Origin: Rheinheimera hassiensis
GTDB taxonomy: Bacteria; Pseudomonadota; Gammaproteobacteria; Enterobacterales; Alteromonadaceae
Reading direction: 5' to 3'
DNA: 64,000 bases
NCBI RefSeq assembly: GCF_022436675.1
Contig: NZ_JAKUJZ010000004.1
Coordinates: forward strand, 124,001 to 188,000
Part shown: piece by piece, positions 1 through 64,000 of the stretch
Layout: every line of letters starts with the position of its first letter
Position numbering within the stretch: position 1 is the first letter of the stretch
Program-made: the position numbers and the translations under genes
Notes under the pieces: generated by a model
Database searches by the model: none
The model's input: only the letters and a program-made list of their open reading frames with translations
What the model was told of the DNA's origin: nothing

Positions 1-1
1 G

Positions 2-142
2 CAACCCGATGCCCGGCTGGTGGCTGGCAGTGCTGAATTTGTCGGCTTATCTCAGTTACATCTACTCGATTTTCGCCAGCGCCTGGCGCAAATGCTGCCG
101 CAGTTAAAACAACAACTGGAGAGCAACAATGAACCTGCTTGA
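2..142 (+). CDS. fliH: Flagellar assembly protein FliH, C-terminal end (partial)
   Basis: An open frame enters from the left edge and stops with TGA at 140-142, overlapping the start of fliI by 14 bases. The 46 visible residues end in a Leu/Gln-rich helical tail (LAQMLPQLKQQLES). That suits the C-terminus of FliH, the cytosolic regulator that binds and restrains the FliI ATPase. Assignment rests mainly on position: FliH directly precedes FliI and FliJ in many flagellar operons, and overlap is common there. The visible part alone is too short to recognise by sequence, and the start lies outside the window. Confidence 0.6.
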   Translation, partial: QPDARLVAGSAEFVGLSQLHLLDFRQRLAQMLPQLKQQLESNNEPA

Positions 143-1457
143 CCGCTTGCAACAGGCAGGCAGCCAGTTAGATGCCGGTGCCTTATATCAGAGCTTTGGT
201 ACTCTGGTAAGGGTAAATGGCATGGTGCTTACCGTAGCCGGTGGCCAGTACACATTAGGGCAACGTTATCAGGTAGAAATGCAGGACGGCCAGTGGGTTG
301 AAGCTGAAGTGGTAGGTTTTGACCGCGAGCAGGCGTTTTTAATGCCACTTACCAATGCCAGTGCGCTGACAACCGGCGCCAGAGTAAAGCCGCTGCTAAG
401 TGCCGGTGCGCTTACCGTAAGCCGGGCACTGCTGGGGCGGATAGTTGACGGCCTGATGCAACCGCTGGACGGCGGTCCGGCCTTAACCAAAGGTGAGCAT
501 ATCAGCAGCCAGCTGGCGGCGGTAAACCCAATGCAGAAAAAGGGCGTCAGTACGCCGCTGGATGTCGGCATAAAAGCCATTAATGGCTTATTTACTGTTG
601 GCCAGGGCCAGCGGCTGGGCTTATTTGCCGGCTCTGGCGTGGGTAAAAGTAAATTGCTTGGCATGATGACACGCTTTACCAGTGCCGATGTGGTGATTGT
701 CGGTTTAGTGGGCGAGCGCGGCTGGGAAGTAAAAGACTTTATTGAACATAGCCTCGGCCCGGATGGCATGAAAAAAGCCATTGTCGTAGCCGCACCGGCC
801 GATCAGTCGCCGTTGCTGCGGATGCGCAGTGCCGAGCTGGCGCACCGTTTGGCAGCCTGGTTTCGCGATCAAGGCCTGCATGTGTTACTGCTGGTTGATT
901 CGTTAACCCGCTATGCCCAGGCACAGCGCGAAATTGCGCTGTCAGTTGGTGAGCCGCCAGCCACCCGCGGCTATCCGCCGTCGGTATTTAGCAAGCTTAC
1001 CCAGTTGGTAGAGCGCGCAGGTAACAGCAGCGACAGCAGTGGCAGCATGACAGCCATTTACACCGTGCTGGCGGAAGGTGACGACCAGCAGGATCCGATA
1101 GCCGATGCTGCCCGCGCTATTCTGGATGGTCATGTGGTATTAAGCCGCGAGCTGGCCGAGCGCGGCCATTATCCGGCGATAGATATAGGCGCTTCCATCA
1201 GCCGGGTTATGCCGAATATTGTCTCTGAGCAACAGCTGAAAAGCTGTTACAGCTTAAAACGTTTATACAGCCGTTATCAGCAGGTACAGGAGCTGATCCC
1301 GCTGGGGGCTTATCAGGCCGGTAAAGACAGCGAGCTGGATCGCGCCGTGGCACTGTATCCGAAGATAGAGCAGTTCCTCTGTCAGGGTTTAAATGAACAG
1401 GTTGATTTCGGCCAAACTGAACAACAACTGGCAACTTTGGTGGCGCAGCATGCTTAA
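129..1457 (+). CDS. fliI: Flagellum-specific ATPase FliI
   Basis: Cytoplasmic ATPase that energises export of flagellar rod, hook and filament proteins; F1-beta-like. The 442 residues match the usual family length. Walker A is GSGVGKS at residues 168-174, Walker B LLLVD at about 253-257, and the alpha/beta ATPase signature region PPSVFSKLTQL follows near 283-293. The stretch from QDPIADAARAILDGH onward is typical of the FliI/YscN group. The ATG at 129 lies inside the end of fliH and the gene overlaps fliJ by 8 bases, so the three are translationally coupled. No fliK follows fliJ, which is more like the fliEFGHIJ block of lateral flagella than the long polar operon; that part is inference. Confidence 0.95.
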   Translation: MNLLDRLQQAGSQLDAGALYQSFGTLVRVNGMVLTVAGGQYTLGQRYQVEMQDGQWVEAEVVGFDREQAFLMPLTNASALTTGARVKPLLSAGALTVSRALLGRIVDGLMQPLDGGPALTKGEHISSQLAAVNPMQKKGVSTPLDVGIKAINGLFTVGQGQRLGLFAGSGVGKSKLLGMMTRFTSADVVIVGLVGERGWEVKDFIEHSLGPDGMKKAIVVAAPADQSPLLRMRSAELAHRLAAWFRDQGLHVLLLVDSLTRYAQAQREIALSVGEPPATRGYPPSVFSKLTQLVERAGNSSDSSGSMTAIYTVLAEGDDQQDPIADAARAILDGHVVLSRELAERGHYPAIDIGASISRVMPNIVSEQQLKSCYSLKRLYSRYQQVQELIPLGAYQAGKDSELDRAVALYPKIEQFLCQGLNEQVDFGQTEQQLATLVAQHA

Positions 1458-1869
1458 AAAATATCTGCAAACACAGCAGGATAACTTCGATATCATGCGC
1501 AGCCGGCATAGCCAGCTGCAGCGTCAGGCCGAGCACGAACAACAGCGTAGCAGCCTGCTGGCACAACATATCGACAGTATGGAAACCAGCCGCCAGATGG
1601 CATGCAGCCTTAGCCTGCAAAACTTGTCGGGCTTAAAAGTCATTATGCAGGACATGGCACAGCAACAGCAGCACCGCAGCGATTTGGCGCAGCAGGAAGT
1701 GGCCATGCAGCAACAAGCCTGCAGCAAACAGGCAGCTTACAACCTGGCCATAGAGCAAGTACTGGAAAAACGCCGCCAGCGCCAGTTACTGCAACAACAA
1801 CGGCGCGAGCAAAAACAGCAGGACGAACTGGCAATGCAAATGTATCTGCGCCAGCGCGTAACCGGCTGA
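1450..1869 (+). CDS. fliJ: Flagellar export protein FliJ
   Basis: Small coiled-coil protein of 139 residues, rich in Gln, Arg and Glu and almost free of predicted strand or Pro, as expected for FliJ, the stalk-like partner that links the FliI hexamer to the export gate. The start chosen is ATG 1450, which overlaps the last 8 bases of fliI; the frame stays open 57 bases further upstream, but that would lie wholly inside fliI. FliJ sequences diverge greatly, so the call depends on length, helical composition and position. It is the last gene of this operon: the next gene is convergent and begins its 3' end only 5 bases away. Confidence 0.8.
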   Translation: MLKKYLQTQQDNFDIMRSRHSQLQRQAEHEQQRSSLLAQHIDSMETSRQMACSLSLQNLSGLKVIMQDMAQQQQHRSDLAQQEVAMQQQACSKQAAYNLAIEQVLEKRRQRQLLQQQRREQKQQDELAMQMYLRQRVTG

Positions 1870-1874
1870 GCAGG

Positions 1875-2555
1875 CTATTTCACCACAAAATCAAAATACT
1901 GTTCGGTATAAACCGGTGGCTGGTGGGTAAAGTGCCACCATTCCATGCTGTATACCTTAAAACCGGCGTTGTGCATCAGGTTTTCCAGCAGCTGCCGGTT
2001 GGCTTGTTGTGCGGCTGTAATGCCGGGTGCACCAACATTGGATACCGGATCAAACATATCAAACGCTGAGCCCATATCAATTGGCCGCCAGTTGCCGCTG
2101 TTATCTTTTGCCGCCAGCGTTAAATCTATCGTGCTGCCGCGGCTGTGGCCGGACTTTTCGGCAATATATTCGCCCACCAGTTTATCTTTGCCCAGATTCG
2201 GATAGTACTGCGCTTTGGTGCGGGTATCGCTTAAATCGCTGGCCCAGCGCATAAAGTGGTTTACCGCCCGTTGTGGCCGGTAGCAGTCATAGACCCAAAG
2301 TGAAAGCCCCTGCGCCGCAGCAGCCTCCTGCACTTTGACCAAGGCTGCGGCTGCATCACGCTGCAAGTAACATTTATTGGCCTGATAACCATCAACCCGG
2401 CTGCCAACAAAGTTATTAGTACCCAGATACGCCATATGCACCTGAATGTCAGCGCTTAAAGTACTGATATCAGTAAAGTCTTCGGGGACCTCTGATATAG
2501 GCAGCGTCCCGCTGCCGTTTCCGAGGAGCATAGCGATCAGTGTCAGGGTTTTCAT
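1875..2555 (-). CDS. VanX-like D-alanyl-D-alanine dipeptidase (peptidase M15D)
   Basis: Zinc dipeptidase of the VanX/DdpX family, which splits D-Ala-D-Ala. From ATG 2555 the protein has 226 residues and opens with MKTLTLIAMLLGNGSG, a short hydrophobic leader, so it may act in the periplasm. The family's key residues are present: Arg93 in YRPQRA, zinc ligands His137 and Asp144 in SGHSRGSTIDLTL, catalytic Glu205 and zinc ligand His208 in MEWWHF. A longer frame begins at 2606 but would overlap the upstream antiporter by over 50 bases. The chosen ATG overlaps the antiporter stop (ATGA), so the two are coupled. There are no vancomycin-resistance genes nearby, so a nutritional or wall-recycling role is more likely than resistance. 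Confidence 0.85.
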   Translation of the reverse strand: MKTLTLIAMLLGNGSGTLPISEVPEDFTDISTLSADIQVHMAYLGTNNFVGSRVDGYQANKCYLQRDAAAALVKVQEAAAAQGLSLWVYDCYRPQRAVNHFMRWASDLSDTRTKAQYYPNLGKDKLVGEYIAEKSGHSRGSTIDLTLAAKDNSGNWRPIDMGSAFDMFDPVSNVGAPGITAAQQANRQLLENLMHNAGFKVYSMEWWHFTHQPPVYTEQYFDFVVK

Positions 2556-3943
2556 ATCATTAATACCCCAGCGGTTAAAAAGGCCAGCAGCGCCAGCACA
2601 CCGCAAAACAATGCATAAGGCAGCTGGGTTTTTACGTGTTCGAGTAAATCACAACCCGAGGCGACTGAACTTACTGCGGTGCTGTCGGATATCGGCGAGC
2701 AGTGATCGCCAAACACACCACCGCTGAGTATTGCCGCCAGCACCAAAGACGGCGGCAAACCGAGCAGTTCTACCATCGGCATGCCGATGGGGATCAAAAT
2801 AGCAAAGGTGCCCCAACTGGTGCCGGTGGTAAACGAAATTAACCCGCCGGCCAGAAATAGCAGGCATGGGATCAGCACCAGCGGCAGGCTGTCATTAACG
2901 ATAGAGGCAATAAAAGTACCGGTGCCCAGCAGTTTTAAACTACTGCCCAGCGCCAGCGAGAGCAGCACTATCGTTACCAGTGGCAACAGTTCACTCATGC
3001 CTTTAAAGCCGATATCAACCAGTTGCTGATGCTTAAAGCGTTTACTGAATAACATCATGCAATACGCTACTAAACACGCCAGTGTGGTGGCATATAACAC
3101 GGATTGCGAGCCAGAGCCGCCCACCAATCTGCCATTGCCGGTCATCAGCATAAAGCCCAGCATTGAGGCGACCAGCGTGAATAATGGCACCAGCATAAAA
3201 GACGGGTGGCTGGGTTTAATATCAATTTCGGTATGGGCCGACAGTGTATGTAATTGTTGCTCTGACTTACGCATCTGGCCATAAACCTTGCCGGTAATAA
3301 TGGTGTACAGCACTACTGTTAGCGTAAATAGTGCATAAAAATTCAGCGGTATAGTGCCAATTAGCACACTTACAGCGTTATCGCCCAGTGAATAGTTGCT
3401 AAGCAGGCCCAGAATATAAGCGCCCCAGCCGTTAAGCAGAATAATAATGCAAATGGGGGCGCTGGTACCGTCGATAATATAGGCCAGCCGGGCACGGCTC
3501 ATGTTAAACTTGTCGAATAAGCCGCGTGAACTGATACCGGCGGTAAGTGAGCTAAGGTTAGACTCGATAAAGGTAACCGAGCTGATAAAAAAGGTCAGCA
3601 AGCCTGCCTGCCGAGGGGTTTTTGCCACGCCTTTTTCGACCAGCATTTTTACCGTGGCCGACACCCCGCCAGAGTCTCGCATATAGGCCAGCAAGCCGCC
3701 TACCAGCAACGAAAACATCAAAATACGGGCGTTATCACTGTCTTTGGTTACCGCAACAATGCGCTCCAGCGTTTGAATGCTGCCATCGAGCAACAGGCCC
3801 GGCCCGGCGCCCTGGCCGGCCTGCAAAAAAATCAGTAACTCAGCGCTGCATAATGATAGCAGCAGGGCCAGTATCACTTCTTTACGCCACAGTACAATGA
3901 CAATGGCGACCAGCGCCGGAACTAAGGTTAACCAATCAGCCAA
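2552..3943 (-). CDS. NhaC-family antiporter / transporter
   Basis: Inner-membrane protein of 463 residues with about ten or more hydrophobic segments. The region GTSWGTFAILIPIGMPM followed by GDHCSPISDSTAVSSVASGCD is characteristic of the Na_H_antiporter (NhaC) family, whose members exchange sodium for protons or for organic acids and amino acids. The substrate cannot be read from sequence. Its stop overlaps the start of the VanX-like dipeptidase gene by four bases, which hints that the transporter may move a product of dipeptide cleavage such as an amino acid, rather than serving only in pH or sodium control. The region upstream (3944-4169) holds its promoter side and that of the divergent peptidase; no clear site was seen. 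Confidence 0.85.
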   Translation of the reverse strand: MADWLTLVPALVAIVIVLWRKEVILALLLSLCSAELLIFLQAGQGAGPGLLLDGSIQTLERIVAVTKDSDNARILMFSLLVGGLLAYMRDSGGVSATVKMLVEKGVAKTPRQAGLLTFFISSVTFIESNLSSLTAGISSRGLFDKFNMSRARLAYIIDGTSAPICIIILLNGWGAYILGLLSNYSLGDNAVSVLIGTIPLNFYALFTLTVVLYTIITGKVYGQMRKSEQQLHTLSAHTEIDIKPSHPSFMLVPLFTLVASMLGFMLMTGNGRLVGGSGSQSVLYATTLACLVAYCMMLFSKRFKHQQLVDIGFKGMSELLPLVTIVLLSLALGSSLKLLGTGTFIASIVNDSLPLVLIPCLLFLAGGLISFTTGTSWGTFAILIPIGMPMVELLGLPPSLVLAAILSGGVFGDHCSPISDSTAVSSVASGCDLLEHVKTQLPYALFCGVLALLAFLTAGVLMI

Positions 3944-4169
3944 AATGGCCTCCTGTTATTATTATTGTGTTTTGCTTTGCTGCTGAATAATTTATACCGG
4001 TTGTGCCACAGTGTCGCAAGCTTTGCCGTGGCTTTTGCGATAAAGCGGCCATGGCAGCCGATTGCGACAGTAGGTGCTATTCAGCGGTTTGCTGGTTTGT
4101 GATTAACTTGCATTTGTTAACAGAACTACGCCATGCTAGCAGGCTCAGGCAGTTAAGCAGAGGTGTAAC

Positions 4170-5603
4170 ATGCAAGGTGCTCTTCGTAAACTTTTGGCTA
4201 GCGGGCTTCTGGCCGGCGTATTCAGTTTAACCATGGCGGTACAGGCAATGACGATGAATAGTTTATCCCCAACGCAGTATAACGAGATTAAGCAAAGCGC
4301 TCTGGATAAGCCGCAACTGGACTATGACGACATCGCGCCGCTGCTCGTGCAGCATCAGCAAAACCCGTTATTTCGCTTTACGCAGTTGGGGCAATCGGCA
4401 CTGGGTACGCCAATCTGGCAAATTGACATTGGCAGCGGGCCGGTAAAAATTCTGGCCTGGTCACAAATGCACGGCAATGAGTCTACCGCTACCGCGGCGC
4501 TAATGGATTTACTGAATTTTATTGCTGCAGAGCCGCAAAAAAACTGGCGTGACAACTGGCTGAGTAAAGTCAGTATCCGCTTAATACCCATGGTAAACCC
4601 CGACGGTGCCGCTGCCGGTTCACGCTTTAACAGCATGGGCATCGATATTAACCGCGACGCCAAAGCGTTACAAAGCCCGGAAGGCCGTTTGCTAATCCAG
4701 GCCGCCAAAGAGTTTAAACCGGATTTTGGCCTTAACCTGCATGACCAGAACCGCTTTTATGCTGTAGGCGACAGCAATAAACAAGCGACTATCTCATTAC
4801 TGGCGCCGGCATTTAATGAAGCAAAAGACATCGACGCCGCCCGTAAAAAAGCCATGCAACTGATTGGCGATATGCGTGATTTGCTGGAGAGTGAGCTGCC
4901 GGGCTATCTGGCGAAATACAACGACACTTTTTCATGGCGCTCCTTTGGTGACACCTTTGCCGGTATGGGCATCAGCACTGTGCTGATTGAGTCCGGCGGC
5001 CACCCGCGCGACGACAACCGCCAGGTAGCACGCAAACTTAATACCCAGTTGCTGGTAATGAGCATTGAAAGTATCGGCAGCGGCGCTTATCAGCAACAGC
5101 CGCTAAGTGCGTATCAGGCTATTCCGTTTAACCGCGATGGCGGCATTAAAGATTTGCTGATTAGTAGCCTGGGTATCAGTGTAAATGGCAACAAGGCTCA
5201 GGTCGATCTGGCGCTAGAGCTGGATACCAGCGGCGGCCAGGGCCGGGTGCGCGATATTGGCGATCTGTCTATTTATGGTGGTTACCAGCAGTTTGACGCC
5301 AGCGGCCTGCAGTATCAGGCGCCCAAAGCCTATGCGCTTAGCCAAGCCTTAACGCTGGATAACGCCGGTTATATTGCACTGCTGCGCCAGGGGTACAGCC
5401 ACTTTAGCGGTGATGCTGCATTGCTAAGCAATAACTCAGATTTTCCGGTGGTGATAAACCCCAAAGGTTTGGCCACAACAACGCCACAGCGCCAGCGTTT
5501 GGCCACTTTTTTACTGCGCAATGACAAAGGCGTGCAGCTGGCGCTGTTAAACGGCCAGTTGCTGGATCTTAACAACGCTACACTGCTGGATCTTAACAAA
5601 TAG
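4170..5603 (+). CDS. Secreted M14-family zinc carboxypeptidase
   Basis: A 477-residue exported metallopeptidase. Residues 1-26 form a signal peptide (hydrophobic core LLASGLLAGVFSLTMAV, AxA-like end near VQA). The M14 signature is complete: zinc ligands His101 and Glu104 in MHGNES, His191 in NLHDQ, substrate-binding Asn161-Arg162 in DINRD, and catalytic Glu274 in VLIESGG. The C-terminal 170 residues are an extra beta-rich region of unknown role. The start ATG is preceded by a good ribosome site (AGAGGTG). It stands alone, between the antiporter operon and the sigma-factor operon. Substrate may be peptides or murein-derived peptides; sequence alone does not decide. Confidence 0.88.
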   Translation: MQGALRKLLASGLLAGVFSLTMAVQAMTMNSLSPTQYNEIKQSALDKPQLDYDDIAPLLVQHQQNPLFRFTQLGQSALGTPIWQIDIGSGPVKILAWSQMHGNESTATAALMDLLNFIAAEPQKNWRDNWLSKVSIRLIPMVNPDGAAAGSRFNSMGIDINRDAKALQSPEGRLLIQAAKEFKPDFGLNLHDQNRFYAVGDSNKQATISLLAPAFNEAKDIDAARKKAMQLIGDMRDLLESELPGYLAKYNDTFSWRSFGDTFAGMGISTVLIESGGHPRDDNRQVARKLNTQLLVMSIESIGSGAYQQQPLSAYQAIPFNRDGGIKDLLISSLGISVNGNKAQVDLALELDTSGGQGRVRDIGDLSIYGGYQQFDASGLQYQAPKAYALSQALTLDNAGYIALLRQGYSHFSGDAALLSNNSDFPVVINPKGLATTTPQRQRLATFLLRNDKGVQLALLNGQLLDLNNATLLDLNK

Positions 5604-5734
5604 TGCTAAGCCGGCTGGCGCAAACTGGCCGGCAAGCTGCGGCATCGCCGTGCTGACATCGTTGTCAACATAGTGTCATATCTGTGCGGTATTGTGCGCT
5701 ATGGTGCAGCGATGCAATAACAGGGCAGGGCATT

Positions 5735-6241
5735 ATGTTTAGTAGATCAGTGTCTGGCGTAAATCAGTCAGAGCCAGGGCTACACCAGGCGCTGAAAAAT
5801 ACCGCGCCACTGGCACGTTATCTGGAAAAAAATGCCAGTAGCGCTGATGCGGCCGATATTTTTCAGGAGTCTATCGCCAGAGTGCTGGAGCAGGCCAGGC
5901 AAAAGCCTGTGCTTAATCCGCTGGCTTATGCCTTTACCGTGGCCCGCCATATGCTGATGCGGCTAAAACCGCTACCGGCAGAACAACCAGACGAGCTGGC
6001 CTGTCAAAGCGCCAACCCGGAAGAAATGGCCAGTATGCAGCAAACGGTTGCTCTGTTTAGTCAGGCGCTGGAAGCTATGCCTGCGTTACGGCGTCAGGTA
6101 TTTGTGTTGTACCGCATGGAGGGCAAAAGCCGCAGCTGCATTGCTGCTTTACTGCAAATCAGTGAAGAAGCGGTATCTAAGCATGTCAGCCGCGCCCTGG
6201 CAGATATTCAGCGTCAAATCGATCGGCAGCATACGGTGTAA
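5735..6241 (+). CDS. ECF sigma factor, FecI-like
   Basis: RNA polymerase sigma factor of 168 residues. Region 2 is seen at DAADIFQESIARVLEQARQ...LAYAFTVARHMLMRL (roughly residues 37-78) and the region 4 helix-turn-helix at RRQVFVLYRMEGKSRSCIAALLQISEEAVSKHVSRAL (about 122-158). The start at ATG 5735 has GGGCAGG upstream; a longer frame from 5684 gives a poor N-terminus. It is followed by a FecR-like regulator and a TonB receptor with a signalling domain, the standard FecI-FecR-FecA order for surface signalling, in which ligand binding at the outer membrane releases the sigma factor to transcribe the receptor gene. No autoregulated promoter could be identified by eye. Confidence 0.85.
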   Translation: MFSRSVSGVNQSEPGLHQALKNTAPLARYLEKNASSADAADIFQESIARVLEQARQKPVLNPLAYAFTVARHMLMRLKPLPAEQPDELACQSANPEEMASMQQTVALFSQALEAMPALRRQVFVLYRMEGKSRSCIAALLQISEEAVSKHVSRALADIQRQIDRQHTV

Positions 6242-6274
6242 CAACCTCAGCGCTGGGTAATTAAAACCCGTTAA

Positions 6275-7333
6275 GTGAATGCCATCTTTTTATTACAGGA
6301 TTTTGAGTACAGCACCTTGAGTACAGCAGAACAAACAGAGCAGGATCTGTATTTACAGGCCGCAGCCTGGGTAGAAAAGCTCGCCGCCGGTGAGCTGGAC
6401 AGCCTGAGCAAAAGGCGGTTTAGCCATTGGCTGGATGCCGATCCGCGCCACCGCGAGCTGTTATTGTCGATGCTGCAAACCTGGCAAGACCCGGCGTTAA
6501 CCAAAGCATTGGCTGCCTATCAACCACATCCGCTAAAACGCTGGCGGCTTTCGTTATTACGCTCTCATTTAACCGGCGCAGCTATATTTCCCCGAACGGT
6601 ATCGTTAACGGCTGTCGCATGCAGCGCTGTGCTGGCAGTGGCGCTGTATCTGGGCCATGGCAGCTTGTTTCATAGTGCTGCGCCTTATGAATTAAAAACA
6701 GCGCAGGCCAGCACCATGCACCAGACGCTGGGCGATGGCTCGGTGGTGGATATGGCCGCAGCCAGCCAGCTAACAGTATTGTTTAGCGCAGATAAACGCC
6801 AGGTAGTGCAGGGGCTGGGCGCAGCCTATTTTGCCGTAGCCAAAGATAAACAACGGCCGTTTGAAGTGCGGCTGGACCAAGCTACTGTGGTTGCAGTAGG
6901 CACAGAATTTAATATCGACCGCGACCCGGAACTGATAGATATCACGGTGTACGAAGGGGCAGTGCAGGTGCAGGCCACCGCCACCGGCCCACGGCAGCTG
7001 CTTAAAGCCGGTGAGCGGGTGCGCATCAGGCAGAATAAGTTATCAAAGGTAGAAAAAGTCGACCTGCAGCAATTGGTTGACTGGCGCTCAGGTTGGATAG
7101 AAATTGAAAACGAACCCTTAGCCTATTTGCTGCACCGGTTAAACCGCTCAGCGCGGGTGCCGGTTAGCGCCAGTACTGAAGTCGCGGGTTTACGAGTGGC
7201 CGGCCGCTTTGAGCTGGCCAATACGCAGCAGACGTTACAGGCATTAACAGAAGCCTATGGCCTGACGTTGCAGCAACATAGCAGCGGTGTACGGCTTAGC
7301 CGGTCGCCGCAACCGCAACCGCTACAGCAATAG
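6275..7333 (+). CDS. FecR-family anti-sigma regulator
   Basis: Inner-membrane regulator of about 352 residues that relays the receptor signal to the sigma factor. The N-terminal cytoplasmic DUF4880-like part (AAAWVEKLAAGELDSLSKRRFSHWL, about 29-53) is followed by one membrane segment at about 107-128, then the FecR domain (MHQTLGDGSVVDMAAASQL to about 235) and a C-terminal DUF4974-like region (VDWRSGWIEIENEPLAYLLHRLNR) that contacts the receptor's STN domain. The start is uncertain: GTG 6275 gives the full frame but has a weak ribosome site, while TTG 6317 lies about 14 bases after ACAGGAT. The stop is two bases before the receptor ATG. Confidence 0.88.
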   Translation: MNAIFLLQDFEYSTLSTAEQTEQDLYLQAAAWVEKLAAGELDSLSKRRFSHWLDADPRHRELLLSMLQTWQDPALTKALAAYQPHPLKRWRLSLLRSHLTGAAIFPRTVSLTAVACSAVLAVALYLGHGSLFHSAAPYELKTAQASTMHQTLGDGSVVDMAAASQLTVLFSADKRQVVQGLGAAYFAVAKDKQRPFEVRLDQATVVAVGTEFNIDRDPELIDITVYEGAVQVQATATGPRQLLKAGERVRIRQNKLSKVEKVDLQQLVDWRSGWIEIENEPLAYLLHRLNRSARVPVSASTEVAGLRVAGRFELANTQQTLQALTEAYGLTLQQHSSGVRLSRSPQPQPLQQ

Positions 7334-7334
7334 T

Positions 7335-10300
7335 ATGGCCGGGCTTGTGCCAGTGCAGCCTGTGTTTTATCTGGTGTTGTTACTGTTATTTAGCTCCGCT
7401 GTATGGCCCGCAGCGCAGCATAACGCTGCAGAGCGTCGGCATTATGCTTTACCGGCGCAGCCCTTGGCAGCAGCATTATTGCAATTTGCCCGCCAGGTAA
7501 ATAAACCCTTATTGTACAACCCGGCCCAACTTGCCGGCCTACAGGCGCCCGCCGTGGTGGGGGACTTTACCGCTGACGAAGTAATACAGCTAATACTGGC
7601 ACAGCAGCCGCTGGAGGCCATACCCCGTGGTTCAGGCTGGTTAATTAAAGCTGAAGCTAAAGTGCCAGATGCAAAGCCTGCTGCCCCTGAGGCCAAACCG
7701 GCCGCTAAACCCACAGCTAGCGCACCGGCGATGGAAGTTATAGCCGTGCGGGCTAATGGCGGCGTACACCGGCATAACAGCGCCACCACACTGTTGCCTA
7801 CAGCTGAAACCCTAAAGCGCCAGGCGATGATTGCGCAAGACTCTTTGGTGGCAGAAGACATTACCGATTTCACGGCACTGAATGTCGCCAATGCTATATC
7901 GCGGGTGCCAGGCATTAGTATTACCCGTGAATGGGGCGAAGGGCGGCAGATTTCGCTACGCGGTTTAGGCCCTGATTTTACCCGGGTGCAGGTAAACGGT
8001 ATGGAAACACTGGGCACCTCATCGTCACCGATGGATGCGCGCGGCGCTCTGTCGCGTAGCCGCGCCTTTGACTTCAACATTTTTGCTGCCGAGCTGTTTA
8101 ACCAGATTGATGTAAAAAAATCCTACTCTGCTGAGCAGGAAGAAGGCGGCATTGCCGGTACGGTAAATTTGCGCACCGCCAAACCTTTTGACTACGCCGC
8201 CGACAAAGCCAGTATTTCTGCCCAGCTTGGCAGCAACAGCAATGCCAATAGCAATTTAAGCAGTGCTGATCCGCGTTTTTCTGCGCTATTGTCAAAGCGC
8301 TGGTCTGATCTTGGCGCATTGATTTCGCTCACTTACAGTAGCCGTGCCACTAACGAATACGGCAGCAACACCACACGCTGGCGCCGTGAAAGCGGCAAAC
8401 AGGCTGCAGACCCGAACAATAATGCCTTACAAAGCCTGTTAGATTCCGGCGACTTATGGTTTCCACGCGGTCAGCGCTTGTCGGTGTGGGAAAATCAGCA
8501 ACAGCGCTTTGGCATAACGGCAGCGTTGCAATATCAGCCGGGGCCACAGTTAAATCTGCTGTTGGACCTGATGCACGGCAAGCTGGAAAACCAGCTGTCT
8601 GAGCATCACCATGCGGTAAAAGATAATAATCTGGTGCAGGATCTAATCTGGCGCGACAGCAACGGTTATGGCAGCGGCGATAAAGAAGTGCTGTATGCCC
8701 GCTATAAAAATGCCAGCTGGCGCAATGAAAACCGGCAAGACTATAACGAGTCGGTGTTTAGCCAAATCAGCCTGAGCGCAGATTGGGCGCTTAGCCACAA
8801 TCTGCAGCTGCGCGCTATGTTGGGCCACAGTTCATCCGATTATCGCCAGCCACTGTTAAGCAAGTTAAATATTGAAGCAAAGCAACAAGCCGATATCGTT
8901 ACCGATTTTACCCAAGATGCCTTTTATGGCCGCAGCTATTCCGGCAACTTTGATGTTACGGCGTTGCCTGGCTTCAGCGTAAGGGATCTGTTTTTTCAGT
9001 CTAATTTTACCTATTCCGACTTTGACAACGCCAGGCTGGACTTTACCTGGCAGCTTAGCGACAGCCGCGAACTAACCTTTGGTTTGCACCATAAAACCTT
9101 TAACAATTCCGGTTTTCAGCAAGAGGCCAGCGGCTTTCCGTACAGTAGTGCTACGCCGTTAAATCAGGGCATGATTAGTCTGAATGCTGAACAAGTACAG
9201 CTGTATAGCGGTCACCCGGACCAAAGCTGGTTACAGGGTAATATTGTAGCGTTACAGGCGTTTTATGGCCTGAGTGGTTTTGCTTTAACCGACGCCGATA
9301 CTATTGCCAGTTCGGTGTACCGGTTAACCGAGCAAACCAATGCCGGCTACCTGCAATATCAGCAAGAATTTGCTGTGGCCGGTGCGCCGCTGCGGACCAG
9401 CCTGGGCCTGCGCTACTTTAATACCCAGCTTGCCAGCCAAACGCCGCCGCAGGGTTTGGCTAACAGCGCCCCGGCCAGCGCCGAGCCAGCCAACGTAGTG
9501 CGCCATTACTCCGGTTATCTGCCTGGGCTGGATATATCCTATGAATTTGCCGACGACATGCTATGGCGCTTAGGCCTGAGTAAAAATATCACCCGGCCAT
9601 CGTTAAGTGATTTAGCGCTGTTTACCAATGTCACCCAAACTTCGCTTGGCGAAACTGATATTGGCCAAATCAACACCGGCAACCCGCAGCTAAAGCCGTT
9701 TAGCGCTAATAATCTGGATACCGCGCTGGAATGGTATTTTGCCGAGGGTGGGCTGTTTTCTGCTGCGCTGTTTTATAAAGATATTGAGCACTTTATTGCC
9801 ATCGAAACCCGGCCGGTTATCTACCGCGAACTGGGTTTGCCCGCAGCCTTATTGCCAGAGGGCAAAACGGTAGATGATGTGTTTAATTTATCCTCGCCAC
9901 AAAACGGCGGCCCCTCGTCAATTAAAGGCGTTGAACTGGCACTGCAGCGTAAGCTGGATTTTCTGCCAGCGCCGTTTAACCAGTTTGGCATAGTAGCAAA
10001 CTACACCTGGGCCGACGGCAATACGCTGTATCGCAATGTGCAAAACTCCGGTGAAGACCAGGTTAAAGCCTTTCCCGGTTTATCCAGACACAGCTACAAC
10101 CTGGCGCTGTACTACGACACCCCGCGCTGGGGGGCACGGCTAACCACTGCTTATCGTAGCCGTTATATCGCAGCGGTAGAAAGCGGCTCTATTGATGACG
10201 ACGAGCGTGGTTATCACGCCAGCACTAATGTCGATTTCTCAGCGTTTTACCGTGTAAACGACTATATAAAACTGAATATTGAAGCACTTAACCTGACTAA

Positions 10301-10397
10301 TTTGCGCGAAGAGTTGTATAGCGATTCCAGCGACAGAGCCTATAACAGCACCTATAGCGGCCGCACTTATATGTTGGGGGTTACAGCAGAGTTTTAG
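7335..10397 (+). CDS. TonB-dependent receptor with N-terminal STN signalling domain (FecA-like)
   Basis: Outer-membrane transporter of 1020 residues from ATG 7335. After a signal peptide (VFYLVLLLLFSSAVWPAAQ) comes a secretin/TonB short N-terminal (STN) domain at about 30-95 (YALPAQPLAAALLQFARQ...), then an Ala/Pro/Lys-rich linker, the plug (VPGISITREWGEGRQISLRG, TRVQVNGMETLG) and a 22-strand barrel ending in Phe. The STN domain and the preceding sigma and FecR genes make it a transducing receptor. It is a clear paralogue of the receptor at 12896-15589, which lacks STN. The ligand is unknown; receptors of this subfamily in Alteromonadales often serve sugars rather than iron. Translation is probably coupled to the FecR gene, as no strong ribosome site is visible. 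Confidence 0.9.
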   Translation: MAGLVPVQPVFYLVLLLLFSSAVWPAAQHNAAERRHYALPAQPLAAALLQFARQVNKPLLYNPAQLAGLQAPAVVGDFTADEVIQLILAQQPLEAIPRGSGWLIKAEAKVPDAKPAAPEAKPAAKPTASAPAMEVIAVRANGGVHRHNSATTLLPTAETLKRQAMIAQDSLVAEDITDFTALNVANAISRVPGISITREWGEGRQISLRGLGPDFTRVQVNGMETLGTSSSPMDARGALSRSRAFDFNIFAAELFNQIDVKKSYSAEQEEGGIAGTVNLRTAKPFDYAADKASISAQLGSNSNANSNLSSADPRFSALLSKRWSDLGALISLTYSSRATNEYGSNTTRWRRESGKQAADPNNNALQSLLDSGDLWFPRGQRLSVWENQQQRFGITAALQYQPGPQLNLLLDLMHGKLENQLSEHHHAVKDNNLVQDLIWRDSNGYGSGDKEVLYARYKNASWRNENRQDYNESVFSQISLSADWALSHNLQLRAMLGHSSSDYRQPLLSKLNIEAKQQADIVTDFTQDAFYGRSYSGNFDVTALPGFSVRDLFFQSNFTYSDFDNARLDFTWQLSDSRELTFGLHHKTFNNSGFQQEASGFPYSSATPLNQGMISLNAEQVQLYSGHPDQSWLQGNIVALQAFYGLSGFALTDADTIASSVYRLTEQTNAGYLQYQQEFAVAGAPLRTSLGLRYFNTQLASQTPPQGLANSAPASAEPANVVRHYSGYLPGLDISYEFADDMLWRLGLSKNITRPSLSDLALFTNVTQTSLGETDIGQINTGNPQLKPFSANNLDTALEWYFAEGGLFSAALFYKDIEHFIAIETRPVIYRELGLPAALLPEGKTVDDVFNLSSPQNGGPSSIKGVELALQRKLDFLPAPFNQFGIVANYTWADGNTLYRNVQNSGEDQVKAFPGLSRHSYNLALYYDTPRWGARLTTAYRSRYIAAVESGSIDDDERGYHASTNVDFSAFYRVNDYIKLNIEALNLTNLREELYSDSSDRAYNSTYSGRTYMLGVTAEF

Positions 10398-10505
10398 CGG
10401 CGGAGGTTTTGTGGCTGGCTAAGCCAGTGTTAGCAGAGAAAGCCGCTTCGCAGGTTGTTATGCAAAGCGGCAAGTTGGCTGTTAAGACGGGTTTACCGGT
10501 GTAAC

Positions 10506-10766
10506 TTAACGATAAAACGCTTCAACAGTGCCTTTTAATGTCATTAACAACGGCTGGCCACGGCGGTCCAGTGCTTTAGCTGCAGCCACTTTTACCCAAC
10601 CTTCGCTGATGCAATATTCTTCCACATCAAAACGTTCTTTGCCGTTTAGCTTAATACCAATATCGTGCTCGAAAATTTCTGCCACATAATGCTTGCTGCG
10701 CGGGTTAACAGAAAGGCGATCCGGTAACTCCGGGCGTGCAGTGTCGTTTTTTACAGTGTCGTTCAT
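10506..10766 (-). CDS. DUF3297-family protein
   Basis: An 86-residue soluble protein of the DUF3297 family, whose members share the pattern LPDRLSVNPRS...FEHDIGIKLNGKER..VEEYCISEGW.KV..AK..DR.GQP...LKGTVEAF, nearly all of which is present here. No function is established. The length is typical of the family. It stands alone between the first TonB receptor and the divergent FKBP gene; a GCCGCTT/AAGCGGC hairpin without a T-run lies downstream at 10442-10471. I do not see promoter motifs. Confidence 0.85.
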   Translation of the reverse strand: MNDTVKNDTARPELPDRLSVNPRSKHYVAEIFEHDIGIKLNGKERFDVEEYCISEGWVKVAAAKALDRRGQPLLMTLKGTVEAFYR

Positions 10767-10948
10767 GGCTTGGGCCTATGGTAAATAAAATATGCGCCAT
10801 TGTAGGCAAAGCAGGCAGGCTGCTCAAGGGCGATAGGAAGAAACAAAGAAAAATGGGTTTGGGAGCCTTGTGTCTGTCGCCAACCTTTGACCAAATTCAC
10901 TATGCGCCATAAGATAGCCGCTACCTAACTCAACTGACAGAGTTCACC

Positions 10949-11419
10949 ATGAAAATTGCTTTGATTATCATCGTTCTTGCTTGCATCGCTTATTATTTCT
11001 ACAACAACGCCAACAACCAGAAAGCCGCCGCGCTGAACCATGGAAAAGGCAGTGCATTTTTAGCTGAAAACAGTAAAAAAGAAGGTGTAAAAACTACCGC
11101 TTCAGGCCTGCAATATGAAGTGTTACAAAGTGGCAACGGTGAAAGTCATCCAACGGCCAGCAGCGCAGTGCGGGTGCATTACCACGGTACTCTGATTGAC
11201 GGCACAGTATTCGATTCTTCAGTTGAGCGCGACGAAACTATTTCTTTCCCGCTAAACCGCGTTATTTCTGGCTGGACCGAAGGTTTACAACTGATGAAAG
11301 TTGGCGATAAATTTCGCTTTTATATTCCGTCAGGCCTGGGCTACGGCGACCGCAGAACCGGCAAAATTCCGGCAGGTTCGGTACTGATTTTTGATGTGGA
11401 ATTATTTGAGATCCAATAA
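10949..11419 (+). CDS. FKBP-type peptidyl-prolyl isomerase, membrane anchored
   Basis: Folding catalyst of 156 residues. Residues 1-18 (MKIALIIIVLACIAYYFY) form an N-terminal membrane anchor or uncleaved signal, placing the domain in the periplasm. The FKBP fold spans about 66-156, with VRVHYHGTLIDGTVFDSS, VISGWTEGLQLMKVGDKFRFYIPS and GYGDR...GKIPAGSVLIFDVELFEI, the usual active-site and C-terminal motifs. It resembles FkpA/FklB-class enzymes but with a much shorter N-terminal part, so it probably lacks their dimerisation domain. A possible GGGCC/GGCCC hairpin lies at 11440-11457, between this gene and the convergent TetR gene. Confidence 0.9.
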   Translation: MKIALIIIVLACIAYYFYNNANNQKAAALNHGKGSAFLAENSKKEGVKTTASGLQYEVLQSGNGESHPTASSAVRVHYHGTLIDGTVFDSSVERDETISFPLNRVISGWTEGLQLMKVGDKFRFYIPSGLGYGDRRTGKIPAGSVLIFDVELFEIQ

Positions 11420-11491
11420 AGAAAGCAAGCCTCGGGGGCGGGCCCAATGCATGGCCCCCAATGCGCAGTTCTCACTCATCAAGCCTTCACA

Positions 11492-12079
11492 TCAGCCCTT
11501 CACAAGAAACCCTGAAGCGAGCAAATTAAATGCCTCCAGTGTTTTTGGCAGCATAGCCTGAGGATTAGCACTGGACGCTATCCAGAGTGCGGCATTTAAC
11601 GCTGCGCCATTTAACAGCATTGCGGCGGCTTCAGGATCTACCGGCTTTAAAGTGCCATCTTTAATCAACTGTTCAATAGTGTTTCTGGTTGATTGCAGGC
11701 ATTTATTCTGGCTTGGCCATTGCGACGGGTCACCCAGTACAGATGGACCATCCAGCAACACAATGCGCCGCACTTCCGGGTCTAGTGCCTTTTCTATATA
11801 GGCAGCACCTTCAGCCAGTAAACCTAGCCAGGCATCGCCGGCTCTGGCTCCGACAGACTTGGCATATCCAGCCATTTCAGAATCTATCTGATCGACAACA
11901 GCAGCTAACAAACCTCGTTTGTCGCCAAAGTTATGATACAGCGCGCCCCGGGTTAGCCCGGCTTCAGCAGTTAAACTGTCCATAGAGGCTGCAGCATAAC
12001 CCTGTTGAGCAAAGGCGCGCCTTGCAGAGGCGATCAGTTTCTCACGGTTTTCTGCCATCTTGGTTAATCGGGTACTCAT
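11492..12079 (-). CDS. TetR-family transcriptional repressor
   Basis: A 195-residue regulator. The N-terminal helix-turn-helix is at about residues 30-62 (ASMDSLTAEAGLTRGALYHNFGDKRGLLAAVV), a textbook TetR DNA-binding region; the rest is a helical ligand and dimer domain with no recognisable ligand specificity. The ATG at 12079 has AGGAG just upstream. It is divergent from a RidA-like gene, and the shared spacer carries three copies of CATAC-N5-GTATG. The repressor therefore very likely controls both itself and the RidA gene. Confidence 0.92.
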   Translation of the reverse strand: MSTRLTKMAENREKLIASARRAFAQQGYAAASMDSLTAEAGLTRGALYHNFGDKRGLLAAVVDQIDSEMAGYAKSVGARAGDAWLGLLAEGAAYIEKALDPEVRRIVLLDGPSVLGDPSQWPSQNKCLQSTRNTIEQLIKDGTLKPVDPEAAAMLLNGAALNAALWIASSANPQAMLPKTLEAFNLLASGFLVKG

Positions 12080-12094
12080 TCGATACTCCTGTCA

Positions 12095-12109
12095 CATACG
12101 ATATGTATG
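12095..12109. promoter_or_regulatory. Putative TetR operator, copy 1
   Basis: Palindrome CATAC-GATAT-GTATG in the spacer between the TetR and RidA-like genes, 15 bases upstream of the TetR start codon. It is one of three copies with the same half-sites and five-base centres. Confidence 0.75.
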
Positions 12110-12113
12110 CCAC

Positions 12114-12141
12114 TTGACATACGAGCCGTATGCTATATATT
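12114..12141 (+). promoter_or_regulatory. Candidate sigma-70 promoter for the RidA-like gene
   Basis: A perfect -35 box TTGACA (12114-12119) and a TATATT -10 box (12136-12141) are separated by 16 bases. Operator copy 2 begins inside the -35 box and fills most of the spacer. Transcription would start near 12148, about 120 bases before the RidA-like ATG. Confidence 0.65.
12118..12132. promoter_or_regulatory. Putative TetR operator, copy 2
   Basis: Palindrome CATAC-GAGCC-GTATG. It lies between the -35 and -10 boxes of the proposed rightward promoter, so binding there should block polymerase. Its centre is 23 bases from copy 1. Confidence 0.78.
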
Positions 12142-12144
12142 GTA

Positions 12145-12159
12145 CATACGCCTCGTATG
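12145..12159. promoter_or_regulatory. Putative TetR operator, copy 3
   Basis: Palindrome CATAC-GCCTC-GTATG, 27 bases centre-to-centre from copy 2 and just downstream of the proposed -10 box, over the expected transcription start of the RidA-like gene. Confidence 0.75.
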
Positions 12160-12268
12160 TTAAACCAATTCGACATGCAGGACTATTAAAACTATCCAAA
12201 TTGTGCAGCGCTACTGCCGATATCAGCAGCTTCGCAGCCAATCAAACCCTCAATAAGAGAGCCATACC

Positions 12269-12661
12269 ATGACGAAAAGAGAAGCTATTTTCCCAGCCAA
12301 CAGACATGCACTGTATGAAGAGCATGGTTATTCAGCAGCAATCCGCTCAGGCGATTTGCTGTTTGTTTCCGGCCAGGTCGGCAGTCGGGCAGACGGCAGC
12401 CCTGAAGCAGATTTCGAGCTTCAGGTTGAGTTAGCCTTTGAGAACCTAAAAGCCACTTTGGCTGCTGCAGGTTGCGGCTTTGACGATATTGTCGATGTCA
12501 CCACCTTTCATACCGATCCACAACATCAATTCGGCACCATTATGAAAGTAAAACAAAAGATTTTTGGCACCCCACCTTATCCAAACTGGACAGCAGTGGG
12601 AGTCACCTGGTTATCCGGCTTTGATTTTGAGATTAAGGTGATAGCCCGAATTCCGGGCTGA
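12269..12661 (+). CDS. Rid (YjgF/YER057c) family protein
   Basis: A 130-residue protein of the Rid family, whose best known member RidA deaminates reactive enamine/imine intermediates made by PLP enzymes. Family motifs include the SGDLLFVSGQVG strand, FENLKATLAAAG, DDIVDVTTFHTD and the closing FEIKVIARIPG, where the Arg corresponds to the carboxylate-binding Arg of active RidA. Because it is not RidA-sized at the N-terminus and is paired with a divergent TetR repressor, it may belong to one of the other Rid subfamilies and serve a ligand-induced detoxification or catabolic step. A hairpin terminator follows. Confidence 0.88.
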   Translation: MTKREAIFPANRHALYEEHGYSAAIRSGDLLFVSGQVGSRADGSPEADFELQVELAFENLKATLAAAGCGFDDIVDVTTFHTDPQHQFGTIMKVKQKIFGTPPYPNWTAVGVTWLSGFDFEIKVIARIPG

Positions 12662-12678
12662 TAAAGCTTATACGCTCA

Positions 12679-12707
12679 AACAGCCAGCAACTAGTTGGCT
12701 GTTTTCT
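12679..12707 (+). terminator. Rho-independent terminator after the RidA-like gene
   Basis: Arms AACAGCCA (12679-12686) and TGGCTGTT (12696-12703) form a stem with further inner pairing (CAA/TTG), and the right arm runs into TTTTCTT. It follows the RidA-like stop by 17 bases. Confidence 0.7.
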
Positions 12708-12895
12708 TAGTGCCCGCTGGTTTTGTATTTGCCTCAATGCCCATTAGCGCGCTAAAAACCCGCTGTCAAAAAAGCTTAATATTTTTTTCTGTCCAAAAAT
12801 CACTGGTTGTTGCTCTTTAGGGAGACTGCTGCGCAATTGCGCCGGCAGCTTTACTCCACCAATTAGCTTAACTAATCAGGATTAACGGACACATT

Positions 12896-15589
12896 ATGAA
12901 GACGAATCTTTGCAAGAGCCATCTGGCCCTGGCTGTACTGGCTGCAATTCCGGCTTTATGCAGCAATCCTCTGCAGGCTCAATCTGTAGCGGCAGCAGAA
13001 ACCGAAGTGATTGAAGTAAAGGGCTTTCGCAGCGCCATTATCAAAGCAAAAGACTTAAAACGCGAAGCGATGATAGCGCAGGATTCGATAGTGGCTGAAG
13101 ACATTGCCGACTTTCCGGATTTAAATCTGGCCGACTCACTGCAGCGCGTGCCTGGCGTAACCATTACCCGTGAGGGTGGCGAAGGCCGGCAGATTTCTTT
13201 GCGCGGCCTGGGCCCGGATTTTACCCGGGTGCAGGTAAACGGCATGGAAGCGCTGGGTACGTCGTCATCGCCAATGGATGCGCGCGGCGGGGTGTCACGC
13301 AGCCGGGCCTTTGATTTTAATATTTTTGCCTCTGAGCTGTTTAACCAGATTGATGTGAAAAAATCTTACTCGGCCGATCAGGAAGAAGGCGGCATTGCCG
13401 GTACTGTAAACTTACGTACAGCCAAACCTTTTGACTATGACGGCGCTCAGGCTGCTGTATCTGGCCAATTGGGTACCAACAGTAACACCGACAGCACTGA
13501 TCCGCGGATTGCGGCGTTATTGTCAAACACCTGGTCTGACTTTGGTGCTCTGGTATCGGTTGCTTACAGCGACAGAGAAACGATGGAATATGGCACCAAC
13601 ACTACGCGCTGGCGGCGTGAAGGTGGCAAAACTGCCGCTGATGCCAGCAATACCGAATTACAAGCTGAGCTGGATTCCGGGGAATTATGGTTCCCGCGCG
13701 GCCATCGCTATTCGATGTGGGAAAATGAGCAAAAGCGGCTTGGTGTTACGGCGGCGTTGCAATATAAGCCGAGCCAGGATTTCAGCCTGGTGCTGGATCT
13801 GATGCATGGCAAGCTGGAAAACACCCTGTCTGAGCATCATCATGCGGTAAAAGATAACAGCGTGGTGAATGAATTAGTGTGGCGTGAGAATAACGGTGAT
13901 AAAGAAGTGATTTACGCCGATTATAAAAACGCCACCTGGCGCAATGAAAACCGTCAGGACTATAACGAATCGGTGTTTAACCAAATTAGCCTGACAGCCG
14001 ACTGGACGCTAAGCGATGCGCTGAAAATGCGCGCCATGCTGGGCCACAGCTCATCAGATTATGAGCAGCCACGGGTAAATAAGCTGAATATTGAGGCGAA
14101 GAAAAAGGTCAATATTATTACCGACTTTACCCAGGATGCGTTCTACGGCCACAGTTATTCACCGGATTTTGATGTCAGCACGCTGGAAGGTTACACGGTA
14201 AAAGATTTGTACTTTCAGTCGAATTTTATCTACTCCGACTTTGACAACGCCAGGCTGGATTTTGACTACTATCTGACAGACAGCTCCAGCTTAAAATTTG
14301 GCGCTAACTATAAAAAGTTCAGCAACACCGGCTTTGAGCGGGTAGCGCAAAACTTTCCTACTAACCCCGACACACCACAAAATCAGGGTGTGTTAACACT
14401 GACAGCCGAGCAAGCGCAGCTGTTTAGCGGCCACCCGGATAGAAGCTGGTTGCAGGGTGATATGGCGGCGTTGCAGGCATTTTACGGCCTGACGGATTTT
14501 GCTTTAACCGACGAGTACACGGTAGAAAGCTCGGCCTATGATTTAACCGAAGAAACCCGCGCGGCTTATTTGGTGTATGACACTGAGTATGATGTAGCTG
14601 GTGCGCCACTGCGGTTGAACCTGGGCGTGCGCTATTTTAACACTGAGATTACCTCAGCAGGCTTATCGAAAGGCGTACCCACGCAACTGGTGCGGGATTA
14701 CTCTGATTATCTGCCCAGCCTGAACATTGCCTATGAGTTTATCGACGATGTGATCTGGCGTACCGGTATTAGCAAAAACATGACCCGGCCGTCGCTAGGC
14801 GCAATGGCGTTTTCGGCCAATGTTAGCCAGACATCGCTGGGCGAAAACGATATCGGCCAGATTTCTGTCGGTAACCCAAACCTGCAACCTTTTGAATCAG
14901 CCAACTTTGATACTGCGCTGGAATGGTATTTTGAAGATGTTGGTTTGGCGTCGATAGCGCTGTTTTATAAAGATATCGACAACTTTATCGTTACTGAAAC
15001 CCAGCAAATTGTCTATAGCGAGTTGGGCTTACCGGCCGCGTTATTGCCGGTGGGCAAAACGGTAGACGATATTTTTAATGTGTCTTCACCGCAAAACTCA
15101 GACTCCTCAACCATCAAGGGCTTTGAGCTGGCGGTACAGCGCGATCTCGACTTTTTGCCAGCGCCGTTTAATAACCTCGGTGTTATAGCAAACTACACCT
15201 GGGCCGACGCTAATACCTTATATCGCAACGTAGAAAACTCAGGCGAAGATCAGTTTAAAGCCTTCCCTGGGCTATCAAAGCAAAGCTATAACCTGACGGT
15301 ATATTATGAAACCGAGCAGTGGGGAGCCCGCATTGCTGCGGCTTATCGCAGTGATTACATCACTGGCGTGGAAAGTGGCTCTATTGACGATGATGAGCGT
15401 GGTTACCATGCCACGACCAACGTCGATTTCTCCGCCTTTTATCGCTTAACTGACAACATAAAGTTAAACCTGGAAGCGATAAACCTGACCAATGTACGCG
15501 ATGAGTTGTACAGCGATTCCAGTAACAGAGCCTACAACACCACTTACAGTGGCCGTACCTATATGGCTGGCATAACAGTACAGTTCTAA
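12896..15589 (+). CDS. TonB-dependent receptor (paralogue without STN domain)
   Basis: Outer-membrane receptor of 897 residues. A signal peptide ends near residue 28 (NPLQAQ). A TonB-box-like segment (ETEVIEVKGF, about 36-45) precedes the plug (RVPGVTITREGGEGRQISLRG, TRVQVNGMEALG) and a long barrel that ends in VQF. It is closely related to the receptor at 7335-10397 along the entire plug and barrel; about 63 of the last 80 residues are the same by eye. It lacks the STN signalling domain and the linker, so it should transport but not signal. A terminator follows at 15597-15627, so it is probably a single-gene unit, perhaps a target of the upstream sigma factor. The ligand is unknown. Confidence 0.92.
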   Translation: MKTNLCKSHLALAVLAAIPALCSNPLQAQSVAAAETEVIEVKGFRSAIIKAKDLKREAMIAQDSIVAEDIADFPDLNLADSLQRVPGVTITREGGEGRQISLRGLGPDFTRVQVNGMEALGTSSSPMDARGGVSRSRAFDFNIFASELFNQIDVKKSYSADQEEGGIAGTVNLRTAKPFDYDGAQAAVSGQLGTNSNTDSTDPRIAALLSNTWSDFGALVSVAYSDRETMEYGTNTTRWRREGGKTAADASNTELQAELDSGELWFPRGHRYSMWENEQKRLGVTAALQYKPSQDFSLVLDLMHGKLENTLSEHHHAVKDNSVVNELVWRENNGDKEVIYADYKNATWRNENRQDYNESVFNQISLTADWTLSDALKMRAMLGHSSSDYEQPRVNKLNIEAKKKVNIITDFTQDAFYGHSYSPDFDVSTLEGYTVKDLYFQSNFIYSDFDNARLDFDYYLTDSSSLKFGANYKKFSNTGFERVAQNFPTNPDTPQNQGVLTLTAEQAQLFSGHPDRSWLQGDMAALQAFYGLTDFALTDEYTVESSAYDLTEETRAAYLVYDTEYDVAGAPLRLNLGVRYFNTEITSAGLSKGVPTQLVRDYSDYLPSLNIAYEFIDDVIWRTGISKNMTRPSLGAMAFSANVSQTSLGENDIGQISVGNPNLQPFESANFDTALEWYFEDVGLASIALFYKDIDNFIVTETQQIVYSELGLPAALLPVGKTVDDIFNVSSPQNSDSSTIKGFELAVQRDLDFLPAPFNNLGVIANYTWADANTLYRNVENSGEDQFKAFPGLSKQSYNLTVYYETEQWGARIAAAYRSDYITGVESGSIDDDERGYHATTNVDFSAFYRLTDNIKLNLEAINLTNVRDELYSDSSNRAYNTTYSGRTYMAGITVQF

Positions 15590-15596
15590 GTGTATC

Positions 15597-15627
15597 GCCC
15601 CGGCTCAGCTGTGCCGGGGCTAATTTT
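15597..15627 (+). terminator. Rho-independent terminator after the second TonB receptor
   Basis: A perfect 8-bp GC-rich stem, GCCCCGGC (15597-15604) and GCCGGGGC (15613-15620), is followed by TAATTTT. It ends transcription of the receptor gene before the convergent esterase gene. Confidence 0.85.
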
Positions 15628-15652
15628 GCAGCAAGTATATAAAAACTTAATG

Positions 15653-16582
15653 CTATGGGCGCGCAGCGGTGCTACCCAGCAAAAATATCAGTGGCAGGTG
15701 CAAACGCTCTGCCCAGGCGTTTTCGCTGTGTTCGGCGCCGTCAAAGCGCAGTGTCTGCCAGTTGGTATTGTTGTAACCTTTGCTGGCAATAATGGCATCG
15801 GCCTGAGCCTGCAGCGGCGGGTACCAGGCATCCAGCGTAGCGGTGCCGTAGTCAAAATACAGTTTGTGCTTACCGGCCTCGGGTAATGTGTTGCGCATAT
15901 AGGCAAAAAACTCTGCCGGTACCGGGTTGTCCTGCTGCTCAAAACTGCCGGGCCAATGGGTAGATAAACAGGCTGCACCGCCAAATACCTGTGGGTATTC
16001 GCTAATGGCATACAGCGAAATTAACCCGCCCATGCTGGAGCCCATAACAAACGTATTGGCGGCATCGGTATGCACGGCATAACGGCTGTCGATATAGGGT
16101 TTTAGCTCCTGCACCAAAAACTTAAGATAGTTGTCTGAGTACACCGGCTGGCTAAACAACGGGGCTTGCTGCGCCGGGTTATTGTGATACAACGCCTGCT
16201 GTTGCTCAGCACTTAAAGCCATAAACGGTTGCTGCGGAAAATATTCACTGTGGCGGTGCGGGCCGGCGTTAAATATACCGACCACAATAAAAGGCCGGGT
16301 TTTACCCTCTGCCATCAACCTGGCGGCGGCTTCATCTACCCGCCATTCCTGCTGGTTCCAGCTATTGCTGCCGTCAAACAGCATCTGGCCGTCATGCATA
16401 TATACTACGGCGTACTTTTTCTTGCCGTTGTAGCCTTCTGGCAGCCAGATATCAATATGGCGTGGCGGTACAAACTCAGAATGAAAATTTTCCAGCCGCT
16501 CAATACTGCCCGAACTGACTTTGGGTAGTTTGGCAAAAGCAGAGCAACTTAAAATAAATAATAACAGGACAAGAAGTTTCAC
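15653..16582 (-). CDS. Secreted alpha/beta-hydrolase, esterase D / Fes-IroE-like
   Basis: A 309-residue exported esterase of the putative-esterase family (esterase D, siderophore esterases, feruloyl and acetyl esterases). Residues 1-17 are a signal peptide (MKLLVLLLFILSCSAFA). The core shows IDIWLPEGYNGKKKYAVVYMHDGQ, the nucleophile elbow GSSMGG with Ser183, and a late His in GAEHSENAW (about 287). It converges on the second TonB receptor. Two substrates fit: an ester siderophore brought in by the receptor, or an ester-linked sugar or aromatic group. The sequence alone does not separate these. A weak case for cooperation with the receptor rests on adjacency only. Confidence 0.82.
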   Translation of the reverse strand: MKLLVLLLFILSCSAFAKLPKVSSGSIERLENFHSEFVPPRHIDIWLPEGYNGKKKYAVVYMHDGQMLFDGSNSWNQQEWRVDEAAARLMAEGKTRPFIVVGIFNAGPHRHSEYFPQQPFMALSAEQQQALYHNNPAQQAPLFSQPVYSDNYLKFLVQELKPYIDSRYAVHTDAANTFVMGSSMGGLISLYAISEYPQVFGGAACLSTHWPGSFEQQDNPVPAEFFAYMRNTLPEAGKHKLYFDYGTATLDAWYPPLQAQADAIIASKGYNNTNWQTLRFDGAEHSENAWAERLHLPLIFLLGSTAARP

Positions 16583-16673
16583 GACGGCAAAGCGCTCAGC
16601 GGCTGAAGGTGAATTATTTTAGCCCAAAGCTACAAAACAACCTACAGCTGAACATAAGGCAATAAAGAAATAT

Positions 16674-16694
16674 GGCCCGGCGCCTTGCCGGGCC
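16674..16694 (-). terminator. Rho-independent terminator of the FMN reductase gene
   Basis: Perfect 8-bp stem GGCCCGGC (16674-16681) and GCCGGGCC (16687-16694) with a 5-base loop. Read on the minus strand it is followed by ATATTTCTTTATT, a T-rich tail, 9 bases after the FMN reductase stop codon. Confidence 0.8.
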
Positions 16695-16702
16695 CGGGCA
16701 GA

Positions 16703-17248
16703 TTAACACGCCAGTTGTTGCTGCCATTTGGCTAGGGCGTCCAGTTGCTTACGCACCATGCCCTGTATTTTTTCATCGGTCAGGTTGCCGCTGTCGTCAA
16801 AGCTGCCGGTAAAGGCATTAGCGAAAACTTCGGGTTGGTTTAACGGATGTAAATTGACAAACACACATACCTGACGCAGGTGGTATTGCGCCCGACTGGT
16901 GCCCATACCGCCGCCGGAGCCCATAATAGCCACTGGTTTGCCACTTAACAGCTGGTTGTCTGGCTCGCGCGAGGCCCAGTCAATGGCATTTTTCAGCGCC
17001 GGAGCCAGCGAGTAGTTGTATTCCGGGCAGCCAAACAGCAGGGCATCAGCTTCGCCGATTTGTTTTAACAGCTGTTTTACTGCGGCGGGTTTTTCTGCCA
17101 GATCGCTATTATAAAAGGGCACTTCCAGTAAGTCGGCCAGATGAATTTTCATGCCGTCAGGCGCGTGCGCCTGGGCATAACGCAACAGCCCGCGGTTAGT
17201 GGATTTCGCCCGTAAACTGCCGCAAATGGCCAGCACATTAATACTCAT
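16703..17248 (-). CDS. NADPH-dependent FMN reductase (ChrR/azoreductase-like)
   Basis: A 181-residue flavodoxin-like oxidoreductase. The phosphate-binding loop of the FMN site is ICGSLRAKSTNRGLL (residues 8-22), and PEYNYSLAPALKNAIDWAS (about 76-94) is the second family signature. Members reduce FMN, quinones or chromate using NAD(P)H. It is divergent from a pirin gene across 178 bases; both are commonly linked with redox or electrophile stress. The ATG at 17248 is preceded on the coding strand by AGCTGAT, a modest ribosome site. Confidence 0.9.
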   Translation of the reverse strand: MSINVLAICGSLRAKSTNRGLLRYAQAHAPDGMKIHLADLLEVPFYNSDLAEKPAAVKQLLKQIGEADALLFGCPEYNYSLAPALKNAIDWASREPDNQLLSGKPVAIMGSGGGMGTSRAQYHLRQVCVFVNLHPLNQPEVFANAFTGSFDDSGNLTDEKIQGMVRKQLDALAKWQQQLAC

Positions 17249-17426
17249 AATCAGCTCCGTAAGTAGGTGTTTTCGTAATGTAGCTCAACGTTAGTGTAGC
17301 TTATGGTGGCATTGCCGGGCTTTAGTTCAAAAAAACTGAATAGTGAGTCCAAATTATTCCGCTTTTGTCGCCAGGGTGCCGGCGCTAAGCTAGACCCAAC
17401 TAAAGACCTAAGCGGGAGACAAGACA

Positions 17427-18116
17427 ATGTTTGATATACGTTACGCAGCAGATCGCGGTAAAGCCGATTTTGGCTGGTTACAAAGCCAACATACGTTTTC
17501 GTTTGGCAGTTACTATGATCCGGCGCAGATGGGTTTTTCGGCGCTACGGGTAATTAACGACGACCGGGTGGCGCCCGGTGCCGGGTTTGACACCCATGGC
17601 CATAAAGATATGGAAATTCTCAGCCTGGTGCTGACAGGCCAGATTGCGCATAAAGATTCGGCCGGTAATACCGAAGTATTGCCCGCAGGCGAGTTTCAGC
17701 TGATGAGCGCCGGTAAAGGTATTTACCATAGCGAGTTTAATGCCAGTAAGCACGACGAGCTGACCTTTTTGCAAATATGGCTGCAGCCAAACCAGTTTGG
17801 CGGCGAGCCGGGTTATCAGCAAAAAGACTTTGGCCAGAAGCCGGGTTTAACGCTGATATTATCGCCGGATGGCCGTGAGGGCAGTTTAACCGTGCTGCAG
17901 GACGCATTGTTGTATCAGCTGATGTTGCCAACAGCGGCACAGCAACAGCTGGATATTGCGTCTGGGCGCAAAGTGTATATTCACCTGATAACCGGTGAGC
18001 TGGATATTGCCGGGCATAAACTGCAACGCGGTGACGGTATAAAGATCAGTGAGCAAACTGCGCTGCAACTTACTGCCAGCACCGCTGCCAAAGCATTGAT
18101 TTTTGACCTGCCTTAA
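17427..18116 (+). CDS. Pirin-family bicupin protein
   Basis: A 229-residue bicupin. The N-terminal cupin holds the pirin metal ligands His57, His59, His101 and Glu103 (THGHKDME and GIYHSEF), the same positions as in E. coli YhhW, which acts as a quercetin dioxygenase in vitro. The C-terminal cupin (LLYQLMLPTAAQQQLDIASGRKVYIHLITGEL) lacks ligands, as usual. The start is ATG 17427 after GGGAGACA. It is divergently paired with the FMN reductase gene. The physiological substrate is unknown. Confidence 0.92.
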   Translation: MFDIRYAADRGKADFGWLQSQHTFSFGSYYDPAQMGFSALRVINDDRVAPGAGFDTHGHKDMEILSLVLTGQIAHKDSAGNTEVLPAGEFQLMSAGKGIYHSEFNASKHDELTFLQIWLQPNQFGGEPGYQQKDFGQKPGLTLILSPDGREGSLTVLQDALLYQLMLPTAAQQQLDIASGRKVYIHLITGELDIAGHKLQRGDGIKISEQTALQLTASTAAKALIFDLP

Positions 18117-18142
18117 TCCGTTAGTGTTTTAACCACCCGCCA

Positions 18143-18178
18143 GGCTTGCTCATTGTTTTATTCTGCAGTGAGCAAGCC
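18143..18178. terminator. Perfect 10-bp stem-loop after the pirin gene
   Basis: GGCTTGCTCA (18143-18152) and TGAGCAAGCC (18169-18178) pair perfectly around a 16-base loop. It lies 27 bases after the pirin stop and is followed by ATTTAATGTT, so it may serve as a terminator despite the poor T-run. Confidence 0.5.
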
Positions 18179-18183
18179 ATTTA

Positions 18184-18212
18184 ATGTTATTGTTAGCCTC
18201 TAACAATAACAT
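18184..18212. promoter_or_regulatory. Perfect 13-bp inverted repeat upstream of the NlpE-like gene
   Basis: ATGTTATTGTTAG (18184-18196) and CTAACAATAACAT (18200-18212) are exact complements around CCT. The AT-rich arms suit an operator or a hairpin. It lies 147 bases upstream of the NlpE-like ATG and directly after another perfect stem-loop. Confidence 0.5.
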
Positions 18213-18358
18213 GATGATGCATATCCCTTTTGTGTTGATTATTCAGCCGCTATAAAGCCTGAGCAGTGCAATATCAGGTTTTTGTACTGGTAAAGCGCTG
18301 TTGATTAGCTAAGTTATATGCTGGCGGTCAACATTGCATAACACATTAGGAACACATA

Positions 18359-18832
18359 ATGTTAAAGCAGAGTTTGACTAAAAGTTTAACTAAAGGTTTG
18401 GCGGTAATGGCCGCAATAATGCTGGTTGCCGGTTGTGACAACGTAGCTAACAAAGCAGTAAACAACGAACCCTCGCAAAGTGTAATACAACAGGCCGATA
18501 CTACACACAATGCGCGTACCAGCCTGGATTGGGCGGGTACTTATCAGGGCATGTTGCCCTGCGCTGACTGCGAAGCCATTAATACCACGGTAACGTTAAA
18601 TGCCGATGGCAGCTATCAGCTGGAACGGGTGTATGTAGGCAAATCTGCACAGGTATTTACCGAACAGGGAATATTTAACTGGAGTGATATCGGTAGCACC
18701 ATTTTGTTGGAAGCTGAGCAGCCAGTACAGTTTTTTGTTGAGGAAAATCAGCTGTTTATGCTTGATAAGCAAGGAAAGCGCATTGAGGGTGATTTAGCGG
18801 CACGCTATCGCCTGCAGAAATTAACGGAGTAA
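18359..18832 (+). CDS. NlpE-like outer-membrane lipoprotein
   Basis: A 157-residue lipoprotein. The signal ends in the lipobox VAGC with Cys26. The core WAGTYQGMLPCADCEAINTTVTLNADGSYQL matches the NlpE N-terminal domain (copper resistance/adhesion sensor), including the CxxC pair in PCADC. E. coli NlpE has a second C-terminal domain and signals to CpxA; here only the N-terminal domain is present, as in many NlpE-N proteins. It is followed after three bases by a periplasmic binding protein gene, so the two are probably cotranscribed. Whether it has a stress-signalling role here is unknown. Confidence 0.87.
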   Translation: MLKQSLTKSLTKGLAVMAAIMLVAGCDNVANKAVNNEPSQSVIQQADTTHNARTSLDWAGTYQGMLPCADCEAINTTVTLNADGSYQLERVYVGKSAQVFTEQGIFNWSDIGSTILLEAEQPVQFFVEENQLFMLDKQGKRIEGDLAARYRLQKLTE

Positions 18833-18835
18833 AGA

Positions 18836-19573
18836 ATGAAGTTTGGGCTGTTATTACTGTTTGCAGTATTAAGTATTGAAGTGGCAATAGCACAGCCAAA
18901 GACAGGAAAACTGATTATTCATCACCCTCAGTTTCCACCTTTTATTTATCTTAACGGGCGCTCAGAGCAGGTAAGCGGTATTTTGCCTGAGTTGTTCGAG
19001 CCTTTCTTCCGCCAGCAGAAAATAACCAGCCGCTATGTTTTTAATAACCCACTGCGCGCCGAGCAGGCGCTGTATCAGGGCGATATTGACGCGATGTTTG
19101 TTAACCCTGCCTGGCTAAGCCAGCCAGATGCATTGATATTTTCAGCTGCGGTACTTAGTTACGACGATTACCTGTTTAGTTTAAACCCTGAAGATGCGGT
19201 AATGGATTTAACTACGGCACGCCAACTGCGGATTTGTACCCGTGAGCATTATATATACCCTGAGCTTGAGCCGTATTTCAGTCAGCAGGGCTTTATCAGG
19301 GTAGATGCTTCCAGCCAGGAAGCGCAGCTAAAGATGTTGCTGAATGAACGTTGTGACTTAGCCTATATGAACGACATTATTGCGCGCTGGCTAATGCAGC
19401 AACAGTTGCAGCAAACCACGCTATACCCGTTAGAGCAGGCCGTTGCCAAAGCCAGTATAAGTTTGTGCCTGCACCCTAAATGGCGGGCGTTATTACCGGC
19501 GCTGAATCAGTTTATTTTGCAGCAACAGCAAAGCGGCGCGGTGCAACAAGCGGTATTGCATCATCTTAATTAA
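18836..19573 (+). CDS. Periplasmic solute-binding protein, family 3-like
   Basis: A 245-residue exported protein with a signal peptide ending at AIAQ (about residue 20). The fold resembles family 3 amino-acid binding proteins: LIIHHPQFPPFIYLNGRSEQVSGILPELFEPFF at the start, then GDIDAMFVNPAWLSQ and CDLAYMNDIIARWLM. No ABC permease or ATPase gene is nearby, so it is an orphan; in Alteromonadales such proteins are abundant and their roles are mostly unknown. The start follows the NlpE-like stop by three bases with GGAG in the end of that gene. It converges on the namZ operon. Confidence 0.75.
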   Translation: MKFGLLLLFAVLSIEVAIAQPKTGKLIIHHPQFPPFIYLNGRSEQVSGILPELFEPFFRQQKITSRYVFNNPLRAEQALYQGDIDAMFVNPAWLSQPDALIFSAAVLSYDDYLFSLNPEDAVMDLTTARQLRICTREHYIYPELEPYFSQQGFIRVDASSQEAQLKMLLNERCDLAYMNDIIARWLMQQQLQQTTLYPLEQAVAKASISLCLHPKWRALLPALNQFILQQQQSGAVQQAVLHHLN

Positions 19574-19576
19574 GGC

Positions 19577-20761
19577 TTATGGATACAGTAAATAAGGCTG
19601 GCGTTGCTGTTTAAACTGCTGCAATGCGCTTTGCCAGCTGGCGCGAATTTGCTGTTCGGTTTGCCCCTGTTCAATTTGCAGACGCAACTGATCAGTGCCG
19701 GCCAGTTTGTCCATAAAGCTGGCCGAGGTAAAAAACACCTCATCGTGCTGTTTAAATAGCGCATACCATTGCAGCAGATACTGTAAGTTCAGGCCTTGTG
19801 CTTTGGCCTGACGTAAATCTTCGCCTAGCAGAACTTTATCCATCAACGGTGGTGTTAACGCGGCACCGGGCGTGGATACCGGCATAAACTGAAAGCCGGA
19901 CGGGCCAAATTTGTCATAACCAATTACCTGAAATGGAAATTCAGTACCCCGGCCGATGCTCAGTGGCGTGGCTTCAAAAAAGCCCAGTGATGGATACAGC
20001 GCTATGGCCTGATCATTGGGCAGGTTCGGGCTGGGTTTTACCGGTAACGAATAAGGTTGGCTGCGCTGATAACCGCTTAGTGGCACCACATGCAGTTGCA
20101 GTTTGTCGGCGTTAGCAATCCAGCGCTCGCCTTTAATCATTTGTGCCAGCTCGGCCACTGTCATACCGTGCAGTAGCGGAATAGCGTGCATACCAACAAA
20201 AGACTGAAAGGCGCTGTCCAGCACCGGGCCGTCTACATAAGCGCCGTTCGGGTTTGGCCGGTCCAGCACCAGCATGGCGACGTTGTATTCAGCTGCGGCC
20301 TCCATCATATAGTGCATAGAACTGATATAGGTGTAGTAGCGCACACCGACATCCTGAATATCAAAAATAATGATATCCAGCTCCTGCATCTGCTGGGCTG
20401 ACGGCTGCTTGCTGGCGCCGTACAACGACAGCAGCGGTAAACCGGTTTTGCTGTCGGTACTGTTTTTTACACTGGCACCGGCGTCATAATCACCGCGAAA
20501 GCCATGCTCAGGCGCAAAAATACTGACAATATTCACCTTGTTTGCCAGCAGTACATCAACCAGATGTTGCCCGCCAACCAGCGATGTTTGGTTTACCAGC
20601 ACGCCAACGCGTTTGCCCTGCAGCAGCGGCAAGTACTGTTGCAACTGCTCGGCGCCGGTTTGTAGCTCAGCTTCAGCCTGCGGCTGGGTGCCAGAGCGTT
20701 CTGTATCTGGCTGGCAGGCCAGCAGACAGCAGCTTAGCAGCAGTAACAGTAGCGGTTTCAT
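19577..20761 (-). CDS. namZ: Exo-beta-N-acetylmuramidase NamZ (DUF1343, GH171), lipoprotein
   Basis: A 394-residue protein of the DUF1343 family, now known as NamZ, which removes MurNAc from the non-reducing end of peptidoglycan fragments. The N-terminus MKPLLLLLLSCCLLACQ has a lipobox with Cys16, so it is probably anchored in the envelope. Family motifs include VGVLVNQTS, IFAPEHGFRGDYDAG, DIQDVGVRYYTYISSM, LDRPNPNG and NLPNDQAIALYPSLGFFEATPLSIGRGTEFPFQVIG. It is the last gene of an operon with a symporter, a kinase and MurQ, overlapping murQ by four bases (ATGA), so free MurNAc released outside can be imported and degraded. Confidence 0.92.
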   Translation of the reverse strand: MKPLLLLLLSCCLLACQPDTERSGTQPQAEAELQTGAEQLQQYLPLLQGKRVGVLVNQTSLVGGQHLVDVLLANKVNIVSIFAPEHGFRGDYDAGASVKNSTDSKTGLPLLSLYGASKQPSAQQMQELDIIIFDIQDVGVRYYTYISSMHYMMEAAAEYNVAMLVLDRPNPNGAYVDGPVLDSAFQSFVGMHAIPLLHGMTVAELAQMIKGERWIANADKLQLHVVPLSGYQRSQPYSLPVKPSPNLPNDQAIALYPSLGFFEATPLSIGRGTEFPFQVIGYDKFGPSGFQFMPVSTPGAALTPPLMDKVLLGEDLRQAKAQGLNLQYLLQWYALFKQHDEVFFTSASFMDKLAGTDQLRLQIEQGQTEQQIRASWQSALQQFKQQRQPYLLYP

Positions 20762-21693
20762 TGTGCTGTACCTTGCTGCAGTACTTTACGGATAAAGCCA
20801 TGTTGTTGCTGCAATTGCTGGCGGCAGTGTTCAATGTTCTGGCCGCTGAGAATATGCAGAATAGCCAGTTTGGCGCTCATGTCGGCGGCTTTTAACGCTT
20901 CGCGTGCAATTTCTGGTGCGCAGTCGGTGGCCTGCATAACTATACGTACTGCGCGCGCCACCAGCTTTTCATTGCTGGCGTGTAAATCTACCATCAGGTT
21001 TTGATACACCTTGCCGCTGCGGATCATCGCTGTGGTGGTGAGCATATTTAAAATCAGCTTTTGTGCCGTGCCGGCTTTCATCCGGGTAGAGCCGGTTACC
21101 ACTTCCGGCCCGACCACAGCACCAATGCCGATATCTGCCGCGCTTAGCACCGGTGCATTGGCGTTGCAGCTGATGGCGGCGGTAAAACAGCCGATACTAC
21201 GGGCATAGGCCAGGCCGCCCAGCACATAAGGCGTGCGGCCGCTGGCCGCAATACCGACCAGAATATCGTTGGGCTGCAGCTTTATACCTTGTAAATCTTC
21301 TACGGCCAGCTGCGGGTTATCTTCCGCACCTTCTACCGCTTTGTATACGGCGCCATTACCTCCGGCAATTAACGCGATTACCTGAGTTGAAGGTACGCTG
21401 TAGGTTGGCGGGCATTCTACGGCATCAAGAATGCCCAACCGGCCACTGGTGCCTGCACCCAGATACACCAGACGGCCACCGGCATCAAAGGCCTCTACAA
21501 TGCGATCGGCCACTGCTGCAACCTGTTCGAGGCAGCTGGCAATACTTTGCGCTACAGTTTGATCTTCAGCGTTAATACGTTTTACGATTTCCAGGCTCGA
21601 CAACAAATCGATATCCCAACTGTCGGGATTGCGTGCTTCTGAGCTCATGGCATCCAGCTGTTGTAGTAAAGAGTCCTGTTGGTTATTTGTCAT
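20758..21693 (-). CDS. murQ: N-acetylmuramic acid 6-phosphate etherase MurQ
   Basis: A 311-residue cytoplasmic lyase that splits MurNAc-6-phosphate into GlcNAc-6-phosphate and D-lactate. The SIS-type sugar-phosphate site is LGAGTSGRLGILDAVECPPTY (about 77-97, with the family's catalytic Glu in VECPP), and GSTRMKAGTAQK (about 180-191) and ALKAADMSAKLAILHILSG close the fold. Length is normal. It overlaps the kinase gene upstream by 11 bases and namZ downstream by 4. The kinase provides its substrate, since no MurP phosphotransferase component is present. Confidence 0.96.
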   Translation of the reverse strand: MTNNQQDSLLQQLDAMSSEARNPDSWDIDLLSSLEIVKRINAEDQTVAQSIASCLEQVAAVADRIVEAFDAGGRLVYLGAGTSGRLGILDAVECPPTYSVPSTQVIALIAGGNGAVYKAVEGAEDNPQLAVEDLQGIKLQPNDILVGIAASGRTPYVLGGLAYARSIGCFTAAISCNANAPVLSAADIGIGAVVGPEVVTGSTRMKAGTAQKLILNMLTTTAMIRSGKVYQNLMVDLHASNEKLVARAVRIVMQATDCAPEIAREALKAADMSAKLAILHILSGQNIEHCRQQLQQQHGFIRKVLQQGTAQ

Positions 21694-22573
21694 CGCCGTT
21701 TCCTGAAAGGGGTAAAGAGTTTGTCAGTTGTGTTGCAAGAATATAGGCACCATCCAGTGCGCTACCCTGTGCCGCTTGTAGCAAAGCGCGGCACTCGGTA
21801 CTTAGCAGCGGGGCAGTAATATCAGCCAGGCCGCCTAACAGTACTACCGGCAGTTCAAATTGCTCGCGGGCGCTCCACAGCAGTTGGTGCACCGCTGCAC
21901 TGTGGCGTTGTAATAGCGTGTCGGCAATGTCACAGCGCCCCGCATAATTAAACACCAGTGGCGCCAAAGCCGCATAATCATTCGGGCTGGCGGTTTTCAG
22001 CCAGGGCAGTAACACCGTGGCATCGCCGCCAATTTGTTGTGCCACGGCCTGTAATAACGGGCTGTTAATACCGGCGAGGCTGTCTACCTGCCATAGCAGT
22101 TCGCGTACCGCCTGCTTACCTAACCAGGCGCCACCACCTTCATCGCCAATATTAAAGCCCCAGCCGCCGACCTGTTGCTCAGCGCCGTCTGCCAGCAGGC
22201 GCATAGCAACTGAGCCGGTGCCGAGCGCAACTACCAGCACCGGCCGGCCCAGATTAGCGCCATACAATGAGGTTTTAGCATCGGTGGTGAGCAAAAAACG
22301 CGCATAATGCCGGGCCAGCTGTTGGCAAGCTTGCTGATGTTGCTGCGGGTTGCCGGCACCAGCAAGCCCCATTACTGCCACTACTTGCTGGCTGCTTACA
22401 CCGGCTTGCAGGCACAGGCTGGCACTGAGTAAATTAATATTACTTAGCGCCAGCGAAAAATCATTTGTCAGTGAGGCCGGGCCGGCCTGCTGTTGCCAGT
22501 GCTGGCCGGTGCTGGTATTGGTCAGGCGGGCCAGCGTTTTACTGCCGCCACCATCAACTGCCAAAATCCACAT
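21683..22573 (-). CDS. BadF/BadG-family amino-sugar kinase (MurNAc/GlcNAc kinase)
   Basis: A 296-residue ATPase of the BadF/BadG/BcrA group, which includes GlcNAc kinase and the MurNAc/GlcNAc kinase MurK. The phosphate-1 motif is VDGGGSKT (residues 6-13) and phosphate-2 is ALGTGSVAM (about 116-124), with a glycine-rich GWGFNIGDEGGGAWLG sugar loop. Position between the symporter and MurQ suggests it makes MurNAc-6-phosphate from imported MurNAc. The start ATG shares one base with the symporter stop (TAATG). A second, more distant kinase of this family lies at 41472. Confidence 0.88.
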   Translation of the reverse strand: MWILAVDGGGSKTLARLTNTSTGQHWQQQAGPASLTNDFSLALSNINLLSASLCLQAGVSSQQVVAVMGLAGAGNPQQHQQACQQLARHYARFLLTTDAKTSLYGANLGRPVLVVALGTGSVAMRLLADGAEQQVGGWGFNIGDEGGGAWLGKQAVRELLWQVDSLAGINSPLLQAVAQQIGGDATVLLPWLKTASPNDYAALAPLVFNYAGRCDIADTLLQRHSAAVHQLLWSAREQFELPVVLLGGLADITAPLLSTECRALLQAAQGSALDGAYILATQLTNSLPLSGNGDDK

Positions 22574-24144
22574 TAATTAACTCCTTCCATGGCAGTGTGC
22601 TGCCTAACCGGTTTGCCGGCCAGGCACACCAGTGTTGCCACCAGAGTGCCGATACACAGCTGCCAGGTAAAACCTAAGTCGAGTGCCGCCAGTTGCGGGC
22701 TAAGTTGGTGCAGAATATAAGGTTGCAGTAGCAGGGTCACGCAAAATCCGCTTAACAGTGCCGCGGTAACAGAGTAGCGGTTGCCGCGTTTGCTGAATAA
22801 TGCAGTAAAAAACACCCCCAGCAAACCGCTGTAAGAAAACACCATTACGCTAAGTGCAAACGCCAGCAAAGGCATATCCGAATACTGCTGCCAGTAAAAA
22901 CACAGAATAGCCATGGCCGACAGCGTAATAGCGGTAAACAACATACCCAACTGGCCAGCGCGGACAAAGTGCCGATCCTCTGTTGCCGGCTGGCGCTTTA
23001 ACCGCCAGGGTTTATACATATCGGCTACCAGCACAGAGGACATAGAATTTAAACCCGAGGTAATAGTGGATAACGCTGCTGCTATTACGCCAACCACTAC
23101 CAGGCCGCGCAGGCCCGATGGCATTTCATTTAATACGTAGTACATAAATACCGTGACTTTTTCACCGCCGAAACTGTCGGCAAAGCCCTGTGCCGGCTGG
23201 TATAAATCTGGCCGTTGATAAAAGATATACAACAAAAAGCCAATCAGGATAAACACCAGCATAGTGGGGATCACCATCAGTGCTGAGCTTAGCAATGCTC
23301 TGGCACCGGCTTTACTGTCTTTGCAGGTAAGCACGCGTTGCGTCATATCCTGATCTAAGCCAAAAGCGGCAATATTCAGCAAAATAAAACCGGTTAATGC
23401 CGACCACATATTAAATACCCCGTCAGAGCTGACATCAAACCGCCAGTCGAACAGTAATAATTTAGAGGGGCCGCCCTCTGCCGGTGAGCTCAGTGCCTGT
23501 ATCAGCGTGGGTAAATCCAACCCCAGGCTGTGATACAGGTAGCCCAGCACCAGCAACGCTGCCAGCACATAAACGCCGCATTGTAGCGCATCGGTATAAA
23601 TAACCGAGCGGATACCACCGGCAACGGTACAGGCCAGGCCGATTATGGCCAGCAACACTACAGCCGCCAGCACACTGCTGGCCTGAATATCATTAAACAG
23701 CAACATGGCTACCGCTATAGCCGCCATGTAGAGCCGCGCACCGCTGGCGAATACCCGGCCAAATAAATACATTTTACCAGCATGATCTTTGGCACTGGCA
23801 CCAAAGCGTTGTTCCAGCAGTTCATATACCGTGGTGACCTTAAGCTGGTAATAGCGCGGCAGTAAAAATTTAATCACGATAAAGGTGGCAATAAGGGCAC
23901 CAATATTAGTGGCGATATAGCTCAAGTTACCACGAAAGCCCATGTCAGGGCCGCCAAGAAAGGTGGCTGCTGATTGCGAAGTGGCCAGCACCGACACCGC
24001 CACCACCCATACTGGCATACTGTTAGCTGCTAAAAAGTAGTCATTACTGTTGCCGGCCTTACGCCGGTTTACATACCAGCCCGTCAGTGCCAGTATGGCG
24101 AAGTAGCCAAAAAATACCGTCCAGTCCAGTAATGTCAGTTGCAT
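22573..24144 (-). CDS. Sodium:solute symporter (SSS family), probable MurNAc importer
   Basis: A 523-residue inner-membrane protein with about 13-14 hydrophobic segments. SSS motifs include GWYVNRRKAGNSNDYFLAANSMPVWVVAVSVLATSQSAATFLG, GGIRSVIYTDALQCGVYV and ITSGLNSMSSVLVADMYKPW. SSS carriers couple sodium to uptake of sugars, sialic acid or amino acids. Being first in an operon of kinase, MurQ and NamZ, it most likely imports unphosphorylated MurNAc, replacing the PTS route of E. coli; this is inferred from context. The divergent spacer to the GH3 gene holds an inverted repeat. Confidence 0.88.
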   Translation of the reverse strand: MQLTLLDWTVFFGYFAILALTGWYVNRRKAGNSNDYFLAANSMPVWVVAVSVLATSQSAATFLGGPDMGFRGNLSYIATNIGALIATFIVIKFLLPRYYQLKVTTVYELLEQRFGASAKDHAGKMYLFGRVFASGARLYMAAIAVAMLLFNDIQASSVLAAVVLLAIIGLACTVAGGIRSVIYTDALQCGVYVLAALLVLGYLYHSLGLDLPTLIQALSSPAEGGPSKLLLFDWRFDVSSDGVFNMWSALTGFILLNIAAFGLDQDMTQRVLTCKDSKAGARALLSSALMVIPTMLVFILIGFLLYIFYQRPDLYQPAQGFADSFGGEKVTVFMYYVLNEMPSGLRGLVVVGVIAAALSTITSGLNSMSSVLVADMYKPWRLKRQPATEDRHFVRAGQLGMLFTAITLSAMAILCFYWQQYSDMPLLAFALSVMVFSYSGLLGVFFTALFSKRGNRYSVTAALLSGFCVTLLLQPYILHQLSPQLAALDLGFTWQLCIGTLVATLVCLAGKPVRQHTAMEGVN

Positions 24145-24207
24145 GCGCGGCTCTTAACAGTGAAAAAGTACTTAACCATACCATAATGTATAGTAGGTGG
24201 GTAAAGT

Positions 24208-24234
24208 ATTCATTTAAATTTTACTTGAATGAAT
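24208..24234. promoter_or_regulatory. Inverted repeat, candidate operator of the amino-sugar divergon
   Basis: ATTCATT (24208-24214) and AATGAAT (24228-24234) face each other across 13 bases; extending inward, ATTCATTTAA and TTGAATGAAT match at nine of ten positions. It is in the 171-base spacer between the symporter and GH3 start codons, where a shared regulator could act on both. Confidence 0.5.
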
Positions 24235-24315
24235 AATTTATTTTTGTTGTACTGCCTGCAGCTTTTGCCAAAATAACAGGATACCGCCGTGGTTGTTTTA
24301 TCTCTTGGGAACTCT

Positions 24316-26190
24316 ATGTCATGCTTGACCCGCGCTTCGTTACTGCTGCTCAGCGCCTGCAGCTTTACTCTGTCGGCTGCTGCTATGCCGGTTAAATCTG
24401 CTACGCCTGCTGCCAGTGTAAAACAAATGCTCGGGCAAAAACTGATGCTGGACCTGCGCTACTATTGCGAACAAGCGCCGATAAATGGTCAGTGCCGTAC
24501 AGCGATGACAAAACTGCCACCTGAGCTTGCCACGCTGGTGCGCGATTATGATATTGGCGGCGTGATCCTGTTTGCCGAAAACCTGGCCGATGTCGCCCAA
24601 ACCGTGCAGCTTAACCGTGATTTACAAAGTGCTGCTGCCGCATCAAAGCTTAAATTACCGTTGTTTATCAGTATCGATCAGGAAGGCGGCCGGGTAGCGC
24701 GCCTGCCACGCAGCTTAGCTACGTCCTTTGCCGGTAATATGGCCATAGGTGCAACTTATGCTGAACACGGTACTATGTTTGCTACTGAAGTAGGTAAGGT
24801 GCTGGCAGATGAATTACTGGCACTGGGTATTAATGTTAACTTTGCCCCGACGATAGATGTTAACGTTAATCCGCAAAACCCGGTGATTAACGTACGGGCT
24901 TTCGGCGAAAACCCGCAGCAAGTGGCGGAACTGGGTAACGCCATGACCAGCGCCATGCAACAGCGCGGTATGATAGCAGCACTGAAGCATTTCCCCGGCC
25001 ATGGCGATACTGAAGTAGACAGCCATTTAGGCTTGCCGCGGGTAGAGCACAGCAGCGAGCAAATCCGTCAGGTAGATTTATATCCGTTTGCCCACATTAT
25101 TAAGCAGCAAACTCCCGGTATGATTATGACGGCGCATATCCAGTTTCCGGCGCTGGACAGCAGCACCTTTGTTTCCAAAAATGGCGAAGAAATGCTTAAA
25201 CCGGCCACGCTGTCGCGCACCATTTTGCATGACGTACTGCGCCAGGAAATGGGCTACAAAGGCGTGATAGTGACTGATGCGCTGGATATGGCCGGTATCA
25301 GCAAGTTTTTTACCCATACCGAAGCGGTAGTACAAACCTTTGCCGCCGGTGCCGATATCGCCCTGATGCCGGTAAAGCTGCAACATCCCGGCGAGCTAAA
25401 AGCGCTGGCAGCACTGCTGAATGAACTGGAAACGGCGGTAAACAACGGCGATATTGCCAAAGCTGAACTGGCCGAATCTTATCAGCGCATAGTGGCATTG
25501 AAGCAGCAGTACCCTTTATTGCCGGCGGTTAAATCGGCTGCTGAACAAACCAAACTTGCCGGCAAACTGCTTGGCAGTGCTGCGCACCGGCAAAGCGAGC
25601 TGGCATTAGCCAAAGCGGCGATAACCCAGGTGAAACCGGCTACGGCTTACTGGCCATTTAAACTCAGCGATACAAAAAAACTGTTGCTGATTATGCCGGA
25701 TCAAACCAAAGCTCAGGCCTTAGCTGCCGCGCTGCAGCATTACAGCAACGATCATTTCGTGATCGACAGCATTAGCCTGCAACAAACCGATTTAGCTAAA
25801 GCCAGTGCACAAATTGGCGCCGCTGATCTGGTGATCAGTGGCTTTATTGCCCCTATGCAAAGCCTGGCCGATATTGGCGGCATGGACGATTTAACCGGTA
25901 TTGCCAATATAGCTGCCGCTTATGAGCGTCAGAGCCTGCAATTTGAAACTTTATTGCCGCAGATTAAAGCGAAGAAAAAACCACACGTGTTTTTAAGCCT
26001 GCGTGCGCCTTATGATATCAGCCGTTATGGCCAGTATGCCGACGTAGTGCTGGCAAGCTATGCCTATAACACTTCAGAGCAGCCAACCGCCATGGGTGCC
26101 GGTAATGCGGTATATGAAGCGCTGGCGCAGGCTTTACTGGGGCAATACCGTTTAACCGGTAAACTGCCCGTGACTGTTAGCGGGTATTAA
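24316..26190 (+). CDS. Exported GH3 beta-N-acetylhexosaminidase, NagZ-like with C-terminal extension
   Basis: A 624-residue glycosidase. The start at ATG 24316 follows TTGGGA and gives a leader MSCLTRASLLLLSAC, whose LSAC could be a lipobox with Cys15; the frame could also begin at GTG 24289. The GH3 domain shows FISIDQEGGRVARLPRS, KHFPGHGDTEVDSHLGLPRV (the NagZ histidine loop) and the nucleophile region VTDALDMAGI. Standard NagZ is about 340 residues and cytoplasmic; this one is exported and carries a second domain (about 400-624) like other GH3 enzymes. It would release GlcNAc from chitin- or murein-derived chains outside the inner membrane. NagX follows after four bases. Confidence 0.88.
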   Translation: MSCLTRASLLLLSACSFTLSAAAMPVKSATPAASVKQMLGQKLMLDLRYYCEQAPINGQCRTAMTKLPPELATLVRDYDIGGVILFAENLADVAQTVQLNRDLQSAAAASKLKLPLFISIDQEGGRVARLPRSLATSFAGNMAIGATYAEHGTMFATEVGKVLADELLALGINVNFAPTIDVNVNPQNPVINVRAFGENPQQVAELGNAMTSAMQQRGMIAALKHFPGHGDTEVDSHLGLPRVEHSSEQIRQVDLYPFAHIIKQQTPGMIMTAHIQFPALDSSTFVSKNGEEMLKPATLSRTILHDVLRQEMGYKGVIVTDALDMAGISKFFTHTEAVVQTFAAGADIALMPVKLQHPGELKALAALLNELETAVNNGDIAKAELAESYQRIVALKQQYPLLPAVKSAAEQTKLAGKLLGSAAHRQSELALAKAAITQVKPATAYWPFKLSDTKKLLLIMPDQTKAQALAAALQHYSNDHFVIDSISLQQTDLAKASAQIGAADLVISGFIAPMQSLADIGGMDDLTGIANIAAAYERQSLQFETLLPQIKAKKKPHVFLSLRAPYDISRYGQYADVVLASYAYNTSEQPTAMGAGNAVYEALAQALLGQYRLTGKLPVTVSGY

Positions 26191-26194
26191 CACT

Positions 26195-27388
26195 ATGTTT
26201 AACTGGTATCAGCGTTACGCCGAAGCAATACTTTCTGTGTTACCGGCCAAGCGCCTGCTGGCGCTGGATGCGCTACGCGGGCTAACGATTACCGCTATGA
26301 TACTGGTTAACAACCCCGGCAGCTGGAGCCATGTTTACAGCCCGTTGTTGCATGCGCAGTGGCATGGCTGGACGGTAACTGATCTGATCTTCCCGTTTTT
26401 TATTGTTATTGTCGGTATGTCGCTGCAGCTGAGCCTGCAGCGGCAAAACAGCAGTGGCAATATTGCTGTGATAAAACATGCTGCAGTGCGCAGCGTAAAG
26501 CTATTTGTTCTGGGGTTGTTTTTAGCGCTGTTTTATTACAATTTCCGCGACCCGGCGTACAGCTATATTGAGCAGAAGCTGCTTACGCTGCGCTGGCTGG
26601 GAGTATTGCAACGCATTGGCTTAGTGTACTTTTTTACCGTGCTTATTGTGCTGTACTGCAACACCCGTGGCCGTATCGGCTGGCTGGTAGGGCTTTGTGC
26701 TTTATATCTGGTGGGCATGTTGTATCTGCCGTATCAGGATGCGCAGGGCAATCAGTTCCGTGGTTTGCTGGAATTTGGCAACAGCTTTGCCGCCTGGCTG
26801 GATCATGCTGTGCTGGGCGCCAGCCATGTGTATTACCGCAGCGCCACGCCGTTTGCTTTTGATCCGGAGGGACTTTGGTCTACCTTACCGGCGATCAGCA
26901 GTTGCCTGGCCGGAGTATTAATGGCGCAGTATCTGCAAAGCGAGCGCACTCTGGTGCAAAAAATTCGTGGTTTATTGTTATTTGGCGTAGTGGCAGTATG
27001 GCTGGCAGAGCTGTGGCATATGGGCTTACCGATTAATAAAAGCCTGTGGACCCCCAGTTTTGTGCTGTTAAGCAGCGGTTACTGCGCTATCGCACTGGCG
27101 GCCTGCCTGTGGTTGTGTGATGTTAAACGCTGGCGGCGCTGGAGCGCACCTTTTGTAGTGTTTGGTGCCAATGCCATTTTGTTTTTTATGTTTGCCGGTG
27201 TGGCGGCACGCATTCTGATGATGATATCTGTCGGCGATACCTCTTTACACGGCTGGTTATTCAGCACTGTGTATCAGCCACTGTTTGGCGACTACAATGG
27301 CTCACTGGCGTTTGCGCTTAGCTTTTTGTTGCTTTCCTACCTGTTAATGCACTGGTGTTATAAACGCGGTTATATCTTTAAAGTTTAA
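26195..27388 (+). CDS. nagX: NagX-like membrane acyltransferase (HGSNAT/DUF5009 family)
   Basis: A 397-residue inner-membrane protein with about ten or eleven hydrophobic segments. The start LLALDALRGLTITAMILVNNPGSWSHVYSPLLHAQWHGWTVTDLIFPFFIVIVGMS is the signature of the NagX family, related to human lysosomal heparan-alpha-glucosaminide N-acetyltransferase. In Alteromonadales it is part of GlcNAc regulons and is thought to acetylate amino sugars across the membrane. It follows the exported GH3 hexosaminidase gene by four bases, supporting an amino-sugar role. The activity has not been deduced from sequence and remains an inference. Confidence 0.88.
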   Translation: MFNWYQRYAEAILSVLPAKRLLALDALRGLTITAMILVNNPGSWSHVYSPLLHAQWHGWTVTDLIFPFFIVIVGMSLQLSLQRQNSSGNIAVIKHAAVRSVKLFVLGLFLALFYYNFRDPAYSYIEQKLLTLRWLGVLQRIGLVYFFTVLIVLYCNTRGRIGWLVGLCALYLVGMLYLPYQDAQGNQFRGLLEFGNSFAAWLDHAVLGASHVYYRSATPFAFDPEGLWSTLPAISSCLAGVLMAQYLQSERTLVQKIRGLLLFGVVAVWLAELWHMGLPINKSLWTPSFVLLSSGYCAIALAACLWLCDVKRWRRWSAPFVVFGANAILFFMFAGVAARILMMISVGDTSLHGWLFSTVYQPLFGDYNGSLAFALSFLLLSYLLMHWCYKRGYIFKV

Positions 27389-27436
27389 GTAGGTAGCGGT
27401 GATTTTTTCTGCCGGGTGGCAGCTTGTAATTTTTGG

Positions 27437-27450
27437 TGTAACCGGTTACA
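27437..27450. promoter_or_regulatory. LacI-type operator 1
   Basis: The perfect palindrome TGTAACCGGTTACA, typical of LacI-family sites with a central CG, lies 87 bases before the MFS transporter start. It is identical to operator 4. Confidence 0.8.
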
Positions 27451-27537
27451 GTTATTTTTGTTGTGGATAAAAAGTATGCTAGCCAGCAGAGCTAGCCGCC
27501 ACCAATGACAATAAAATCAACAGGGAAAAACACCGCC

Positions 27538-28740
27538 ATGCCTATCAGCATCCGACTTAAATTGTCGCTAATGATGTTTCTGCAGTTTTTTATCTGGGGC
27601 GCCTGGTTTGTTACCATGGGCACCTATCTGTCACAGCGTTTCTCTGCCTCCGGTGCACAAATGGGCATGGCGTATGAAACGCAGTCTATCGGCGCCATTA
27701 TCGCGCCTTTTATTATTGGCCTGATTGCCGACCGCTACTTTGCCGCCCAGAAAATTCTGGCGCTGTTGCATCTGGTAGGGGCGGCATTGTTGTTTAGTGC
27801 GGCCTACAGTGGCAGTTTTAGCAGCTTTTATCCCTATGTGTTGTTGTATATGGTGGTGTATATGCCAACGCTGGCGCTGGTTAATGCAATTAGCTTTCGC
27901 CAGTTGGCAGAAAAAACCGCGCAGTTTGCCCATATCCGTGTGTTAGGCACGGTTGGCTGGATCACCGCCGGTTTGTTAATTGGCTGGTTTGGCTGGGAAG
28001 GTAACCAGAATTTACAGTTCACCTTTATGCTGGCGGCCGGTGCGTCGTTAGCACTTGGTGTATTTAGTCTGACTCTGCCCGACACACCGCCGCAGGCCAC
28101 GCAGCAAAGGCCTACTATACGGCAACTGTTGGGGCTGGATGCACTGGCCTTACTAAAAGACCGCGCTTATCTGGTGTTTTTTCTGGCCTCGGTACTGATC
28201 TGTATTCCGCTGGCGTTTTATTATCAGAATGCCAACCTGTATCTGAACGATTTGGGCATCAGCGGCGCAGCGGCAAAAATGTCACTGGGGCAGATGTCTG
28301 AATTGGCCTTTATGTTATTGCTACCGTTATTTTTACGCCGTTACGGCATTAAAGCCACCTTGCTGGTAGGTATGCTGGCCTGGGTGCTACGTTATGTGCT
28401 GTTCGCTTACGGCAACAGCGGCGAGCAGTTGTGGATGTTGTTTTTTGGTATTTTACTGCACGGTATTTGTTATGACTTTTTCTTTGTCAGCGGCCAGATT
28501 TACACCGAGCAAAAAGCCGGTCGTGAGATAAAAGCCGCGGCACAGGGCCTGATCACACTGGCAACCTATGGCGTAGGTATGTTGCTGGGCTTCCGTCTGG
28601 CCGGTTATATCACCGATTTAAATCACCTGGACAGCGGTTACCAGTGGTGGCAAATCTGGTTAATTCCGGCCGGTATAGCGGCGCTGGTATTAGTGTTATT
28701 TGTATTAAGCTTTCCAAAACAGCGGCGGTTACCGGTGTAA
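27538..28740 (+). CDS. MFS transporter, nucleoside:H+ symporter-like
   Basis: A 400-residue carrier with 12 hydrophobic segments, opening with RLKLSLMMFLQFFIWGAWFVTMGTYLSQRF, characteristic of the NupG/XapB-type nucleoside:H+ symporter family, whose members in sugar clusters move other solutes. ATG 27538 has AGGGAAA upstream; ATG 27505, in frame, has no ribosome site. A LacI-type palindrome is 87 bases upstream, and the next genes are an oxidoreductase and sugar isomerase-like genes, so it probably imports a sugar, glycoside or keto-sugar. The exact substrate is unknown. Confidence 0.85.
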   Translation: MPISIRLKLSLMMFLQFFIWGAWFVTMGTYLSQRFSASGAQMGMAYETQSIGAIIAPFIIGLIADRYFAAQKILALLHLVGAALLFSAAYSGSFSSFYPYVLLYMVVYMPTLALVNAISFRQLAEKTAQFAHIRVLGTVGWITAGLLIGWFGWEGNQNLQFTFMLAAGASLALGVFSLTLPDTPPQATQQRPTIRQLLGLDALALLKDRAYLVFFLASVLICIPLAFYYQNANLYLNDLGISGAAAKMSLGQMSELAFMLLLPLFLRRYGIKATLLVGMLAWVLRYVLFAYGNSGEQLWMLFFGILLHGICYDFFFVSGQIYTEQKAGREIKAAAQGLITLATYGVGMLLGFRLAGYITDLNHLDSGYQWWQIWLIPAGIAALVLVLFVLSFPKQRRLPV

Positions 28741-28785
28741 CCGCAGCGGTGCTGCTTAGTAAGCAGCGTAAAATCTTTTCGGTGT

Positions 28786-28799
28786 TGTAACCGGTTTCA
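28786..28799. promoter_or_regulatory. LacI-type operator 2
   Basis: TGTAACCGGTTTCA differs from the perfect palindrome by one base and ends only 10 bases before the ATG of the oxidoreductase gene, next to its ribosome site. It sits in the 69-base gap between the MFS and oxidoreductase genes. Confidence 0.75.
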
Positions 28800-28809
28800 A
28801 GGGGTGGTA

Positions 28810-29973
28810 ATGGCACAAACAAAAGTCAGAATGGCGATGGTAGGTGGCGGGGAAGGCGCTTTTATCGGTGCGATACACCGCATCGCTGCGCGGCTGGATA
28901 ATCAGATCGAGCTGGTAGCGGGTTGCTTTAGCAGTAAGGCTGAGCGTAGTGCTGCTATGGCAGCACAGTTGGGTATCAGCACAGCGCGTTGCTATGATTC
29001 TTATCAGCAGTTGTTTGCTGCAGAAGCCCAACTGCCGCCAGAGCAACGGATAGAGTTTGTTACTATAGTGACGCCGAATCATTTGCATTTTCCGGTGGCT
29101 AAGGCCGCGTTGCTGGCCGGTTTTCATGTGTTGTCTGACAAACCTGCAACCTTGTCATTAGACGAAGCACTGCAATTACAGGCGCTGGTGCAGCAAACGG
29201 GCTTGCGTTATGGCTTAACCCACACTTATGCGGCTTACCCAATGGCATTACAGGCCAAATTATTAGTGCAGCAGGGCAATCTAGGTGCAGTGCGTCGTGT
29301 TGCCGTTAGCTACCCGCAAGGCTGGCTGGCAAATAAAGCCGACAGCGATGGCAGTGCTCAGGCGCAGTGGCGCTTAGATCCGGCCCGCTCCGGTATCAGT
29401 GGCTGCTTTGCTGATATTGGCACCCATGCGTTTCAACTGGCAGAGTTTGTCAGCGGGCTTGAAGTGACAGAGCTGTGCGCCGATCTGGTCACCGTAATAG
29501 ACGGCCGGCAGTTGGACGATGATGGCAGCGCCTTACTGCGCTTTAATAATGGTGCCCGCGGCACCTTGCTGGCCAGCCAGGTCTGTGCCGGCATGGGTAA
29601 TGGTTTGCAAATTAGTGTGTATGGCGAGCTGGGTTCGCTCAGTTGGCAGCAGGAGCAGCCGGATCAACTGATAGTGCAACTGCGCGGGCAGCCGCAGCAA
29701 ACCTGGCAGGCGGGCACGGATAAAGCCTATCTGGCTGAGCAGGTACGGGCCTGGTGCCGCACGCCAGCAGGGCACCCCGAGGGCTATCTGGAGGCTTTTG
29801 CCAATATTTATCGTGACTTTGCGCTGGCGTTACGCCAACCGACAACCAGCAACCTCGCAGCAGGTATTGAGCAGGCGGTGCGCGGCATGGCCTTTGTGCA
29901 GGCCGCGGTGGTAAGCAGCAGGCAAAATACAGCCTGGGTGAGCATCGCCGGGCAATACACTTTTACAGGATAA
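28810..29973 (+). CDS. Gfo/Idh/MocA-family oxidoreductase
   Basis: A 387-residue NAD(P)-dependent sugar dehydrogenase. The Rossmann start VRMAMVGGGEGAFIGAIHRIAARL has the GGGxGxxIG dinucleotide loop; EFVTIVTPNHLHFPVAKAALLAGFHVLSDKPATLSLDEAL gives the catalytic Lys in the family's EKP-type motif (here DKP); GISGCFADIGTHAFQLAEF holds the Asp/His pair. Members oxidise or reduce sugars at C1, C2 or C3, including 3-keto-sugars. ATG 28810 follows AAGGGG; GTG 28804 is also in frame. It lies seven bases before the next isomerase-like gene. In this setting it may reduce a keto-sugar product. Confidence 0.88.
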   Translation: MAQTKVRMAMVGGGEGAFIGAIHRIAARLDNQIELVAGCFSSKAERSAAMAAQLGISTARCYDSYQQLFAAEAQLPPEQRIEFVTIVTPNHLHFPVAKAALLAGFHVLSDKPATLSLDEALQLQALVQQTGLRYGLTHTYAAYPMALQAKLLVQQGNLGAVRRVAVSYPQGWLANKADSDGSAQAQWRLDPARSGISGCFADIGTHAFQLAEFVSGLEVTELCADLVTVIDGRQLDDDGSALLRFNNGARGTLLASQVCAGMGNGLQISVYGELGSLSWQQEQPDQLIVQLRGQPQQTWQAGTDKAYLAEQVRAWCRTPAGHPEGYLEAFANIYRDFALALRQPTTSNLAAGIEQAVRGMAFVQAAVVSSRQNTAWVSIAGQYTFTG

Positions 29974-29980
29974 TCAATGT

Positions 29981-31042
29981 ATGCTGACAAGCAAAATTAA
30001 AGGGCCAGCGATATTTCTGGCACAGTATCTGCCACCGGCCGGTGAGGCCTGTACATTAGAGTCATTATTACGCTGGGCGGCAGAGCTGGGATACAAAGGC
30101 GTGCAATTGCCAACCTGGGACAAACGCATTTTTGATTTAGAGCAAGCCGCGCATAGCCAGCAATATTGCGATGAGCTATTGGCATTGTGTCAGCGTTATC
30201 AGTTACACATTACCGAACTGTCGACCCATTTGCAGGGCCAGTTAATGGCTGTGCATCCGGCATACAATGAGCTGTATCAGGGCTTTGCCCCGGCGCAGGT
30301 GCAAACCGAAGTGCAGAAACAACAGTGGGCCACTGAGCAATTGTTGCTGGCTGCGCAGGCGTCAAAACGCCTAGGCCTCAGCTGTCATGTCACTTTCTCC
30401 GGTGCTCTGCTGTGGCATACCGTTTATCCATGGCCACAGCGCCCGGCCGGCCTGGTAGAGCAGGGCTTTGCCGAACTGGCGCGACGCTGGTTGCCGGTGC
30501 TGGATGCCTTCGATGCAGCAGGCATAGATGTATGCTTTGAGCTGCATCCGGGCGAAGATTTACACGATGGCTTATCATTTGAACGTTTTCTTAATGCCAC
30601 CGGGCAGCACCCGCGCGCCTGTATTTTGTATGATCCAAGCCACTTTCTGCTGCAGCAGATGGATTACCTGCAATTTATCGACTTTTATCATCAGCGAATC
30701 CGTGCGTTTCATGTTAAAGATGCCGAGTTTCGCCCCTCCGGTAAAGCCGGTGTTTATGGCGGCTACAGCAGCTGGTTGGAACGGCCGGGTCGGTTCCGTT
30801 CGCTTGGTGATGGCCAGATAGATTTCAATGCTATTTTCAGCAAACTGACACAATACGGCTACACCGGCTGGGCAGTGCTGGAGTGGGAATGCTGTTTAAA
30901 GCACCCGCAACAAGGTGCTGCAGAAGGCGCACCTTTTATCGCCAAACAGCTTATCTGTGTGGCTGAGCGGCCGTTTGATGATTTTGCCGGTGGGGCGACT
31001 GATGCTGGCCGCAACCGGCGTATTCTTGGTTTAACTGACTAA
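29981..31042 (+). CDS. Sugar isomerase/epimerase-like TIM-barrel protein
   Basis: A 353-residue protein of the xylose isomerase-like TIM-barrel family (AP endonuclease 2 superfamily). Seen are WAAELGYKGVQLPTWD, ELSTHLQGQLMAVHP, VCFELHPGEDLHDG, ILYDPSHFLLQQMD, RAFHVKDAEF and WAVLEWECCLKHP, giving the Glu, Asp, His and Glu metal ligands expected around the barrel. Members isomerise or epimerise sugars or keto-sugars; YcjR of E. coli, a 3-keto-sugar epimerase, is one example. It lies seven bases after the oxidoreductase gene. No signal peptide, so it is cytoplasmic. Confidence 0.85.
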   Translation: MLTSKIKGPAIFLAQYLPPAGEACTLESLLRWAAELGYKGVQLPTWDKRIFDLEQAAHSQQYCDELLALCQRYQLHITELSTHLQGQLMAVHPAYNELYQGFAPAQVQTEVQKQQWATEQLLLAAQASKRLGLSCHVTFSGALLWHTVYPWPQRPAGLVEQGFAELARRWLPVLDAFDAAGIDVCFELHPGEDLHDGLSFERFLNATGQHPRACILYDPSHFLLQQMDYLQFIDFYHQRIRAFHVKDAEFRPSGKAGVYGGYSSWLERPGRFRSLGDGQIDFNAIFSKLTQYGYTGWAVLEWECCLKHPQQGAAEGAPFIAKQLICVAERPFDDFAGGATDAGRNRRILGLTD

Positions 31043-31116
31043 GGTTCAATTTATACTCATGCAGGCGCTGCACAACAGCGCCGCTGCAAAAATAGACAAA
31101 AAATAACCAATCTGGC

Positions 31117-31145
31117 TTGACAAAATTCTGAGCCGGATTTAAGTT
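31117..31145 (+). promoter_or_regulatory. Possible promoter before the DUF1080 gene
   Basis: A perfect -35 box TTGACA (31117-31122) is followed 17 bases later by a poor -10, TAAGTT (31140-31145). LacI-type operator 3 starts seven bases downstream, over the predicted start site. The weak -10 keeps this tentative. Confidence 0.4.
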
Positions 31146-31151
31146 AAGTGA

Positions 31152-31165
31152 TGTAACCGGTTTCA
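31152..31165. promoter_or_regulatory. LacI-type operator 3
   Basis: TGTAACCGGTTTCA, identical to operator 2, is 92 bases upstream of the DUF1080 lipoprotein gene. Confidence 0.8.
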
Positions 31166-31257
31166 TTGGCAGTGTTCAAAGAATCACGCCAACAAAATAA
31201 TTATAACGAGCGGTACCGGCCAGCAACAGCGCTGGCTACAACAAGGGGAGCGTCAAC

Positions 31258-31995
31258 GTGATCAGAGTTAACTCGGGTGCGTTTTGTCGTACAGCAGCGA
31301 TCAGCCTGCTGTTGCTTGCAGCTGTTACCGGCTGTAAACCTGCACCAACTACTTCCGAAGGCATCTCTGATGCTGCTACACCTGATAAAACCACTACAGA
31401 AGTATCTGCTGACTGGCAATGGCTGTTTAATGGTGAATCTGCCGATGCATGGACTGACAAAAGCGGCAAACCGATTGGCGAGCAATGGCAAATTATCGAC
31501 AAGGCGCTGGTGCTTACAGCAGCTGGTGGCGGTGATATTGTCAGCAAGCAAAGCTTTACCGATTTTGAGCTGGAGCTGGAGTGGCAAATTGCCGCATCCG
31601 GCAACAGTGGTATCTTCTACAAGGTTAACCGGGAGGGTTGGTCCGGTGGTTTAGAATATCAGTTGCTGGATGACGATAATTATCCCGGCCATGACAACCC
31701 TATTCATTTTACTGCTTCATTATTTGATATTTACGCACCGCAAGTTGATGCTCATTTACCTGCCGGTAGCTGGAATCATACCCGCATTGTTGTGCGCCAC
31801 CCGCAGGTTGAGCACTGGCTTAATGGCAAGCTGGTACTGCAGTTTGAGTTAGGCTCCGCTGACTGGCAGCAGCGCGCTGCCAGCAGCAAATTTGCCCCTA
31901 AGCATGATATTGCTACTGCTGAGCCCGGGCATATTATGCTGCAAGACCATAATGACAAAATAGCTTTTCGTCAGATCCGGATCCGTGCCTTATAA
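31258..31995 (+). CDS. DUF1080 lipoprotein (3-keto-disaccharide hydrolase family)
   Basis: A 245-residue lipoprotein starting at GTG 31258 after AAGGGGAG; the lipobox is VTGC with Cys26. The DUF1080 core starts at WQWLFNGESADAWTDKSGKP and continues through FTDFELELEWQIAASGNSGIFYKVN, GLEYQLLDDDNYPGHD, SWNHTRIVVRHPQVEHWLNGKLV to IMLQDHNDKIAFRQIRIR, a jelly-roll (concanavalin-like) fold. Members act on glycosides already oxidised at C3, cleaving them by elimination/hydration. Placement with a GMC dehydrogenase and sugar isomerase-like genes supports that role. It would act in the periplasm or on the outer membrane. Confidence 0.88.
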   Translation: MIRVNSGAFCRTAAISLLLLAAVTGCKPAPTTSEGISDAATPDKTTTEVSADWQWLFNGESADAWTDKSGKPIGEQWQIIDKALVLTAAGGGDIVSKQSFTDFELELEWQIAASGNSGIFYKVNREGWSGGLEYQLLDDDNYPGHDNPIHFTASLFDIYAPQVDAHLPAGSWNHTRIVVRHPQVEHWLNGKLVLQFELGSADWQQRAASSKFAPKHDIATAEPGHIMLQDHNDKIAFRQIRIRAL

Positions 31996-32007
31996 CAGGA
32001 GCATGTT

Positions 32008-32913
32008 ATGGCTATTAACCGTCGCCATTTTTTATGTCGTACCTTTGCCGGGGCTGCTGTTGCCGGTTTAGCCAGCCAGCTGCCGCTAAGCTGGCCGTTG
32101 TTTGCTGCCAGCCCGGCGCAGCCAAAAATTTCACTGGCACAGTGGTCATTGCACCGTCAGCTGCGCTCCGGCCAGCTTAAGGTGTTGGATTTTGCTGTAA
32201 AAACCCGGCGCGATTTCCAACTCGGCGCTGTCGAATACGTAAATCAGTTCTTTGCTGACAAGGCGCAGGATCAAGCTTTCTTGCGTCAGTTAAAACAGCG
32301 CGCCGATGACAGCGGTGTCAGCAGCTTACTGATTATGGTCGACGCTGAAGGCGACCTGGCAGCAGTGGATGCAAAGCAGCGCCAGCAGGCAGTAGAAAAT
32401 CATTATAAGTGGGTTGAAGCTGCAGCGTTTTTAGGCTGCCATGCTATCCGTGTCAGCATTGCTGATAACGCCAAAACCGATGCATTAAAGATGCAACAGG
32501 CGGCAGTATTGGGCCTGCAACAATTGGCTGCTTTTGCCGCGCCCTTTGGTATCAGCATTATTGTCGAAAATCATATGGGCCACTCTATGGACGCCAACTG
32601 GCTGGCCACGGTATTACAACAGGCCGGTAATATTGGCAGCCTGCCGGATTTTGGTAACTTTAGCGGTGACAAATATCAGGGCACGCAATTACTGCTGCCG
32701 TTTGCCAAAGGTATCAGTGCTAAAACTTATGCCTTTGATGACAAAGGCGCTGAGAGCAGTATTGATTATCAGCGCATGTGGCAATTGATCCAAAACGCGG
32801 GTTATCAGGGCTATATCGGTATTGAATATGAAGGCGAAAATGCCGACGAAGATGCTGGTATCCGTGCAACGCGCGATTTACTGCTGGCAGTGGCCAATCA
32901 CGCCGGGCGTTGA
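32008..32913 (+). CDS. Exported TIM-barrel sugar isomerase/epimerase-like protein
   Basis: A 301-residue protein with an N-terminal Tat-type signal (INRRHFLCRTFAGAAVAGLASQ), so it is exported folded. The remaining barrel has SLAQWSLHRQLRSGQLKVLDF, CHAIRVSIADNAK, ISIIVENHMGHSMDANWLATVLQ, GSLPDFGNFSGDKYQG, ISAKTYAFDDKGAES and GIEYEGENADEDAG, the metal-ligand positions of xylose isomerase-like enzymes. An exported member next to a DUF1080 lipoprotein suggests both work in the periplasm on oxidised sugars. It starts 12 bases after the DUF1080 stop and ends in a clear terminator. Confidence 0.83.
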   Translation: MAINRRHFLCRTFAGAAVAGLASQLPLSWPLFAASPAQPKISLAQWSLHRQLRSGQLKVLDFAVKTRRDFQLGAVEYVNQFFADKAQDQAFLRQLKQRADDSGVSSLLIMVDAEGDLAAVDAKQRQQAVENHYKWVEAAAFLGCHAIRVSIADNAKTDALKMQQAAVLGLQQLAAFAAPFGISIIVENHMGHSMDANWLATVLQQAGNIGSLPDFGNFSGDKYQGTQLLLPFAKGISAKTYAFDDKGAESSIDYQRMWQLIQNAGYQGYIGIEYEGENADEDAGIRATRDLLLAVANHAGR

Positions 32914-32939
32914 GGTTAAATGCAATGCCCGGTTTTTTT
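32902..32939 (+). terminator. Rho-independent terminator after the exported isomerase-like gene
   Basis: CCGGGC (32903-32908) pairs with GCCCGG (32927-32932), with TTG/CAA extending the stem inward, and seven T residues follow. The left arm overlaps the last codons of the gene. LacI-type operator 4 begins 10 bases later. Confidence 0.85.
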
Positions 32940-32948
32940 GTCTGTCAG

Positions 32949-32962
32949 TGTAACCGGTTACA
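32949..32962. promoter_or_regulatory. LacI-type operator 4
   Basis: The perfect palindrome TGTAACCGGTTACA, identical to operator 1, lies 112 bases before the GMC dehydrogenase start and directly after the terminator. Confidence 0.8.
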
Positions 32963-33074
32963 GGGTGGCGTTTGAGTGAGTGGTTCCTAGCCAGCAGACC
33001 GTTAGCAGTCGGGCCGGCATAATTATTATAACAAAGCGCACCGTTACAAAGTGTGCAGACGAGGAGAGTGCAAG

Positions 33075-34871
33075 ATGTCAGGAGCATCCGGACAACAGGA
33101 ATATGATGTAATCGTAGTTGGCTCTGGGGCCGGCGGCGGTATGTCAGCATTAATATTGAGCATTGCCGGGTTAAAGGTATTAATGCTTGAAGCAGGGCGG
33201 CATTATGACCCGGTAACCGAAACGCCGATGTTTAATCTACCCAAAGAGGCGCCGCTACGCGGAGCCAGCACACCGGACAAACCCTTTGGTTTTTATGATG
33301 CCACCATCGACGGGGGCTGGCAGGTGCCGGGTGAACCTTATACCCAGGCCAGCCGTGAGCCACAGCAACGTTTTGACTGGTGGCGGGCCCGCATGCTCGG
33401 CGGGCGTACCAACCACTGGGGCCGTATTTCACTGCGTAACGGCGAATATGACTTTAAACCCTACAGCCGCGATGGCCTGGGCTTTGACTGGCCAATAAAC
33501 TATGCCGATTTAGCGCCCTACTACGATAAAACCGAAATGTTAATTGGCGTGTACGGTGAAACTGGCCACGGCCTGGAAAACACGCCGGATTCGCCCGAAG
33601 GCATTTTACAACCAGCCCCCAAGCCGCGCGCTTATGAGCTGCTGGCAAAAAAGTCCTGTGATGAACTGAATATTCCGGTGATCCCGGCGCATCTGGCTAT
33701 TTTAAGCCAGCGTCAGGACCACACCCGGCTACCGGCGAAGCTGTTTCCTAACAGTGAACTAGGGCAAAAAGTGGTGGCCGATTCTATGCAATCCCGCGCT
33801 GCCTGCTTCTGGGCCACACCGTGTGGCCGTGGCTGCTCTATTAAAGCCAATTTCCAGTCAACTACGGTGTTAATTCCACCTGCACTGGCCACTGGCAATC
33901 TGACCATTATTACCGATGCTATGGTGCGCGAAGTGACGCTGAATAAGGCCGGTAAAGCAGACGGTGTGATTTACATTGATAAAAACAGCCGCGAAGAAGT
34001 GAAAGTAAAAGGCCGCGCAGTTGTGGTAGCTGCCAGTGCAGCAGAAACGGCGCGGATTTTCCTTAACTCGCGCAGCCCATTATTTCCGGACGGCATTGCC
34101 AACAGTTCCGGTCTGGTGGGTAAATACCTGATGGATACTGTCGGTGCCGGCGTCGGCGGGCAAATTCCTGCACTGGAAAATCTGCCGCCGATGAATGAAG
34201 ACGGTTCCTCTGGTATGCATCTGTATCAACCATGGTGGCTGTACAAGCAACAAAAGGCCGGCAAGCTGAATTTTGCCCGTGGTTATCACATTGAAATGAG
34301 CGGTGGCCGTGGCATGCCGGGGGCCGGTGCTTTTGGTGGCCTGCAAAGTTTTACTGAAGGCGCATACGGTGCCGATTTTAAACAGGCATGCCGGCGCTAT
34401 TACGGTACCTTTGTGCACTTTGATGGCCGTGGCGAGATGATCCCGAACGAAAACAGCTATGCCGAACTGGACCCGACAGTAGTGGACCAGTGGGGTATAC
34501 CGGTGCTGAAGTTTCACTGGCAATGGTCCGAGCATGAGATAAATCAGGCGGCGCATATGCAGAAAACCTTCGCCGACATTATTACCGGTATGGGCGGAAA
34601 GGTAACCAGCAACATAGAAACTGACGGCCGCAAAGCCATCATGAACGGCGGCGCCATTATTCACGAAGTAGGTGGCACCATTATGGGCGCTGATCGCAAA
34701 AAGTCGGTGTTAAATCAGCATTGTCAGGCCTGGGATGTACCCAACCTGTTTGTCACCGACGGCGCACCTTTTGCGTCTAACGCCGATAAAAACCCCACTC
34801 TGACTATTCTGGCGCTGGCCTGGCGCACCAGTGATTACATTGTTGAACAGTTCAAGCAAAGGAATATTTAA
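33075..34871 (+). CDS. GMC-family dehydrogenase, large subunit (glucoside 3-dehydrogenase-like)
   Basis: A 598-residue FAD enzyme. ATG 33075 follows GAGGAGAG. The FAD loop is VIVVGSGAGGGMSALIL (about 15-31), MLGGRTNHWGR is the second flavin-contact motif, a Cys cluster region occurs at CFWATPCGRGCS, and the GMC C-terminal domain ends GGTIMGADRKKSVLNQHC...NPTLTILALAWR with the catalytic His and Asn. It has no signal of its own; enzymes of this group are carried out by the Tat signal of the small subunit, encoded next. Known relatives oxidise gluconate, sorbitol or glycosides at C3. With DUF1080 and isomerase-like genes nearby, a glucoside 3-dehydrogenase is likely. No cytochrome c electron acceptor is encoded in the window. 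Confidence 0.88.
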   Translation: MSGASGQQEYDVIVVGSGAGGGMSALILSIAGLKVLMLEAGRHYDPVTETPMFNLPKEAPLRGASTPDKPFGFYDATIDGGWQVPGEPYTQASREPQQRFDWWRARMLGGRTNHWGRISLRNGEYDFKPYSRDGLGFDWPINYADLAPYYDKTEMLIGVYGETGHGLENTPDSPEGILQPAPKPRAYELLAKKSCDELNIPVIPAHLAILSQRQDHTRLPAKLFPNSELGQKVVADSMQSRAACFWATPCGRGCSIKANFQSTTVLIPPALATGNLTIITDAMVREVTLNKAGKADGVIYIDKNSREEVKVKGRAVVVAASAAETARIFLNSRSPLFPDGIANSSGLVGKYLMDTVGAGVGGQIPALENLPPMNEDGSSGMHLYQPWWLYKQQKAGKLNFARGYHIEMSGGRGMPGAGAFGGLQSFTEGAYGADFKQACRRYYGTFVHFDGRGEMIPNENSYAELDPTVVDQWGIPVLKFHWQWSEHEINQAAHMQKTFADIITGMGGKVTSNIETDGRKAIMNGGAIIHEVGGTIMGADRKKSVLNQHCQAWDVPNLFVTDGAPFASNADKNPTLTILALAWRTSDYIVEQFKQRNI

Positions 34872-34872
34872 C

Positions 34873-35538
34873 ATGGCAGATCATAACTATAACGACAGTA
34901 GCAATACCAACTTAAAACGCCGGGATGCCTTAAAGCTGCTGGCAACAGCCGCCGTAGCTATGCCGGTACTGGGTATGGCTGGCCATGCCGCGGCGGTAAC
35001 CGCGAAAACCAAGGGCGCCGAGCTGATTTACCGGCCCACCGATCCGGATATGCTAAAGCCGGTAATACCCTGGTCAATGACACTTACTCAGGCCGAGCTG
35101 GATGATCTGGCGGTGCTGGCAGACATTATTATTCCGGCTGATGCACAGTCACCTTCGGCGGCCAGCCTGGGCGCGCAGCACTTTATTAATGAATGGGTGA
35201 GTGCGCCTTATCCGCAACAAAAAGCCGATCTGGTGTTGATACGTGGCGGCTTGGTCTGGTTAAACGGCGAAGCCAAAAAACGCTTTGGTAAAGCCTTCGC
35301 CAAACTCAGTGCTACTGAGCAACGGCAAATTTGTGACGATATCTGTTTTGAACCCAAAGCAACAGCCAATTTAAAGCACGGTGCCCGCTTCTTTGCCAAA
35401 GTGCGCGATTTAACTGCCACAGCCTTTTACACCACTGAACCCGGTATGGCCGACATCGGCTATATCGGTAATAAACCTATGGCCAATTTTGATGGCCCGT
35501 CTGATGAGGTGCTGCGCAAACTGAAACTAAAAAGTTAA
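34873..35538 (+). CDS. GMC dehydrogenase small subunit (gluconate 2-dehydrogenase subunit 3 family)
   Basis: A 221-residue partner of the GMC dehydrogenase. ATG 34873 comes one base after the large-subunit stop, with AAAGGA upstream; a longer frame from 34831 is embedded in that gene. It has a twin-arginine signal (LKRRDALKLLATAAVAMPVLG), then the family core LTQAELDDLAVLADIIIPADAQSPSAASLGAQHFINEWV and the end GMADIGYIGNKPMANFDGPS. The small subunit stabilises the large one and supplies the Tat export signal. No clear terminator follows before the third TonB receptor. Confidence 0.88.
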   Translation: MADHNYNDSSNTNLKRRDALKLLATAAVAMPVLGMAGHAAAVTAKTKGAELIYRPTDPDMLKPVIPWSMTLTQAELDDLAVLADIIIPADAQSPSAASLGAQHFINEWVSAPYPQQKADLVLIRGGLVWLNGEAKKRFGKAFAKLSATEQRQICDDICFEPKATANLKHGARFFAKVRDLTATAFYTTEPGMADIGYIGNKPMANFDGPSDEVLRKLKLKS

Positions 35539-35675
35539 ACCAGAGCCCTTTGTTAAGTGGGGCCGCTCGAGAATGACACAAGTAAAAAAAACAGGGTTCT
35601 GACTGCGTTTAGGCGGTAAGAGAAACTCATTGCTCAGAACAATAGTTAAAACTAAAAAAATGAGAGCAACACACT

Positions 35676-38642
35676 ATGTACAGTAAAAACAGGTACAATA
35701 AAACGGGGAATACCACGCAGCCTGCAAGGTTGCGCAAACACCGGCTGGCACAGGCAGTAAGCCTGAGCCTGCTATTAACGGCCGGCTGTAATACTGCTCT
35801 GGCACAGGAAGCTGAGCCAGCGACAGAAGCCAAAGCCGAAGCTGAAATTGAAGTAGTACAGGTGCGGGGTATCCGTGCCAGTATGGCCGAGAATATGGCG
35901 ATCAAACGCTTATCCAGTGCAGTGGTGGATGCCATTACCGCCGAGGATATCGGTAAATTCCCGGATAAAAACGTTGCCGATTCCTTGCAACGCGTGCCAG
36001 GCGTAGTGATCCAGCGTGACGGTGGCGAAGGCTCAACCGTGAGTATCCGTGGTTTATCGTCTGATCTGACCTTTACCCAGCTAAACGGCAACTTTATTGC
36101 ATCGTCCCCTGGCGAGCCATCGCGCTCCTTTGACTATACCCTGCTGCCATCGGCGATGATCCAGACAGTCGAAGTATTTAAATCGCCCGAAGCCCGGCTG
36201 GATGCTGGTGGTGTTGGCGGTACCGTACTGCTGCATACGCGTAAACCATTTGATATGGACGCCAATTCCGGCGTGTTAAATATTGAGTCGACCTATGCCG
36301 ATGTCACCGACAAGCATGAACCGCAGTTTACCGGCGTGTATTCATGGAAAAACGAAGCTGAAAGCATGGGCCTGCTGGTGGGTTATACCCGGCAAAACCG
36401 CACCAGCCGTGTGCTGTCTGGTGGTACCGATTCCAATATCTGGCGCTGGAGTGGCGTAGCAGATACAGCTGTAGATGTTAATGGCAACCCGGTAGATAAC
36501 AATAACAACTGGGCAGCTCTGACGGATGCACAGGGTAATGTTTATAACGGGGTCTGGTTTCCGCAGGTGGCCCGGGTTGGCGTTACCAAAGAAGAGCGCG
36601 AGCGCGAGGGCTTGCAGCTAACCGGACAATGGCGGCCAACTGACCGGCTGGAGCTGGGGTTTAACTACTTTGGTTTTACCCTGGGCCAGGACAGAACCCG
36701 CTCAGGGGTGTCGATGCCGGAGTGGTCATTAAACCCTAATTTTCTTAGCGGCGTAACGCTGGATGAATCCGGTACCATTATTACCGGCATGGACTATACC
36801 GTCGGCGCCGGTGGCGCAGAAAACGACTTGCAGTTTCCGTGGATGAATGGCAGCTATGTCAGGGAAGAATCTACCTCTGATACTTTCGATTTTAACCTCA
36901 GCTACGAGGGTGACACTTACCGCTTGAAACTGGTCGCCGGTAACACTGAGGCTAAAGGCGGGCCCAAAGAAAGCTGGGATGTGGCGTATAAAAGTTCAAA
37001 CTGGGGCGAAAACCAACCCTTTATTGAGAATGCTGCTCAATATGCCGGCTGGGCGCTGGGCGATCGTATGTCGATGTATATGGACCCAAACACGCTCACC
37101 AACTTGTTAAGTGGTGTCGGCGGAGGCCGTGACCCGGGCTCGTCTAACTCCAGCTTTGTGCGCAGCACGTTAGAAGAGCGCTACTATCAGCTTGATCTTG
37201 ATTTTGATGTAGACTGGGGAATTTTTACCCTGGTTCGCACTGGCTTAAAATTCCGAGATGCCAAACTGCATCGCGAAACCGGCAATAACTTTTTCCTGGC
37301 GCCGGATTTTGACGTTGAAGGTGCGCTGGCCAGTGGCCGCGGTATAGACCAGTTTGACAGCTATCAGTGGAACGGTGGTATGCCACTGGCAAAAGACGTA
37401 CTAAAAGCGAATGGCGAAGGTAATATTGCCGGTGGCTTTGATATTAACCTGATGCCGGTAGTAGACTGGGATAAGTACCGCGACATTATTTTAAGCAACT
37501 ACAAACCCTATACCCGGATTGAAGATAATTTTGTCTATAACATCCGCGAGCAAGGCCAGGCATTTTACCTGCAGGGCGATTTCAGCTTTGGTGATTTCCG
37601 TGGTAACACCGGTGTGCGGGTAGTAAAAACCAAAACCACCGGCGAATCGACCGATTTATATACCTACTTTCTTGATCATACCGACGATGTAACCGGTTTA
37701 CCTGTTACCGGCGATGCCCGCTTTGTCGAAAACTGGCAGTTAATATCGCAAACCACCGAAGAAACCTATGTGCTACCCAGCCTGAACCTGGTATGGGACG
37801 CTGGTGATAACCTGGTCGTGCGTGGCGCCCTGGCAAAAGTGATGTCACCGCCAGGCTACGGTGATTTGGGCAGCCAGGAGCGTATCAGCTTTGTTTCAGA
37901 TGAATGGGCAGATGATCGCGCCGCCTTTAATACCCAACCGGGTTTTAGCGGTAGTGGTGGTAATAAAAACCTGAAACCGTTTGAATCTATGCAGGCCGAT
38001 CTGTCAATCGAGTACTACTACGGCACCGGCTCAGCAGTGGGCATGGCGTTGTTTTATAAAGACGTTGATAACTTTGTCGTGCCACTAATCATTGATTCGG
38101 TGCGCGATTTTGCCGGCGAGCCGGGTGTGGTTGAGCCGGGTCAGATCACCGTCAGCCCATACAGCACTGTGGGGAATGGCTCTAATGCCAAGTCGCAGGG
38201 TGTGGAGCTATTTATCCAGCATGCTTTTGACAATGGCTTTGGCCTTAATGCCAACTATACCTACAACAAAACTAACCAGGCTGATGTTAATGTCGATGGC
38301 GAAAAGTTCGGTGAATCGCCATTGGTAGGCAGTGCCAAGTACCAATACAACCTGTCGGCGTTTTACGAAACAGATGATTACAGTATCCGTGCGTCTTATA
38401 ACAAACGCGGTGAAACGGTATTGGGTATTAACAGTGGCTTAAACGTGTATCAGGACCCATACGATCAAATAGATGTAAATGCCTCCTATGCCCTGACAGA
38501 GCGTTGGCTGCTAAGCGCATCGGTTATCAACCTGACTAAATCTGAATCAACATCCAGATTAGGTAACGACACCGATGCGCGTTTTTTAAGCAATAGCTAC
38601 TCTGGCCGGCGTTATTACGCAGGTATTACGTTTAATTTCTGA
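35676..38642 (+). CDS. TonB-dependent receptor, probable glycan transporter
   Basis: A 988-residue outer-membrane receptor with a long N-terminal leader (RKHRLAQAVSLSLLLTAGCNTALAQ, cleavage near residue 44), a TonB box-like segment (IEVVQVRGIR), plug (DKNVADSLQRVPGVVIQRDGGEGSTVSIRGLSSDLTFTQLNG) and a barrel ending FNF. This leader and plug are typical of the large carbohydrate-related TBDR group in Alteromonadales. It differs clearly from the two paralogues at 7-15 kb. GAGAG precedes the start. The next gene, a discoidin-repeat lipoprotein, starts 29 bases downstream and may be its surface partner. Confidence 0.92.
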   Translation: MYSKNRYNKTGNTTQPARLRKHRLAQAVSLSLLLTAGCNTALAQEAEPATEAKAEAEIEVVQVRGIRASMAENMAIKRLSSAVVDAITAEDIGKFPDKNVADSLQRVPGVVIQRDGGEGSTVSIRGLSSDLTFTQLNGNFIASSPGEPSRSFDYTLLPSAMIQTVEVFKSPEARLDAGGVGGTVLLHTRKPFDMDANSGVLNIESTYADVTDKHEPQFTGVYSWKNEAESMGLLVGYTRQNRTSRVLSGGTDSNIWRWSGVADTAVDVNGNPVDNNNNWAALTDAQGNVYNGVWFPQVARVGVTKEEREREGLQLTGQWRPTDRLELGFNYFGFTLGQDRTRSGVSMPEWSLNPNFLSGVTLDESGTIITGMDYTVGAGGAENDLQFPWMNGSYVREESTSDTFDFNLSYEGDTYRLKLVAGNTEAKGGPKESWDVAYKSSNWGENQPFIENAAQYAGWALGDRMSMYMDPNTLTNLLSGVGGGRDPGSSNSSFVRSTLEERYYQLDLDFDVDWGIFTLVRTGLKFRDAKLHRETGNNFFLAPDFDVEGALASGRGIDQFDSYQWNGGMPLAKDVLKANGEGNIAGGFDINLMPVVDWDKYRDIILSNYKPYTRIEDNFVYNIREQGQAFYLQGDFSFGDFRGNTGVRVVKTKTTGESTDLYTYFLDHTDDVTGLPVTGDARFVENWQLISQTTEETYVLPSLNLVWDAGDNLVVRGALAKVMSPPGYGDLGSQERISFVSDEWADDRAAFNTQPGFSGSGGNKNLKPFESMQADLSIEYYYGTGSAVGMALFYKDVDNFVVPLIIDSVRDFAGEPGVVEPGQITVSPYSTVGNGSNAKSQGVELFIQHAFDNGFGLNANYTYNKTNQADVNVDGEKFGESPLVGSAKYQYNLSAFYETDDYSIRASYNKRGETVLGINSGLNVYQDPYDQIDVNASYALTERWLLSASVINLTKSESTSRLGNDTDARFLSNSYSGRRYYAGITFNF

Positions 38643-38671
38643 ACCAGGCACACAAAGAGGCAGAATATATA

Positions 38672-41401
38672 ATGAAAACAATACAACAACGTCAGCTACT
38701 GTGCGCCATGGCAGCGGCATTAGCGGTGCTAACCGGCTGCGACAGTGGTGAAACACCGGATGTCAATAATGCACCAACACCGGTATCAACCTCAGCCGAG
38801 ATCAGCGCCAGCGCAGTAAAAGGTATTTTAACCGGCGCCGCTGTCAGTGTCAGTGCGTTAAATGGCACAACGGTAAACAGCACTGCCGCGCAAACTGACA
38901 GCAGCGGTATGGCCGCTACCACCCTTACATCAGCACCGGGTTATGCTTTTAGCGCAGTACACAAGCTGGCGGTTACCACTACCGCCGACAGCAGCATGCT
39001 GTGTGACCTTAGCCTGTGCGGCGAAACAGCCTTAGGTGCTGCGGTCGGCGCAGACGCGCTGGGAGAGGTAACATTAACTAACCTGTTCTGGTTAAAAGCG
39101 CCGCTTGGTGCTGCTGCCGACGGCACCGCTGATGCTACGGTGCAGGTTAATGCCCTAACCACTTTTGCCAGCCAGTTGCTGGAGGCCGCTATTACCGGTG
39201 GGCGTAATGTGTCGGCACTGGCGACGCTGGAGCCAGCGCAGCTGGAGTATTCCGCGCAGTTGCTACGCATTCTCGGCGTTGACATGCCGGCAATAAACCT
39301 GATGCAGCAACCGCTACTCAGCGCTGATAGCACAGAAAACTTTGCCCAAAGCAACAACCAGTTGATTCGGTTGTCCTTTGTTAATGCGGCCTTTGCCCAC
39401 ATTGGTGCTGAAGCAACCCTGGCCGATACGTTCGCTGCCGCAGCAGCACAGGTAGCGCTGGCGGCAGAGGGTGATGAGGCGGCAGCCACAGCACTGCGCC
39501 AACAGTTACTCGATGCATTGCAGGGCCATCCGGTGCTGGCAGAGCTGGGTTTAACCCCAGACAGCATTATTGATATTGAACTGCCATTAGTACTGGCTAA
39601 TAACAGCAGCGGGCCTATTCGTGAATATACCACTGCGGCCTATTTAGCCGGCGCGCAAATAAGCTTCCGCGGCGCTATCAGCGATGGCGAAAGTGGTGAC
39701 CAGGCCTTTGACGGCAGTGTCGACACTAAATGGCTGGATAATACCGGCGTGCCCAGCGCAGAAGCACCAGCCTGGTTAACGCTGCAGTTTGCGCAGCCGC
39801 AAGCTATCAGTGTGTTGTCTATTACCAGCGCCAACGATGCGCCAGACCGCGACCCGGAAAACTTTAACCTGCAAGCCTCTAACGATGGTGAAAGCTGGTT
39901 TACGTTGGGGCAGTGGGCCGGTATCAGCTTTGAGCAGCGCTTAACCGCGCAGGATTTTGCCTTTAATAACAGCCTGCCGTACAGCTATTACCGGCTGAAC
40001 ATCACGAAAAATAAAGGCGACACTAACTTAATGCAACTGGCTGAAGTGCAGTTATTTGGCCCGGTGTATGCCGACCAAATTCAGCAAGGCGGCAGCATCA
40101 GCGCCAGCGGTGCCATTGGCGATGCAGAAAGCGCCGATATGGCGTTTGACGGTTTGCTGAGCACAAAGTGGCTGGACAACACTGCGGTACCAACGGCAGA
40201 GCAACCAGCTTGGGTACAGGTGCAGTATAGCGAAGCAAAAGCTGTTAGTAGCATCGCCATTAGCAGCGCCAATGATGCGCCTGAGCGCGACCCGGAAAAC
40301 TTTAACCTGCAGGCCTCTAATGATGGTGTCAGCTGGCTGACATTAGGCGAATGGGCCGGTGAGAGTTTCGATAGCCGTGGTCAGCGTCGTTTATTCAGTA
40401 CCAGTAATAGCCTGGCGTATAACTACTACCGGCTTAATATCAGCAAAAACAAAGGTGACAACAGTTTAATGCAAATTGCTGAAATTGAGCTTATCGGGCC
40501 TGCAATGCCAGCGCTGAATCATGCTTTAACCGCTACAGCGGTAACCTCCAGTGGTGCTATTAGTGAAGCCGAAGCGGCCGACTATGCCTTTGATGGTGAC
40601 AGCCAGACTAAGTGGCTGGATAACACTGCAGTGCCAACTGTCGATGCACCGGCCTGGGCCAGTGTTGTTCTGGCAGAGCCGCAAGCGGTGAATATGCTGG
40701 CGCTGGTTAGTGCTAATGACGCGCCGGATCGCGATCCGGAAAACTTCAGCCTGTTAGCCTCTAATGATGGCGAATCCTGGGTAAACCTGGGCCAATGGGC
40801 TGGGATCAGTTTTAACGGGCGCGCCGAGCGGCAAACGTTTGCCATCGCCAATGCATTGGGCTACAGCCATTACCGGCTGAATATCACTAAAAACAAAGGT
40901 GATAGCGCCTTAATGCAGGTAGCAGAAATTGAGCTGATAGGCCCGCAGGTGCAGGCGCAGGATCACAGTGATAATGCCGCAGCACAGGTTACTGAGCGTG
41001 CTGCTATCAGTGATGGCGAAGCGGGCTCTATGGCGTTTGATAATAACCCGGCAACCAAATGGCTGGATAACGGCGGTGTACCGTCGGTTGAAGCGCCATC
41101 CTGGCTGGAAATTAGCTTGCCAGAAGCGGTGATTGTTAATACCTTTGCTCTGACCAGTGCAAACGATGCGCCGGACCGCGATCCGGAGAACTTCCGTCTG
41201 CTTGGCTCAAACGATGGTGAAAGCTGGCAGGTACTGGGTGACTGGGCAGGTGAAAGTTTCGCAGCCCGTGCCGAGCGGCGCAGCTTCAGCCTGTTAAATG
41301 GCCGCAGCTTCAGCCACTACCGCATTGAGATCACAAAAAACAAAGGTGATACCAATTTAATGCAGGTGGCAGAATTTGAGCTGATTGGACCGGTGCTATA
41401 A
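38672..41401 (+). CDS. Lipoprotein with four tandem discoidin-like (F5/8 type C) repeats
   Basis: A 909-residue lipoprotein (lipobox LTGC, Cys23). Residues about 35-310 form an Ala/Ser/Thr-rich region with an Ig- or carboxypeptidase-regulatory-like start (ASAVKGILTGAAVSVSAL). Four repeats of about 146 residues follow at roughly 319-466, 467-611, 613-759 and 762-909. Each contains AFDG...TKWLDN, DAPDRDPENFNLQASNDGESW, LGQWAG and YYRLNITKNKGD..LMQ.AE, a pattern of galactose-binding F5/8C domains. It probably sits on the outer surface and binds glycan for the TonB receptor encoded just upstream. I know no named family for the entire protein. A strong terminator follows. Confidence 0.8.
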   Translation: MKTIQQRQLLCAMAAALAVLTGCDSGETPDVNNAPTPVSTSAEISASAVKGILTGAAVSVSALNGTTVNSTAAQTDSSGMAATTLTSAPGYAFSAVHKLAVTTTADSSMLCDLSLCGETALGAAVGADALGEVTLTNLFWLKAPLGAAADGTADATVQVNALTTFASQLLEAAITGGRNVSALATLEPAQLEYSAQLLRILGVDMPAINLMQQPLLSADSTENFAQSNNQLIRLSFVNAAFAHIGAEATLADTFAAAAAQVALAAEGDEAAATALRQQLLDALQGHPVLAELGLTPDSIIDIELPLVLANNSSGPIREYTTAAYLAGAQISFRGAISDGESGDQAFDGSVDTKWLDNTGVPSAEAPAWLTLQFAQPQAISVLSITSANDAPDRDPENFNLQASNDGESWFTLGQWAGISFEQRLTAQDFAFNNSLPYSYYRLNITKNKGDTNLMQLAEVQLFGPVYADQIQQGGSISASGAIGDAESADMAFDGLLSTKWLDNTAVPTAEQPAWVQVQYSEAKAVSSIAISSANDAPERDPENFNLQASNDGVSWLTLGEWAGESFDSRGQRRLFSTSNSLAYNYYRLNISKNKGDNSLMQIAEIELIGPAMPALNHALTATAVTSSGAISEAEAADYAFDGDSQTKWLDNTAVPTVDAPAWASVVLAEPQAVNMLALVSANDAPDRDPENFSLLASNDGESWVNLGQWAGISFNGRAERQTFAIANALGYSHYRLNITKNKGDSALMQVAEIELIGPQVQAQDHSDNAAAQVTERAAISDGEAGSMAFDNNPATKWLDNGGVPSVEAPSWLEISLPEAVIVNTFALTSANDAPDRDPENFRLLGSNDGESWQVLGDWAGESFAARAERRSFSLLNGRSFSHYRIEITKNKGDTNLMQVAEFELIGPVL
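39625..41398 (+). repeat. Four tandem in-frame repeats of about 440 bp
   Basis: The coding repeats of the lipoprotein are spaced roughly 438-447 bases apart, judged from the position of the conserved DRDPENF codons near 39845, 40288, 40727 and 41173. The protein is highly conserved between copies while third codon positions differ. Confidence 0.8.
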
Positions 41402-41422
41402 GCTAAAACATTGTTGTCATAC

Positions 41423-41450
41423 AAAAGGCGCAGCTAAGTCTGCGCCTTTT
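41423..41450. terminator. Bidirectional-looking terminator after the discoidin lipoprotein gene
   Basis: AAAAGGCGCAG (41423-41433) and CTGCGCCTTTT (41440-41450) form a perfect 11-bp stem with a 6-base loop; the right arm gives the T-run for the plus strand, the left arm for the minus strand. Confidence 0.9.
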
Positions 41451-41471
41451 ATTATAAAGGTAATCTGATCG

Positions 41472-42377
41472 ATGTTAACTGTAAGCTCTGCACTGTTTGC
41501 CGGTATCGATGCTGGCGGCAGCCATTGCCGGGTGCGGCTGGAAGATGAAACTGGCAACCTGCTTGGCGAAGGCCATTCCGGCGCGGCGAACCTCGGGCTG
41601 GGCTGGGCACAGGTTGAAGCCAATGTTAGGCAAGCGCTAAATAGCGCTTTGTTGCAGGCCGGGCTGGACAGCACTGCTTATGCGCGTTTGCATGTGGGGG
41701 CCGGTTTTGCCGGTGCCCATCTGGCCGGGTTAAAAGCCACAGCGTTAAAGTGGCAGCACCCTTTTGCCAGCTGGCACGTTACCACCGATTTACACGCAGC
41801 CTGTTACGGCGCTCACGGCGGCGAGCCCGGCAGTGTGATTGTTCTTGGCACCGGCTTTAGTGCGATCGGGCTAACTGAACATGGCGAAACCCTGCTTGGT
41901 GGCTACGGCTTTCCAATCAACGCTGTCTGCAGTGGTTCCGGTTTGGGGTTACAGGCCGTGCAGGCCGTATTGCTGGCACTGGATGCTCTGGCACCGGAAA
42001 CAAAGCTGACAGCCTTATTGCAGCACCATTTTAACGGCGGTGCAGTGCTAATGGCAGAGCAACTTCTGCAGGCTACACCGCAACAATATGCTGAGCTGGC
42101 GCCGCTGGTGTTTCAGGCGGCAGACAGCGGTGATGCGGTTGCGTTGGCTATGCTGCAACAGGCATTCGATTTTATCACCAGGCTTAACCAGCAACTGCCG
42201 CAAGGCCGTTGTTGCCTGCTGGGGGGCGTGGGGCAGCGCTTACTAACTTACCTGCCGCCAGCACAACATAGCCGCTTTAGTGCGCCGCTGGCCCCGGCAA
42301 CGGTAGGGGCTATTTATTATGCCCGCCGCCAACTGGCCGTTGCTGCGCAGGAGGCTAAGCTGTATGGCGCAAATTGA
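41472..42377 (+). CDS. BadF-family GlcNAc kinase-like protein
   Basis: A 301-residue sugar kinase of the same BadF/BadG group as the gene at 21683, but only distantly similar. The phosphate-1 loop is GIDAGGSHCRVRL (about 11-23), phosphate-2 VLGTGFSAIGL (about 125-135), and the sugar region YGFPINAVCSGSGLGLQAVQAVL. GlcNAc is the likely substrate because a glycosylasparaginase gene, which frees GlcNAc-type sugars, is in the same operon. It overlaps cutC by 14 bases. Whether it acts on GlcNAc or another hexosamine cannot be read directly. Confidence 0.8.
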   Translation: MLTVSSALFAGIDAGGSHCRVRLEDETGNLLGEGHSGAANLGLGWAQVEANVRQALNSALLQAGLDSTAYARLHVGAGFAGAHLAGLKATALKWQHPFASWHVTTDLHAACYGAHGGEPGSVIVLGTGFSAIGLTEHGETLLGGYGFPINAVCSGSGLGLQAVQAVLLALDALAPETKLTALLQHHFNGGAVLMAEQLLQATPQQYAELAPLVFQAADSGDAVALAMLQQAFDFITRLNQQLPQGRCCLLGGVGQRLLTYLPPAQHSRFSAPLAPATVGAIYYARRQLAVAAQEAKLYGAN

Positions 42378-43122
42378 AATTTGTCTTGATAGCGACAGCT
42401 GCTACCTTACGCAGAATATCCGCACCGTTTGCGCTGCCGGTATTGACAGCATTGAGCTTTGCAGCCAGATGGCGCAGCAGGGCTTATCTGTCAGTGCGGA
42501 CGCTTTGCGTCAGGCTCGTGCGGCCTGTAATTCGCATACGCAGCTGCGGGTTATGCTCAGGCCCAGAGCCGGTAATTTTGTCTATTCGCAGCCAGAACAG
42601 CAGCAAATCCAGGCGCAGTTACTGCAAGCAGCAAAACTGGGTGCTGATGGCATAGTGGTAGGTGCATTAACAACAGATGCGCAGCCCGATCTGCCGTTTT
42701 TAACCGGTTTGTTGCAACAGAGCCGGCAACTGGGCCTGGCTTGCACTTTTCACCGTGCTTTTGACGCCTGCACCAGCCCGGCAGAAACGGTAGAGCAACT
42801 GCTGGCATTAGGCGTACAGCGGCTATTAAGCAACGGCACACCCTGGCAGCAACAGCAAAGCATAACGCAGGGCGTACGCCAGTTGGCAACCTTGCAGCAG
42901 TATATTGCCGGGCGGCTGATGCTGGTGGCAGGTGGCGGTGTTACGTTGGCCAACTTGCCGCAGCTGCAGCAAACACTTCACGACAATACACAGCTGTGCT
43001 GGCATTTGCATTCGGCGGTGCTTACCGACGGTAAAGTCGATAGTGCTAAGCTGGAGCGACTACAACATTGCCTGACTGAACGGGCTGGGTCACACCAGCA
43101 ACAAGGAGAGCCACATGCTTAA
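42364..43122 (+). CDS. cutC: CutC-family protein
   Basis: A 252-residue TIM-barrel protein of the CutC family (IEICLDS, AGIDSIELCSQMAQQGLS, RVMLRPRAGNFVY, GADGIVVGAL, CTFHRAFDAC, VQRLLSNGTPW, LMLVAGGGVTLANLPQL). The start at ATG 42364 has AGGAGG nearby and lies within the end of the kinase gene; a longer frame from 42319 is less likely. CutC was named for copper homeostasis, but that role is disputed and the gene is often found with sugar genes, as here between a GlcNAc kinase-like gene and a glycosylasparaginase. A carbohydrate-related enzymatic role is my inference. Confidence 0.88.
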   Translation: MAQIEICLDSDSCYLTQNIRTVCAAGIDSIELCSQMAQQGLSVSADALRQARAACNSHTQLRVMLRPRAGNFVYSQPEQQQIQAQLLQAAKLGADGIVVGALTTDAQPDLPFLTGLLQQSRQLGLACTFHRAFDACTSPAETVEQLLALGVQRLLSNGTPWQQQQSITQGVRQLATLQQYIAGRLMLVAGGGVTLANLPQLQQTLHDNTQLCWHLHSAVLTDGKVDSAKLERLQHCLTERAGSHQQQGEPHA

Positions 43123-44101
43123 ACGGCGTTATTTTTTAAAACTCAGCGCTATGCTTGGCGCCGGAGCAACAGCTTCAGCCTTGTTACCGGGTTGTGCGGC
43201 TGTGGTTGCGCCGGTGCGTAAACCTGTGGTTATCAGCACCTGGGATTTTGGCATGCGGGCGAACAAGGTGGCGTTTAATTTATTGCAGCAGGGCAAGCGC
43301 GCCGTCGATGCGGTGCAACAAGGCGTAATGGTGACTGAGGCCGATCCAACCGAGCGCAGTGTGGGCTATGGCGGCCGGCCGGATCGGGACGGCAAGGTTA
43401 CGCTGGACGCCTGCATTATGGATGAATTTGCCAATATCGGTGCTGTGGCGGCACTGCAGCAAATTAAACACCCGGTAGCCGTAGCGCGGGCGGTAATGGA
43501 GCAGACACCGCATGTGATGCTGGTAGGCCAGGGCGCGCTTGATTTTGCGCTGGCGCAGGGCTTTGTTGCCGAGAATTTACTCACGGCGGAGTCAGAGCAG
43601 GAATGGCGGCAATGGTTAAAAGATGCCAACTACCGGCCAATCGTTAACATTGAAAATCATGACACCATAGGCATGCTGGCGCTGGACAGCCATGGCAATT
43701 TGGCCGGTGCCTGCACTACCAGTGGCATGGCATTTAAAATGCACGGCCGGGTGGGTGATTCGCCGATTATCGGCGCGGGGCTTTATGTCGATAACGAAGT
43801 GGGCGCGGCCACCGCCACCGGTCATGGCGAAGAAGTGATCCGCGTAACGGGATCTTTTCTGGTGGTAGAGCTGATGCGTCAGGGCTATAGCCCACAGCAG
43901 GCGTGTGAGCAGGCGGTACAGCGTATTTATCACAAGCTACAACTGCGCAAAGGCAATATAGCCGACACCCAAATTGGCTTTATTGCGCTGAACAAAAATG
44001 GTGAGTATGGCAGCTATTGCCTGCAGCCGGGCTTTAACTTTGCCGTGCAACACCAAAGCGAAAGTAAGCTGTACGCCGCAACGGCATTGTTAAGCGGATA
44101 A
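43115..44101 (+). CDS. Glycosylasparaginase (N4-(beta-GlcNAc)-L-asparaginase), exported
   Basis: A 328-residue Ntn hydrolase of the asparaginase-2 family. These are made as a precursor that cuts itself before a Thr, which becomes the nucleophile; here it is Thr184 in ENHDTIGML. GYGGRPDRDGKVTLDACIMD near residue 84 and GDSPIIGAGLYVDNEVGAATATGHGEE further mark the family, especially aspartylglucosaminidase. The N-terminus KRRYFLKLSAMLGAGATASALLPGC looks like a Tat signal with a lipobox. It would split the GlcNAc-Asn bond of glycopeptide remnants. It overlaps cutC by eight bases. Confidence 0.87.
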   Translation: MLKRRYFLKLSAMLGAGATASALLPGCAAVVAPVRKPVVISTWDFGMRANKVAFNLLQQGKRAVDAVQQGVMVTEADPTERSVGYGGRPDRDGKVTLDACIMDEFANIGAVAALQQIKHPVAVARAVMEQTPHVMLVGQGALDFALAQGFVAENLLTAESEQEWRQWLKDANYRPIVNIENHDTIGMLALDSHGNLAGACTTSGMAFKMHGRVGDSPIIGAGLYVDNEVGAATATGHGEEVIRVTGSFLVVELMRQGYSPQQACEQAVQRIYHKLQLRKGNIADTQIGFIALNKNGEYGSYCLQPGFNFAVQHQSESKLYAATALLSG

Positions 44102-44199
44102 ACACCTGGCTTTATCTAATTCGGCATCAACCTTGGCATTTAACAGACGCTGGCTTAAGCTGATGAGAGAATGCTAAGGCAAAATTTGCCGGAGATTAG

Positions 44200-46767
44200 A
44201 TGATTAGATGTTACGCAGCGCTACTTGCTGCTTTGATATGCGGCGAGCTTGCTGCAGCACAAGGCCGTGAAGTTGTTGTGGGTGTGTATCAGAATACTCC
44301 GAAAATTGTGGCTGCCGCAGATGGCAGCCCATCAGGTATTTTCGGCGATTTACTGCAAGTAATAGCAGCAGAGCAAAACTGGCGGATTAAAGCGGTGCAG
44401 TGTGATTGGGCTTATTGCCTGCAAATGCTGCAGTCCGGCGAAATAGATCTGTTGCCCGATGTTGCCTATACCGAACTGCGTAGTTTACAACTGGATTTTC
44501 ACCAGACTCCGGCGCTTTACAGCTGGTCGCAGTTGTATACCGCGCAAGGAGTGCAGTTGCAGTCACTGGCTGAACTGGATGGTAAGCGGATCATAGTATT
44601 GCAGGAATCTGTGCAACAGCAATATCTGCAAAATATGATTTCGCAGTCGGGTATGGACGTGGTGCTACTGCGGGCCCGTTCAATGCCAGAGGCTTTTGCG
44701 ATGGCGTCGGCTGGTCAGGCTGATGCGGTAGCAGCGAATCATTATTCCGGCCATTTCCAGCTGGCAAAGTACCAGTTGGAGCAAAGTAATGTCATCTTTC
44801 AGCCGTTACAGTTTTTTTATGCCACCAAAAAGCAACACAATCAGGATTTGCTTACGGTTATCGAAACCCATCTGGCGCAATGGCAAACTAATATCAGCTC
44901 ACCTTACTACCAGATTCTGCAGCGTTGGGGTACTGAGGTACCCGAGCCAACACTACCGGAAAAAGTCTGGCTATTGCTGGCAATGCTTAGCAGCTTGCTG
45001 TTACTGGCGCTATGCGGTGCCTGGTGGTTAAAACGGCAAGTCGCCGATAAAACCCGGCACCTGCGGGCGAGTGAAGAGCGGCTGAGTACAATATTAAACA
45101 GCGTAGATGCGCATATTTATATTAAAGATAATAAACTGCGTTATCAGTATATTAACCGTAAAACTGCTGAGCTGTTTGGCTGTGAACCTTGCCAGGCAAT
45201 AGGGCGGCGTGATGACGCCTTTTTTGACCAGTCAAGCAGCGCTAATTTACAACAGAATGATTTAAAAGTGCTGCAACAAGGTGTACGGCTGGTAGAGGAA
45301 GAAACCAACAGCTCACTGGACGGCCTGCAAACACGTACTTACCTGTCAGTGAAATTACCGTTACGCGATAGCAATAACAATATTTATGCGTTATGTGGTA
45401 TCTCCACTGATATTACCGAACATAAACAGCATCAGCAGGAAATTCATCAACTGGCATTTTATGATGCGCTAACCGGTTTACCCAACCGCCGTATGCTGCT
45501 TGACCGGCTGCAACAGGCTGTGCAATTAGGCTTGCGCCACAACAATACTGCACAAGGTGCATTGCTGTTTATCGACCTTGATCACTTTAAAGATCTGAAC
45601 GACACCTTAGGCCACGCCATGGGCGATCAGCTACTGCAACAAGTTGCCCAGCGGTTGCAGGCTAGCCTGAGAAAGGTCGATACACTGGCGCGCCTGGGAG
45701 GCGATGAGTTTGTGGTGCTGCTGACCGATTTGCATCCGGATCCAGAACTGTCGAGCCAGAAAGCCGGGCTGATTGCTGAAAAAGTGGTGCAGCTGTTATC
45801 TGAGCCATTTTTGTTGCAGCAACGGCCATATTCTATTTCTGCCAGTGTGGGGGTGGCGATGTTTTCTGATGGCTGCAACAGCGACGAGTTACTGCAGCAT
45901 GCTGATCTGGCAATGTACGATGCCAAAGAGCGCGGCCGTAATAGCGTACGGTTTTTTAACCAGCAGATGCAGGCAGATGTCAGCGCCCGCTCGGATATTG
46001 CCACCGGTTTACGCCAGGCACTGTTACAGGATGAATTTGTCTTGTATTTTCAGCCGCAGCTGGAGCGAAACCTTGGCGTGGTAGGTGCGGAAGTATTGCT
46101 ACGCTGGCAGCATCCGCAACAAGGCATGATAGTACCAGCCAGTTTTATACCGGTGGCCGAAAGCAGTGGCCAGATCCTGCAAATAGGCCGCTGGGTGCTG
46201 GAAAAAAGTTGCCTGCAGTTGGCTGAATGGGCAAGACATAAGGATACTGCCCACTGGTATCTGGCGGTGAATATCAGTGCCCGCCAGTTACATTCTTCGG
46301 CGTTTGTGCAGGAGGTGATCAGCGCTCTGGAGCAAAGCGGAGCGGCGCCGGAAAAACTGGTACTGGAGCTGACAGAAAGCCAGTTACTGCAGGATATCGA
46401 TACCATTATTGATAAGATGCAGCAACTTAATACCCTGGGCGTACGCTTTTCACTGGATGATTTTGGCACCGGTTACTCGTCACTCAGTTATCTGAAACTA
46501 CTGCCATTAAAGCAGCTGAAAATTGACCGCTCCTTCGTGCGCGATTTACTCACCGATCCTAACGACAAAGCCATTATTAAAACCATATTAGCGCTGGGGC
46601 AGAGCCTGGAACTGGCTGTTATTGCAGAAGGGGTAGAAACCGAAGCACAATACAGTAAATTGCTGCACCTGGGCTGCCAGCAGTTCCAGGGGTACTTTTT
46701 TGGTGAGCCGATGCCGCAAACCAGTTTTATTACCCGCTATCGCCAGCGTCATGAAATGCAAAACTAA
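44200..46767 (+). CDS. Membrane sensor: binding-protein domain, PAS, GGDEF and EAL
   Basis: An 855-residue signalling protein for cyclic di-GMP. In order: signal peptide (1-20), family 3 solute-binding domain (about 23-245), membrane segment (about 256-277), PAS (about 287-410), GGDEF (about 420-590) and EAL (about 598-850). The GGDEF motif at 500-504 is intact and an RxxD inhibitory site is present at 491-494, so synthesis is likely to be feedback-controlled. The EAL signature reads EVL (631-633) with the catalytic Glu kept, and DDFGTG and AEGVET are intact, so hydrolysis is also plausible. The periplasmic domain probably senses an amino acid-like ligand. It follows the glycosylasparaginase gene by 98 bases. 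Confidence 0.93.
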   Translation: MIRCYAALLAALICGELAAAQGREVVVGVYQNTPKIVAAADGSPSGIFGDLLQVIAAEQNWRIKAVQCDWAYCLQMLQSGEIDLLPDVAYTELRSLQLDFHQTPALYSWSQLYTAQGVQLQSLAELDGKRIIVLQESVQQQYLQNMISQSGMDVVLLRARSMPEAFAMASAGQADAVAANHYSGHFQLAKYQLEQSNVIFQPLQFFYATKKQHNQDLLTVIETHLAQWQTNISSPYYQILQRWGTEVPEPTLPEKVWLLLAMLSSLLLLALCGAWWLKRQVADKTRHLRASEERLSTILNSVDAHIYIKDNKLRYQYINRKTAELFGCEPCQAIGRRDDAFFDQSSSANLQQNDLKVLQQGVRLVEEETNSSLDGLQTRTYLSVKLPLRDSNNNIYALCGISTDITEHKQHQQEIHQLAFYDALTGLPNRRMLLDRLQQAVQLGLRHNNTAQGALLFIDLDHFKDLNDTLGHAMGDQLLQQVAQRLQASLRKVDTLARLGGDEFVVLLTDLHPDPELSSQKAGLIAEKVVQLLSEPFLLQQRPYSISASVGVAMFSDGCNSDELLQHADLAMYDAKERGRNSVRFFNQQMQADVSARSDIATGLRQALLQDEFVLYFQPQLERNLGVVGAEVLLRWQHPQQGMIVPASFIPVAESSGQILQIGRWVLEKSCLQLAEWARHKDTAHWYLAVNISARQLHSSAFVQEVISALEQSGAAPEKLVLELTESQLLQDIDTIIDKMQQLNTLGVRFSLDDFGTGYSSLSYLKLLPLKQLKIDRSFVRDLLTDPNDKAIIKTILALGQSLELAVIAEGVETEAQYSKLLHLGCQQFQGYFFGEPMPQTSFITRYRQRHEMQN

Positions 46768-46771
46768 CCTG

Positions 46772-48202
46772 CTAACGTTGCAATGCATTACGGCAGATGG
46801 CTATTAACACAGCCAGAGCGCTGGTTAACTGCGCCACTGTGCTATGGCCAATGCCCAGCACCAGGCCACTGCGCGGCTCAGCATTAAACAGGTAGCGGCT
46901 AAGCGGTTGTGCCTTAATACCTTGCGCCGCAAGTTGTTGCTGTAAGCTGACATCATCAAGCCGTTCAGGAAATTCCAGCACTAAATGTAAGCCGGCGTCC
47001 AGCGCATATAAGCGGCACTGCGGCAAATTTTGTTGCAGCAGTTGTGCCGCAAACTGCTTTTGCTGTTGGTAATAGCGGCGCATTTTGCGCAGGTGACGGC
47101 CAAAATGGCCTTCACTGATAAAATCGGCCAATGCGGCTTGTGGCAGTAGTGGTACATCGCCATGCAGCGCCTGTAAAATGCTTGCGGCCTGAGCGATAAC
47201 TGCTTTGGGCGCAACCAGATAACCGAGGCGCAGCGCCGGAAACAAGGTTTTGCTGCACGAACCTGCAAACAACACACCTTCACCCCCTGCCAGCCCCTGT
47301 AAGCTGGCGACAGGGCGGTGCTGATATTGAAACTCGCTGTCGTAATCATCTTCTACCAGCCAGCAGTTATGTTGGCGCGCCCATTGCAACACGGCCAGCC
47401 GGTTTGCCATTGGCATAATGCCTCCCAGTGGATACTGATGCCCAGGCGTTAAAAACAGTGCTTTTGCCTCAGTTTTATCCGGCAGCGTTTTGATATCAAG
47501 ACCATTAGCAGAGCTGGCGTCCAGATGCTGCACCTGCAACTCGCACAGCTGTAATGCTTGTTTCAGGCGCGGGTAGCCGGGTGTTTCCATCAATACCTGC
47601 TGGCCTGCCTTTGCCACCAGTTTGGCCGCAATAAACAATGCCTGCTGTGCTCCGGCGGTGATCAGTATGCTGTGCTCGTCACACACCACCTGACGCGACT
47701 GACGCAGATAAACAGCCAGTGCCTGACGCAGCGGCAGGTAACCCAAAGGCTCAGCAAAGCCGCTTAACTGCTCCCGGCTGCTATGGCGCGACAGCAGACG
47801 CTGCCATAGCGCATAAGGAAACTGCTGCAAAGCCGGCACACCCGGCTGCAGCAAGCCAGTTACCATTCCCTGTTTTTGCGGTAAATCATAGTGGTTTAGT
47901 GTTAACTGGTTAAGTGGTAAAACCCGGGCAGGCTCGGGTTGAAAGTACTGCTCTGGTACTGCAATGATCTGATAGCCGCGGCCTGGCTGGCCTTCGATAT
48001 AGCCCTCTGCTACCAATTGCTGCAGCACCTGATTCACCGTGTTGCGGCTTAGCTTTAAGTCCGCGGCCAATTGACGGCTGGATGGCAGCAAGGCGCCATT
48101 GGGCCAGAGCCCTTGCAGCATTTGGTGTTGTAACAACTGGTATAGCTGCAGTTGCAGGCTACCCTGGCCGCTAAGCTGCAGGTTATCGGTTAGTAGGCGC
48201 AA
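46772..48202 (-). CDS. MocR-type transcriptional regulator (GntR DNA-binding + aminotransferase domain)
   Basis: A 476-residue regulator. The N-terminal winged helix (LLPSSRQLAADLKLSRNTVNQVLQQLVAEGYIEGQPGRGYQI, about 39-80) is GntR type; the rest is a type I aminotransferase-like domain with PLP-lysine region LFAGSCSKTLFPALRLGYLVAP. MocR/PdxR-type proteins use PLP as an effector. The start is TTG 48202 with GAGAG upstream; no better in-frame start is seen. It is divergent from GNAT and PaiB-like genes, which are its likely targets, and an inverted repeat lies between. Confidence 0.9.
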   Translation of the reverse strand: MRLLTDNLQLSGQGSLQLQLYQLLQHQMLQGLWPNGALLPSSRQLAADLKLSRNTVNQVLQQLVAEGYIEGQPGRGYQIIAVPEQYFQPEPARVLPLNQLTLNHYDLPQKQGMVTGLLQPGVPALQQFPYALWQRLLSRHSSREQLSGFAEPLGYLPLRQALAVYLRQSRQVVCDEHSILITAGAQQALFIAAKLVAKAGQQVLMETPGYPRLKQALQLCELQVQHLDASSANGLDIKTLPDKTEAKALFLTPGHQYPLGGIMPMANRLAVLQWARQHNCWLVEDDYDSEFQYQHRPVASLQGLAGGEGVLFAGSCSKTLFPALRLGYLVAPKAVIAQAASILQALHGDVPLLPQAALADFISEGHFGRHLRKMRRYYQQQKQFAAQLLQQNLPQCRLYALDAGLHLVLEFPERLDDVSLQQQLAAQGIKAQPLSRYLFNAEPRSGLVLGIGHSTVAQLTSALAVLIAICRNALQR

Positions 48203-48222
48203 CTGGATCTCTCATTTTGTTA

Positions 48223-48250
48223 AAACCGGTACTTTTTACAATACCAGTTT
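48223..48250. promoter_or_regulatory. Candidate MocR operator
   Basis: AAACCGGTA (48223-48231) and TACCAGTTT (48242-48250) are inverted with one mismatch across 10 bases, in the 87-base spacer between the regulator and the GNAT gene. Confidence 0.5.
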
Positions 48251-48289
48251 AGTCGCTATGCTAACGGCAACACAAGAAGGAGAGAGCTA

Positions 48290-48688
48290 ATGACCATCGT
48301 ATACCAACAGGAAAGCAGTTTTAATCTGGACGAAATGCTGGCGCTATACCGCGCATCAGGTATTAACCGGCCAACAGACGATAGTGCAAGAATGGCCATT
48401 ATGCTGGCAAGTAGCAATTTACTGATCACCGCCAGGCAAAATGGCCAGCTACTCGGGCTGGCGCGCTGTTTAACCGATAAAGCTTATGTGGTGTATATCT
48501 GTGATCTGCTGGTAGATAAAGCTTACCAGCAACAGGGGATAGGTAAAGCGCTGCTGGCTGCGATACAACAGGCCACCGGGCCACAGGTACAGCAATTACT
48601 GCGCAGTGCGCCCTCTGCAATGCAGTATTATCCTCAGGTGGGTTTTACCGCGATAGATAATGCCTTTCATATTCAGCGCCAGTACTGA
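48290..48688 (+). CDS. GNAT-family N-acetyltransferase
   Basis: A 132-residue acetyltransferase. The acetyl-CoA loop is DLLVDKAYQQQGIGKALLAAIQ (about 73-94, with the Q-x-x-G-I-G pattern), and YYPQVGFTAIDNAF is the typical C-terminal beta strand and Tyr region. Substrate unknown; close relatives are annotated as aminoglycoside or amine acetyltransferases without proof. ATG 48290 follows AAGGAGAG. It is the first gene of a two-gene unit with a PaiB-like gene, echoing the paiA (acetyltransferase)-paiB pair of Bacillus. Confidence 0.88.
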   Translation: MTIVYQQESSFNLDEMLALYRASGINRPTDDSARMAIMLASSNLLITARQNGQLLGLARCLTDKAYVVYICDLLVDKAYQQQGIGKALLAAIQQATGPQVQQLLRSAPSAMQYYPQVGFTAIDNAFHIQRQY

Positions 48689-48701
48689 CCGGGAGCCAGC
48701 C

Positions 48702-49283
48702 GTGTATCCACCAGCTTTTTATTACAGCGATGACCGCATACATCTGCAGACGTTTTTGCAGCAACATTATTTTGGTTTACTGCTTAGTAGTAACGGCAGT
48801 TTGAACTACACCCCACTTCCGTTTTTATTTGACTGGCAAAGCACGGGTGATAAAGCATATTGTCATTTGGCGCGCAATAACCCGCAGCTTAGCCAGTTGG
48901 ATGGAGCGCCGGTTACTATTATTATTCAGGGGCCACATGCTTTTGTTGCTGCCAGTTGTTATCAGTTGCAACCGGCGGTATCTACCTGGAACTACGCCAT
49001 GGCTGAACTAAAAGGCACAGCACGGTTGTTAGATACAGAGCAAACGCTGGCGTTGGTCAGAAAACAGGAAGCGCACAGTGCACCTGATATGGCACAAGCT
49101 GCTGAGTACCAACAAAAATTAGTTAACGCCATAGCCAGCGTTGAAATTAACCTGAGCAGTATAACGGGCCGTTTTAAGTTATCGCAAAACAAAACGCCTG
49201 CAGAGCAGCAGGCGGTTATCGATTATTTGCAGCAAACTGAACAGCCCGCCACGGTATGGCAAATGATGCTATCGCAGCGTTAG
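48702..49283 (+). CDS. PaiB-like FMN-binding protein
   Basis: A 193-residue protein of the PaiB family (FMN-binding split barrel; called negative transcriptional regulator in Bacillus). It begins at GTG 48702 (VYPPAFYYSDDRIHLQTFLQQHYFGLLLSS) with GGGAG upstream; an earlier ATG in frame (48660) lies inside the GNAT gene and gives an unlikely N-terminus. HLARNNPQ, IIIQGPHAFVAASCY and STWNYAMAELKGTARLL are family landmarks, and FKLSQNKTPAEQQAVIDYL closes the fold. Together with the GNAT gene it mirrors paiAB, which controls polyamine acetylation. Confidence 0.88.
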   Translation: MYPPAFYYSDDRIHLQTFLQQHYFGLLLSSNGSLNYTPLPFLFDWQSTGDKAYCHLARNNPQLSQLDGAPVTIIIQGPHAFVAASCYQLQPAVSTWNYAMAELKGTARLLDTEQTLALVRKQEAHSAPDMAQAAEYQQKLVNAIASVEINLSSITGRFKLSQNKTPAEQQAVIDYLQQTEQPATVWQMMLSQR

Positions 49284-49330
49284 CATATTTACTTGTATAC
49301 AGTTACCAGAGTTTCAGCCGCAGCCGGGGG

Positions 49331-49750
49331 CTAATGCGTGCGCGGCAGCTGGTCTAACCCCGCCAGCTGTTCGGCAAAAAACAAACCAAGCACCGTACCA
49401 ACAGAAATGCCAAGCAGCACGCCGGTTGCCGCAACACTAAGCGGCAATGGCAATGGTTGACTTATTACCCAGTGACTTTTTAACACGGCAAAACTGGCAA
49501 CAAGTAATACCGCGGCTATGGGGTTAAATAGCAAGCTGATAGGTACATCAAAAGCCCATAAACTGGTGGCATCTTTAAAGCGCAAATATACGTTGAGCGT
49601 TGGCACTATGGCACAAATAAATGCAGCAGCCAGCAATAGTCCAAGCCAAAGGCTTACGCCATGCAATTCAATAACTTTATAGCTTCTAATTGCACCATAA
49701 ATAACGGCTGCGGCATATGCTAAAAAAGCAGGTAAAAGAAGAATGCCCAT
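49331..49750 (-). CDS. Small four-helix membrane protein of unknown function
   Basis: A 139-residue hydrophobic protein with four likely membrane segments (about 2-20, 33-54, 70-90 and 103-124). I recognise no family. It is the last gene of a minus-strand group after the lipase and its two DUF6795-like neighbours and could be part of that cassette, but the 48-base gap to the next gene does not decide this. Composition is AT-richer than the flanking operons. Confidence 0.6.
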   Translation of the reverse strand: MGILLLPAFLAYAAAVIYGAIRSYKVIELHGVSLWLGLLLAAAFICAIVPTLNVYLRFKDATSLWAFDVPISLLFNPIAAVLLVASFAVLKSHWVISQPLPLPLSVAATGVLLGISVGTVLGLFFAEQLAGLDQLPRTH

Positions 49751-49798
49751 AGTTTAATCCTTATAAGCGCTCGCCATAAATTGGCGTTGTAATGGGTT

Positions 49799-50323
49799 TT
49801 AATCAGGCCAACGGCAAATGCTTACTACGGCGTGAGGAAAGTTGGGGTACTCTATATTCGGTAAACTATATTTTTTTTCAGGAGCTTTGAGGTCACAATG
49901 CAATGCCGATAGCAGGCGTTGGAATGTGGCGTGAGGCTTAATACTGGGAGTTGAGGTATACCAAAGGACAAACGTTTGCCCATGATAATCAAGTGAAATG
50001 ACCTGCCGAATAGTTGACTGATCTAATTTATTGCCAGGTTGGCGTGACTTGATATTCTTCTCGGGAAAATGGAATTCTCCTAGCGCATTGGTGACAGCTT
50101 CGTCAGTGTAAGGCTTGTCATAATCCAACTCCCGAAACACTTTTATGCTATGCAAAGGTTTACCATCCAAGGTGATTTTACCGTAAACGGCAGGCGATAA
50201 ATGCACGCCATATTTTTTAAACCAGCTAAACATAACTGCCTTAGCTTGTTGTGGGTAGACAAAAAAGGCTGTTGTCATCAGATGCAATATAAACAGCAGC
50301 TTTATATGGATAGGAACTTTCAT
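49799..50323 (-). CDS. Exported DUF6795-like protein, copy 1 (possible immunity protein)
   Basis: A 174-residue protein with a signal peptide (IKLLFILHLMTTAFFVYPQQAKA, cleavage near 29) and a beta-rich core that begins MFSWFKKYGVHLSPAVYGKI and continues GKPLHSIKVFRELDYDKPYTDEAVTNALGEFHFPEKNIKS. This is similar to the DUF6795 group. It is paralogous with the gene at 51570-52097; both flank a class 3 lipase gene. Small periplasmic proteins beside a lipase are often its immunity partner or chaperone. The same MFSWFKKY start after the signal in both copies suggests the export signal was added to a soluble core. Confidence 0.72.
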   Translation of the reverse strand: MKVPIHIKLLFILHLMTTAFFVYPQQAKAVMFSWFKKYGVHLSPAVYGKITLDGKPLHSIKVFRELDYDKPYTDEAVTNALGEFHFPEKNIKSRQPGNKLDQSTIRQVISLDYHGQTFVLWYTSTPSIKPHATFQRLLSALHCDLKAPEKKYSLPNIEYPNFPHAVVSICRWPD

Positions 50324-50374
50324 TACGAATGATAAAGTCGGCCAGATAGTGATTCACTATCTGGCCGATAAGTT

Positions 50375-51547
50375 TTACATAACACTACTGATAGCTTCGC
50401 GGGCGCTGCGATAAAGTGCGCCAACGGTTCTATCAAATACCCAGCGGATAAACTTAAAGGACAGCTCTGTCACAGTAGTCACTGCCTGGCGGGCGAATGT
50501 CAGCATGTGGCCAAGTAGCCCTTTAGTTTGCTCAGCAAGAACCGTAGATGCTTTGGCAACGGCCTCCAGTGTTCTGGCCAACATATCGTAAAAAGTCAGG
50601 CCGGTACCAATGGCGGCTTGAGCCATAACAGCAGTGTAATAACCTGCGTCTTTGAGTAACGTGATCAAACCTGAGCTTATTTTTTCTGCCCAATAACTGG
50701 TAAATGAAGCCTGGTGACGATTTTCATATTTAAGCCGGACCCCAATATGGTTGACAGACGATTGGGTTTGCAGACTACGCCAACTGTCATTGTTGGCAGT
50801 ATTAAGGTAGCCAGGCGTTGCTTCTGTAGCCATTTTATGTGCAGCAAAGCTGATTCCTTGTCCTGGTGCTAACAATACTTCTTCACCTTGATAAGGGGCA
50901 TGTACAAAAGGCCACAGCGGTACCATTGGCACCGGATCGGCAGCATGGGTACAGCGGAAAATACGGTCTATGTTATTAGATGTTTTGATGGCGAAACCAT
51001 CCAGCCCAACCCGGGGAGCGCCGAAGGTATATAAAAATACCTTATTTTTATAACGACGTTTAACCCAATCTGCCGTGATATGTGCCAGTGCGCCCCCCAG
51101 ACTATGACCGACACAATGTACGGTTCCGCTTGAGCTACGAGCTAGTAAAGGCGTTAATGTGCTTTCTAATGCTGGCTTCATACTTTGAAAGGTTTTATTA
51201 AAACCGGCATGGATTAACGAATTATTCTCACCACCGGTTAAGCCAATATGTGCGTCGGTAATACCGTCGCTTAAACTTGCGGTGCCGCGAATAGCAATAA
51301 CATGATCACCATCGTACTGTGCTTTTCCCTTGCCAACAGCAGCAAAGCCAGTGGATCGCTTTAGCATCCGGGCTAGCATGCTGCCGGAAATACCCTGAAT
51401 AGGGCCATTTGATAAATCAAACTGAAATGCTTTATCAACCTCCGGGGCGGATTTACCAAAACGGTATAGGCCTGAAGAGCTTGGTTTCTGTATGTCATAA
51501 GCTGCTGACGCCAGTTGTACTGCCAGTTTAGGTGTTAAAGTTGCCAT
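50375..51547 (-). CDS. Class 3 lipase (possible antibacterial effector)
   Basis: A 390-residue lipase. ATG 51547 follows AAAGGATC; a longer frame from 51589 is less likely. The lipase-3 core spans about 80-230 with the nucleophile elbow GHSLGG (Ser149), the strand HVIAIRGTA, and Asp204 in HAADPVPMVP. There is no signal peptide. The last 130 residues hold long amphipathic helices (LITLLKDAGYYTAVMAQAAIGTGLTFYDML...), which could disturb or cross membranes. Flanking exported DUF6795-like paralogues give the look of a type VI-type lipase effector with immunity proteins, but no VgrG, Hcp or PAAR gene is in the window. Confidence 0.82.
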   Translation of the reverse strand: MATLTPKLAVQLASAAYDIQKPSSSGLYRFGKSAPEVDKAFQFDLSNGPIQGISGSMLARMLKRSTGFAAVGKGKAQYDGDHVIAIRGTASLSDGITDAHIGLTGGENNSLIHAGFNKTFQSMKPALESTLTPLLARSSSGTVHCVGHSLGGALAHITADWVKRRYKNKVFLYTFGAPRVGLDGFAIKTSNNIDRIFRCTHAADPVPMVPLWPFVHAPYQGEEVLLAPGQGISFAAHKMATEATPGYLNTANNDSWRSLQTQSSVNHIGVRLKYENRHQASFTSYWAEKISSGLITLLKDAGYYTAVMAQAAIGTGLTFYDMLARTLEAVAKASTVLAEQTKGLLGHMLTFARQAVTTVTELSFKFIRWVFDRTVGALYRSAREAISSVM

Positions 51548-51569
51548 TAGATGATCCTTTCGATGGTAA

Positions 51570-52097
51570 TTAGTCCAGACTGCAGACACCTGTCACACCG
51601 TGTGGGTGGTCAGGGAACTCATGGTTGGGTAATTCGTAGGTTTTTTCCGGATGCGTTAATTCGCAATGTAATTGCTGCATTTTTTCTGTCAGCGTTTTCG
51701 CTTCAGAAGCATTCAGCGTGCTGTAGTACCACAACAGATAGCGTTGTTCGTTGTAATCAACATAAAGCACTTGTCGCTTAGCAGTATCAAAAGCTCCACC
51801 GGGGCGGCTTGAGCGAATGTTTTTTTCATCAAAATCGAAATGGCCACTGCTATCAGTTACAGCGTGGTCCAGATACTCTTTGTCGTACGTAAGTTCACGG
51901 AATACTTTAACGTTGGCCACCGGGGTGCCATTGAAAGTGATTTTACCGTGCACGGCAGGTGATAAATGCACATCGTATTTTTTAAACCAGCTAAACATAT
52001 CTGCGTTAACCTGTTGTGAGAAAACAATAAATACTAAAAAGCTCAATGCTGCTGCCAACAGTGGCAACCGCTTTTGCCAGACGTTAGAAATACGCAT
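51570..52097 (-). CDS. Exported DUF6795-like protein, copy 2 (possible immunity protein)
   Basis: A 175-residue protein with a signal peptide (RLPLLAAALSFLVFIVFSQQVNA) followed by MFSWFKKYDVHLSPAVHGKITFNGTPVANVKVFRELTYDKEYLDHAVTDSSGHFDFDEKNIRSSRPGG. It is clearly homologous to the gene at 49799-50323 from MFSWFKKY to the end (QVLYVDYNEQRYLLWYYST and the final CSLD versus CRWPD). It is the first gene of the group, 22 bases ahead of the lipase. The upstream stretch 52098-52235 is strongly AT-rich and likely holds the promoter. Confidence 0.72.
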   Translation of the reverse strand: MRISNVWQKRLPLLAAALSFLVFIVFSQQVNADMFSWFKKYDVHLSPAVHGKITFNGTPVANVKVFRELTYDKEYLDHAVTDSSGHFDFDEKNIRSSRPGGAFDTAKRQVLYVDYNEQRYLLWYYSTLNASEAKTLTEKMQQLHCELTHPEKTYELPNHEFPDHPHGVTGVCSLD

Positions 52098-52197
52098 CCG
52101 GGCTCCGGCTGAAATGACGTTGCTAAAAGATATATAAATAATGCAATTTTGTAAATTAATTATTTGTGAAAGTGGGGTAAAAAGAAGATAAAAGATG

Positions 52198-52219
52198 GCG
52201 CTGCCGGGATTGGCAGCGC
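52198..52219 (-). terminator. Rho-independent terminator of the D-amino acid operon
   Basis: GCGCTGCC (52198-52205) and GGCAGCGC (52212-52219) form a perfect 8-bp stem. Read on the minus strand, a T-rich tail (ATCTTTTATCTTCTTTTT) follows, 16 bases after the stop of the aminotransferase gene. Confidence 0.85.
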
Positions 52220-52235
52220 GCTGACTAGCGTGAGG

Positions 52236-53102
52236 TTAATAATCGAATTTATGTGCGCTGAAAAGCTGTTGTACTGTAAGCCAGACATCGCCGACTTTGC
52301 CGTCAGCTACCGGCTTGTCGTTAACATATAGCACTGGCGCAATTTCTTTGCTGGAGCTGGTAAGCCAGATCTCATCGGCAGCCAGCACTTCGGCTTCACT
52401 GATATCGCGCTCTTCCACTTTTATGCTGCTATGTGCGGCTAAAATGGCCAGCAATAGTTGCCGGGTAATACCAGGCAGTAATTTATTGCTTAACGGTGGT
52501 GTGGCAATAACGCCGTCTTTCACGATAAACACGTTTACTGCTGCGCCTTCGGTTAAATTACCGTCTTTATCAAACAGTAATATTTCCTGTGCGCCCTGAC
52601 TGTAGCTTTGCTGGTAATGCAGCACATTACCCAATAGTGATGTCGATTTAATATGGCAGCGCTGCCAGCGTAAATCCTGGCCGGTCACCACGGCATAGGT
52701 GGTGGCTTTGGTTTTATCGGCCACCGGCTCCGGCGGGATGGCAAAGGCAAAGCCAAACACCGTTGGCGCTATATTGGCCGGAAAGGCATGGCCGCGCTTG
52801 GTATCGGTGCCGCGGCTAACCTGAAAATACACGCCGAGGTTATCGCCCAGTTCTGTATGGTTATCTGCCAGCAGTTTATCAGCTATATGTTGCCAGTCAG
52901 CCAGGCTTAGCTTGGGGTCAATCGACAGTTGTGCCAGGCCGCTGTGCATGCGGTCAATATGCGGGCCAAAACCAACAAAGCGGCCGCCATAACTTGGGAT
53001 CACTTCATAAATGCCGTCGCCAAATAAAAAACCACGGTCCATCGGCGATATTTTCGCTTCGCTGGCCGGTATAAAGGCGCCGTTTAAATATACTGTTGTC
53101 AT
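52236..53102 (-). CDS. dat: D-amino acid aminotransferase (D-alanine transaminase)
   Basis: A 288-residue fold-type IV PLP enzyme. It converts D-alanine and 2-oxoglutarate to pyruvate and D-glutamate. Signatures are VYLNGAFIPASEAKISPMDRGFLFGDGIYEVIPSYGG, the Schiff-base Lys152 in RCHIKSTSLLGNVL, Glu185 in NLTEGAAVNVFIV, and LPGITRQLLL. The fold and length match D-Ala transaminases better than branched-chain ones, especially RGTDTKRGHAFP and RCHIKS. It is the last large gene in a run starting with pxpA, with D-glutamate cyclase-like upstream, so D-Glu made here can be passed to 5-oxoproline. A terminator follows. Confidence 0.9.
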   Translation of the reverse strand: MTTVYLNGAFIPASEAKISPMDRGFLFGDGIYEVIPSYGGRFVGFGPHIDRMHSGLAQLSIDPKLSLADWQHIADKLLADNHTELGDNLGVYFQVSRGTDTKRGHAFPANIAPTVFGFAFAIPPEPVADKTKATTYAVVTGQDLRWQRCHIKSTSLLGNVLHYQQSYSQGAQEILLFDKDGNLTEGAAVNVFIVKDGVIATPPLSNKLLPGITRQLLLAILAAHSSIKVEERDISEAEVLAADEIWLTSSSKEIAPVLYVNDKPVADGKVGDVWLTVQQLFSAHKFDY

Positions 53103-53125
53103 AGCATTTCTCTCATCAAAGCTAC

Positions 53126-53326
53126 TCAGATGTATGTTGAGCGGAATCGATATGCTCTAAACCAACCGTTGACGGCATGGATGCCGACAAATTCGTCAGG
53201 AACGAATTTGAACAGCTCCGCTGGCCCGTCAGGGTGAACTTCATGGATGAAGTTCATAACCGAGCCTACAGGGACGTATTTACGGCGTGTTGGTGTGGGC
53301 ATATCGGTTCTGCGGTTAGTCAGCAC
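53126..53326 (-). CDS. Small hypothetical protein
   Basis: Possible 66-residue protein from GTG 53326, which overlaps the upstream cyclase gene by 11 bases, or 58 residues from ATG 53302. It is basic at the start (MPTPTRRKYVPVG) and ends FVGIHAVNGWFRAYRFRSTYI. I recognise no family. Neither start has a good ribosome site, and the reading frame is short, so it may not be translated; its position within an otherwise tight operon is the main support. Confidence 0.35.
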   Translation of the reverse strand: MLTNRRTDMPTPTRRKYVPVGSVMNFIHEVHPDGPAELFKFVPDEFVGIHAVNGWFRAYRFRSTYI

Positions 53327-54170
53327 CTTGCAACACAGTGCACAAATCTTTAATCAGTTGTTCGCCTTCAGTATGCGCCAGGCCGTCTTCGGTCAGGGTA
53401 TTTAACCGGGTAACGCCATCCACACTGCCTTTGGCCGATAAATACTGCAAAATTGACAGCGGGTTGGCACCGGCAAGCAGGTTTTCATTGCGCAGCAAGG
53501 ACACCATAGCCGCCAGACCCCAGGCTGCCCAGTTTGATACATCGGCGACAATCAGCTCATCGCACTGGGTAACACAAGGCGTAATATTCAGTGCGCTAAC
53601 CGCATGCAGCAGATTCCCCATACCAATTTCATTGCCGCCATCGCCAATGCCGATAGTCGGGCAGGGCGCCTGGGTTAAAAAATAATCAAAGCTGGCACAG
53701 CGGGCGCTGATATCTTCACCGCGCATATTGGCGTAACGCTGCTGTGCATTAAAACCGGGCCGTTCGATGGATATCACCAGCTGCGGCTGTAATTCTGCCA
53801 GCGCTTTACTGGCGATGGCAGGTAGTGCTTCATACTGATTTACGGTAATTTGGTAGCACTGGTAATCGGCTTTTAATGCGCTGTATAGAGGGTCGCCACA
53901 GACGATAACCGGCTTTGCCCCTAACTGTGTGAGCAACTGATATAAAGCAATAGCGCCTACCGGGCCGTCGGTTTCAAAGGTATCCAGTACCGGAAAACCA
54001 GTGCCGATCAGCACAGTACCACGGCATTGGTTAATCAACCGCGCCGAACGCAGAACATAGCCAGGGCGTAAATGCGGTTTTAGTGCCGCCATACCGCGCA
54101 GGTTTTGCCGCACTAACAGCTGTTCTATCTGTTGGCTTAACGCCAGATAATCGGGGGGCAGTGCTGTCAT
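53316..54170 (-). CDS. D-glutamate cyclase-like protein (DUF4392)
   Basis: A 284-residue protein related to the DUF4392 C-terminal domain of D-glutamate cyclase, which turns D-glutamate into 5-oxo-D-proline. Motifs: GTVLIGTGFPVLDTFETDGPVGAIALYQLL near residue 50, ISIERPGFNAQQRYANMRGEDIS near 135, and the strong GIGDGGNEIGMGNLL near 174. It ends VDGVTRLNTLTEDGLAHTEGEQLI. It shares one base with the pxpC stop, so it is cotranscribed with the 5-oxoprolinase genes, which agrees with a 5-oxoproline-related reaction. Confidence 0.87.
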   Translation of the reverse strand: MTALPPDYLALSQQIEQLLVRQNLRGMAALKPHLRPGYVLRSARLINQCRGTVLIGTGFPVLDTFETDGPVGAIALYQLLTQLGAKPVIVCGDPLYSALKADYQCYQITVNQYEALPAIASKALAELQPQLVISIERPGFNAQQRYANMRGEDISARCASFDYFLTQAPCPTIGIGDGGNEIGMGNLLHAVSALNITPCVTQCDELIVADVSNWAAWGLAAMVSLLRNENLLAGANPLSILQYLSAKGSVDGVTRLNTLTEDGLAHTEGEQLIKDLCTVLQGAD

Positions 54171-55111
54171 TACAGGCTCACCAGTTGGCTTGTTATTGCA
54201 TCAGTACGTACTTTGGCTAAACAGAGTGCATTATGCGCCTGTTCAGGGCTGATGGCGGTAAAGTACAGTTCTGTACCTGCCACAGCCTGCGCTAGCAGCG
54301 CACAGTCCAAAGACAGCACTGAACCTATTTTCGGATACCCGCCTAGCGTCTGGCGGTCATTCAGTAATACTATCGGCTGGCCATCAGGCGGTATTTGCAC
54401 TGCGCCGTAGCAGATGCCTTCAGATAGCAACTGGCTTTGCTTACTCTGAATAGCGGTACCGGCCAGCTTGTAGCCCATGCGATCTGCCTGGGGTGTCACT
54501 TTATAGCTGTTAAGGTAAAAACGCTGGCGCTCGGTAACAGAAAAGCTTTCTGCCTGATAACCTTCAACCAAGCGTAAGGTCAGGATACGGTTAAACTGTG
54601 GCCGGTAGGCCGGCGGCAGGCTTAGCCGTGGTAGCTGCTTAACCTCTTGTACTGCCAACAAATCGCCGGTTTGCAGTTTATTGCCATTTAAGCCGCCAAT
54701 ACCTTCGCGCAGCACGGTAGACACGCTGCCAAACTGTGGCGTTACAGCAAAACCTCCGGCGACGGCCAGATAAGCCCGCAGGCCCTGGCTTACCATACCC
54801 AGCTCTATAACATCGCCTGGCTGAACTTTTTGTACTGCCCAAAGCTCAGCCGCTTTGCCGTTAATGCTAAGTGGTAGTTCTGCGCCAGTTACGGCAATAT
54901 AGCTGTAACTGTTGGCACGCAGTTGCAGGCCACCAACACTGCACTCTATCAGGGTGGCGTTATTGTCGTTGCCCAGTAGCCGGTTAGCCCAACGGGCAGA
55001 AGGGGCATCCATAGCGCCGCCGGTCGTCAGGCCCAGCACGCTCTGGCCAAAACGGCCGTTATCCTGCAACAGGCTTAATACACCGGCAGCTATTACTTCA
55101 AAGCTGCTCAT
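54170..55111 (-). CDS. pxpC: 5-oxoprolinase subunit C (PxpC)
   Basis: A 313-residue subunit of the bacterial ATP-dependent 5-oxoprolinase PxpABC, which opens 5-oxo-L-proline to L-glutamate. Family motifs are VLSLLQDNGRFGQSVLGLTTGGAMDAPSARWANRLLGN, IECSVGGLQL, GLRAYLAVAGGF and NDRQTLGGYPKIGSVLSLD. It is related to allophanate hydrolase subunit 2 and so is sometimes misnamed. It overlaps pxpB by four bases and the cyclase-like gene by one. Cytoplasmic. Confidence 0.93.
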   Translation of the reverse strand: MSSFEVIAAGVLSLLQDNGRFGQSVLGLTTGGAMDAPSARWANRLLGNDNNATLIECSVGGLQLRANSYSYIAVTGAELPLSINGKAAELWAVQKVQPGDVIELGMVSQGLRAYLAVAGGFAVTPQFGSVSTVLREGIGGLNGNKLQTGDLLAVQEVKQLPRLSLPPAYRPQFNRILTLRLVEGYQAESFSVTERQRFYLNSYKVTPQADRMGYKLAGTAIQSKQSQLLSEGICYGAVQIPPDGQPIVLLNDRQTLGGYPKIGSVLSLDCALLAQAVAGTELYFTAISPEQAHNALCLAKVRTDAITSQLVSL

Positions 55112-55827
55112 AGCTCAGCACCTTGTAGTTCACCGCCCAGGCGTAAAAATTCCGCTTTATCTACCGCGACAAAGCGCACTTCATCGCCTACCGATACAGG
55201 CATAGCCGGTGTTTGCTGTGGGTTAAACATCCGCGTTGGACACAGGCCAATTAAATTCCAGCCACCGGGCGATTGCGCCGGATAGACTGCTGTTTGCCGG
55301 TCAGCAATGGCGACGGCACCCCGTGGCACTTTGGCGCGAGGTGTGGCTAAACGTGGCATTTGTAATAGTGGGTCTACTTCACCTAAATAAGCGAAACCGG
55401 GCGCAAAGCCAATGGCGTAAACGCGGTAACTGATAGCCTGATGACGCTGAATAACCTCATCAATACTGATATTTTTTGTCTGGGCGATAAGAGCTAAATC
55501 AGGCCCGCTTTCTTCGCTGTAATACACCGGCAGCTCTACCTGTTTGCCGCTTTGGCTATCGTTGTTTTGCAGCTGTGCCAGGCAGTGCTGTAACTGCGCC
55601 TGTACGCGAAAGTGATCGGTACGTAGCGGGTTAAACATCACCAGCACTGAAGCATAAGAGGGTAATACATCGATAAGCTCGGCTGCAAGTTCAGCCCGGA
55701 TCAGCGCGCAAGCCTGATGTACCAGAGCAGATATACCAGGGTCAATGCGCTGGTCAAAATACAGCATTAGTGCATTCTCACCGGCGACAGTCAGCTGATA
55801 CTGCGGCTTGCTCATGCCCATACTCAT
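55108..55827 (-). CDS. pxpB: 5-oxoprolinase subunit B (PxpB)
   Basis: A 239-residue subunit of 5-oxoprolinase, related to allophanate hydrolase subunit 1 and KipI. Visible are the start ENALMLYFDQRIDPGISALVHQ, VELPVYYSEESGPDL, YRVYAIGFAPGFAYLGEVDPLLQMPRLATPRAKVPRGAVAIADRQTAVYPAQSPGGWNLIG and DEVRFVAVD, all family landmarks. Overlaps pxpA and pxpC by four bases each, giving tight coupling and matched amounts of the subunits. Confidence 0.93.
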   Translation of the reverse strand: MSMGMSKPQYQLTVAGENALMLYFDQRIDPGISALVHQACALIRAELAAELIDVLPSYASVLVMFNPLRTDHFRVQAQLQHCLAQLQNNDSQSGKQVELPVYYSEESGPDLALIAQTKNISIDEVIQRHQAISYRVYAIGFAPGFAYLGEVDPLLQMPRLATPRAKVPRGAVAIADRQTAVYPAQSPGGWNLIGLCPTRMFNPQQTPAMPVSVGDEVRFVAVDKAEFLRLGGELQGAEL

Positions 55828-56549
55828 TTTAACAGGGCCCTTATTTGCTGTACCTGGGCAATAGCGGCCTGGTTATCGCCATGCACACACAACGTATCGG
55901 CAGCCAGGGCTAGTTGTTTGCCGGTTGTGGTGGTCACAGTGCCATGTTTAACCAGTTGAGCAACCTGTGTCAGCATCTCATCAGCATGTAATACTGCGCC
56001 TGGCTGGTTGCGTGGTGTCAGTTTGCCATCGTCGGTGTAACGCCGGTCGGCAAAGGCTTCAAATAACAGGTTAACACCTTTGGCGGCAGCTAAATCGCGG
56101 TATTGTTGTTGCTGTGCTGTGGCCAAAATCATCAGTTTAAGTGGCTTATAATAGCGGGCAACGGCGTCCAGTACCGCATCAAATACAGCGGGTTTACCCA
56201 TCATATCGTTGTATAAAGCACCATGCGGTTTGACATAGCTAAGGGTTAAGCCAGCGCTTTGTGCCATACCATCAAGGGCGGCAATCTGGTAATGCAGGCA
56301 GTTCACTATTTCGCTGTGCGACAAGGCCATACTGCGCCGGCCAAAGCCTTGCAAATCGGGGTAAGATGGGTGTGCGCCGATAACAACACTGTGCTGTTTC
56401 GCCAGTTGTAAGGTTTTTGCCATTACATCGGCATCACCGGCATGAAAACCACAGGCAATATTGGCCATATCAATATGTGGCATAACATCGCTGTCTAGCC
56501 CCATTTGCCAGCTGCCAAAGCTTTCACCCAGATCACAGTTAAGTTTCAT
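55824..56549 (-). CDS. pxpA: 5-oxoprolinase subunit A (PxpA, LamB/YcsF)
   Basis: A 241-residue TIM-like barrel subunit of 5-oxoprolinase. ATG 56549 (MKLNCDLGESFGSWQMG) follows GGAGGGAAG and matches the family start; the frame could extend to 56582, but that would be unusual. Motifs: IDMANIACGFHAGDADVM, IGAHPSYPDLQGFGRRSM, SYVKPHGALYNDM, FEAFADRRYTDDGKLTPRNQPGAVL and LCVHGDNQ. It is the first gene of the operon. An 11-bp perfect inverted repeat lies 65-100 bases upstream. Confidence 0.95.
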   Translation of the reverse strand: MKLNCDLGESFGSWQMGLDSDVMPHIDMANIACGFHAGDADVMAKTLQLAKQHSVVIGAHPSYPDLQGFGRRSMALSHSEIVNCLHYQIAALDGMAQSAGLTLSYVKPHGALYNDMMGKPAVFDAVLDAVARYYKPLKLMILATAQQQQYRDLAAAKGVNLLFEAFADRRYTDDGKLTPRNQPGAVLHADEMLTQVAQLVKHGTVTTTTGKQLALAADTLCVHGDNQAAIAQVQQIRALLK

Positions 56550-56613
56550 CTTCCCTCCGCAATGGAAAAATAATTTATTCATATTGCGTTCAATTTTAGT
56601 AATAGTCTAGTCG

Positions 56614-56648
56614 TATGCGACCAGTTACCGCTATCTGCTGGTCGCATA
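56614..56648. promoter_or_regulatory. Perfect 11-bp inverted repeat upstream of pxpA
   Basis: TATGCGACCAG (56614-56624) and CTGGTCGCATA (56638-56648) pair exactly around 13 bases. No T-run follows in either direction, so an operator for the pxp operon is likelier than a terminator for zapE. Confidence 0.5.
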
Positions 56649-56697
56649 AGTTTATAAGCAGGGTAGCAATTATGCCCTGTTGTTGGCAAAAACTGCT

Positions 56698-57798
56698 TTA
56701 TGTGATGGCGGTGTTGTGTTTTAACACCCGGTTTTGCATTTCATGCAGCCGCGAGCTGCAACGGGCGAAGGCGAACGCCAATTGTTTTGCCTGGTACAAT
56801 TCGTTAACCGGCACGTCGGCGCTAAGCAGTAATAAGCTGCCTCTGTCGTAGCATTCATCTACCAGGGCGATAAAGCGGCGTGCTTCGTTATCCAGTTTGC
56901 TGACGTAATATTCTTTATGCTCACGCTGATAACTGTCTTCAACGCCGTGCAATATCGGTTTATCTGCCAGATAGCTAAATTGCGGTACGCCGTGCACGGC
57001 AATGGCGGCGTATTGGTCACACAGCGCCATATAATCCAGCTGGCTGCGCGGCCCGGCGCACAGGGCGTTAAAGTTAAAACCAATAAGCTGTTGGTTATGC
57101 CACAGTGCCGGTACAGTGCGGTTTAGCAAGTTAATAGCCGGTAATGCTGTCAGGGGGCCACTGAGCTGTTCTGCCTGTTGCAGCAGTGTTGCCAGGCTGG
57201 CGCCCTGCAGATAATACGGCCAGCTTTGCTGCTGGCGCAGGCGGTAATCTTCGCCACTGTCCAGAGTAACCACTTCGCAGTGTTGCTGCAGCAAAGCGAT
57301 AGTGGGTAAAAAACGCTGCCGTTGCAGGCCGTTGGCGTATAGCTGCTCTGGCAAGGCATTTGAGGTGGTAACCAATACTACGCCAGCGTTAAACAAATGG
57401 CGCCACAGCGTACCGAGTAACATGGCATCGCCGATATCGTTGACGAAAAACTCATCGAAACATAATACCCGGTAATGTGCTGCCCATTGTGCAGCGATAT
57501 GCTGCAGCGGATCTGACCGGCCGCTTAGCTGGTTTAGCTCGTGGTGGATACGTGCCATAAAATGATGAAAATGCAGCCGGATTTTTTGCGGTGTTTGCAG
57601 CTGTTGGTAAAACAGATCCATCAGCAGGGTTTTGCCACGGCCAACCGGCCCCTGAATATACAAACCGCGCAGCGGCAGCTGATCAGCGGTGCTACGGCCA
57701 CTGCTTAGCTTTTGTGCCAGCAGCGATAAGCGTTGCAGCAGCTGATACTGGTTTTCGTCGTAGCTTAGCGCTGCTGTGGCAACCTGTTGTTGGTACAT
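56698..57798 (-). CDS. zapE: Cell division ATPase ZapE (AFG1-like)
   Basis: A 366-residue AFG1/ZapE-type P-loop ATPase, a Z-ring-associated cell-division protein under stress in E. coli. Walker A is GPVGRGKT (50-57) and Walker B VLCFDEFF (about 111-118), followed by FVNDIGDAMLLGTLWRHLFNAGVVLVTTSNALPEQLYANGLQR. The end VDECYDRGSLLLLSADVPVNELY is also typical. ATG 57798 starts 23 bases after the TacT-type toxin gene, on the same strand, but the two are functionally unrelated. Confidence 0.9.
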   Translation of the reverse strand: MYQQQVATAALSYDENQYQLLQRLSLLAQKLSSGRSTADQLPLRGLYIQGPVGRGKTLLMDLFYQQLQTPQKIRLHFHHFMARIHHELNQLSGRSDPLQHIAAQWAAHYRVLCFDEFFVNDIGDAMLLGTLWRHLFNAGVVLVTTSNALPEQLYANGLQRQRFLPTIALLQQHCEVVTLDSGEDYRLRQQQSWPYYLQGASLATLLQQAEQLSGPLTALPAINLLNRTVPALWHNQQLIGFNFNALCAGPRSQLDYMALCDQYAAIAVHGVPQFSYLADKPILHGVEDSYQREHKEYYVSKLDNEARRFIALVDECYDRGSLLLLSADVPVNELYQAKQLAFAFARCSSRLHEMQNRVLKHNTAIT

Positions 57799-57821
57799 TG
57801 TAACTGGAATAACAGCCTCTC

Positions 57822-58319
57822 TTAAGCAAAACTGGCGCGGATATCGGCGATGGTAATAAACAGTTTATTTTCACTATCGGCAAAGGCGGTAAAGCCGTAG
57901 TGTTGATAAAATTGGCTGACACCGTCTTTAGCATCGACTATCACCAGTGGAAAACCCACGGTATCGCTGGCATGCAGCAATTTTCGCAGGGCATCTATCA
58001 GCAACCATTCGCCCAGCCGCAGGTTCTTATAACGCTGATCAACGGCCAACCGGGCGATGAGGCCGGCAGAGGTTCTTGGCTGATGCTTTTTCTGTAAAGG
58101 AGTTGGCAGTGCGGTTAAGTCAACCGGGGTCATGGTCAGAGTGTAAAAACCGGCTATATGCTGAGGGTTGTTATTATCTTCCAGTACAAAGGTACGGCTG
58201 TTGTCTTTACGTGCTTGCTGGCCAGCCATTACTTTCAGGTAGTTGTTTAATGGCACAATGCCGCAATCAAAGCGGTTGCGGTCATGTTTAACTTTATCCA
58301 GCAGCACCGTTTGCCTCAA
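57822..58319 (-). CDS. tacT: TacT-type GNAT toxin
   Basis: A 165-residue GNAT acetyltransferase of the toxin type that acetylates charged tRNA and blocks translation. The beginning DRNRFDCGIVPLNNYLKVMAGQQARKDNSRTFVLED is the hallmark (FxCGxxxLNxYL), then IARLAVDQRYKNLRLGEWLLIDAL for acetyl-CoA binding and VDAKDGVSQFYQHYGF with the catalytic-area Tyr. It starts with TTG 58319, sharing two bases with the antitoxin stop (TTGA), so it is translated at a lower level than the antitoxin. Confidence 0.92.
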   Translation of the reverse strand: MRQTVLLDKVKHDRNRFDCGIVPLNNYLKVMAGQQARKDNSRTFVLEDNNNPQHIAGFYTLTMTPVDLTALPTPLQKKHQPRTSAGLIARLAVDQRYKNLRLGEWLLIDALRKLLHASDTVGFPLVIVDAKDGVSQFYQHYGFTAFADSENKLFITIADIRASFA

Positions 58320-58588
58320 TGTGCTTTGGTTTCATAACGTGTTGCAGCAGCTTTTAAGTTAGCATTAGCCGTTGCGGGGCTATCCAGCGCCTGCATCAGC
58401 AACATGGCATCACGCTCTGACAGCTGAAGAGATTGTTCGCGTTCAATAATCTGCTGGGCTTTTTCTACCGCAGCACTTAATACAAAGGCGTTAATACTGG
58501 GCATACCAGCAATAGCGGCTGCCTGCGACAGCATTTCTTGAGTATCAAGATCAACCCGTGCGGTAATTCTGGGGGCTGTGGTGCTCAT
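58316..58588 (-). CDS. tacA: TacA-type DUF1778 antitoxin
   Basis: A 90-residue antitoxin with an N-terminal ribbon-helix-helix (PRITARVDLDTQEMLSQAAAIAGMPSINAFVLSAAVEKAQQII) that binds operator DNA, and a C-terminal tail (SERDAMLLMQALDSPATANANLKAAATRYET) that wraps the toxin. The ATG at 58588 gives the standard TacA start; a longer frame from 58666 would include the promoter region. A 25-bp palindrome lies 67-91 bases upstream, and a second half-matching site lies closer. Confidence 0.93.
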   Translation of the reverse strand: MSTTAPRITARVDLDTQEMLSQAAAIAGMPSINAFVLSAAVEKAQQIIEREQSLQLSERDAMLLMQALDSPATANANLKAAATRYETKAH

Positions 58589-58605
58589 TAGTTTACTCCC
58601 ATGTG

Positions 58606-58622
58606 CCAAAGTGGCGCTTTGG
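58606..58622. promoter_or_regulatory. Second palindrome upstream of tacA
   Basis: CCAAAG (58606-58611) and CTTTGG (58617-58622) are inverted across five bases, and the overlapping TGTGCCA (58603-58609) repeats the half-site of the larger palindrome. It lies 18 bases before the antitoxin start codon. Confidence 0.5.
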
Positions 58623-58654
58623 AGTATTGTGGGAGTTAAAGCTAAAAAGGTCAA

Positions 58655-58679
58655 GCAATGTGCCAATTTGGCACATTGC
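58655..58679. promoter_or_regulatory. Autoregulatory operator of the TacAT operon
   Basis: A 25-base palindrome with 12-base perfect arms (GCAATGTGCCAA and TTGGCACATTGC) around one base. It overlaps a possible minus-strand -35 box (TTGACC on the minus strand), with a weak CACAAT -10 box 17 bases on. TacA-type antitoxins bind such sites. Confidence 0.8.
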
Positions 58680-58704
58680 GATAAGTTCCTAGTGGAAGTA
58701 GCTG

Positions 58705-61590
58705 CTAGCGCAGCCGTTTACTTTCTTGTGGGCCAAGATAACTGGGTTTAAGGCCGCCGGTGTCTATCAGCAGTTTTTGCAGCACCAGTGCCGGGTCTAC
58801 CAAATAAATACGCAGTGTATGGGCTCCGGGTTTAGTTACCTGCAGCGTGCTGTTGATAATACGCACACCATCCAGTACCGACTTCTCCCACACCTGCTGG
58901 CTGTTATCGGCCAGTGTATCAACCAGTTGCGGCGGGTTATTATTCAGTGCCACGGCAAAACGCAGCCCACGATCCGGCACTAAGTCCAGCGTCGGCGCTA
59001 CTATGCTGTGCAGGGTAAAACTGCCTGTGCTGTGAAAAAACAGCGGATACTCCAGATAAGGCGCCTGTGTTACCGCGCTTGTTTGATAATCCGGCACTGT
59101 CATCGCCGACATTGAAGAGTGCGTGCGGCCATGGCCCGGAATTTCCTGCCACCAGGCTTGCTTGTTATTGGCAAACACTTTGCCACTGGCAGCTTCAATA
59201 GCAATATAACCATCGGCTTCAACAAAACCCTGTGTGGCTGTTGTGGCGGGTTTTACTGCGGCCAGCTGTATTTTTGCCCCGCCCCAGCCAGTACCCTGAA
59301 TATGCACTTCGGCGTTATTCAGCCCGGCTTTTACTTTGCTCCAGTCAACGGATACGGCAATTTGTTGCTCAACGCCGATTTGGCCGCTGCTGTGGCTCAG
59401 TTTCACCCAGTCTGCTGAAGCTTTGGCGCTAAACTCAAACGGCACTGTGCCTTTATTAAACACTTCAATCACACGTTGTTGCTGGCCATGCGGGTAAAAG
59501 CTATCCAGTGCCAGTTGCTGGCCCTGATACTCGCTTATCGGCCACGACAGCGGCGAACCTTCGGCGGCTACGCCCATATCTGCCACCGCCATAGGTTCAG
59601 CTACCGCGACAACAGGCATCAGATTAGCCGGTGGGTTACGCCAGTAAGTAAAACCGATATGCGGTTGCGACATCATATGGTTCCAGCGGCCATTGCCCAA
59701 GCTATGGTATTGCGCTGTTAGTTCGGCATCGCGGTTAAACCAAAACCGTACTTGCTGCGCCCAGTAGTTGGTACTTACCCGGCCTTGCGCGCCATGCAGT
59801 TGGTTTATCGCCACAGCGCGGTTTAGCTCAAACACCGCCTGGCTGGCTTTTAGCGGGTGGGCAACCAACTGAATGTAAGCGTCCTGCATGGCGGGGGCTA
59901 ATTGCTGTTGCACCTGATCTGATGTTAAAACCAGTTGCGCCAGTTCGTCGCTGATACGCCGCGCCTCACTGTAGTGAAAAATGCTGTAAGTTGCCGGCTC
60001 TACAGCTTCAGGCTTACGCCGGCCATTATGCCGGGTATAGCCCTGAATTAATTCAGCGATAGTTGCAGCATGCCTTGTGCCAAATTGTTGTGTTGCCCAG
60101 TCAGTGGCAAATTGCTGCAAATTGTTAGCGTTAAAGGCGTCCGGGTTCCAGGCCATGCGTAAGAAAAAGTCGATAGGAAATTCCATCGGTTTTAGATCGC
60201 CGACATTGACTATCCAGATGCGGTCAGCCTGATAATGCCAGGCCAGCTGCATTTGCTCCCATATTTTTGCCATCGGCACGGTATTAATCCAGCGATAGGA
60301 GCGGGGGTGGCCTACATAATCAAAATGATAATACACACCAGCGCCACCCGCACGGTTACGCTCACTGGCGGTAGGCAAACGGCGGATATTGCCAAAGTTA
60401 TCATCGGCCCACAGCAGGGTAACATCGTCGGGTACCCGCATGCCGCGCTCGTAAAAGCCCTGTACTTCTTTATACAGCGCCCATACCTGCGGCACTGTTT
60501 CAACCGGACGGTCGGTAAAGGTTTCCCGCAAAATAGTGCGCTGATCGGCCACTATCTGTTGCAGTAACTCAATATTGTCACCTTCGCTCATCGGTTCATC
60601 TTCCTGGCCGCGCATACCCAGCGTAAAAATACTTTCCAGGTTTTTATGCCGCTGTGCGCCGTGCTGCCAGAACTTATAGATATTGTCGCGGTTGGTAGAG
60701 TATTCCCACGGCCCTTCGCCGTAGCGGTTCCACTCTTTGTCGGCGCGCATCATCGGCTCGTGGTGGCTGTTGCTCATCACTATGCCCATTTCATCGGCCA
60801 GAATAGCATTTTGCGGATCATCATCGGCAAAGGCGTTATTCCACATCGCCGGCCATAAAAAGTTGGCTTTAAGCCTTTGTAACAGCTCAAATACATGGAT
60901 ATAAAACTGGCTGTTATAGCCGCCGAATTTCTCTGTTACCCAGTTTGTTAATGCCGGGTGTTCGTCGTTCAGAAAAATGCCGCGATATTTGACCTTTGGT
61001 GCGTCATTAATGGTGGTGCCTGCTTTAATATACAGCTGTTCGCGCTTGATTACCGGTACATCGGCCCACCAGTGCCATGGTGAAACACCAAGGGTTTCGG
61101 CCAGATCAAACACGCCGTAAATAGCGCCGCGTTTGTCACTGCCGGCGATTACCAGAGCTTGCGCTATACCTGGCATCGGTTGCTCTACCACTTGAATAAG
61201 ATAGGCTTCCCACTTGCCGGCAATAGTGCTGGTATCCAGCTTACCTGCTGCTGCCAGCTGGTCCAGCAGCGGGTTATTACCCAGTGTGCCAATAATCAGC
61301 ACTTGCCCGGTTGGCTCAGCACCCACGTTGTGGCTGATGTTCAGCTGTTTACCACTAACATTAGCAATATCTTGTTGCAGGCTGTTAACAGCCCGCAATA
61401 AGCCTTTATGGTCCTGCTCTGCTACCACAATAGTGGCCTGGCTGTTTTTGCCTACCAGCGCAAAGTCAGCTTTACCGGGTGTTTGTGCCAGATAATTACC
61501 CGGTAATGCATAAGTTTGCAGGCTAAACAACACACAGCACAGCAGTAAACAATGCAGTAATAAACAGTGCAGTAATACATAGGGTTTCAT
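58705..61590 (-). CDS. GH115 xylan alpha-1,2-glucuronidase, exported
   Basis: A 961-residue glycoside hydrolase of family GH115, which removes (4-O-methyl-)glucuronic acid from xylan side chains. A signal peptide (LLHCLLLHCLLLCCVLFSLQTYA) precedes the N-terminal domain, then the TIM-barrel region with KYRGIFLNDEHPALTNWV, LKANFLWPAMWNNAF, GIVMSNSHHEPMMR, TLGMRGQEDEPMSEGDN, VTLLWADDNFGNIRRLP and GGAGVYYHFDYVGHPRSYRWINT, all highly typical. The C-terminal part is a beta-rich domain as in other GH115. It overlaps the GH43 gene by one base (TGATG), so the two enzymes are made together. Confidence 0.93.
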   Translation of the reverse strand: MKPYVLLHCLLLHCLLLCCVLFSLQTYALPGNYLAQTPGKADFALVGKNSQATIVVAEQDHKGLLRAVNSLQQDIANVSGKQLNISHNVGAEPTGQVLIIGTLGNNPLLDQLAAAGKLDTSTIAGKWEAYLIQVVEQPMPGIAQALVIAGSDKRGAIYGVFDLAETLGVSPWHWWADVPVIKREQLYIKAGTTINDAPKVKYRGIFLNDEHPALTNWVTEKFGGYNSQFYIHVFELLQRLKANFLWPAMWNNAFADDDPQNAILADEMGIVMSNSHHEPMMRADKEWNRYGEGPWEYSTNRDNIYKFWQHGAQRHKNLESIFTLGMRGQEDEPMSEGDNIELLQQIVADQRTILRETFTDRPVETVPQVWALYKEVQGFYERGMRVPDDVTLLWADDNFGNIRRLPTASERNRAGGAGVYYHFDYVGHPRSYRWINTVPMAKIWEQMQLAWHYQADRIWIVNVGDLKPMEFPIDFFLRMAWNPDAFNANNLQQFATDWATQQFGTRHAATIAELIQGYTRHNGRRKPEAVEPATYSIFHYSEARRISDELAQLVLTSDQVQQQLAPAMQDAYIQLVAHPLKASQAVFELNRAVAINQLHGAQGRVSTNYWAQQVRFWFNRDAELTAQYHSLGNGRWNHMMSQPHIGFTYWRNPPANLMPVVAVAEPMAVADMGVAAEGSPLSWPISEYQGQQLALDSFYPHGQQQRVIEVFNKGTVPFEFSAKASADWVKLSHSSGQIGVEQQIAVSVDWSKVKAGLNNAEVHIQGTGWGGAKIQLAAVKPATTATQGFVEADGYIAIEAASGKVFANNKQAWWQEIPGHGRTHSSMSAMTVPDYQTSAVTQAPYLEYPLFFHSTGSFTLHSIVAPTLDLVPDRGLRFAVALNNNPPQLVDTLADNSQQVWEKSVLDGVRIINSTLQVTKPGAHTLRIYLVDPALVLQKLLIDTGGLKPSYLGPQESKRLR

Positions 61591-63329
61591 CAGTTGCCCC
61601 CGGTTTCCTGCCGGCTATGTAAACCCAGCATGGTACCAACAAAGCCACCGGCCACCTGTGTGCTTAGCATTGTGGCGTCCTGCGTGCCCGCCAGCGGTTG
61701 CCAGTCATCGTTGCCCGGTGCGTAGTAAAAGCTGATGCTGCCGGCACGGCCGCTTATTTTCAGGCGGATTTGGTCAGTGGCCTTGGTTAGCGGCTGGCTG
61801 GCTATTTGCTGTGGTGCGCCGCCGTTGGCCTGTTCCAGAAAAATGATCACCTGTTCACCCTGGGTTTTAACACCCAGATAGTAGTGATATTGCTCGTTTT
61901 GAAACGCGACTATTCCGGCAGAGAATGGGCCAGCAGAAGCCTGGCCGCCGGGCAGTGCTAAGCTGGTGCTGGCATCAAAATGGGTGTGTTGCTGGCGCCG
62001 GCCGATAAACGCCGGTTGTTCTGACGAATCCAGCCCGATGGCACCAGCTTGCAGCGTAAGTTGCTGCTTGTTCAGGCTAAGCCAGCTCTGGTCATATTTA
62101 CGTAAGGTATTCCAGTTTAAATCCAGTGTGTTAGCGCTAAAGTCGTCACGCCATGTAAAATTGCCGGTCAGAGGCTGTTGGGTAGTTGTCGTAGCCAGGC
62201 TGGCCGGGGCGGTAGGGCGGTAAGGTATAGCTTCACCAGCCGGTAAAATATGCGGCCAGCCATCCTGCCAGCTAACCGGCAATAAAAAGGTTTCACGGCC
62301 GGTATTAAAATAGCGCTGTTGATAGGCGCGGCTGGCCAGGAATACTGCCCACCAGCTGCCATCGGGCAGTTGCACAAAGTCGGCATGGCCGGCGGTAGTA
62401 ATAGGATCTGGCCGCTCAGGTGCCAGATCGCGCTGGGTCAGAATAGGGTTGCCGCTATAAGGTACAAAGGGTTCTGCCAGGCTGCGGCTGCGAAAAATGA
62501 CCGCCGAATGCTGATCTGCCGTGCCGCCTTCAGCGCACAATAGATAATACCAGCCATCATGTTTGTACAGGTGCGGTGCTTCAATCCAGATGGGCTTAGT
62601 GCTTAAGTCAACACCGCCATTAACCAACAGCCGTTGTGAATCCGCTACAATTTTTTGGTTTTGTGGGTCGTACTGCCACAGCCAGATGGCTTTATGGCCT
62701 TCGTACAGTGATTCGACAGGGTCGCTATTATGGGCAATATACACCTTGCCATCGTCATCAAAGAAAATATCCGGGTCAATACCTTCCACTTCAGGTAACC
62801 AGATTGGATCAGACCAGGGGCCAGCCGGATCGGTGGCAGTAAGAATAAAGTTGCCGCCTCTGTCTACTACGGTGGTGATAATATAGTAAGTGCCGTCATG
62901 ATAGCGCAGCGTAGGGGCGAAAATACCGCGCGACACCTGTAAACCGGCCATTTCCATCTGCGACTGGCGTGTTAGTGCATAACCAATCAGCTGCCAGTTT
63001 ACCAGATCGCGGCTGTGCAAAATGGGCAGCCCCGGCGTGTAGGTAAAAGACGACACCGTCATATAATAGTCATCGCCATTGCGGGTAATACTGGGATCAG
63101 GAAAAAAACCCGCCAGCACCGGGTTCTGATAGGTGCCCTGCGGCAATGGTTCAGCAAACAGCGGGTCAAGCCCCTGATATTCAAACCAGTTAAATTGTGC
63201 GGCTGCTGGTGTAGATACAGTTACAGTGGTGTTGTTTGCCGCTGTATCAACAGCGGGTTGGCAGGCGCTTAAGCAAAATATCAGCCCCAGCACCGATTGT
63301 TGTAACACCGCCCGATAGTTGTTTGTCAT
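61590..63329 (-). CDS. GH43 beta-xylosidase/arabinofuranosidase-like lipoprotein
   Basis: A 579-residue glycosidase starting at ATG 63329 after GGGAG, with a lipobox LSAC at Cys23. The five-blade propeller shows the GH43 triad: Asp78 in FFPDPSI (base), Asp185/187 in GIDPDIF (pKa modulator) and Glu250 in WIEAPHLY (acid). A C-terminal beta-sandwich (FTWRDDFSANTLDLNWNTLRKYDQSWLSL) follows, as in GH43 xylosidases. It would act on xylose- or arabinose-containing side products outside the inner membrane. It precedes the GH115 gene, and xylR lies upstream on the same strand. Confidence 0.92.
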   Translation of the reverse strand: MTNNYRAVLQQSVLGLIFCLSACQPAVDTAANNTTVTVSTPAAAQFNWFEYQGLDPLFAEPLPQGTYQNPVLAGFFPDPSITRNGDDYYMTVSSFTYTPGLPILHSRDLVNWQLIGYALTRQSQMEMAGLQVSRGIFAPTLRYHDGTYYIITTVVDRGGNFILTATDPAGPWSDPIWLPEVEGIDPDIFFDDDGKVYIAHNSDPVESLYEGHKAIWLWQYDPQNQKIVADSQRLLVNGGVDLSTKPIWIEAPHLYKHDGWYYLLCAEGGTADQHSAVIFRSRSLAEPFVPYSGNPILTQRDLAPERPDPITTAGHADFVQLPDGSWWAVFLASRAYQQRYFNTGRETFLLPVSWQDGWPHILPAGEAIPYRPTAPASLATTTTQQPLTGNFTWRDDFSANTLDLNWNTLRKYDQSWLSLNKQQLTLQAGAIGLDSSEQPAFIGRRQQHTHFDASTSLALPGGQASAGPFSAGIVAFQNEQYHYYLGVKTQGEQVIIFLEQANGGAPQQIASQPLTKATDQIRLKISGRAGSISFYYAPGNDDWQPLAGTQDATMLSTQVAGGFVGTMLGLHSRQETGGN

Positions 63330-63399
63330 TTGTAACACTCCCGCTGTCAATGCCGGGCCAGCTTGTGCGCTGGACCATTACATAAAAGGTAGTGTCATT

Positions 63400-63432
63400 A
63401 AAAGAAAAAAGGCCATATTCATCAATGGCCTT
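63400..63432 (-). terminator. Rho-independent terminator of xylR
   Basis: AAGGCCAT (63409-63416) and ATGGCCTT (63425-63432) pair perfectly. Read on the minus strand the stem is followed by TTTTTTCTTTT. It lies about 70 bases after the xylR stop, separating it from the GH43-GH115 operon. Confidence 0.85.
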
Positions 63433-63501
63433 AGTGTTATGAAAATACGTCTGTGCTGTGCGTTTTTTACGCATAGCCGCTAATGGCAGCGGCGGTGCAG
63501 G

Positions 63502-64000
63502 TTAATCATTTACTGCCATGCCATTAAAGGTATCAGTGCGCTCAGTGCGATACTCTTTTGGTGTCTGGCTGAAATGGCGCTGAAAAACGGCATACATATA
63601 TTGTAATGACGGGTAGCCGCACATTTTGGCAATTTCAGTGGGGTTTACCTGGGTTTCTTTCAGCATTTTGCAGGCTTTGGTCAGTTTTTGATTATGCAAT
63701 TCTGTGTGGATAGAGTGGCCACGCTCTGAGCGGAAGCGTTGTTCTAAGTTTGAGCGCGAAATACCTACAAAGTCAGTCACCTGCTCAACCTTGGCGCCAC
63801 GGGTGGCGTGGCGGCGAATGTAATGCATAGCCTGAATAACATAAGGATCGCGCAGTGCTTTAAAGTCGGTGGACTGGCGTGAAGCCACACCTACCGGTGG
63901 CACCAGAATACGCTTATTTCCCACGTCAATATTGTTCAGCTGCATATGCAGCAGCTTGGCGGCTTTGTAACCCATTTCGAAACAGCCCTGGGTTACCGAG
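63502..64000 (-). CDS. xylR: Xylose operon regulator XylR, C-terminal part (partial)
   Basis: The 3' end of a xylose-responsive activator; the frame runs off the right edge of the window. Residues visible include the tail of the periplasmic-binding-protein-like sensor (GCFEMGYKAAKLLHMQ, ILVPPVGVASRQSTD), then an AraC-type DNA-binding domain: DPYVIQAMHYIRRHATRGAKVEQVTDFVGISRSNLEQRFRSE and EIAKMCGYPSLQYMYAVFQRHFSQTPKEYR. These two helix-turn-helix motifs match E. coli XylR closely. Its targets should include the GH43-GH115 operon downstream and xylose genes outside the window. Confidence 0.93.
   Translation of the reverse strand, partial: SVTQGCFEMGYKAAKLLHMQLNNIDVGNKRILVPPVGVASRQSTDFKALRDPYVIQAMHYIRRHATRGAKVEQVTDFVGISRSNLEQRFRSERGHSIHTELHNQKLTKACKMLKETQVNPTEIAKMCGYPSLQYMYAVFQRHFSQTPKEYRTERTDTFNGMAVND

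Follow-up and report, generated by a model that had tools for sequence, protein, structure and literature searches.

We found that a 16.6-kb region of the Rheinheimera hassiensis genome is a single, self-contained accessory island, carried by some Rheinheimera, and that its genes probably release sugars from a glycoside by oxidising it first (3-keto deglycosylation), not by adding water. Cutting glycosides oxidatively has only lately been recognised as an alternative to the use of glycoside hydrolases, and many natural substrates of this route have yet to be named. The stretch of DNA analysed here as a whole (the window) comprises 64,000 nt of assembly GCF_022436675.1 (contig NZ_JAKUJZ010000004.1, positions 124,001-188,000, forward strand); the island occupies 27.5-44.1 kb of it and is placed after NagX. 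The first-pass annotation had named seven genes at 27538-35538, all of which were located with their families, starts, twin-arginine and lipobox motifs (Table 1). These oxidative genes are one half of the island. The second half (TonB receptor, F5/8C lipoprotein, NagK-like kinase, CutC and glycosylasparaginase) runs to 44101, and the end previously set at 35538 therefore truncates a unit twice as long as reported.

Table 1. Features of the island, with positions in the window
Feature	Position	Strand	Basis or context
LacI-type operator TGTAACCGGTTACA	27437..27450	.	upstream of MFS importer; kept in orthologous loci retaining the MFS gene
MFS importer (Nuc_H_symport), proposed for 3-keto product	27538..28740	+	PF03825, 394 bits
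Operator TGTAACCGGTTTCA	28786..28799	.	upstream of Gfo/Idh
Gfo/Idh/MocA oxidoreductase, proposed cytosolic 3-keto-sugar reductase	28804..29973	+	family match
XylI1, predicted 2-hydroxy-3-keto-glucal hydratase (HYD)	29981..31042	+	identity to 8RO4
LacI gene 3' end, probable remnant	31061..31110	+	alignment with L077
Operator TGTAACCGGTTTCA	31152..31165	.	upstream of DUF1080
DUF1080 lipoprotein, proposed periplasmic 3-keto-glycoside-cleaving enzyme	31258..31995	+	PF06439, lipobox
XylI2, Tat-exported xylose-isomerase-like TIM barrel	32008..32913	+	family, Tat motif, weak C-terminal match
Operator TGTAACCGGTTACA	32949..32962	.	upstream of GMC
GMC FAD dehydrogenase, proposed glycoside 3-dehydrogenase with 3Fe-4S site	33075..34871	+	family match, conserved residues
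GMC small subunit, Gluconate_2-dh3, Tat hitchhiker	34873..35538	+	PF13618, Tat motif
TonB-dependent receptor	35676..38642	+	family match
Proposed glycan-binding lipoprotein, four F5/8 type C stretches	38672..41401	+	family match, lipobox
BadF-type, N-acetylglucosamine-kinase-like protein	41472..42377	+	NagK_SO3507, 251 bits, under curated cut-off 370
CutC family protein	42364..43122	+	PF03932, 149 bits
Glycosylasparaginase (GlcNAc-Asn amidase)	43115..44101	+	Tat motif, lipobox, solved-chain match

XylI1 is a cytosolic protein, in which no signal peptide was seen. It shares 222 of 346 residues (64%, 531 bits) with PDB 8RO4, a solved "2-hydroxy-3-keto-glucal hydratase" which we take to be AtHYD, and this identity shows that the kind of pathway is already known. 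The compound 2-hydroxy-3-keto-glucal is an intermediate of C3-oxidation/elimination pathways. For the Gfo/Idh protein the top solved relative is 3v5n (340 bits), the top solved matches being named only "oxidoreductase", and its match to the "Sugar 3-ketoreductase" 3rbv is weak (E 4e-6); a 3-keto sugar as its substrate is an inference.

A 3-keto-glycoside-cleaving enzyme appears, by homology, to be present in the DUF1080 lipoprotein, which scores 159 bits against PF06439, the 3-keto-disaccharide hydrolase family (cut-off 26.8), and can be aligned along its length with family members of known structure. Two findings would have counted against the reading in the first-pass annotation, a GMC protein clustering with gluconate or sorbitol dehydrogenases and a DUF1080 protein lacking the catalytic residues of characterised members; as far as family matches and alignments reach, which for one of the two is only half-way, neither was seen. 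XylI2 is proposed as a 3-keto-glycoside lyase or keto-sugar isomerase. Its C-terminal part weakly matches (E 0.003-0.004) chains of the C-glycoside deglycosidases EuCGD (7EXB) and PuCGE (7EXZ), and in the alignment it reads Ser where the displayed deglycosidase chains have His before a conserved Lys. An AlphaFold prediction made with ten close orthologues reached a mean pLDDT of only 52.

We propose the GMC protein as the C3-oxidising glycoside dehydrogenase. Its Cys244, Cys250, Cys254, His530 and Asn573 (numbered from the ATG at 33075) are invariant in 34/34 aligned sequences, and the three cysteines fall in the alignment on Cys212/218/222, the 3Fe-4S ligands in BcGDH, the FAD glucose dehydrogenase of Burkholderia cepacia. 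In the predicted structure (pLDDT 76) the Fe-S loop, residues 245-259, falls below 50, so the model is no test of cluster geometry. The small subunit (PF13618, 80 bits) bears the Tat motif KRRDALKLL near its N-terminus and is assigned the role of Tat hitchhiker by analogy with BcGDH and with the Tat-signal protein that accompanies GlycDH. As described in excerpts of the BcGDH literature, that enzyme likewise joins a GMC catalytic subunit with a Tat hitchhiker, has a tri-haem cytochrome subunit and oxidises the first hydroxyl of glucose (PMC6719666). No counterpart of this cytochrome, and no multihaem cytochrome c subunit of DET-type complexes, was found within the window. The haem-c motif CXXCH was absent on both strands from stop-free segments of at least 60 codons in the island and at least 100 codons in the window, so for the window the previously noted lack of a cytochrome c stands.

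Taken together, these genes allow the following route to be proposed. The TonB receptor and the F5/8C lipoprotein would carry a glycoside across the outer membrane, and the periplasmic GMC-small subunit pair would oxidise its C3 hydroxyl, electrons passing from FAD through the 3Fe-4S cluster to an acceptor presumably encoded outside the island. The labile bond would then be broken by the DUF1080 lipoprotein, the Tat-exported XylI2 or both, through elimination or net hydrolysis, and the 3-keto product taken up by the MFS protein. XylI1 would hydrate 2-hydroxy-3-keto-glucal to the 3-keto-sugar, which Gfo/Idh would reduce to an ordinary hexose. The 3-keto core is supported by gene content, shared operators, co-inheritance, the hydratase match and the conserved Fe-S and catalytic residues. 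A 3-keto reading had already been offered in the first-pass annotation, and its core gains support from the hydratase and DUF1080 matches and by a Tat partner resembling that which excerpts of the literature list for GlycDH.

Comparable systems are known. According to excerpts of PMC10628242, the 3-keto-glucoside operon of Agrobacterium tumefaciens encodes four enzymes (GlycDH, AtOGE, AtHYD and a Gfo reductase); from preliminary evidence its authors ascribe hydration to the second "sugar phosphate isomerase", and they let the Gfo oxidoreductase carry out the last step; a proven C3-oxidising Rhizobium GlycDH is listed there with a "TAT-pathway signal protein" partner. To judge from this partial source, the operon and the island have in common a flavin dehydrogenase, paired in GlycDH and in the island GMC with a Tat-signal protein, two xylose-isomerase-like proteins and a Gfo reductase. 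The island differs in its additional DUF1080, exported TIM barrel, glycosylasparaginase, CutC, kinase and TonB receptor, and at E up to 0.01 XylI2 matches eight solved chains, none of them AtOGE (8BVK).

In Caulobacter crescentus a lacABC-DUF1080 locus serves the use of lactose (excerpts of PMC9007349). As far as those excerpts describe it, the locus shares with the island a multi-component dehydrogenase, DUF1080, a transporter, two epimerases and a reductase, as well as periplasmic oxidation and a proposed periplasmic cleavage. LacABC consists of three dehydrogenase components in the part described, the third, electron-transfer one being presumably a cytochrome c, whereas the island has two and no cytochrome c in the window. 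The gene package is new, while the kind of pathway is known from Agrobacterium and from Caulobacter lactose use; with a gene set of like kind known from Caulobacter, the earlier impression of something unfamiliar is only partly right. C3 oxidation, proposed for the island, also goes together with DUF1080 in Bacteroides thetaiotaomicron, where partial sources term BT2157 (DUF1080) a 3-ketotrehalose hydrolase (PMC9007349) and BT2158 a periplasmic glycoside 3-dehydrogenase (PMC11300592). The BT2158 model matches Gfo/Idh here, not GMC, and the island Gfo/Idh scores 27 bits against a cut-off of 750.

Next, we examined how the genes are distributed and controlled. The island is carried by eight of 25 Rheinheimera genomes, as a single insertion. 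Among 16 genus genomes searched, seven have hydratase homologues, six of them with a GMC of the window type and one (G011) with a C22-type GMC; the other nine, where no hydratase homologue occurs, gave weak and partial GMC matches only. In G007 the hydratase/reductase/MFS trio is gone from the island and lies beside a second DUF1080-GMC-small-subunit set. This suggests that, where a genome has paralogous clusters, they may all be served by a single LacI regulator and a single set of hydratase, reductase and importer. With up to two mismatches, TGTAACCGGTTACA matched the window four times against 0.27 expected (largest shuffle, 3); with up to one, its places in the 4.7-Mb genome number four, each of them before oxidative genes, against one for a reversed control pattern. 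The word "regulon" used previously for the set is justified by these four places. Operators also precede the retained genes in seven other carrier genomes.

Outside the genus, gene counts at 73 GMC loci were made by tblastn. DUF1080 was matched in 26 of them, in 22 within about 2.5 kb, and absent from 47, many from Opitutae; 12 of the 73 loci are shorter than 12 kb. As a weak control, none of 15 Rheinheimera NagX loci contained DUF1080.

What the pathway acts upon is less certain. The glycosylasparaginase reaches 466 bits with solved bacterial glycosylasparaginase chains, their mature beta chains aligning from residue 184. The presence of enzymes for the sugar-amino acid stub of glycoproteins hints at an unexpected food source. 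Our best guess, though a doubtful one, is that the 3-keto chemistry is coupled to the use of N-glycan remnants, glycosylasparaginase, CutC and kinase finishing a GlcNAc-Asn stub. Similarly doubtful is a dedicated pathway that starts with activation, by the flavin dehydrogenase, of a 2-acetamido sugar or a GlcNAc-Asn-linked sugar, after which elimination frees GlcNAc-Asn and the same three proteins finish the stub; if true, the breakdown of glycoasparagine would involve CutC, known by annotation as a copper protein, as a functional component. No PNGase, endoglycosidase, GH92 or GH18 was found among the island genes scanned. Three Hymenobacter plasmid loci (L186, L187, L188) share with the island overlapping glycosylasparaginase and CutC genes; they differ in having GH92 (3/3) and, in one, GH18 and nagB, with no annotated GMC in the stretch examined. 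In the open-access library searched, no paper names both glycosylasparaginase and CutC, and a search of it pairing DUF1080/3-keto-disaccharide hydrolase, 3-keto-glycoside and N-glycan returned a lone match, on iron deficiency. By combining oxidative cleavage, dedicated operators and a glycosylasparaginase, the island points to N-glycan stubs as a concrete substrate class open to testing, and it provides a context in which the function of CutC can be learned.

We regard the chances as evenly balanced that the same 3-keto core serves ordinary plant, algal or milk-type glucosides, as with lactose and salicin in Caulobacter, and that the glycosylasparaginase-CutC-kinase-TonB half has merely co-travelled with a separate job. 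As this alternative disputes the substrate guess only, its probability overlaps with that of the core. The Caulobacter set, similar and lacking the second-half genes, supports lactose use (excerpts of PMC9007349). Glycosylasparaginase, kinase and F5/8C are missing from all 73 non-Rheinheimera GMC loci and CutC occurs in one, a near-absence which confines the glycoasparagine link to Rheinheimera, partly Pseudoalteromonas and loosely Hymenobacter. Neither in the window nor in seven orthologous loci do TBDR2 and the kinase have an operator (up to three mismatches) in front of them. Against separate jobs, GMC and glycosylasparaginase are never found one without the other in the 25 genomes, all genes from one to the other are codirectional with gaps of at most 137 bases, and in Pseudoalteromonas the oxidative genes have a BadF kinase and CutC as neighbours (the one kinase scored is NagK-like).

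It seems improbable that the GMC protein acts as an ordinary dehydrogenase of sugars or polyols (on C1, C2 or C5), the cluster then oxidising free sugars without cutting glycosides. Its closest solved structures are indeed glucose and fructose dehydrogenases, which oxidise carbons other than C3, and the small-subunit family takes its name from gluconate 2-dehydrogenase; yet identity is just 22-25%, and DUF1080 and the hydratase are not known to play a role in gluconate- or fructose-dehydrogenase pathways. Far less probable still is cyclitol (inositol-like) catabolism, in which XylI1 would serve as inosose dehydratase and Gfo/Idh as inositol dehydrogenase: the scores of XylI1 to IolE (70 bits) and of Gfo/Idh to IolG (66 bits) lie far under the curated cut-offs of 290 and 355, XylI1 is much closer to the keto-glucal hydratase chain, and DUF1080 would be out of place.

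A link to peptidoglycan/MurNAc, as part of an amino-sugar regulon suggested by the adjoining genes (NamZ, MurQ, MurK, SSS symporter, GH3, NagX), was rejected. NagX was matched in all 25 genomes. Fifteen of the 17 island-free genomes were examined, all but G010, with NagX split, and G015, with NagX near a contig end, and each has the block of adjoining genes although it lacks the island (the SSS match is absent in G020). Since, in addition, the operators lie elsewhere, none being found in front of the block genes in the window, the block is not part of the unit.

Finally, the gap after XylI1 can be aligned (81% over 207 columns) with the 3' end of the L077 LacI gene, ~47 bases, plus the spacer behind it, and it looks as though the LacI regulator gene was deleted in the R. 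hassiensis lineage.

The seven genes that the first-pass annotation had assigned to oxidative (3-keto) glycoside breakdown, at 27538..35538, were all recovered by gene calls and profile matches, but this extent proved too narrow and the unit spans 27.5-44.1 kb of the window. Its second half, composed of a TonB receptor, an F5/8C lipoprotein, a NagK-like kinase, CutC and glycosylasparaginase, was matched in 8/8 carriers (Rheinheimera genomes bearing the island). From GMC to the island end, all genes share a single direction and intergenic gaps do not exceed 137 bases. A GMC orthologue (96% or more) is present in 8 of the 25 genus genomes and glycosylasparaginase in those same eight; since the two genes are linked and co-inherited, this is evidence of one unit and not of independent co-selection.

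Positions of features in and around the island (window coordinates)
Feature	Position	Remark
MurNAc/GlcNAc block	19577-27388	NamZ, MurQ, BadF kinase, SSS symporter, large NagZ-like GH3, NagX
Operator TGTAACCGGTTACA	27437	upstream of MFS
Operator TGTAACCGGTTACA	28786	upstream of Gfo/Idh
XylI1-DUF1080 gap	31043-31257	215 bases
Operator TGTAACCGGTTACA	31152	upstream of DUF1080
Operator TGTAACCGGTTACA	32949	upstream of GMC
GMC	33075	most likely start
GMC small subunit	34873	start, one base past GMC stop
Spacer before TonB receptor (TBDR2)	35539-35675	137 bases
CutC and glycosylasparaginase genes	42364-44101	overlapping or adjoining
GGDEF-EAL gene	44200	start

NagX was matched in 25/25 genus genomes, and together with the upstream MurNAc/GlcNAc genes it belongs to the core genome. 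In the genus genomes compared, the NagX locus carries the same conserved block. The GGDEF-EAL gene directly follows NagX in 7 of 15 island-free loci, having no match in the other eight, nor in four of the carriers (G002, G007, G014, G017). Because core NagX is followed directly by GGDEF-EAL in these seven island-free loci, a single insertion is the best reading of the 27.5-44.1 kb region. From carrier to carrier GMC keeps 96-100% identity and its neighbours far less (in G013, GMC 96%, NagK 68%, CutC 54%), which would fit either recent exchange or an unusually strong constraint.

To the extent that sequence can show it, the 3-keto chemistry proposed in the first-pass annotation is right, and the island probably encodes the core of such a pathway. 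XylI1, the signal-less xylose-isomerase-like protein, shares 64% identity (222/346 residues) with PDB 8RO4 ("2-hydroxy-3-keto-glucal hydratase"). PMC10628242 describes an Agrobacterium GlycDH-AtOGE-AtHYD-Gfo operon for oxidation, elimination, hydration and reduction, its authors terming the hydratase evidence preliminary; the entry there for the GlycDH used (AEX01166.1) also names a TAT-pathway signal protein, a combination resembling the GMC pair of the island. The DUF1080 protein belongs, according to PMC9007349, to the same family as the 3-ketotrehalose hydrolase BT2157 and a putative 3'-ketolactose hydrolase of Caulobacter. The weakest part of the chemistry case is XylI2, the Tat-exported xylose-isomerase-like protein. 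Its closest chain, 4ovx, is uncharacterised, and the next matches are weak (E 0.0003-0.004). EuCGD and PuCGE chains are among them; both enzymes are C-glycoside deglycosidases and split 3-keto-glycosides by elimination. AtOGE is not among the chain matches at E up to 0.01. By visual comparison, Ser in XylI2 and 4ovx takes the place of a His in the three C-glycoside deglycosidase chains shown.

A Foldseek search with the GMC model returned fructose and glucose dehydrogenases as nearest (22-25% identity). These are electron-transfer dehydrogenases, not oxidases, and oxidise carbons other than C3; C3 oxidation by GMC therefore rests on context. Cys244, Cys250 and Cys254 of GMC are invariant in 34/34 aligned sequences, and their positions correspond to the 3Fe-4S ligands of BcGDH, whose small subunit is described in PMC6719666 as a Tat hitchhiker. 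The cytochrome c reported missing from the set is indeed missing in the window. The kind of pathway is already known; what is new is this variant's gene composition, for which a substrate can be put to the test.

Outside Rheinheimera, close GMC relatives (66-73% identity) are, by record title among the best 80 of 364, mostly from Gemmatimonadota and Verrucomicrobiota; in the same search the window's nearest relatives are R. pacifica and R. oceanensis. The small subunit is present in 72 of 73 non-Rheinheimera GMC loci, DUF1080 in 26 (within about 2.5 kb in 22), Gfo in 20, XylI1 in 17, and MFS and CutC in one each; XylI2, glycosylasparaginase, the kinase and F5/8C were found in none of the 73. 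In five Verrucomicrobiota loci (L097, L100, L104, L113, L122), close GMC relatives lie beside a small subunit, with DUF1080, hydratase and Gfo unmatched in the stretch compared.

Coupling of the oxidative core to the use of N-glycan remnants appears rather unlikely, though it draws support from CutC and kinase neighbours in Pseudoalteromonas and from the glycosylasparaginase-CutC-GH92 association in Hymenobacter. Two Pseudoalteromonas plasmid regions carry CutC and a BadF kinase (NagK-like in the one scored, whose 242 bits fall short of the 370 cut-off) beside Gfo-hydratase-MFS-DUF1080-GMC-small subunit, and in two more Pseudoalteromonas records hits to CutC, hydratase and GMC fall within a stretch of about 9 kb. 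In three Hymenobacter plasmids (L186, L187, L188) the glycosylasparaginase gene and CutC overlap, with GH92 nearby and, in one of them, GH18 and nagB as well; in Hymenobacter volaticus a more distant GMC lies one gene away from GH92. Glycosylasparaginase also adjoins CutC in two gammaproteobacterial genomes of one genus (L176, L177), which are all the others with glycosylasparaginase in a sample of 369. Annotated CutC was not seen in two other glycosylasparaginase regions examined (5 of 15 plasmid records with this gene were examined), and none of the island genes scanned was an N-glycan hydrolase. For these reasons, and because the partner genes are missing from the 73 loci save for the single CutC, we hold the coupling well below the core pathway. 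CutC, a 'copper homeostasis' gene by name, may serve not in the handling of copper but in the breakdown of glycoasparagine, in which glycosylasparaginase yields 1-amino-GlcNAc.

Hydratase homologues occur in 7 of 16 genus genomes searched, six with window-type GMC and one (G011) with the paralogue typical of contig C22; the nine negative genomes gave only weak, partial GMC matches. In G007, the hydratase/reductase/MFS trio lies not in the island but beside a DUF1080-GMC-small subunit set of the type found on contig C51. The window's genome has two more GMC-small subunit-DUF1080 sets, that on C22 (L052) accompanied by two xylose-isomerase-like genes and LacI, that on C51 (L051) alone. Within 19.9 kb around either set, the window's hydratase, Gfo and MFS have no match, and the hydratase is single-copy in this genome; both sets may therefore share those of the window.

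With up to one mismatch, TGTAACCGGTTACA occurs at four places in the 4.7 Mb genome and the reversed control pattern at one. Operator sites precede the same genes in the seven other carriers; the G007 island, devoid of MFS, Gfo/Idh and XylI1, keeps those before DUF1080 and GMC. A 337-residue LacI is encoded between XylI1 and DUF1080 in G013, G017 and locus L079, and directly upstream of DUF1080 in G007. Because the corresponding gap in the window aligns only with the extreme 3' end of the LacI gene plus its downstream spacer (81% over 207 columns; LacI in locus L077 at 7002-8015), the island LacI gene looks to have been deleted there, leaving a short 3' remnant and four persisting operators. 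The closest of ten LacI proteins in the genome (L013, 51%) is part of the paralogous GMC/DUF1080 system on C22, and we infer that it could cross-regulate the island operators. Carriers lacking the island LacI (5/8) are exactly those having C22-type GMC; these five are closely related, so the loss and the C22-type pattern may be one event. The spacer ahead of TBDR2 holds no operator and includes a block of ~85 bases nearly identical in eight genomes. Such a conserved, operator-free block could be a promoter or leader, making a separate promoter possible for TBDR2.
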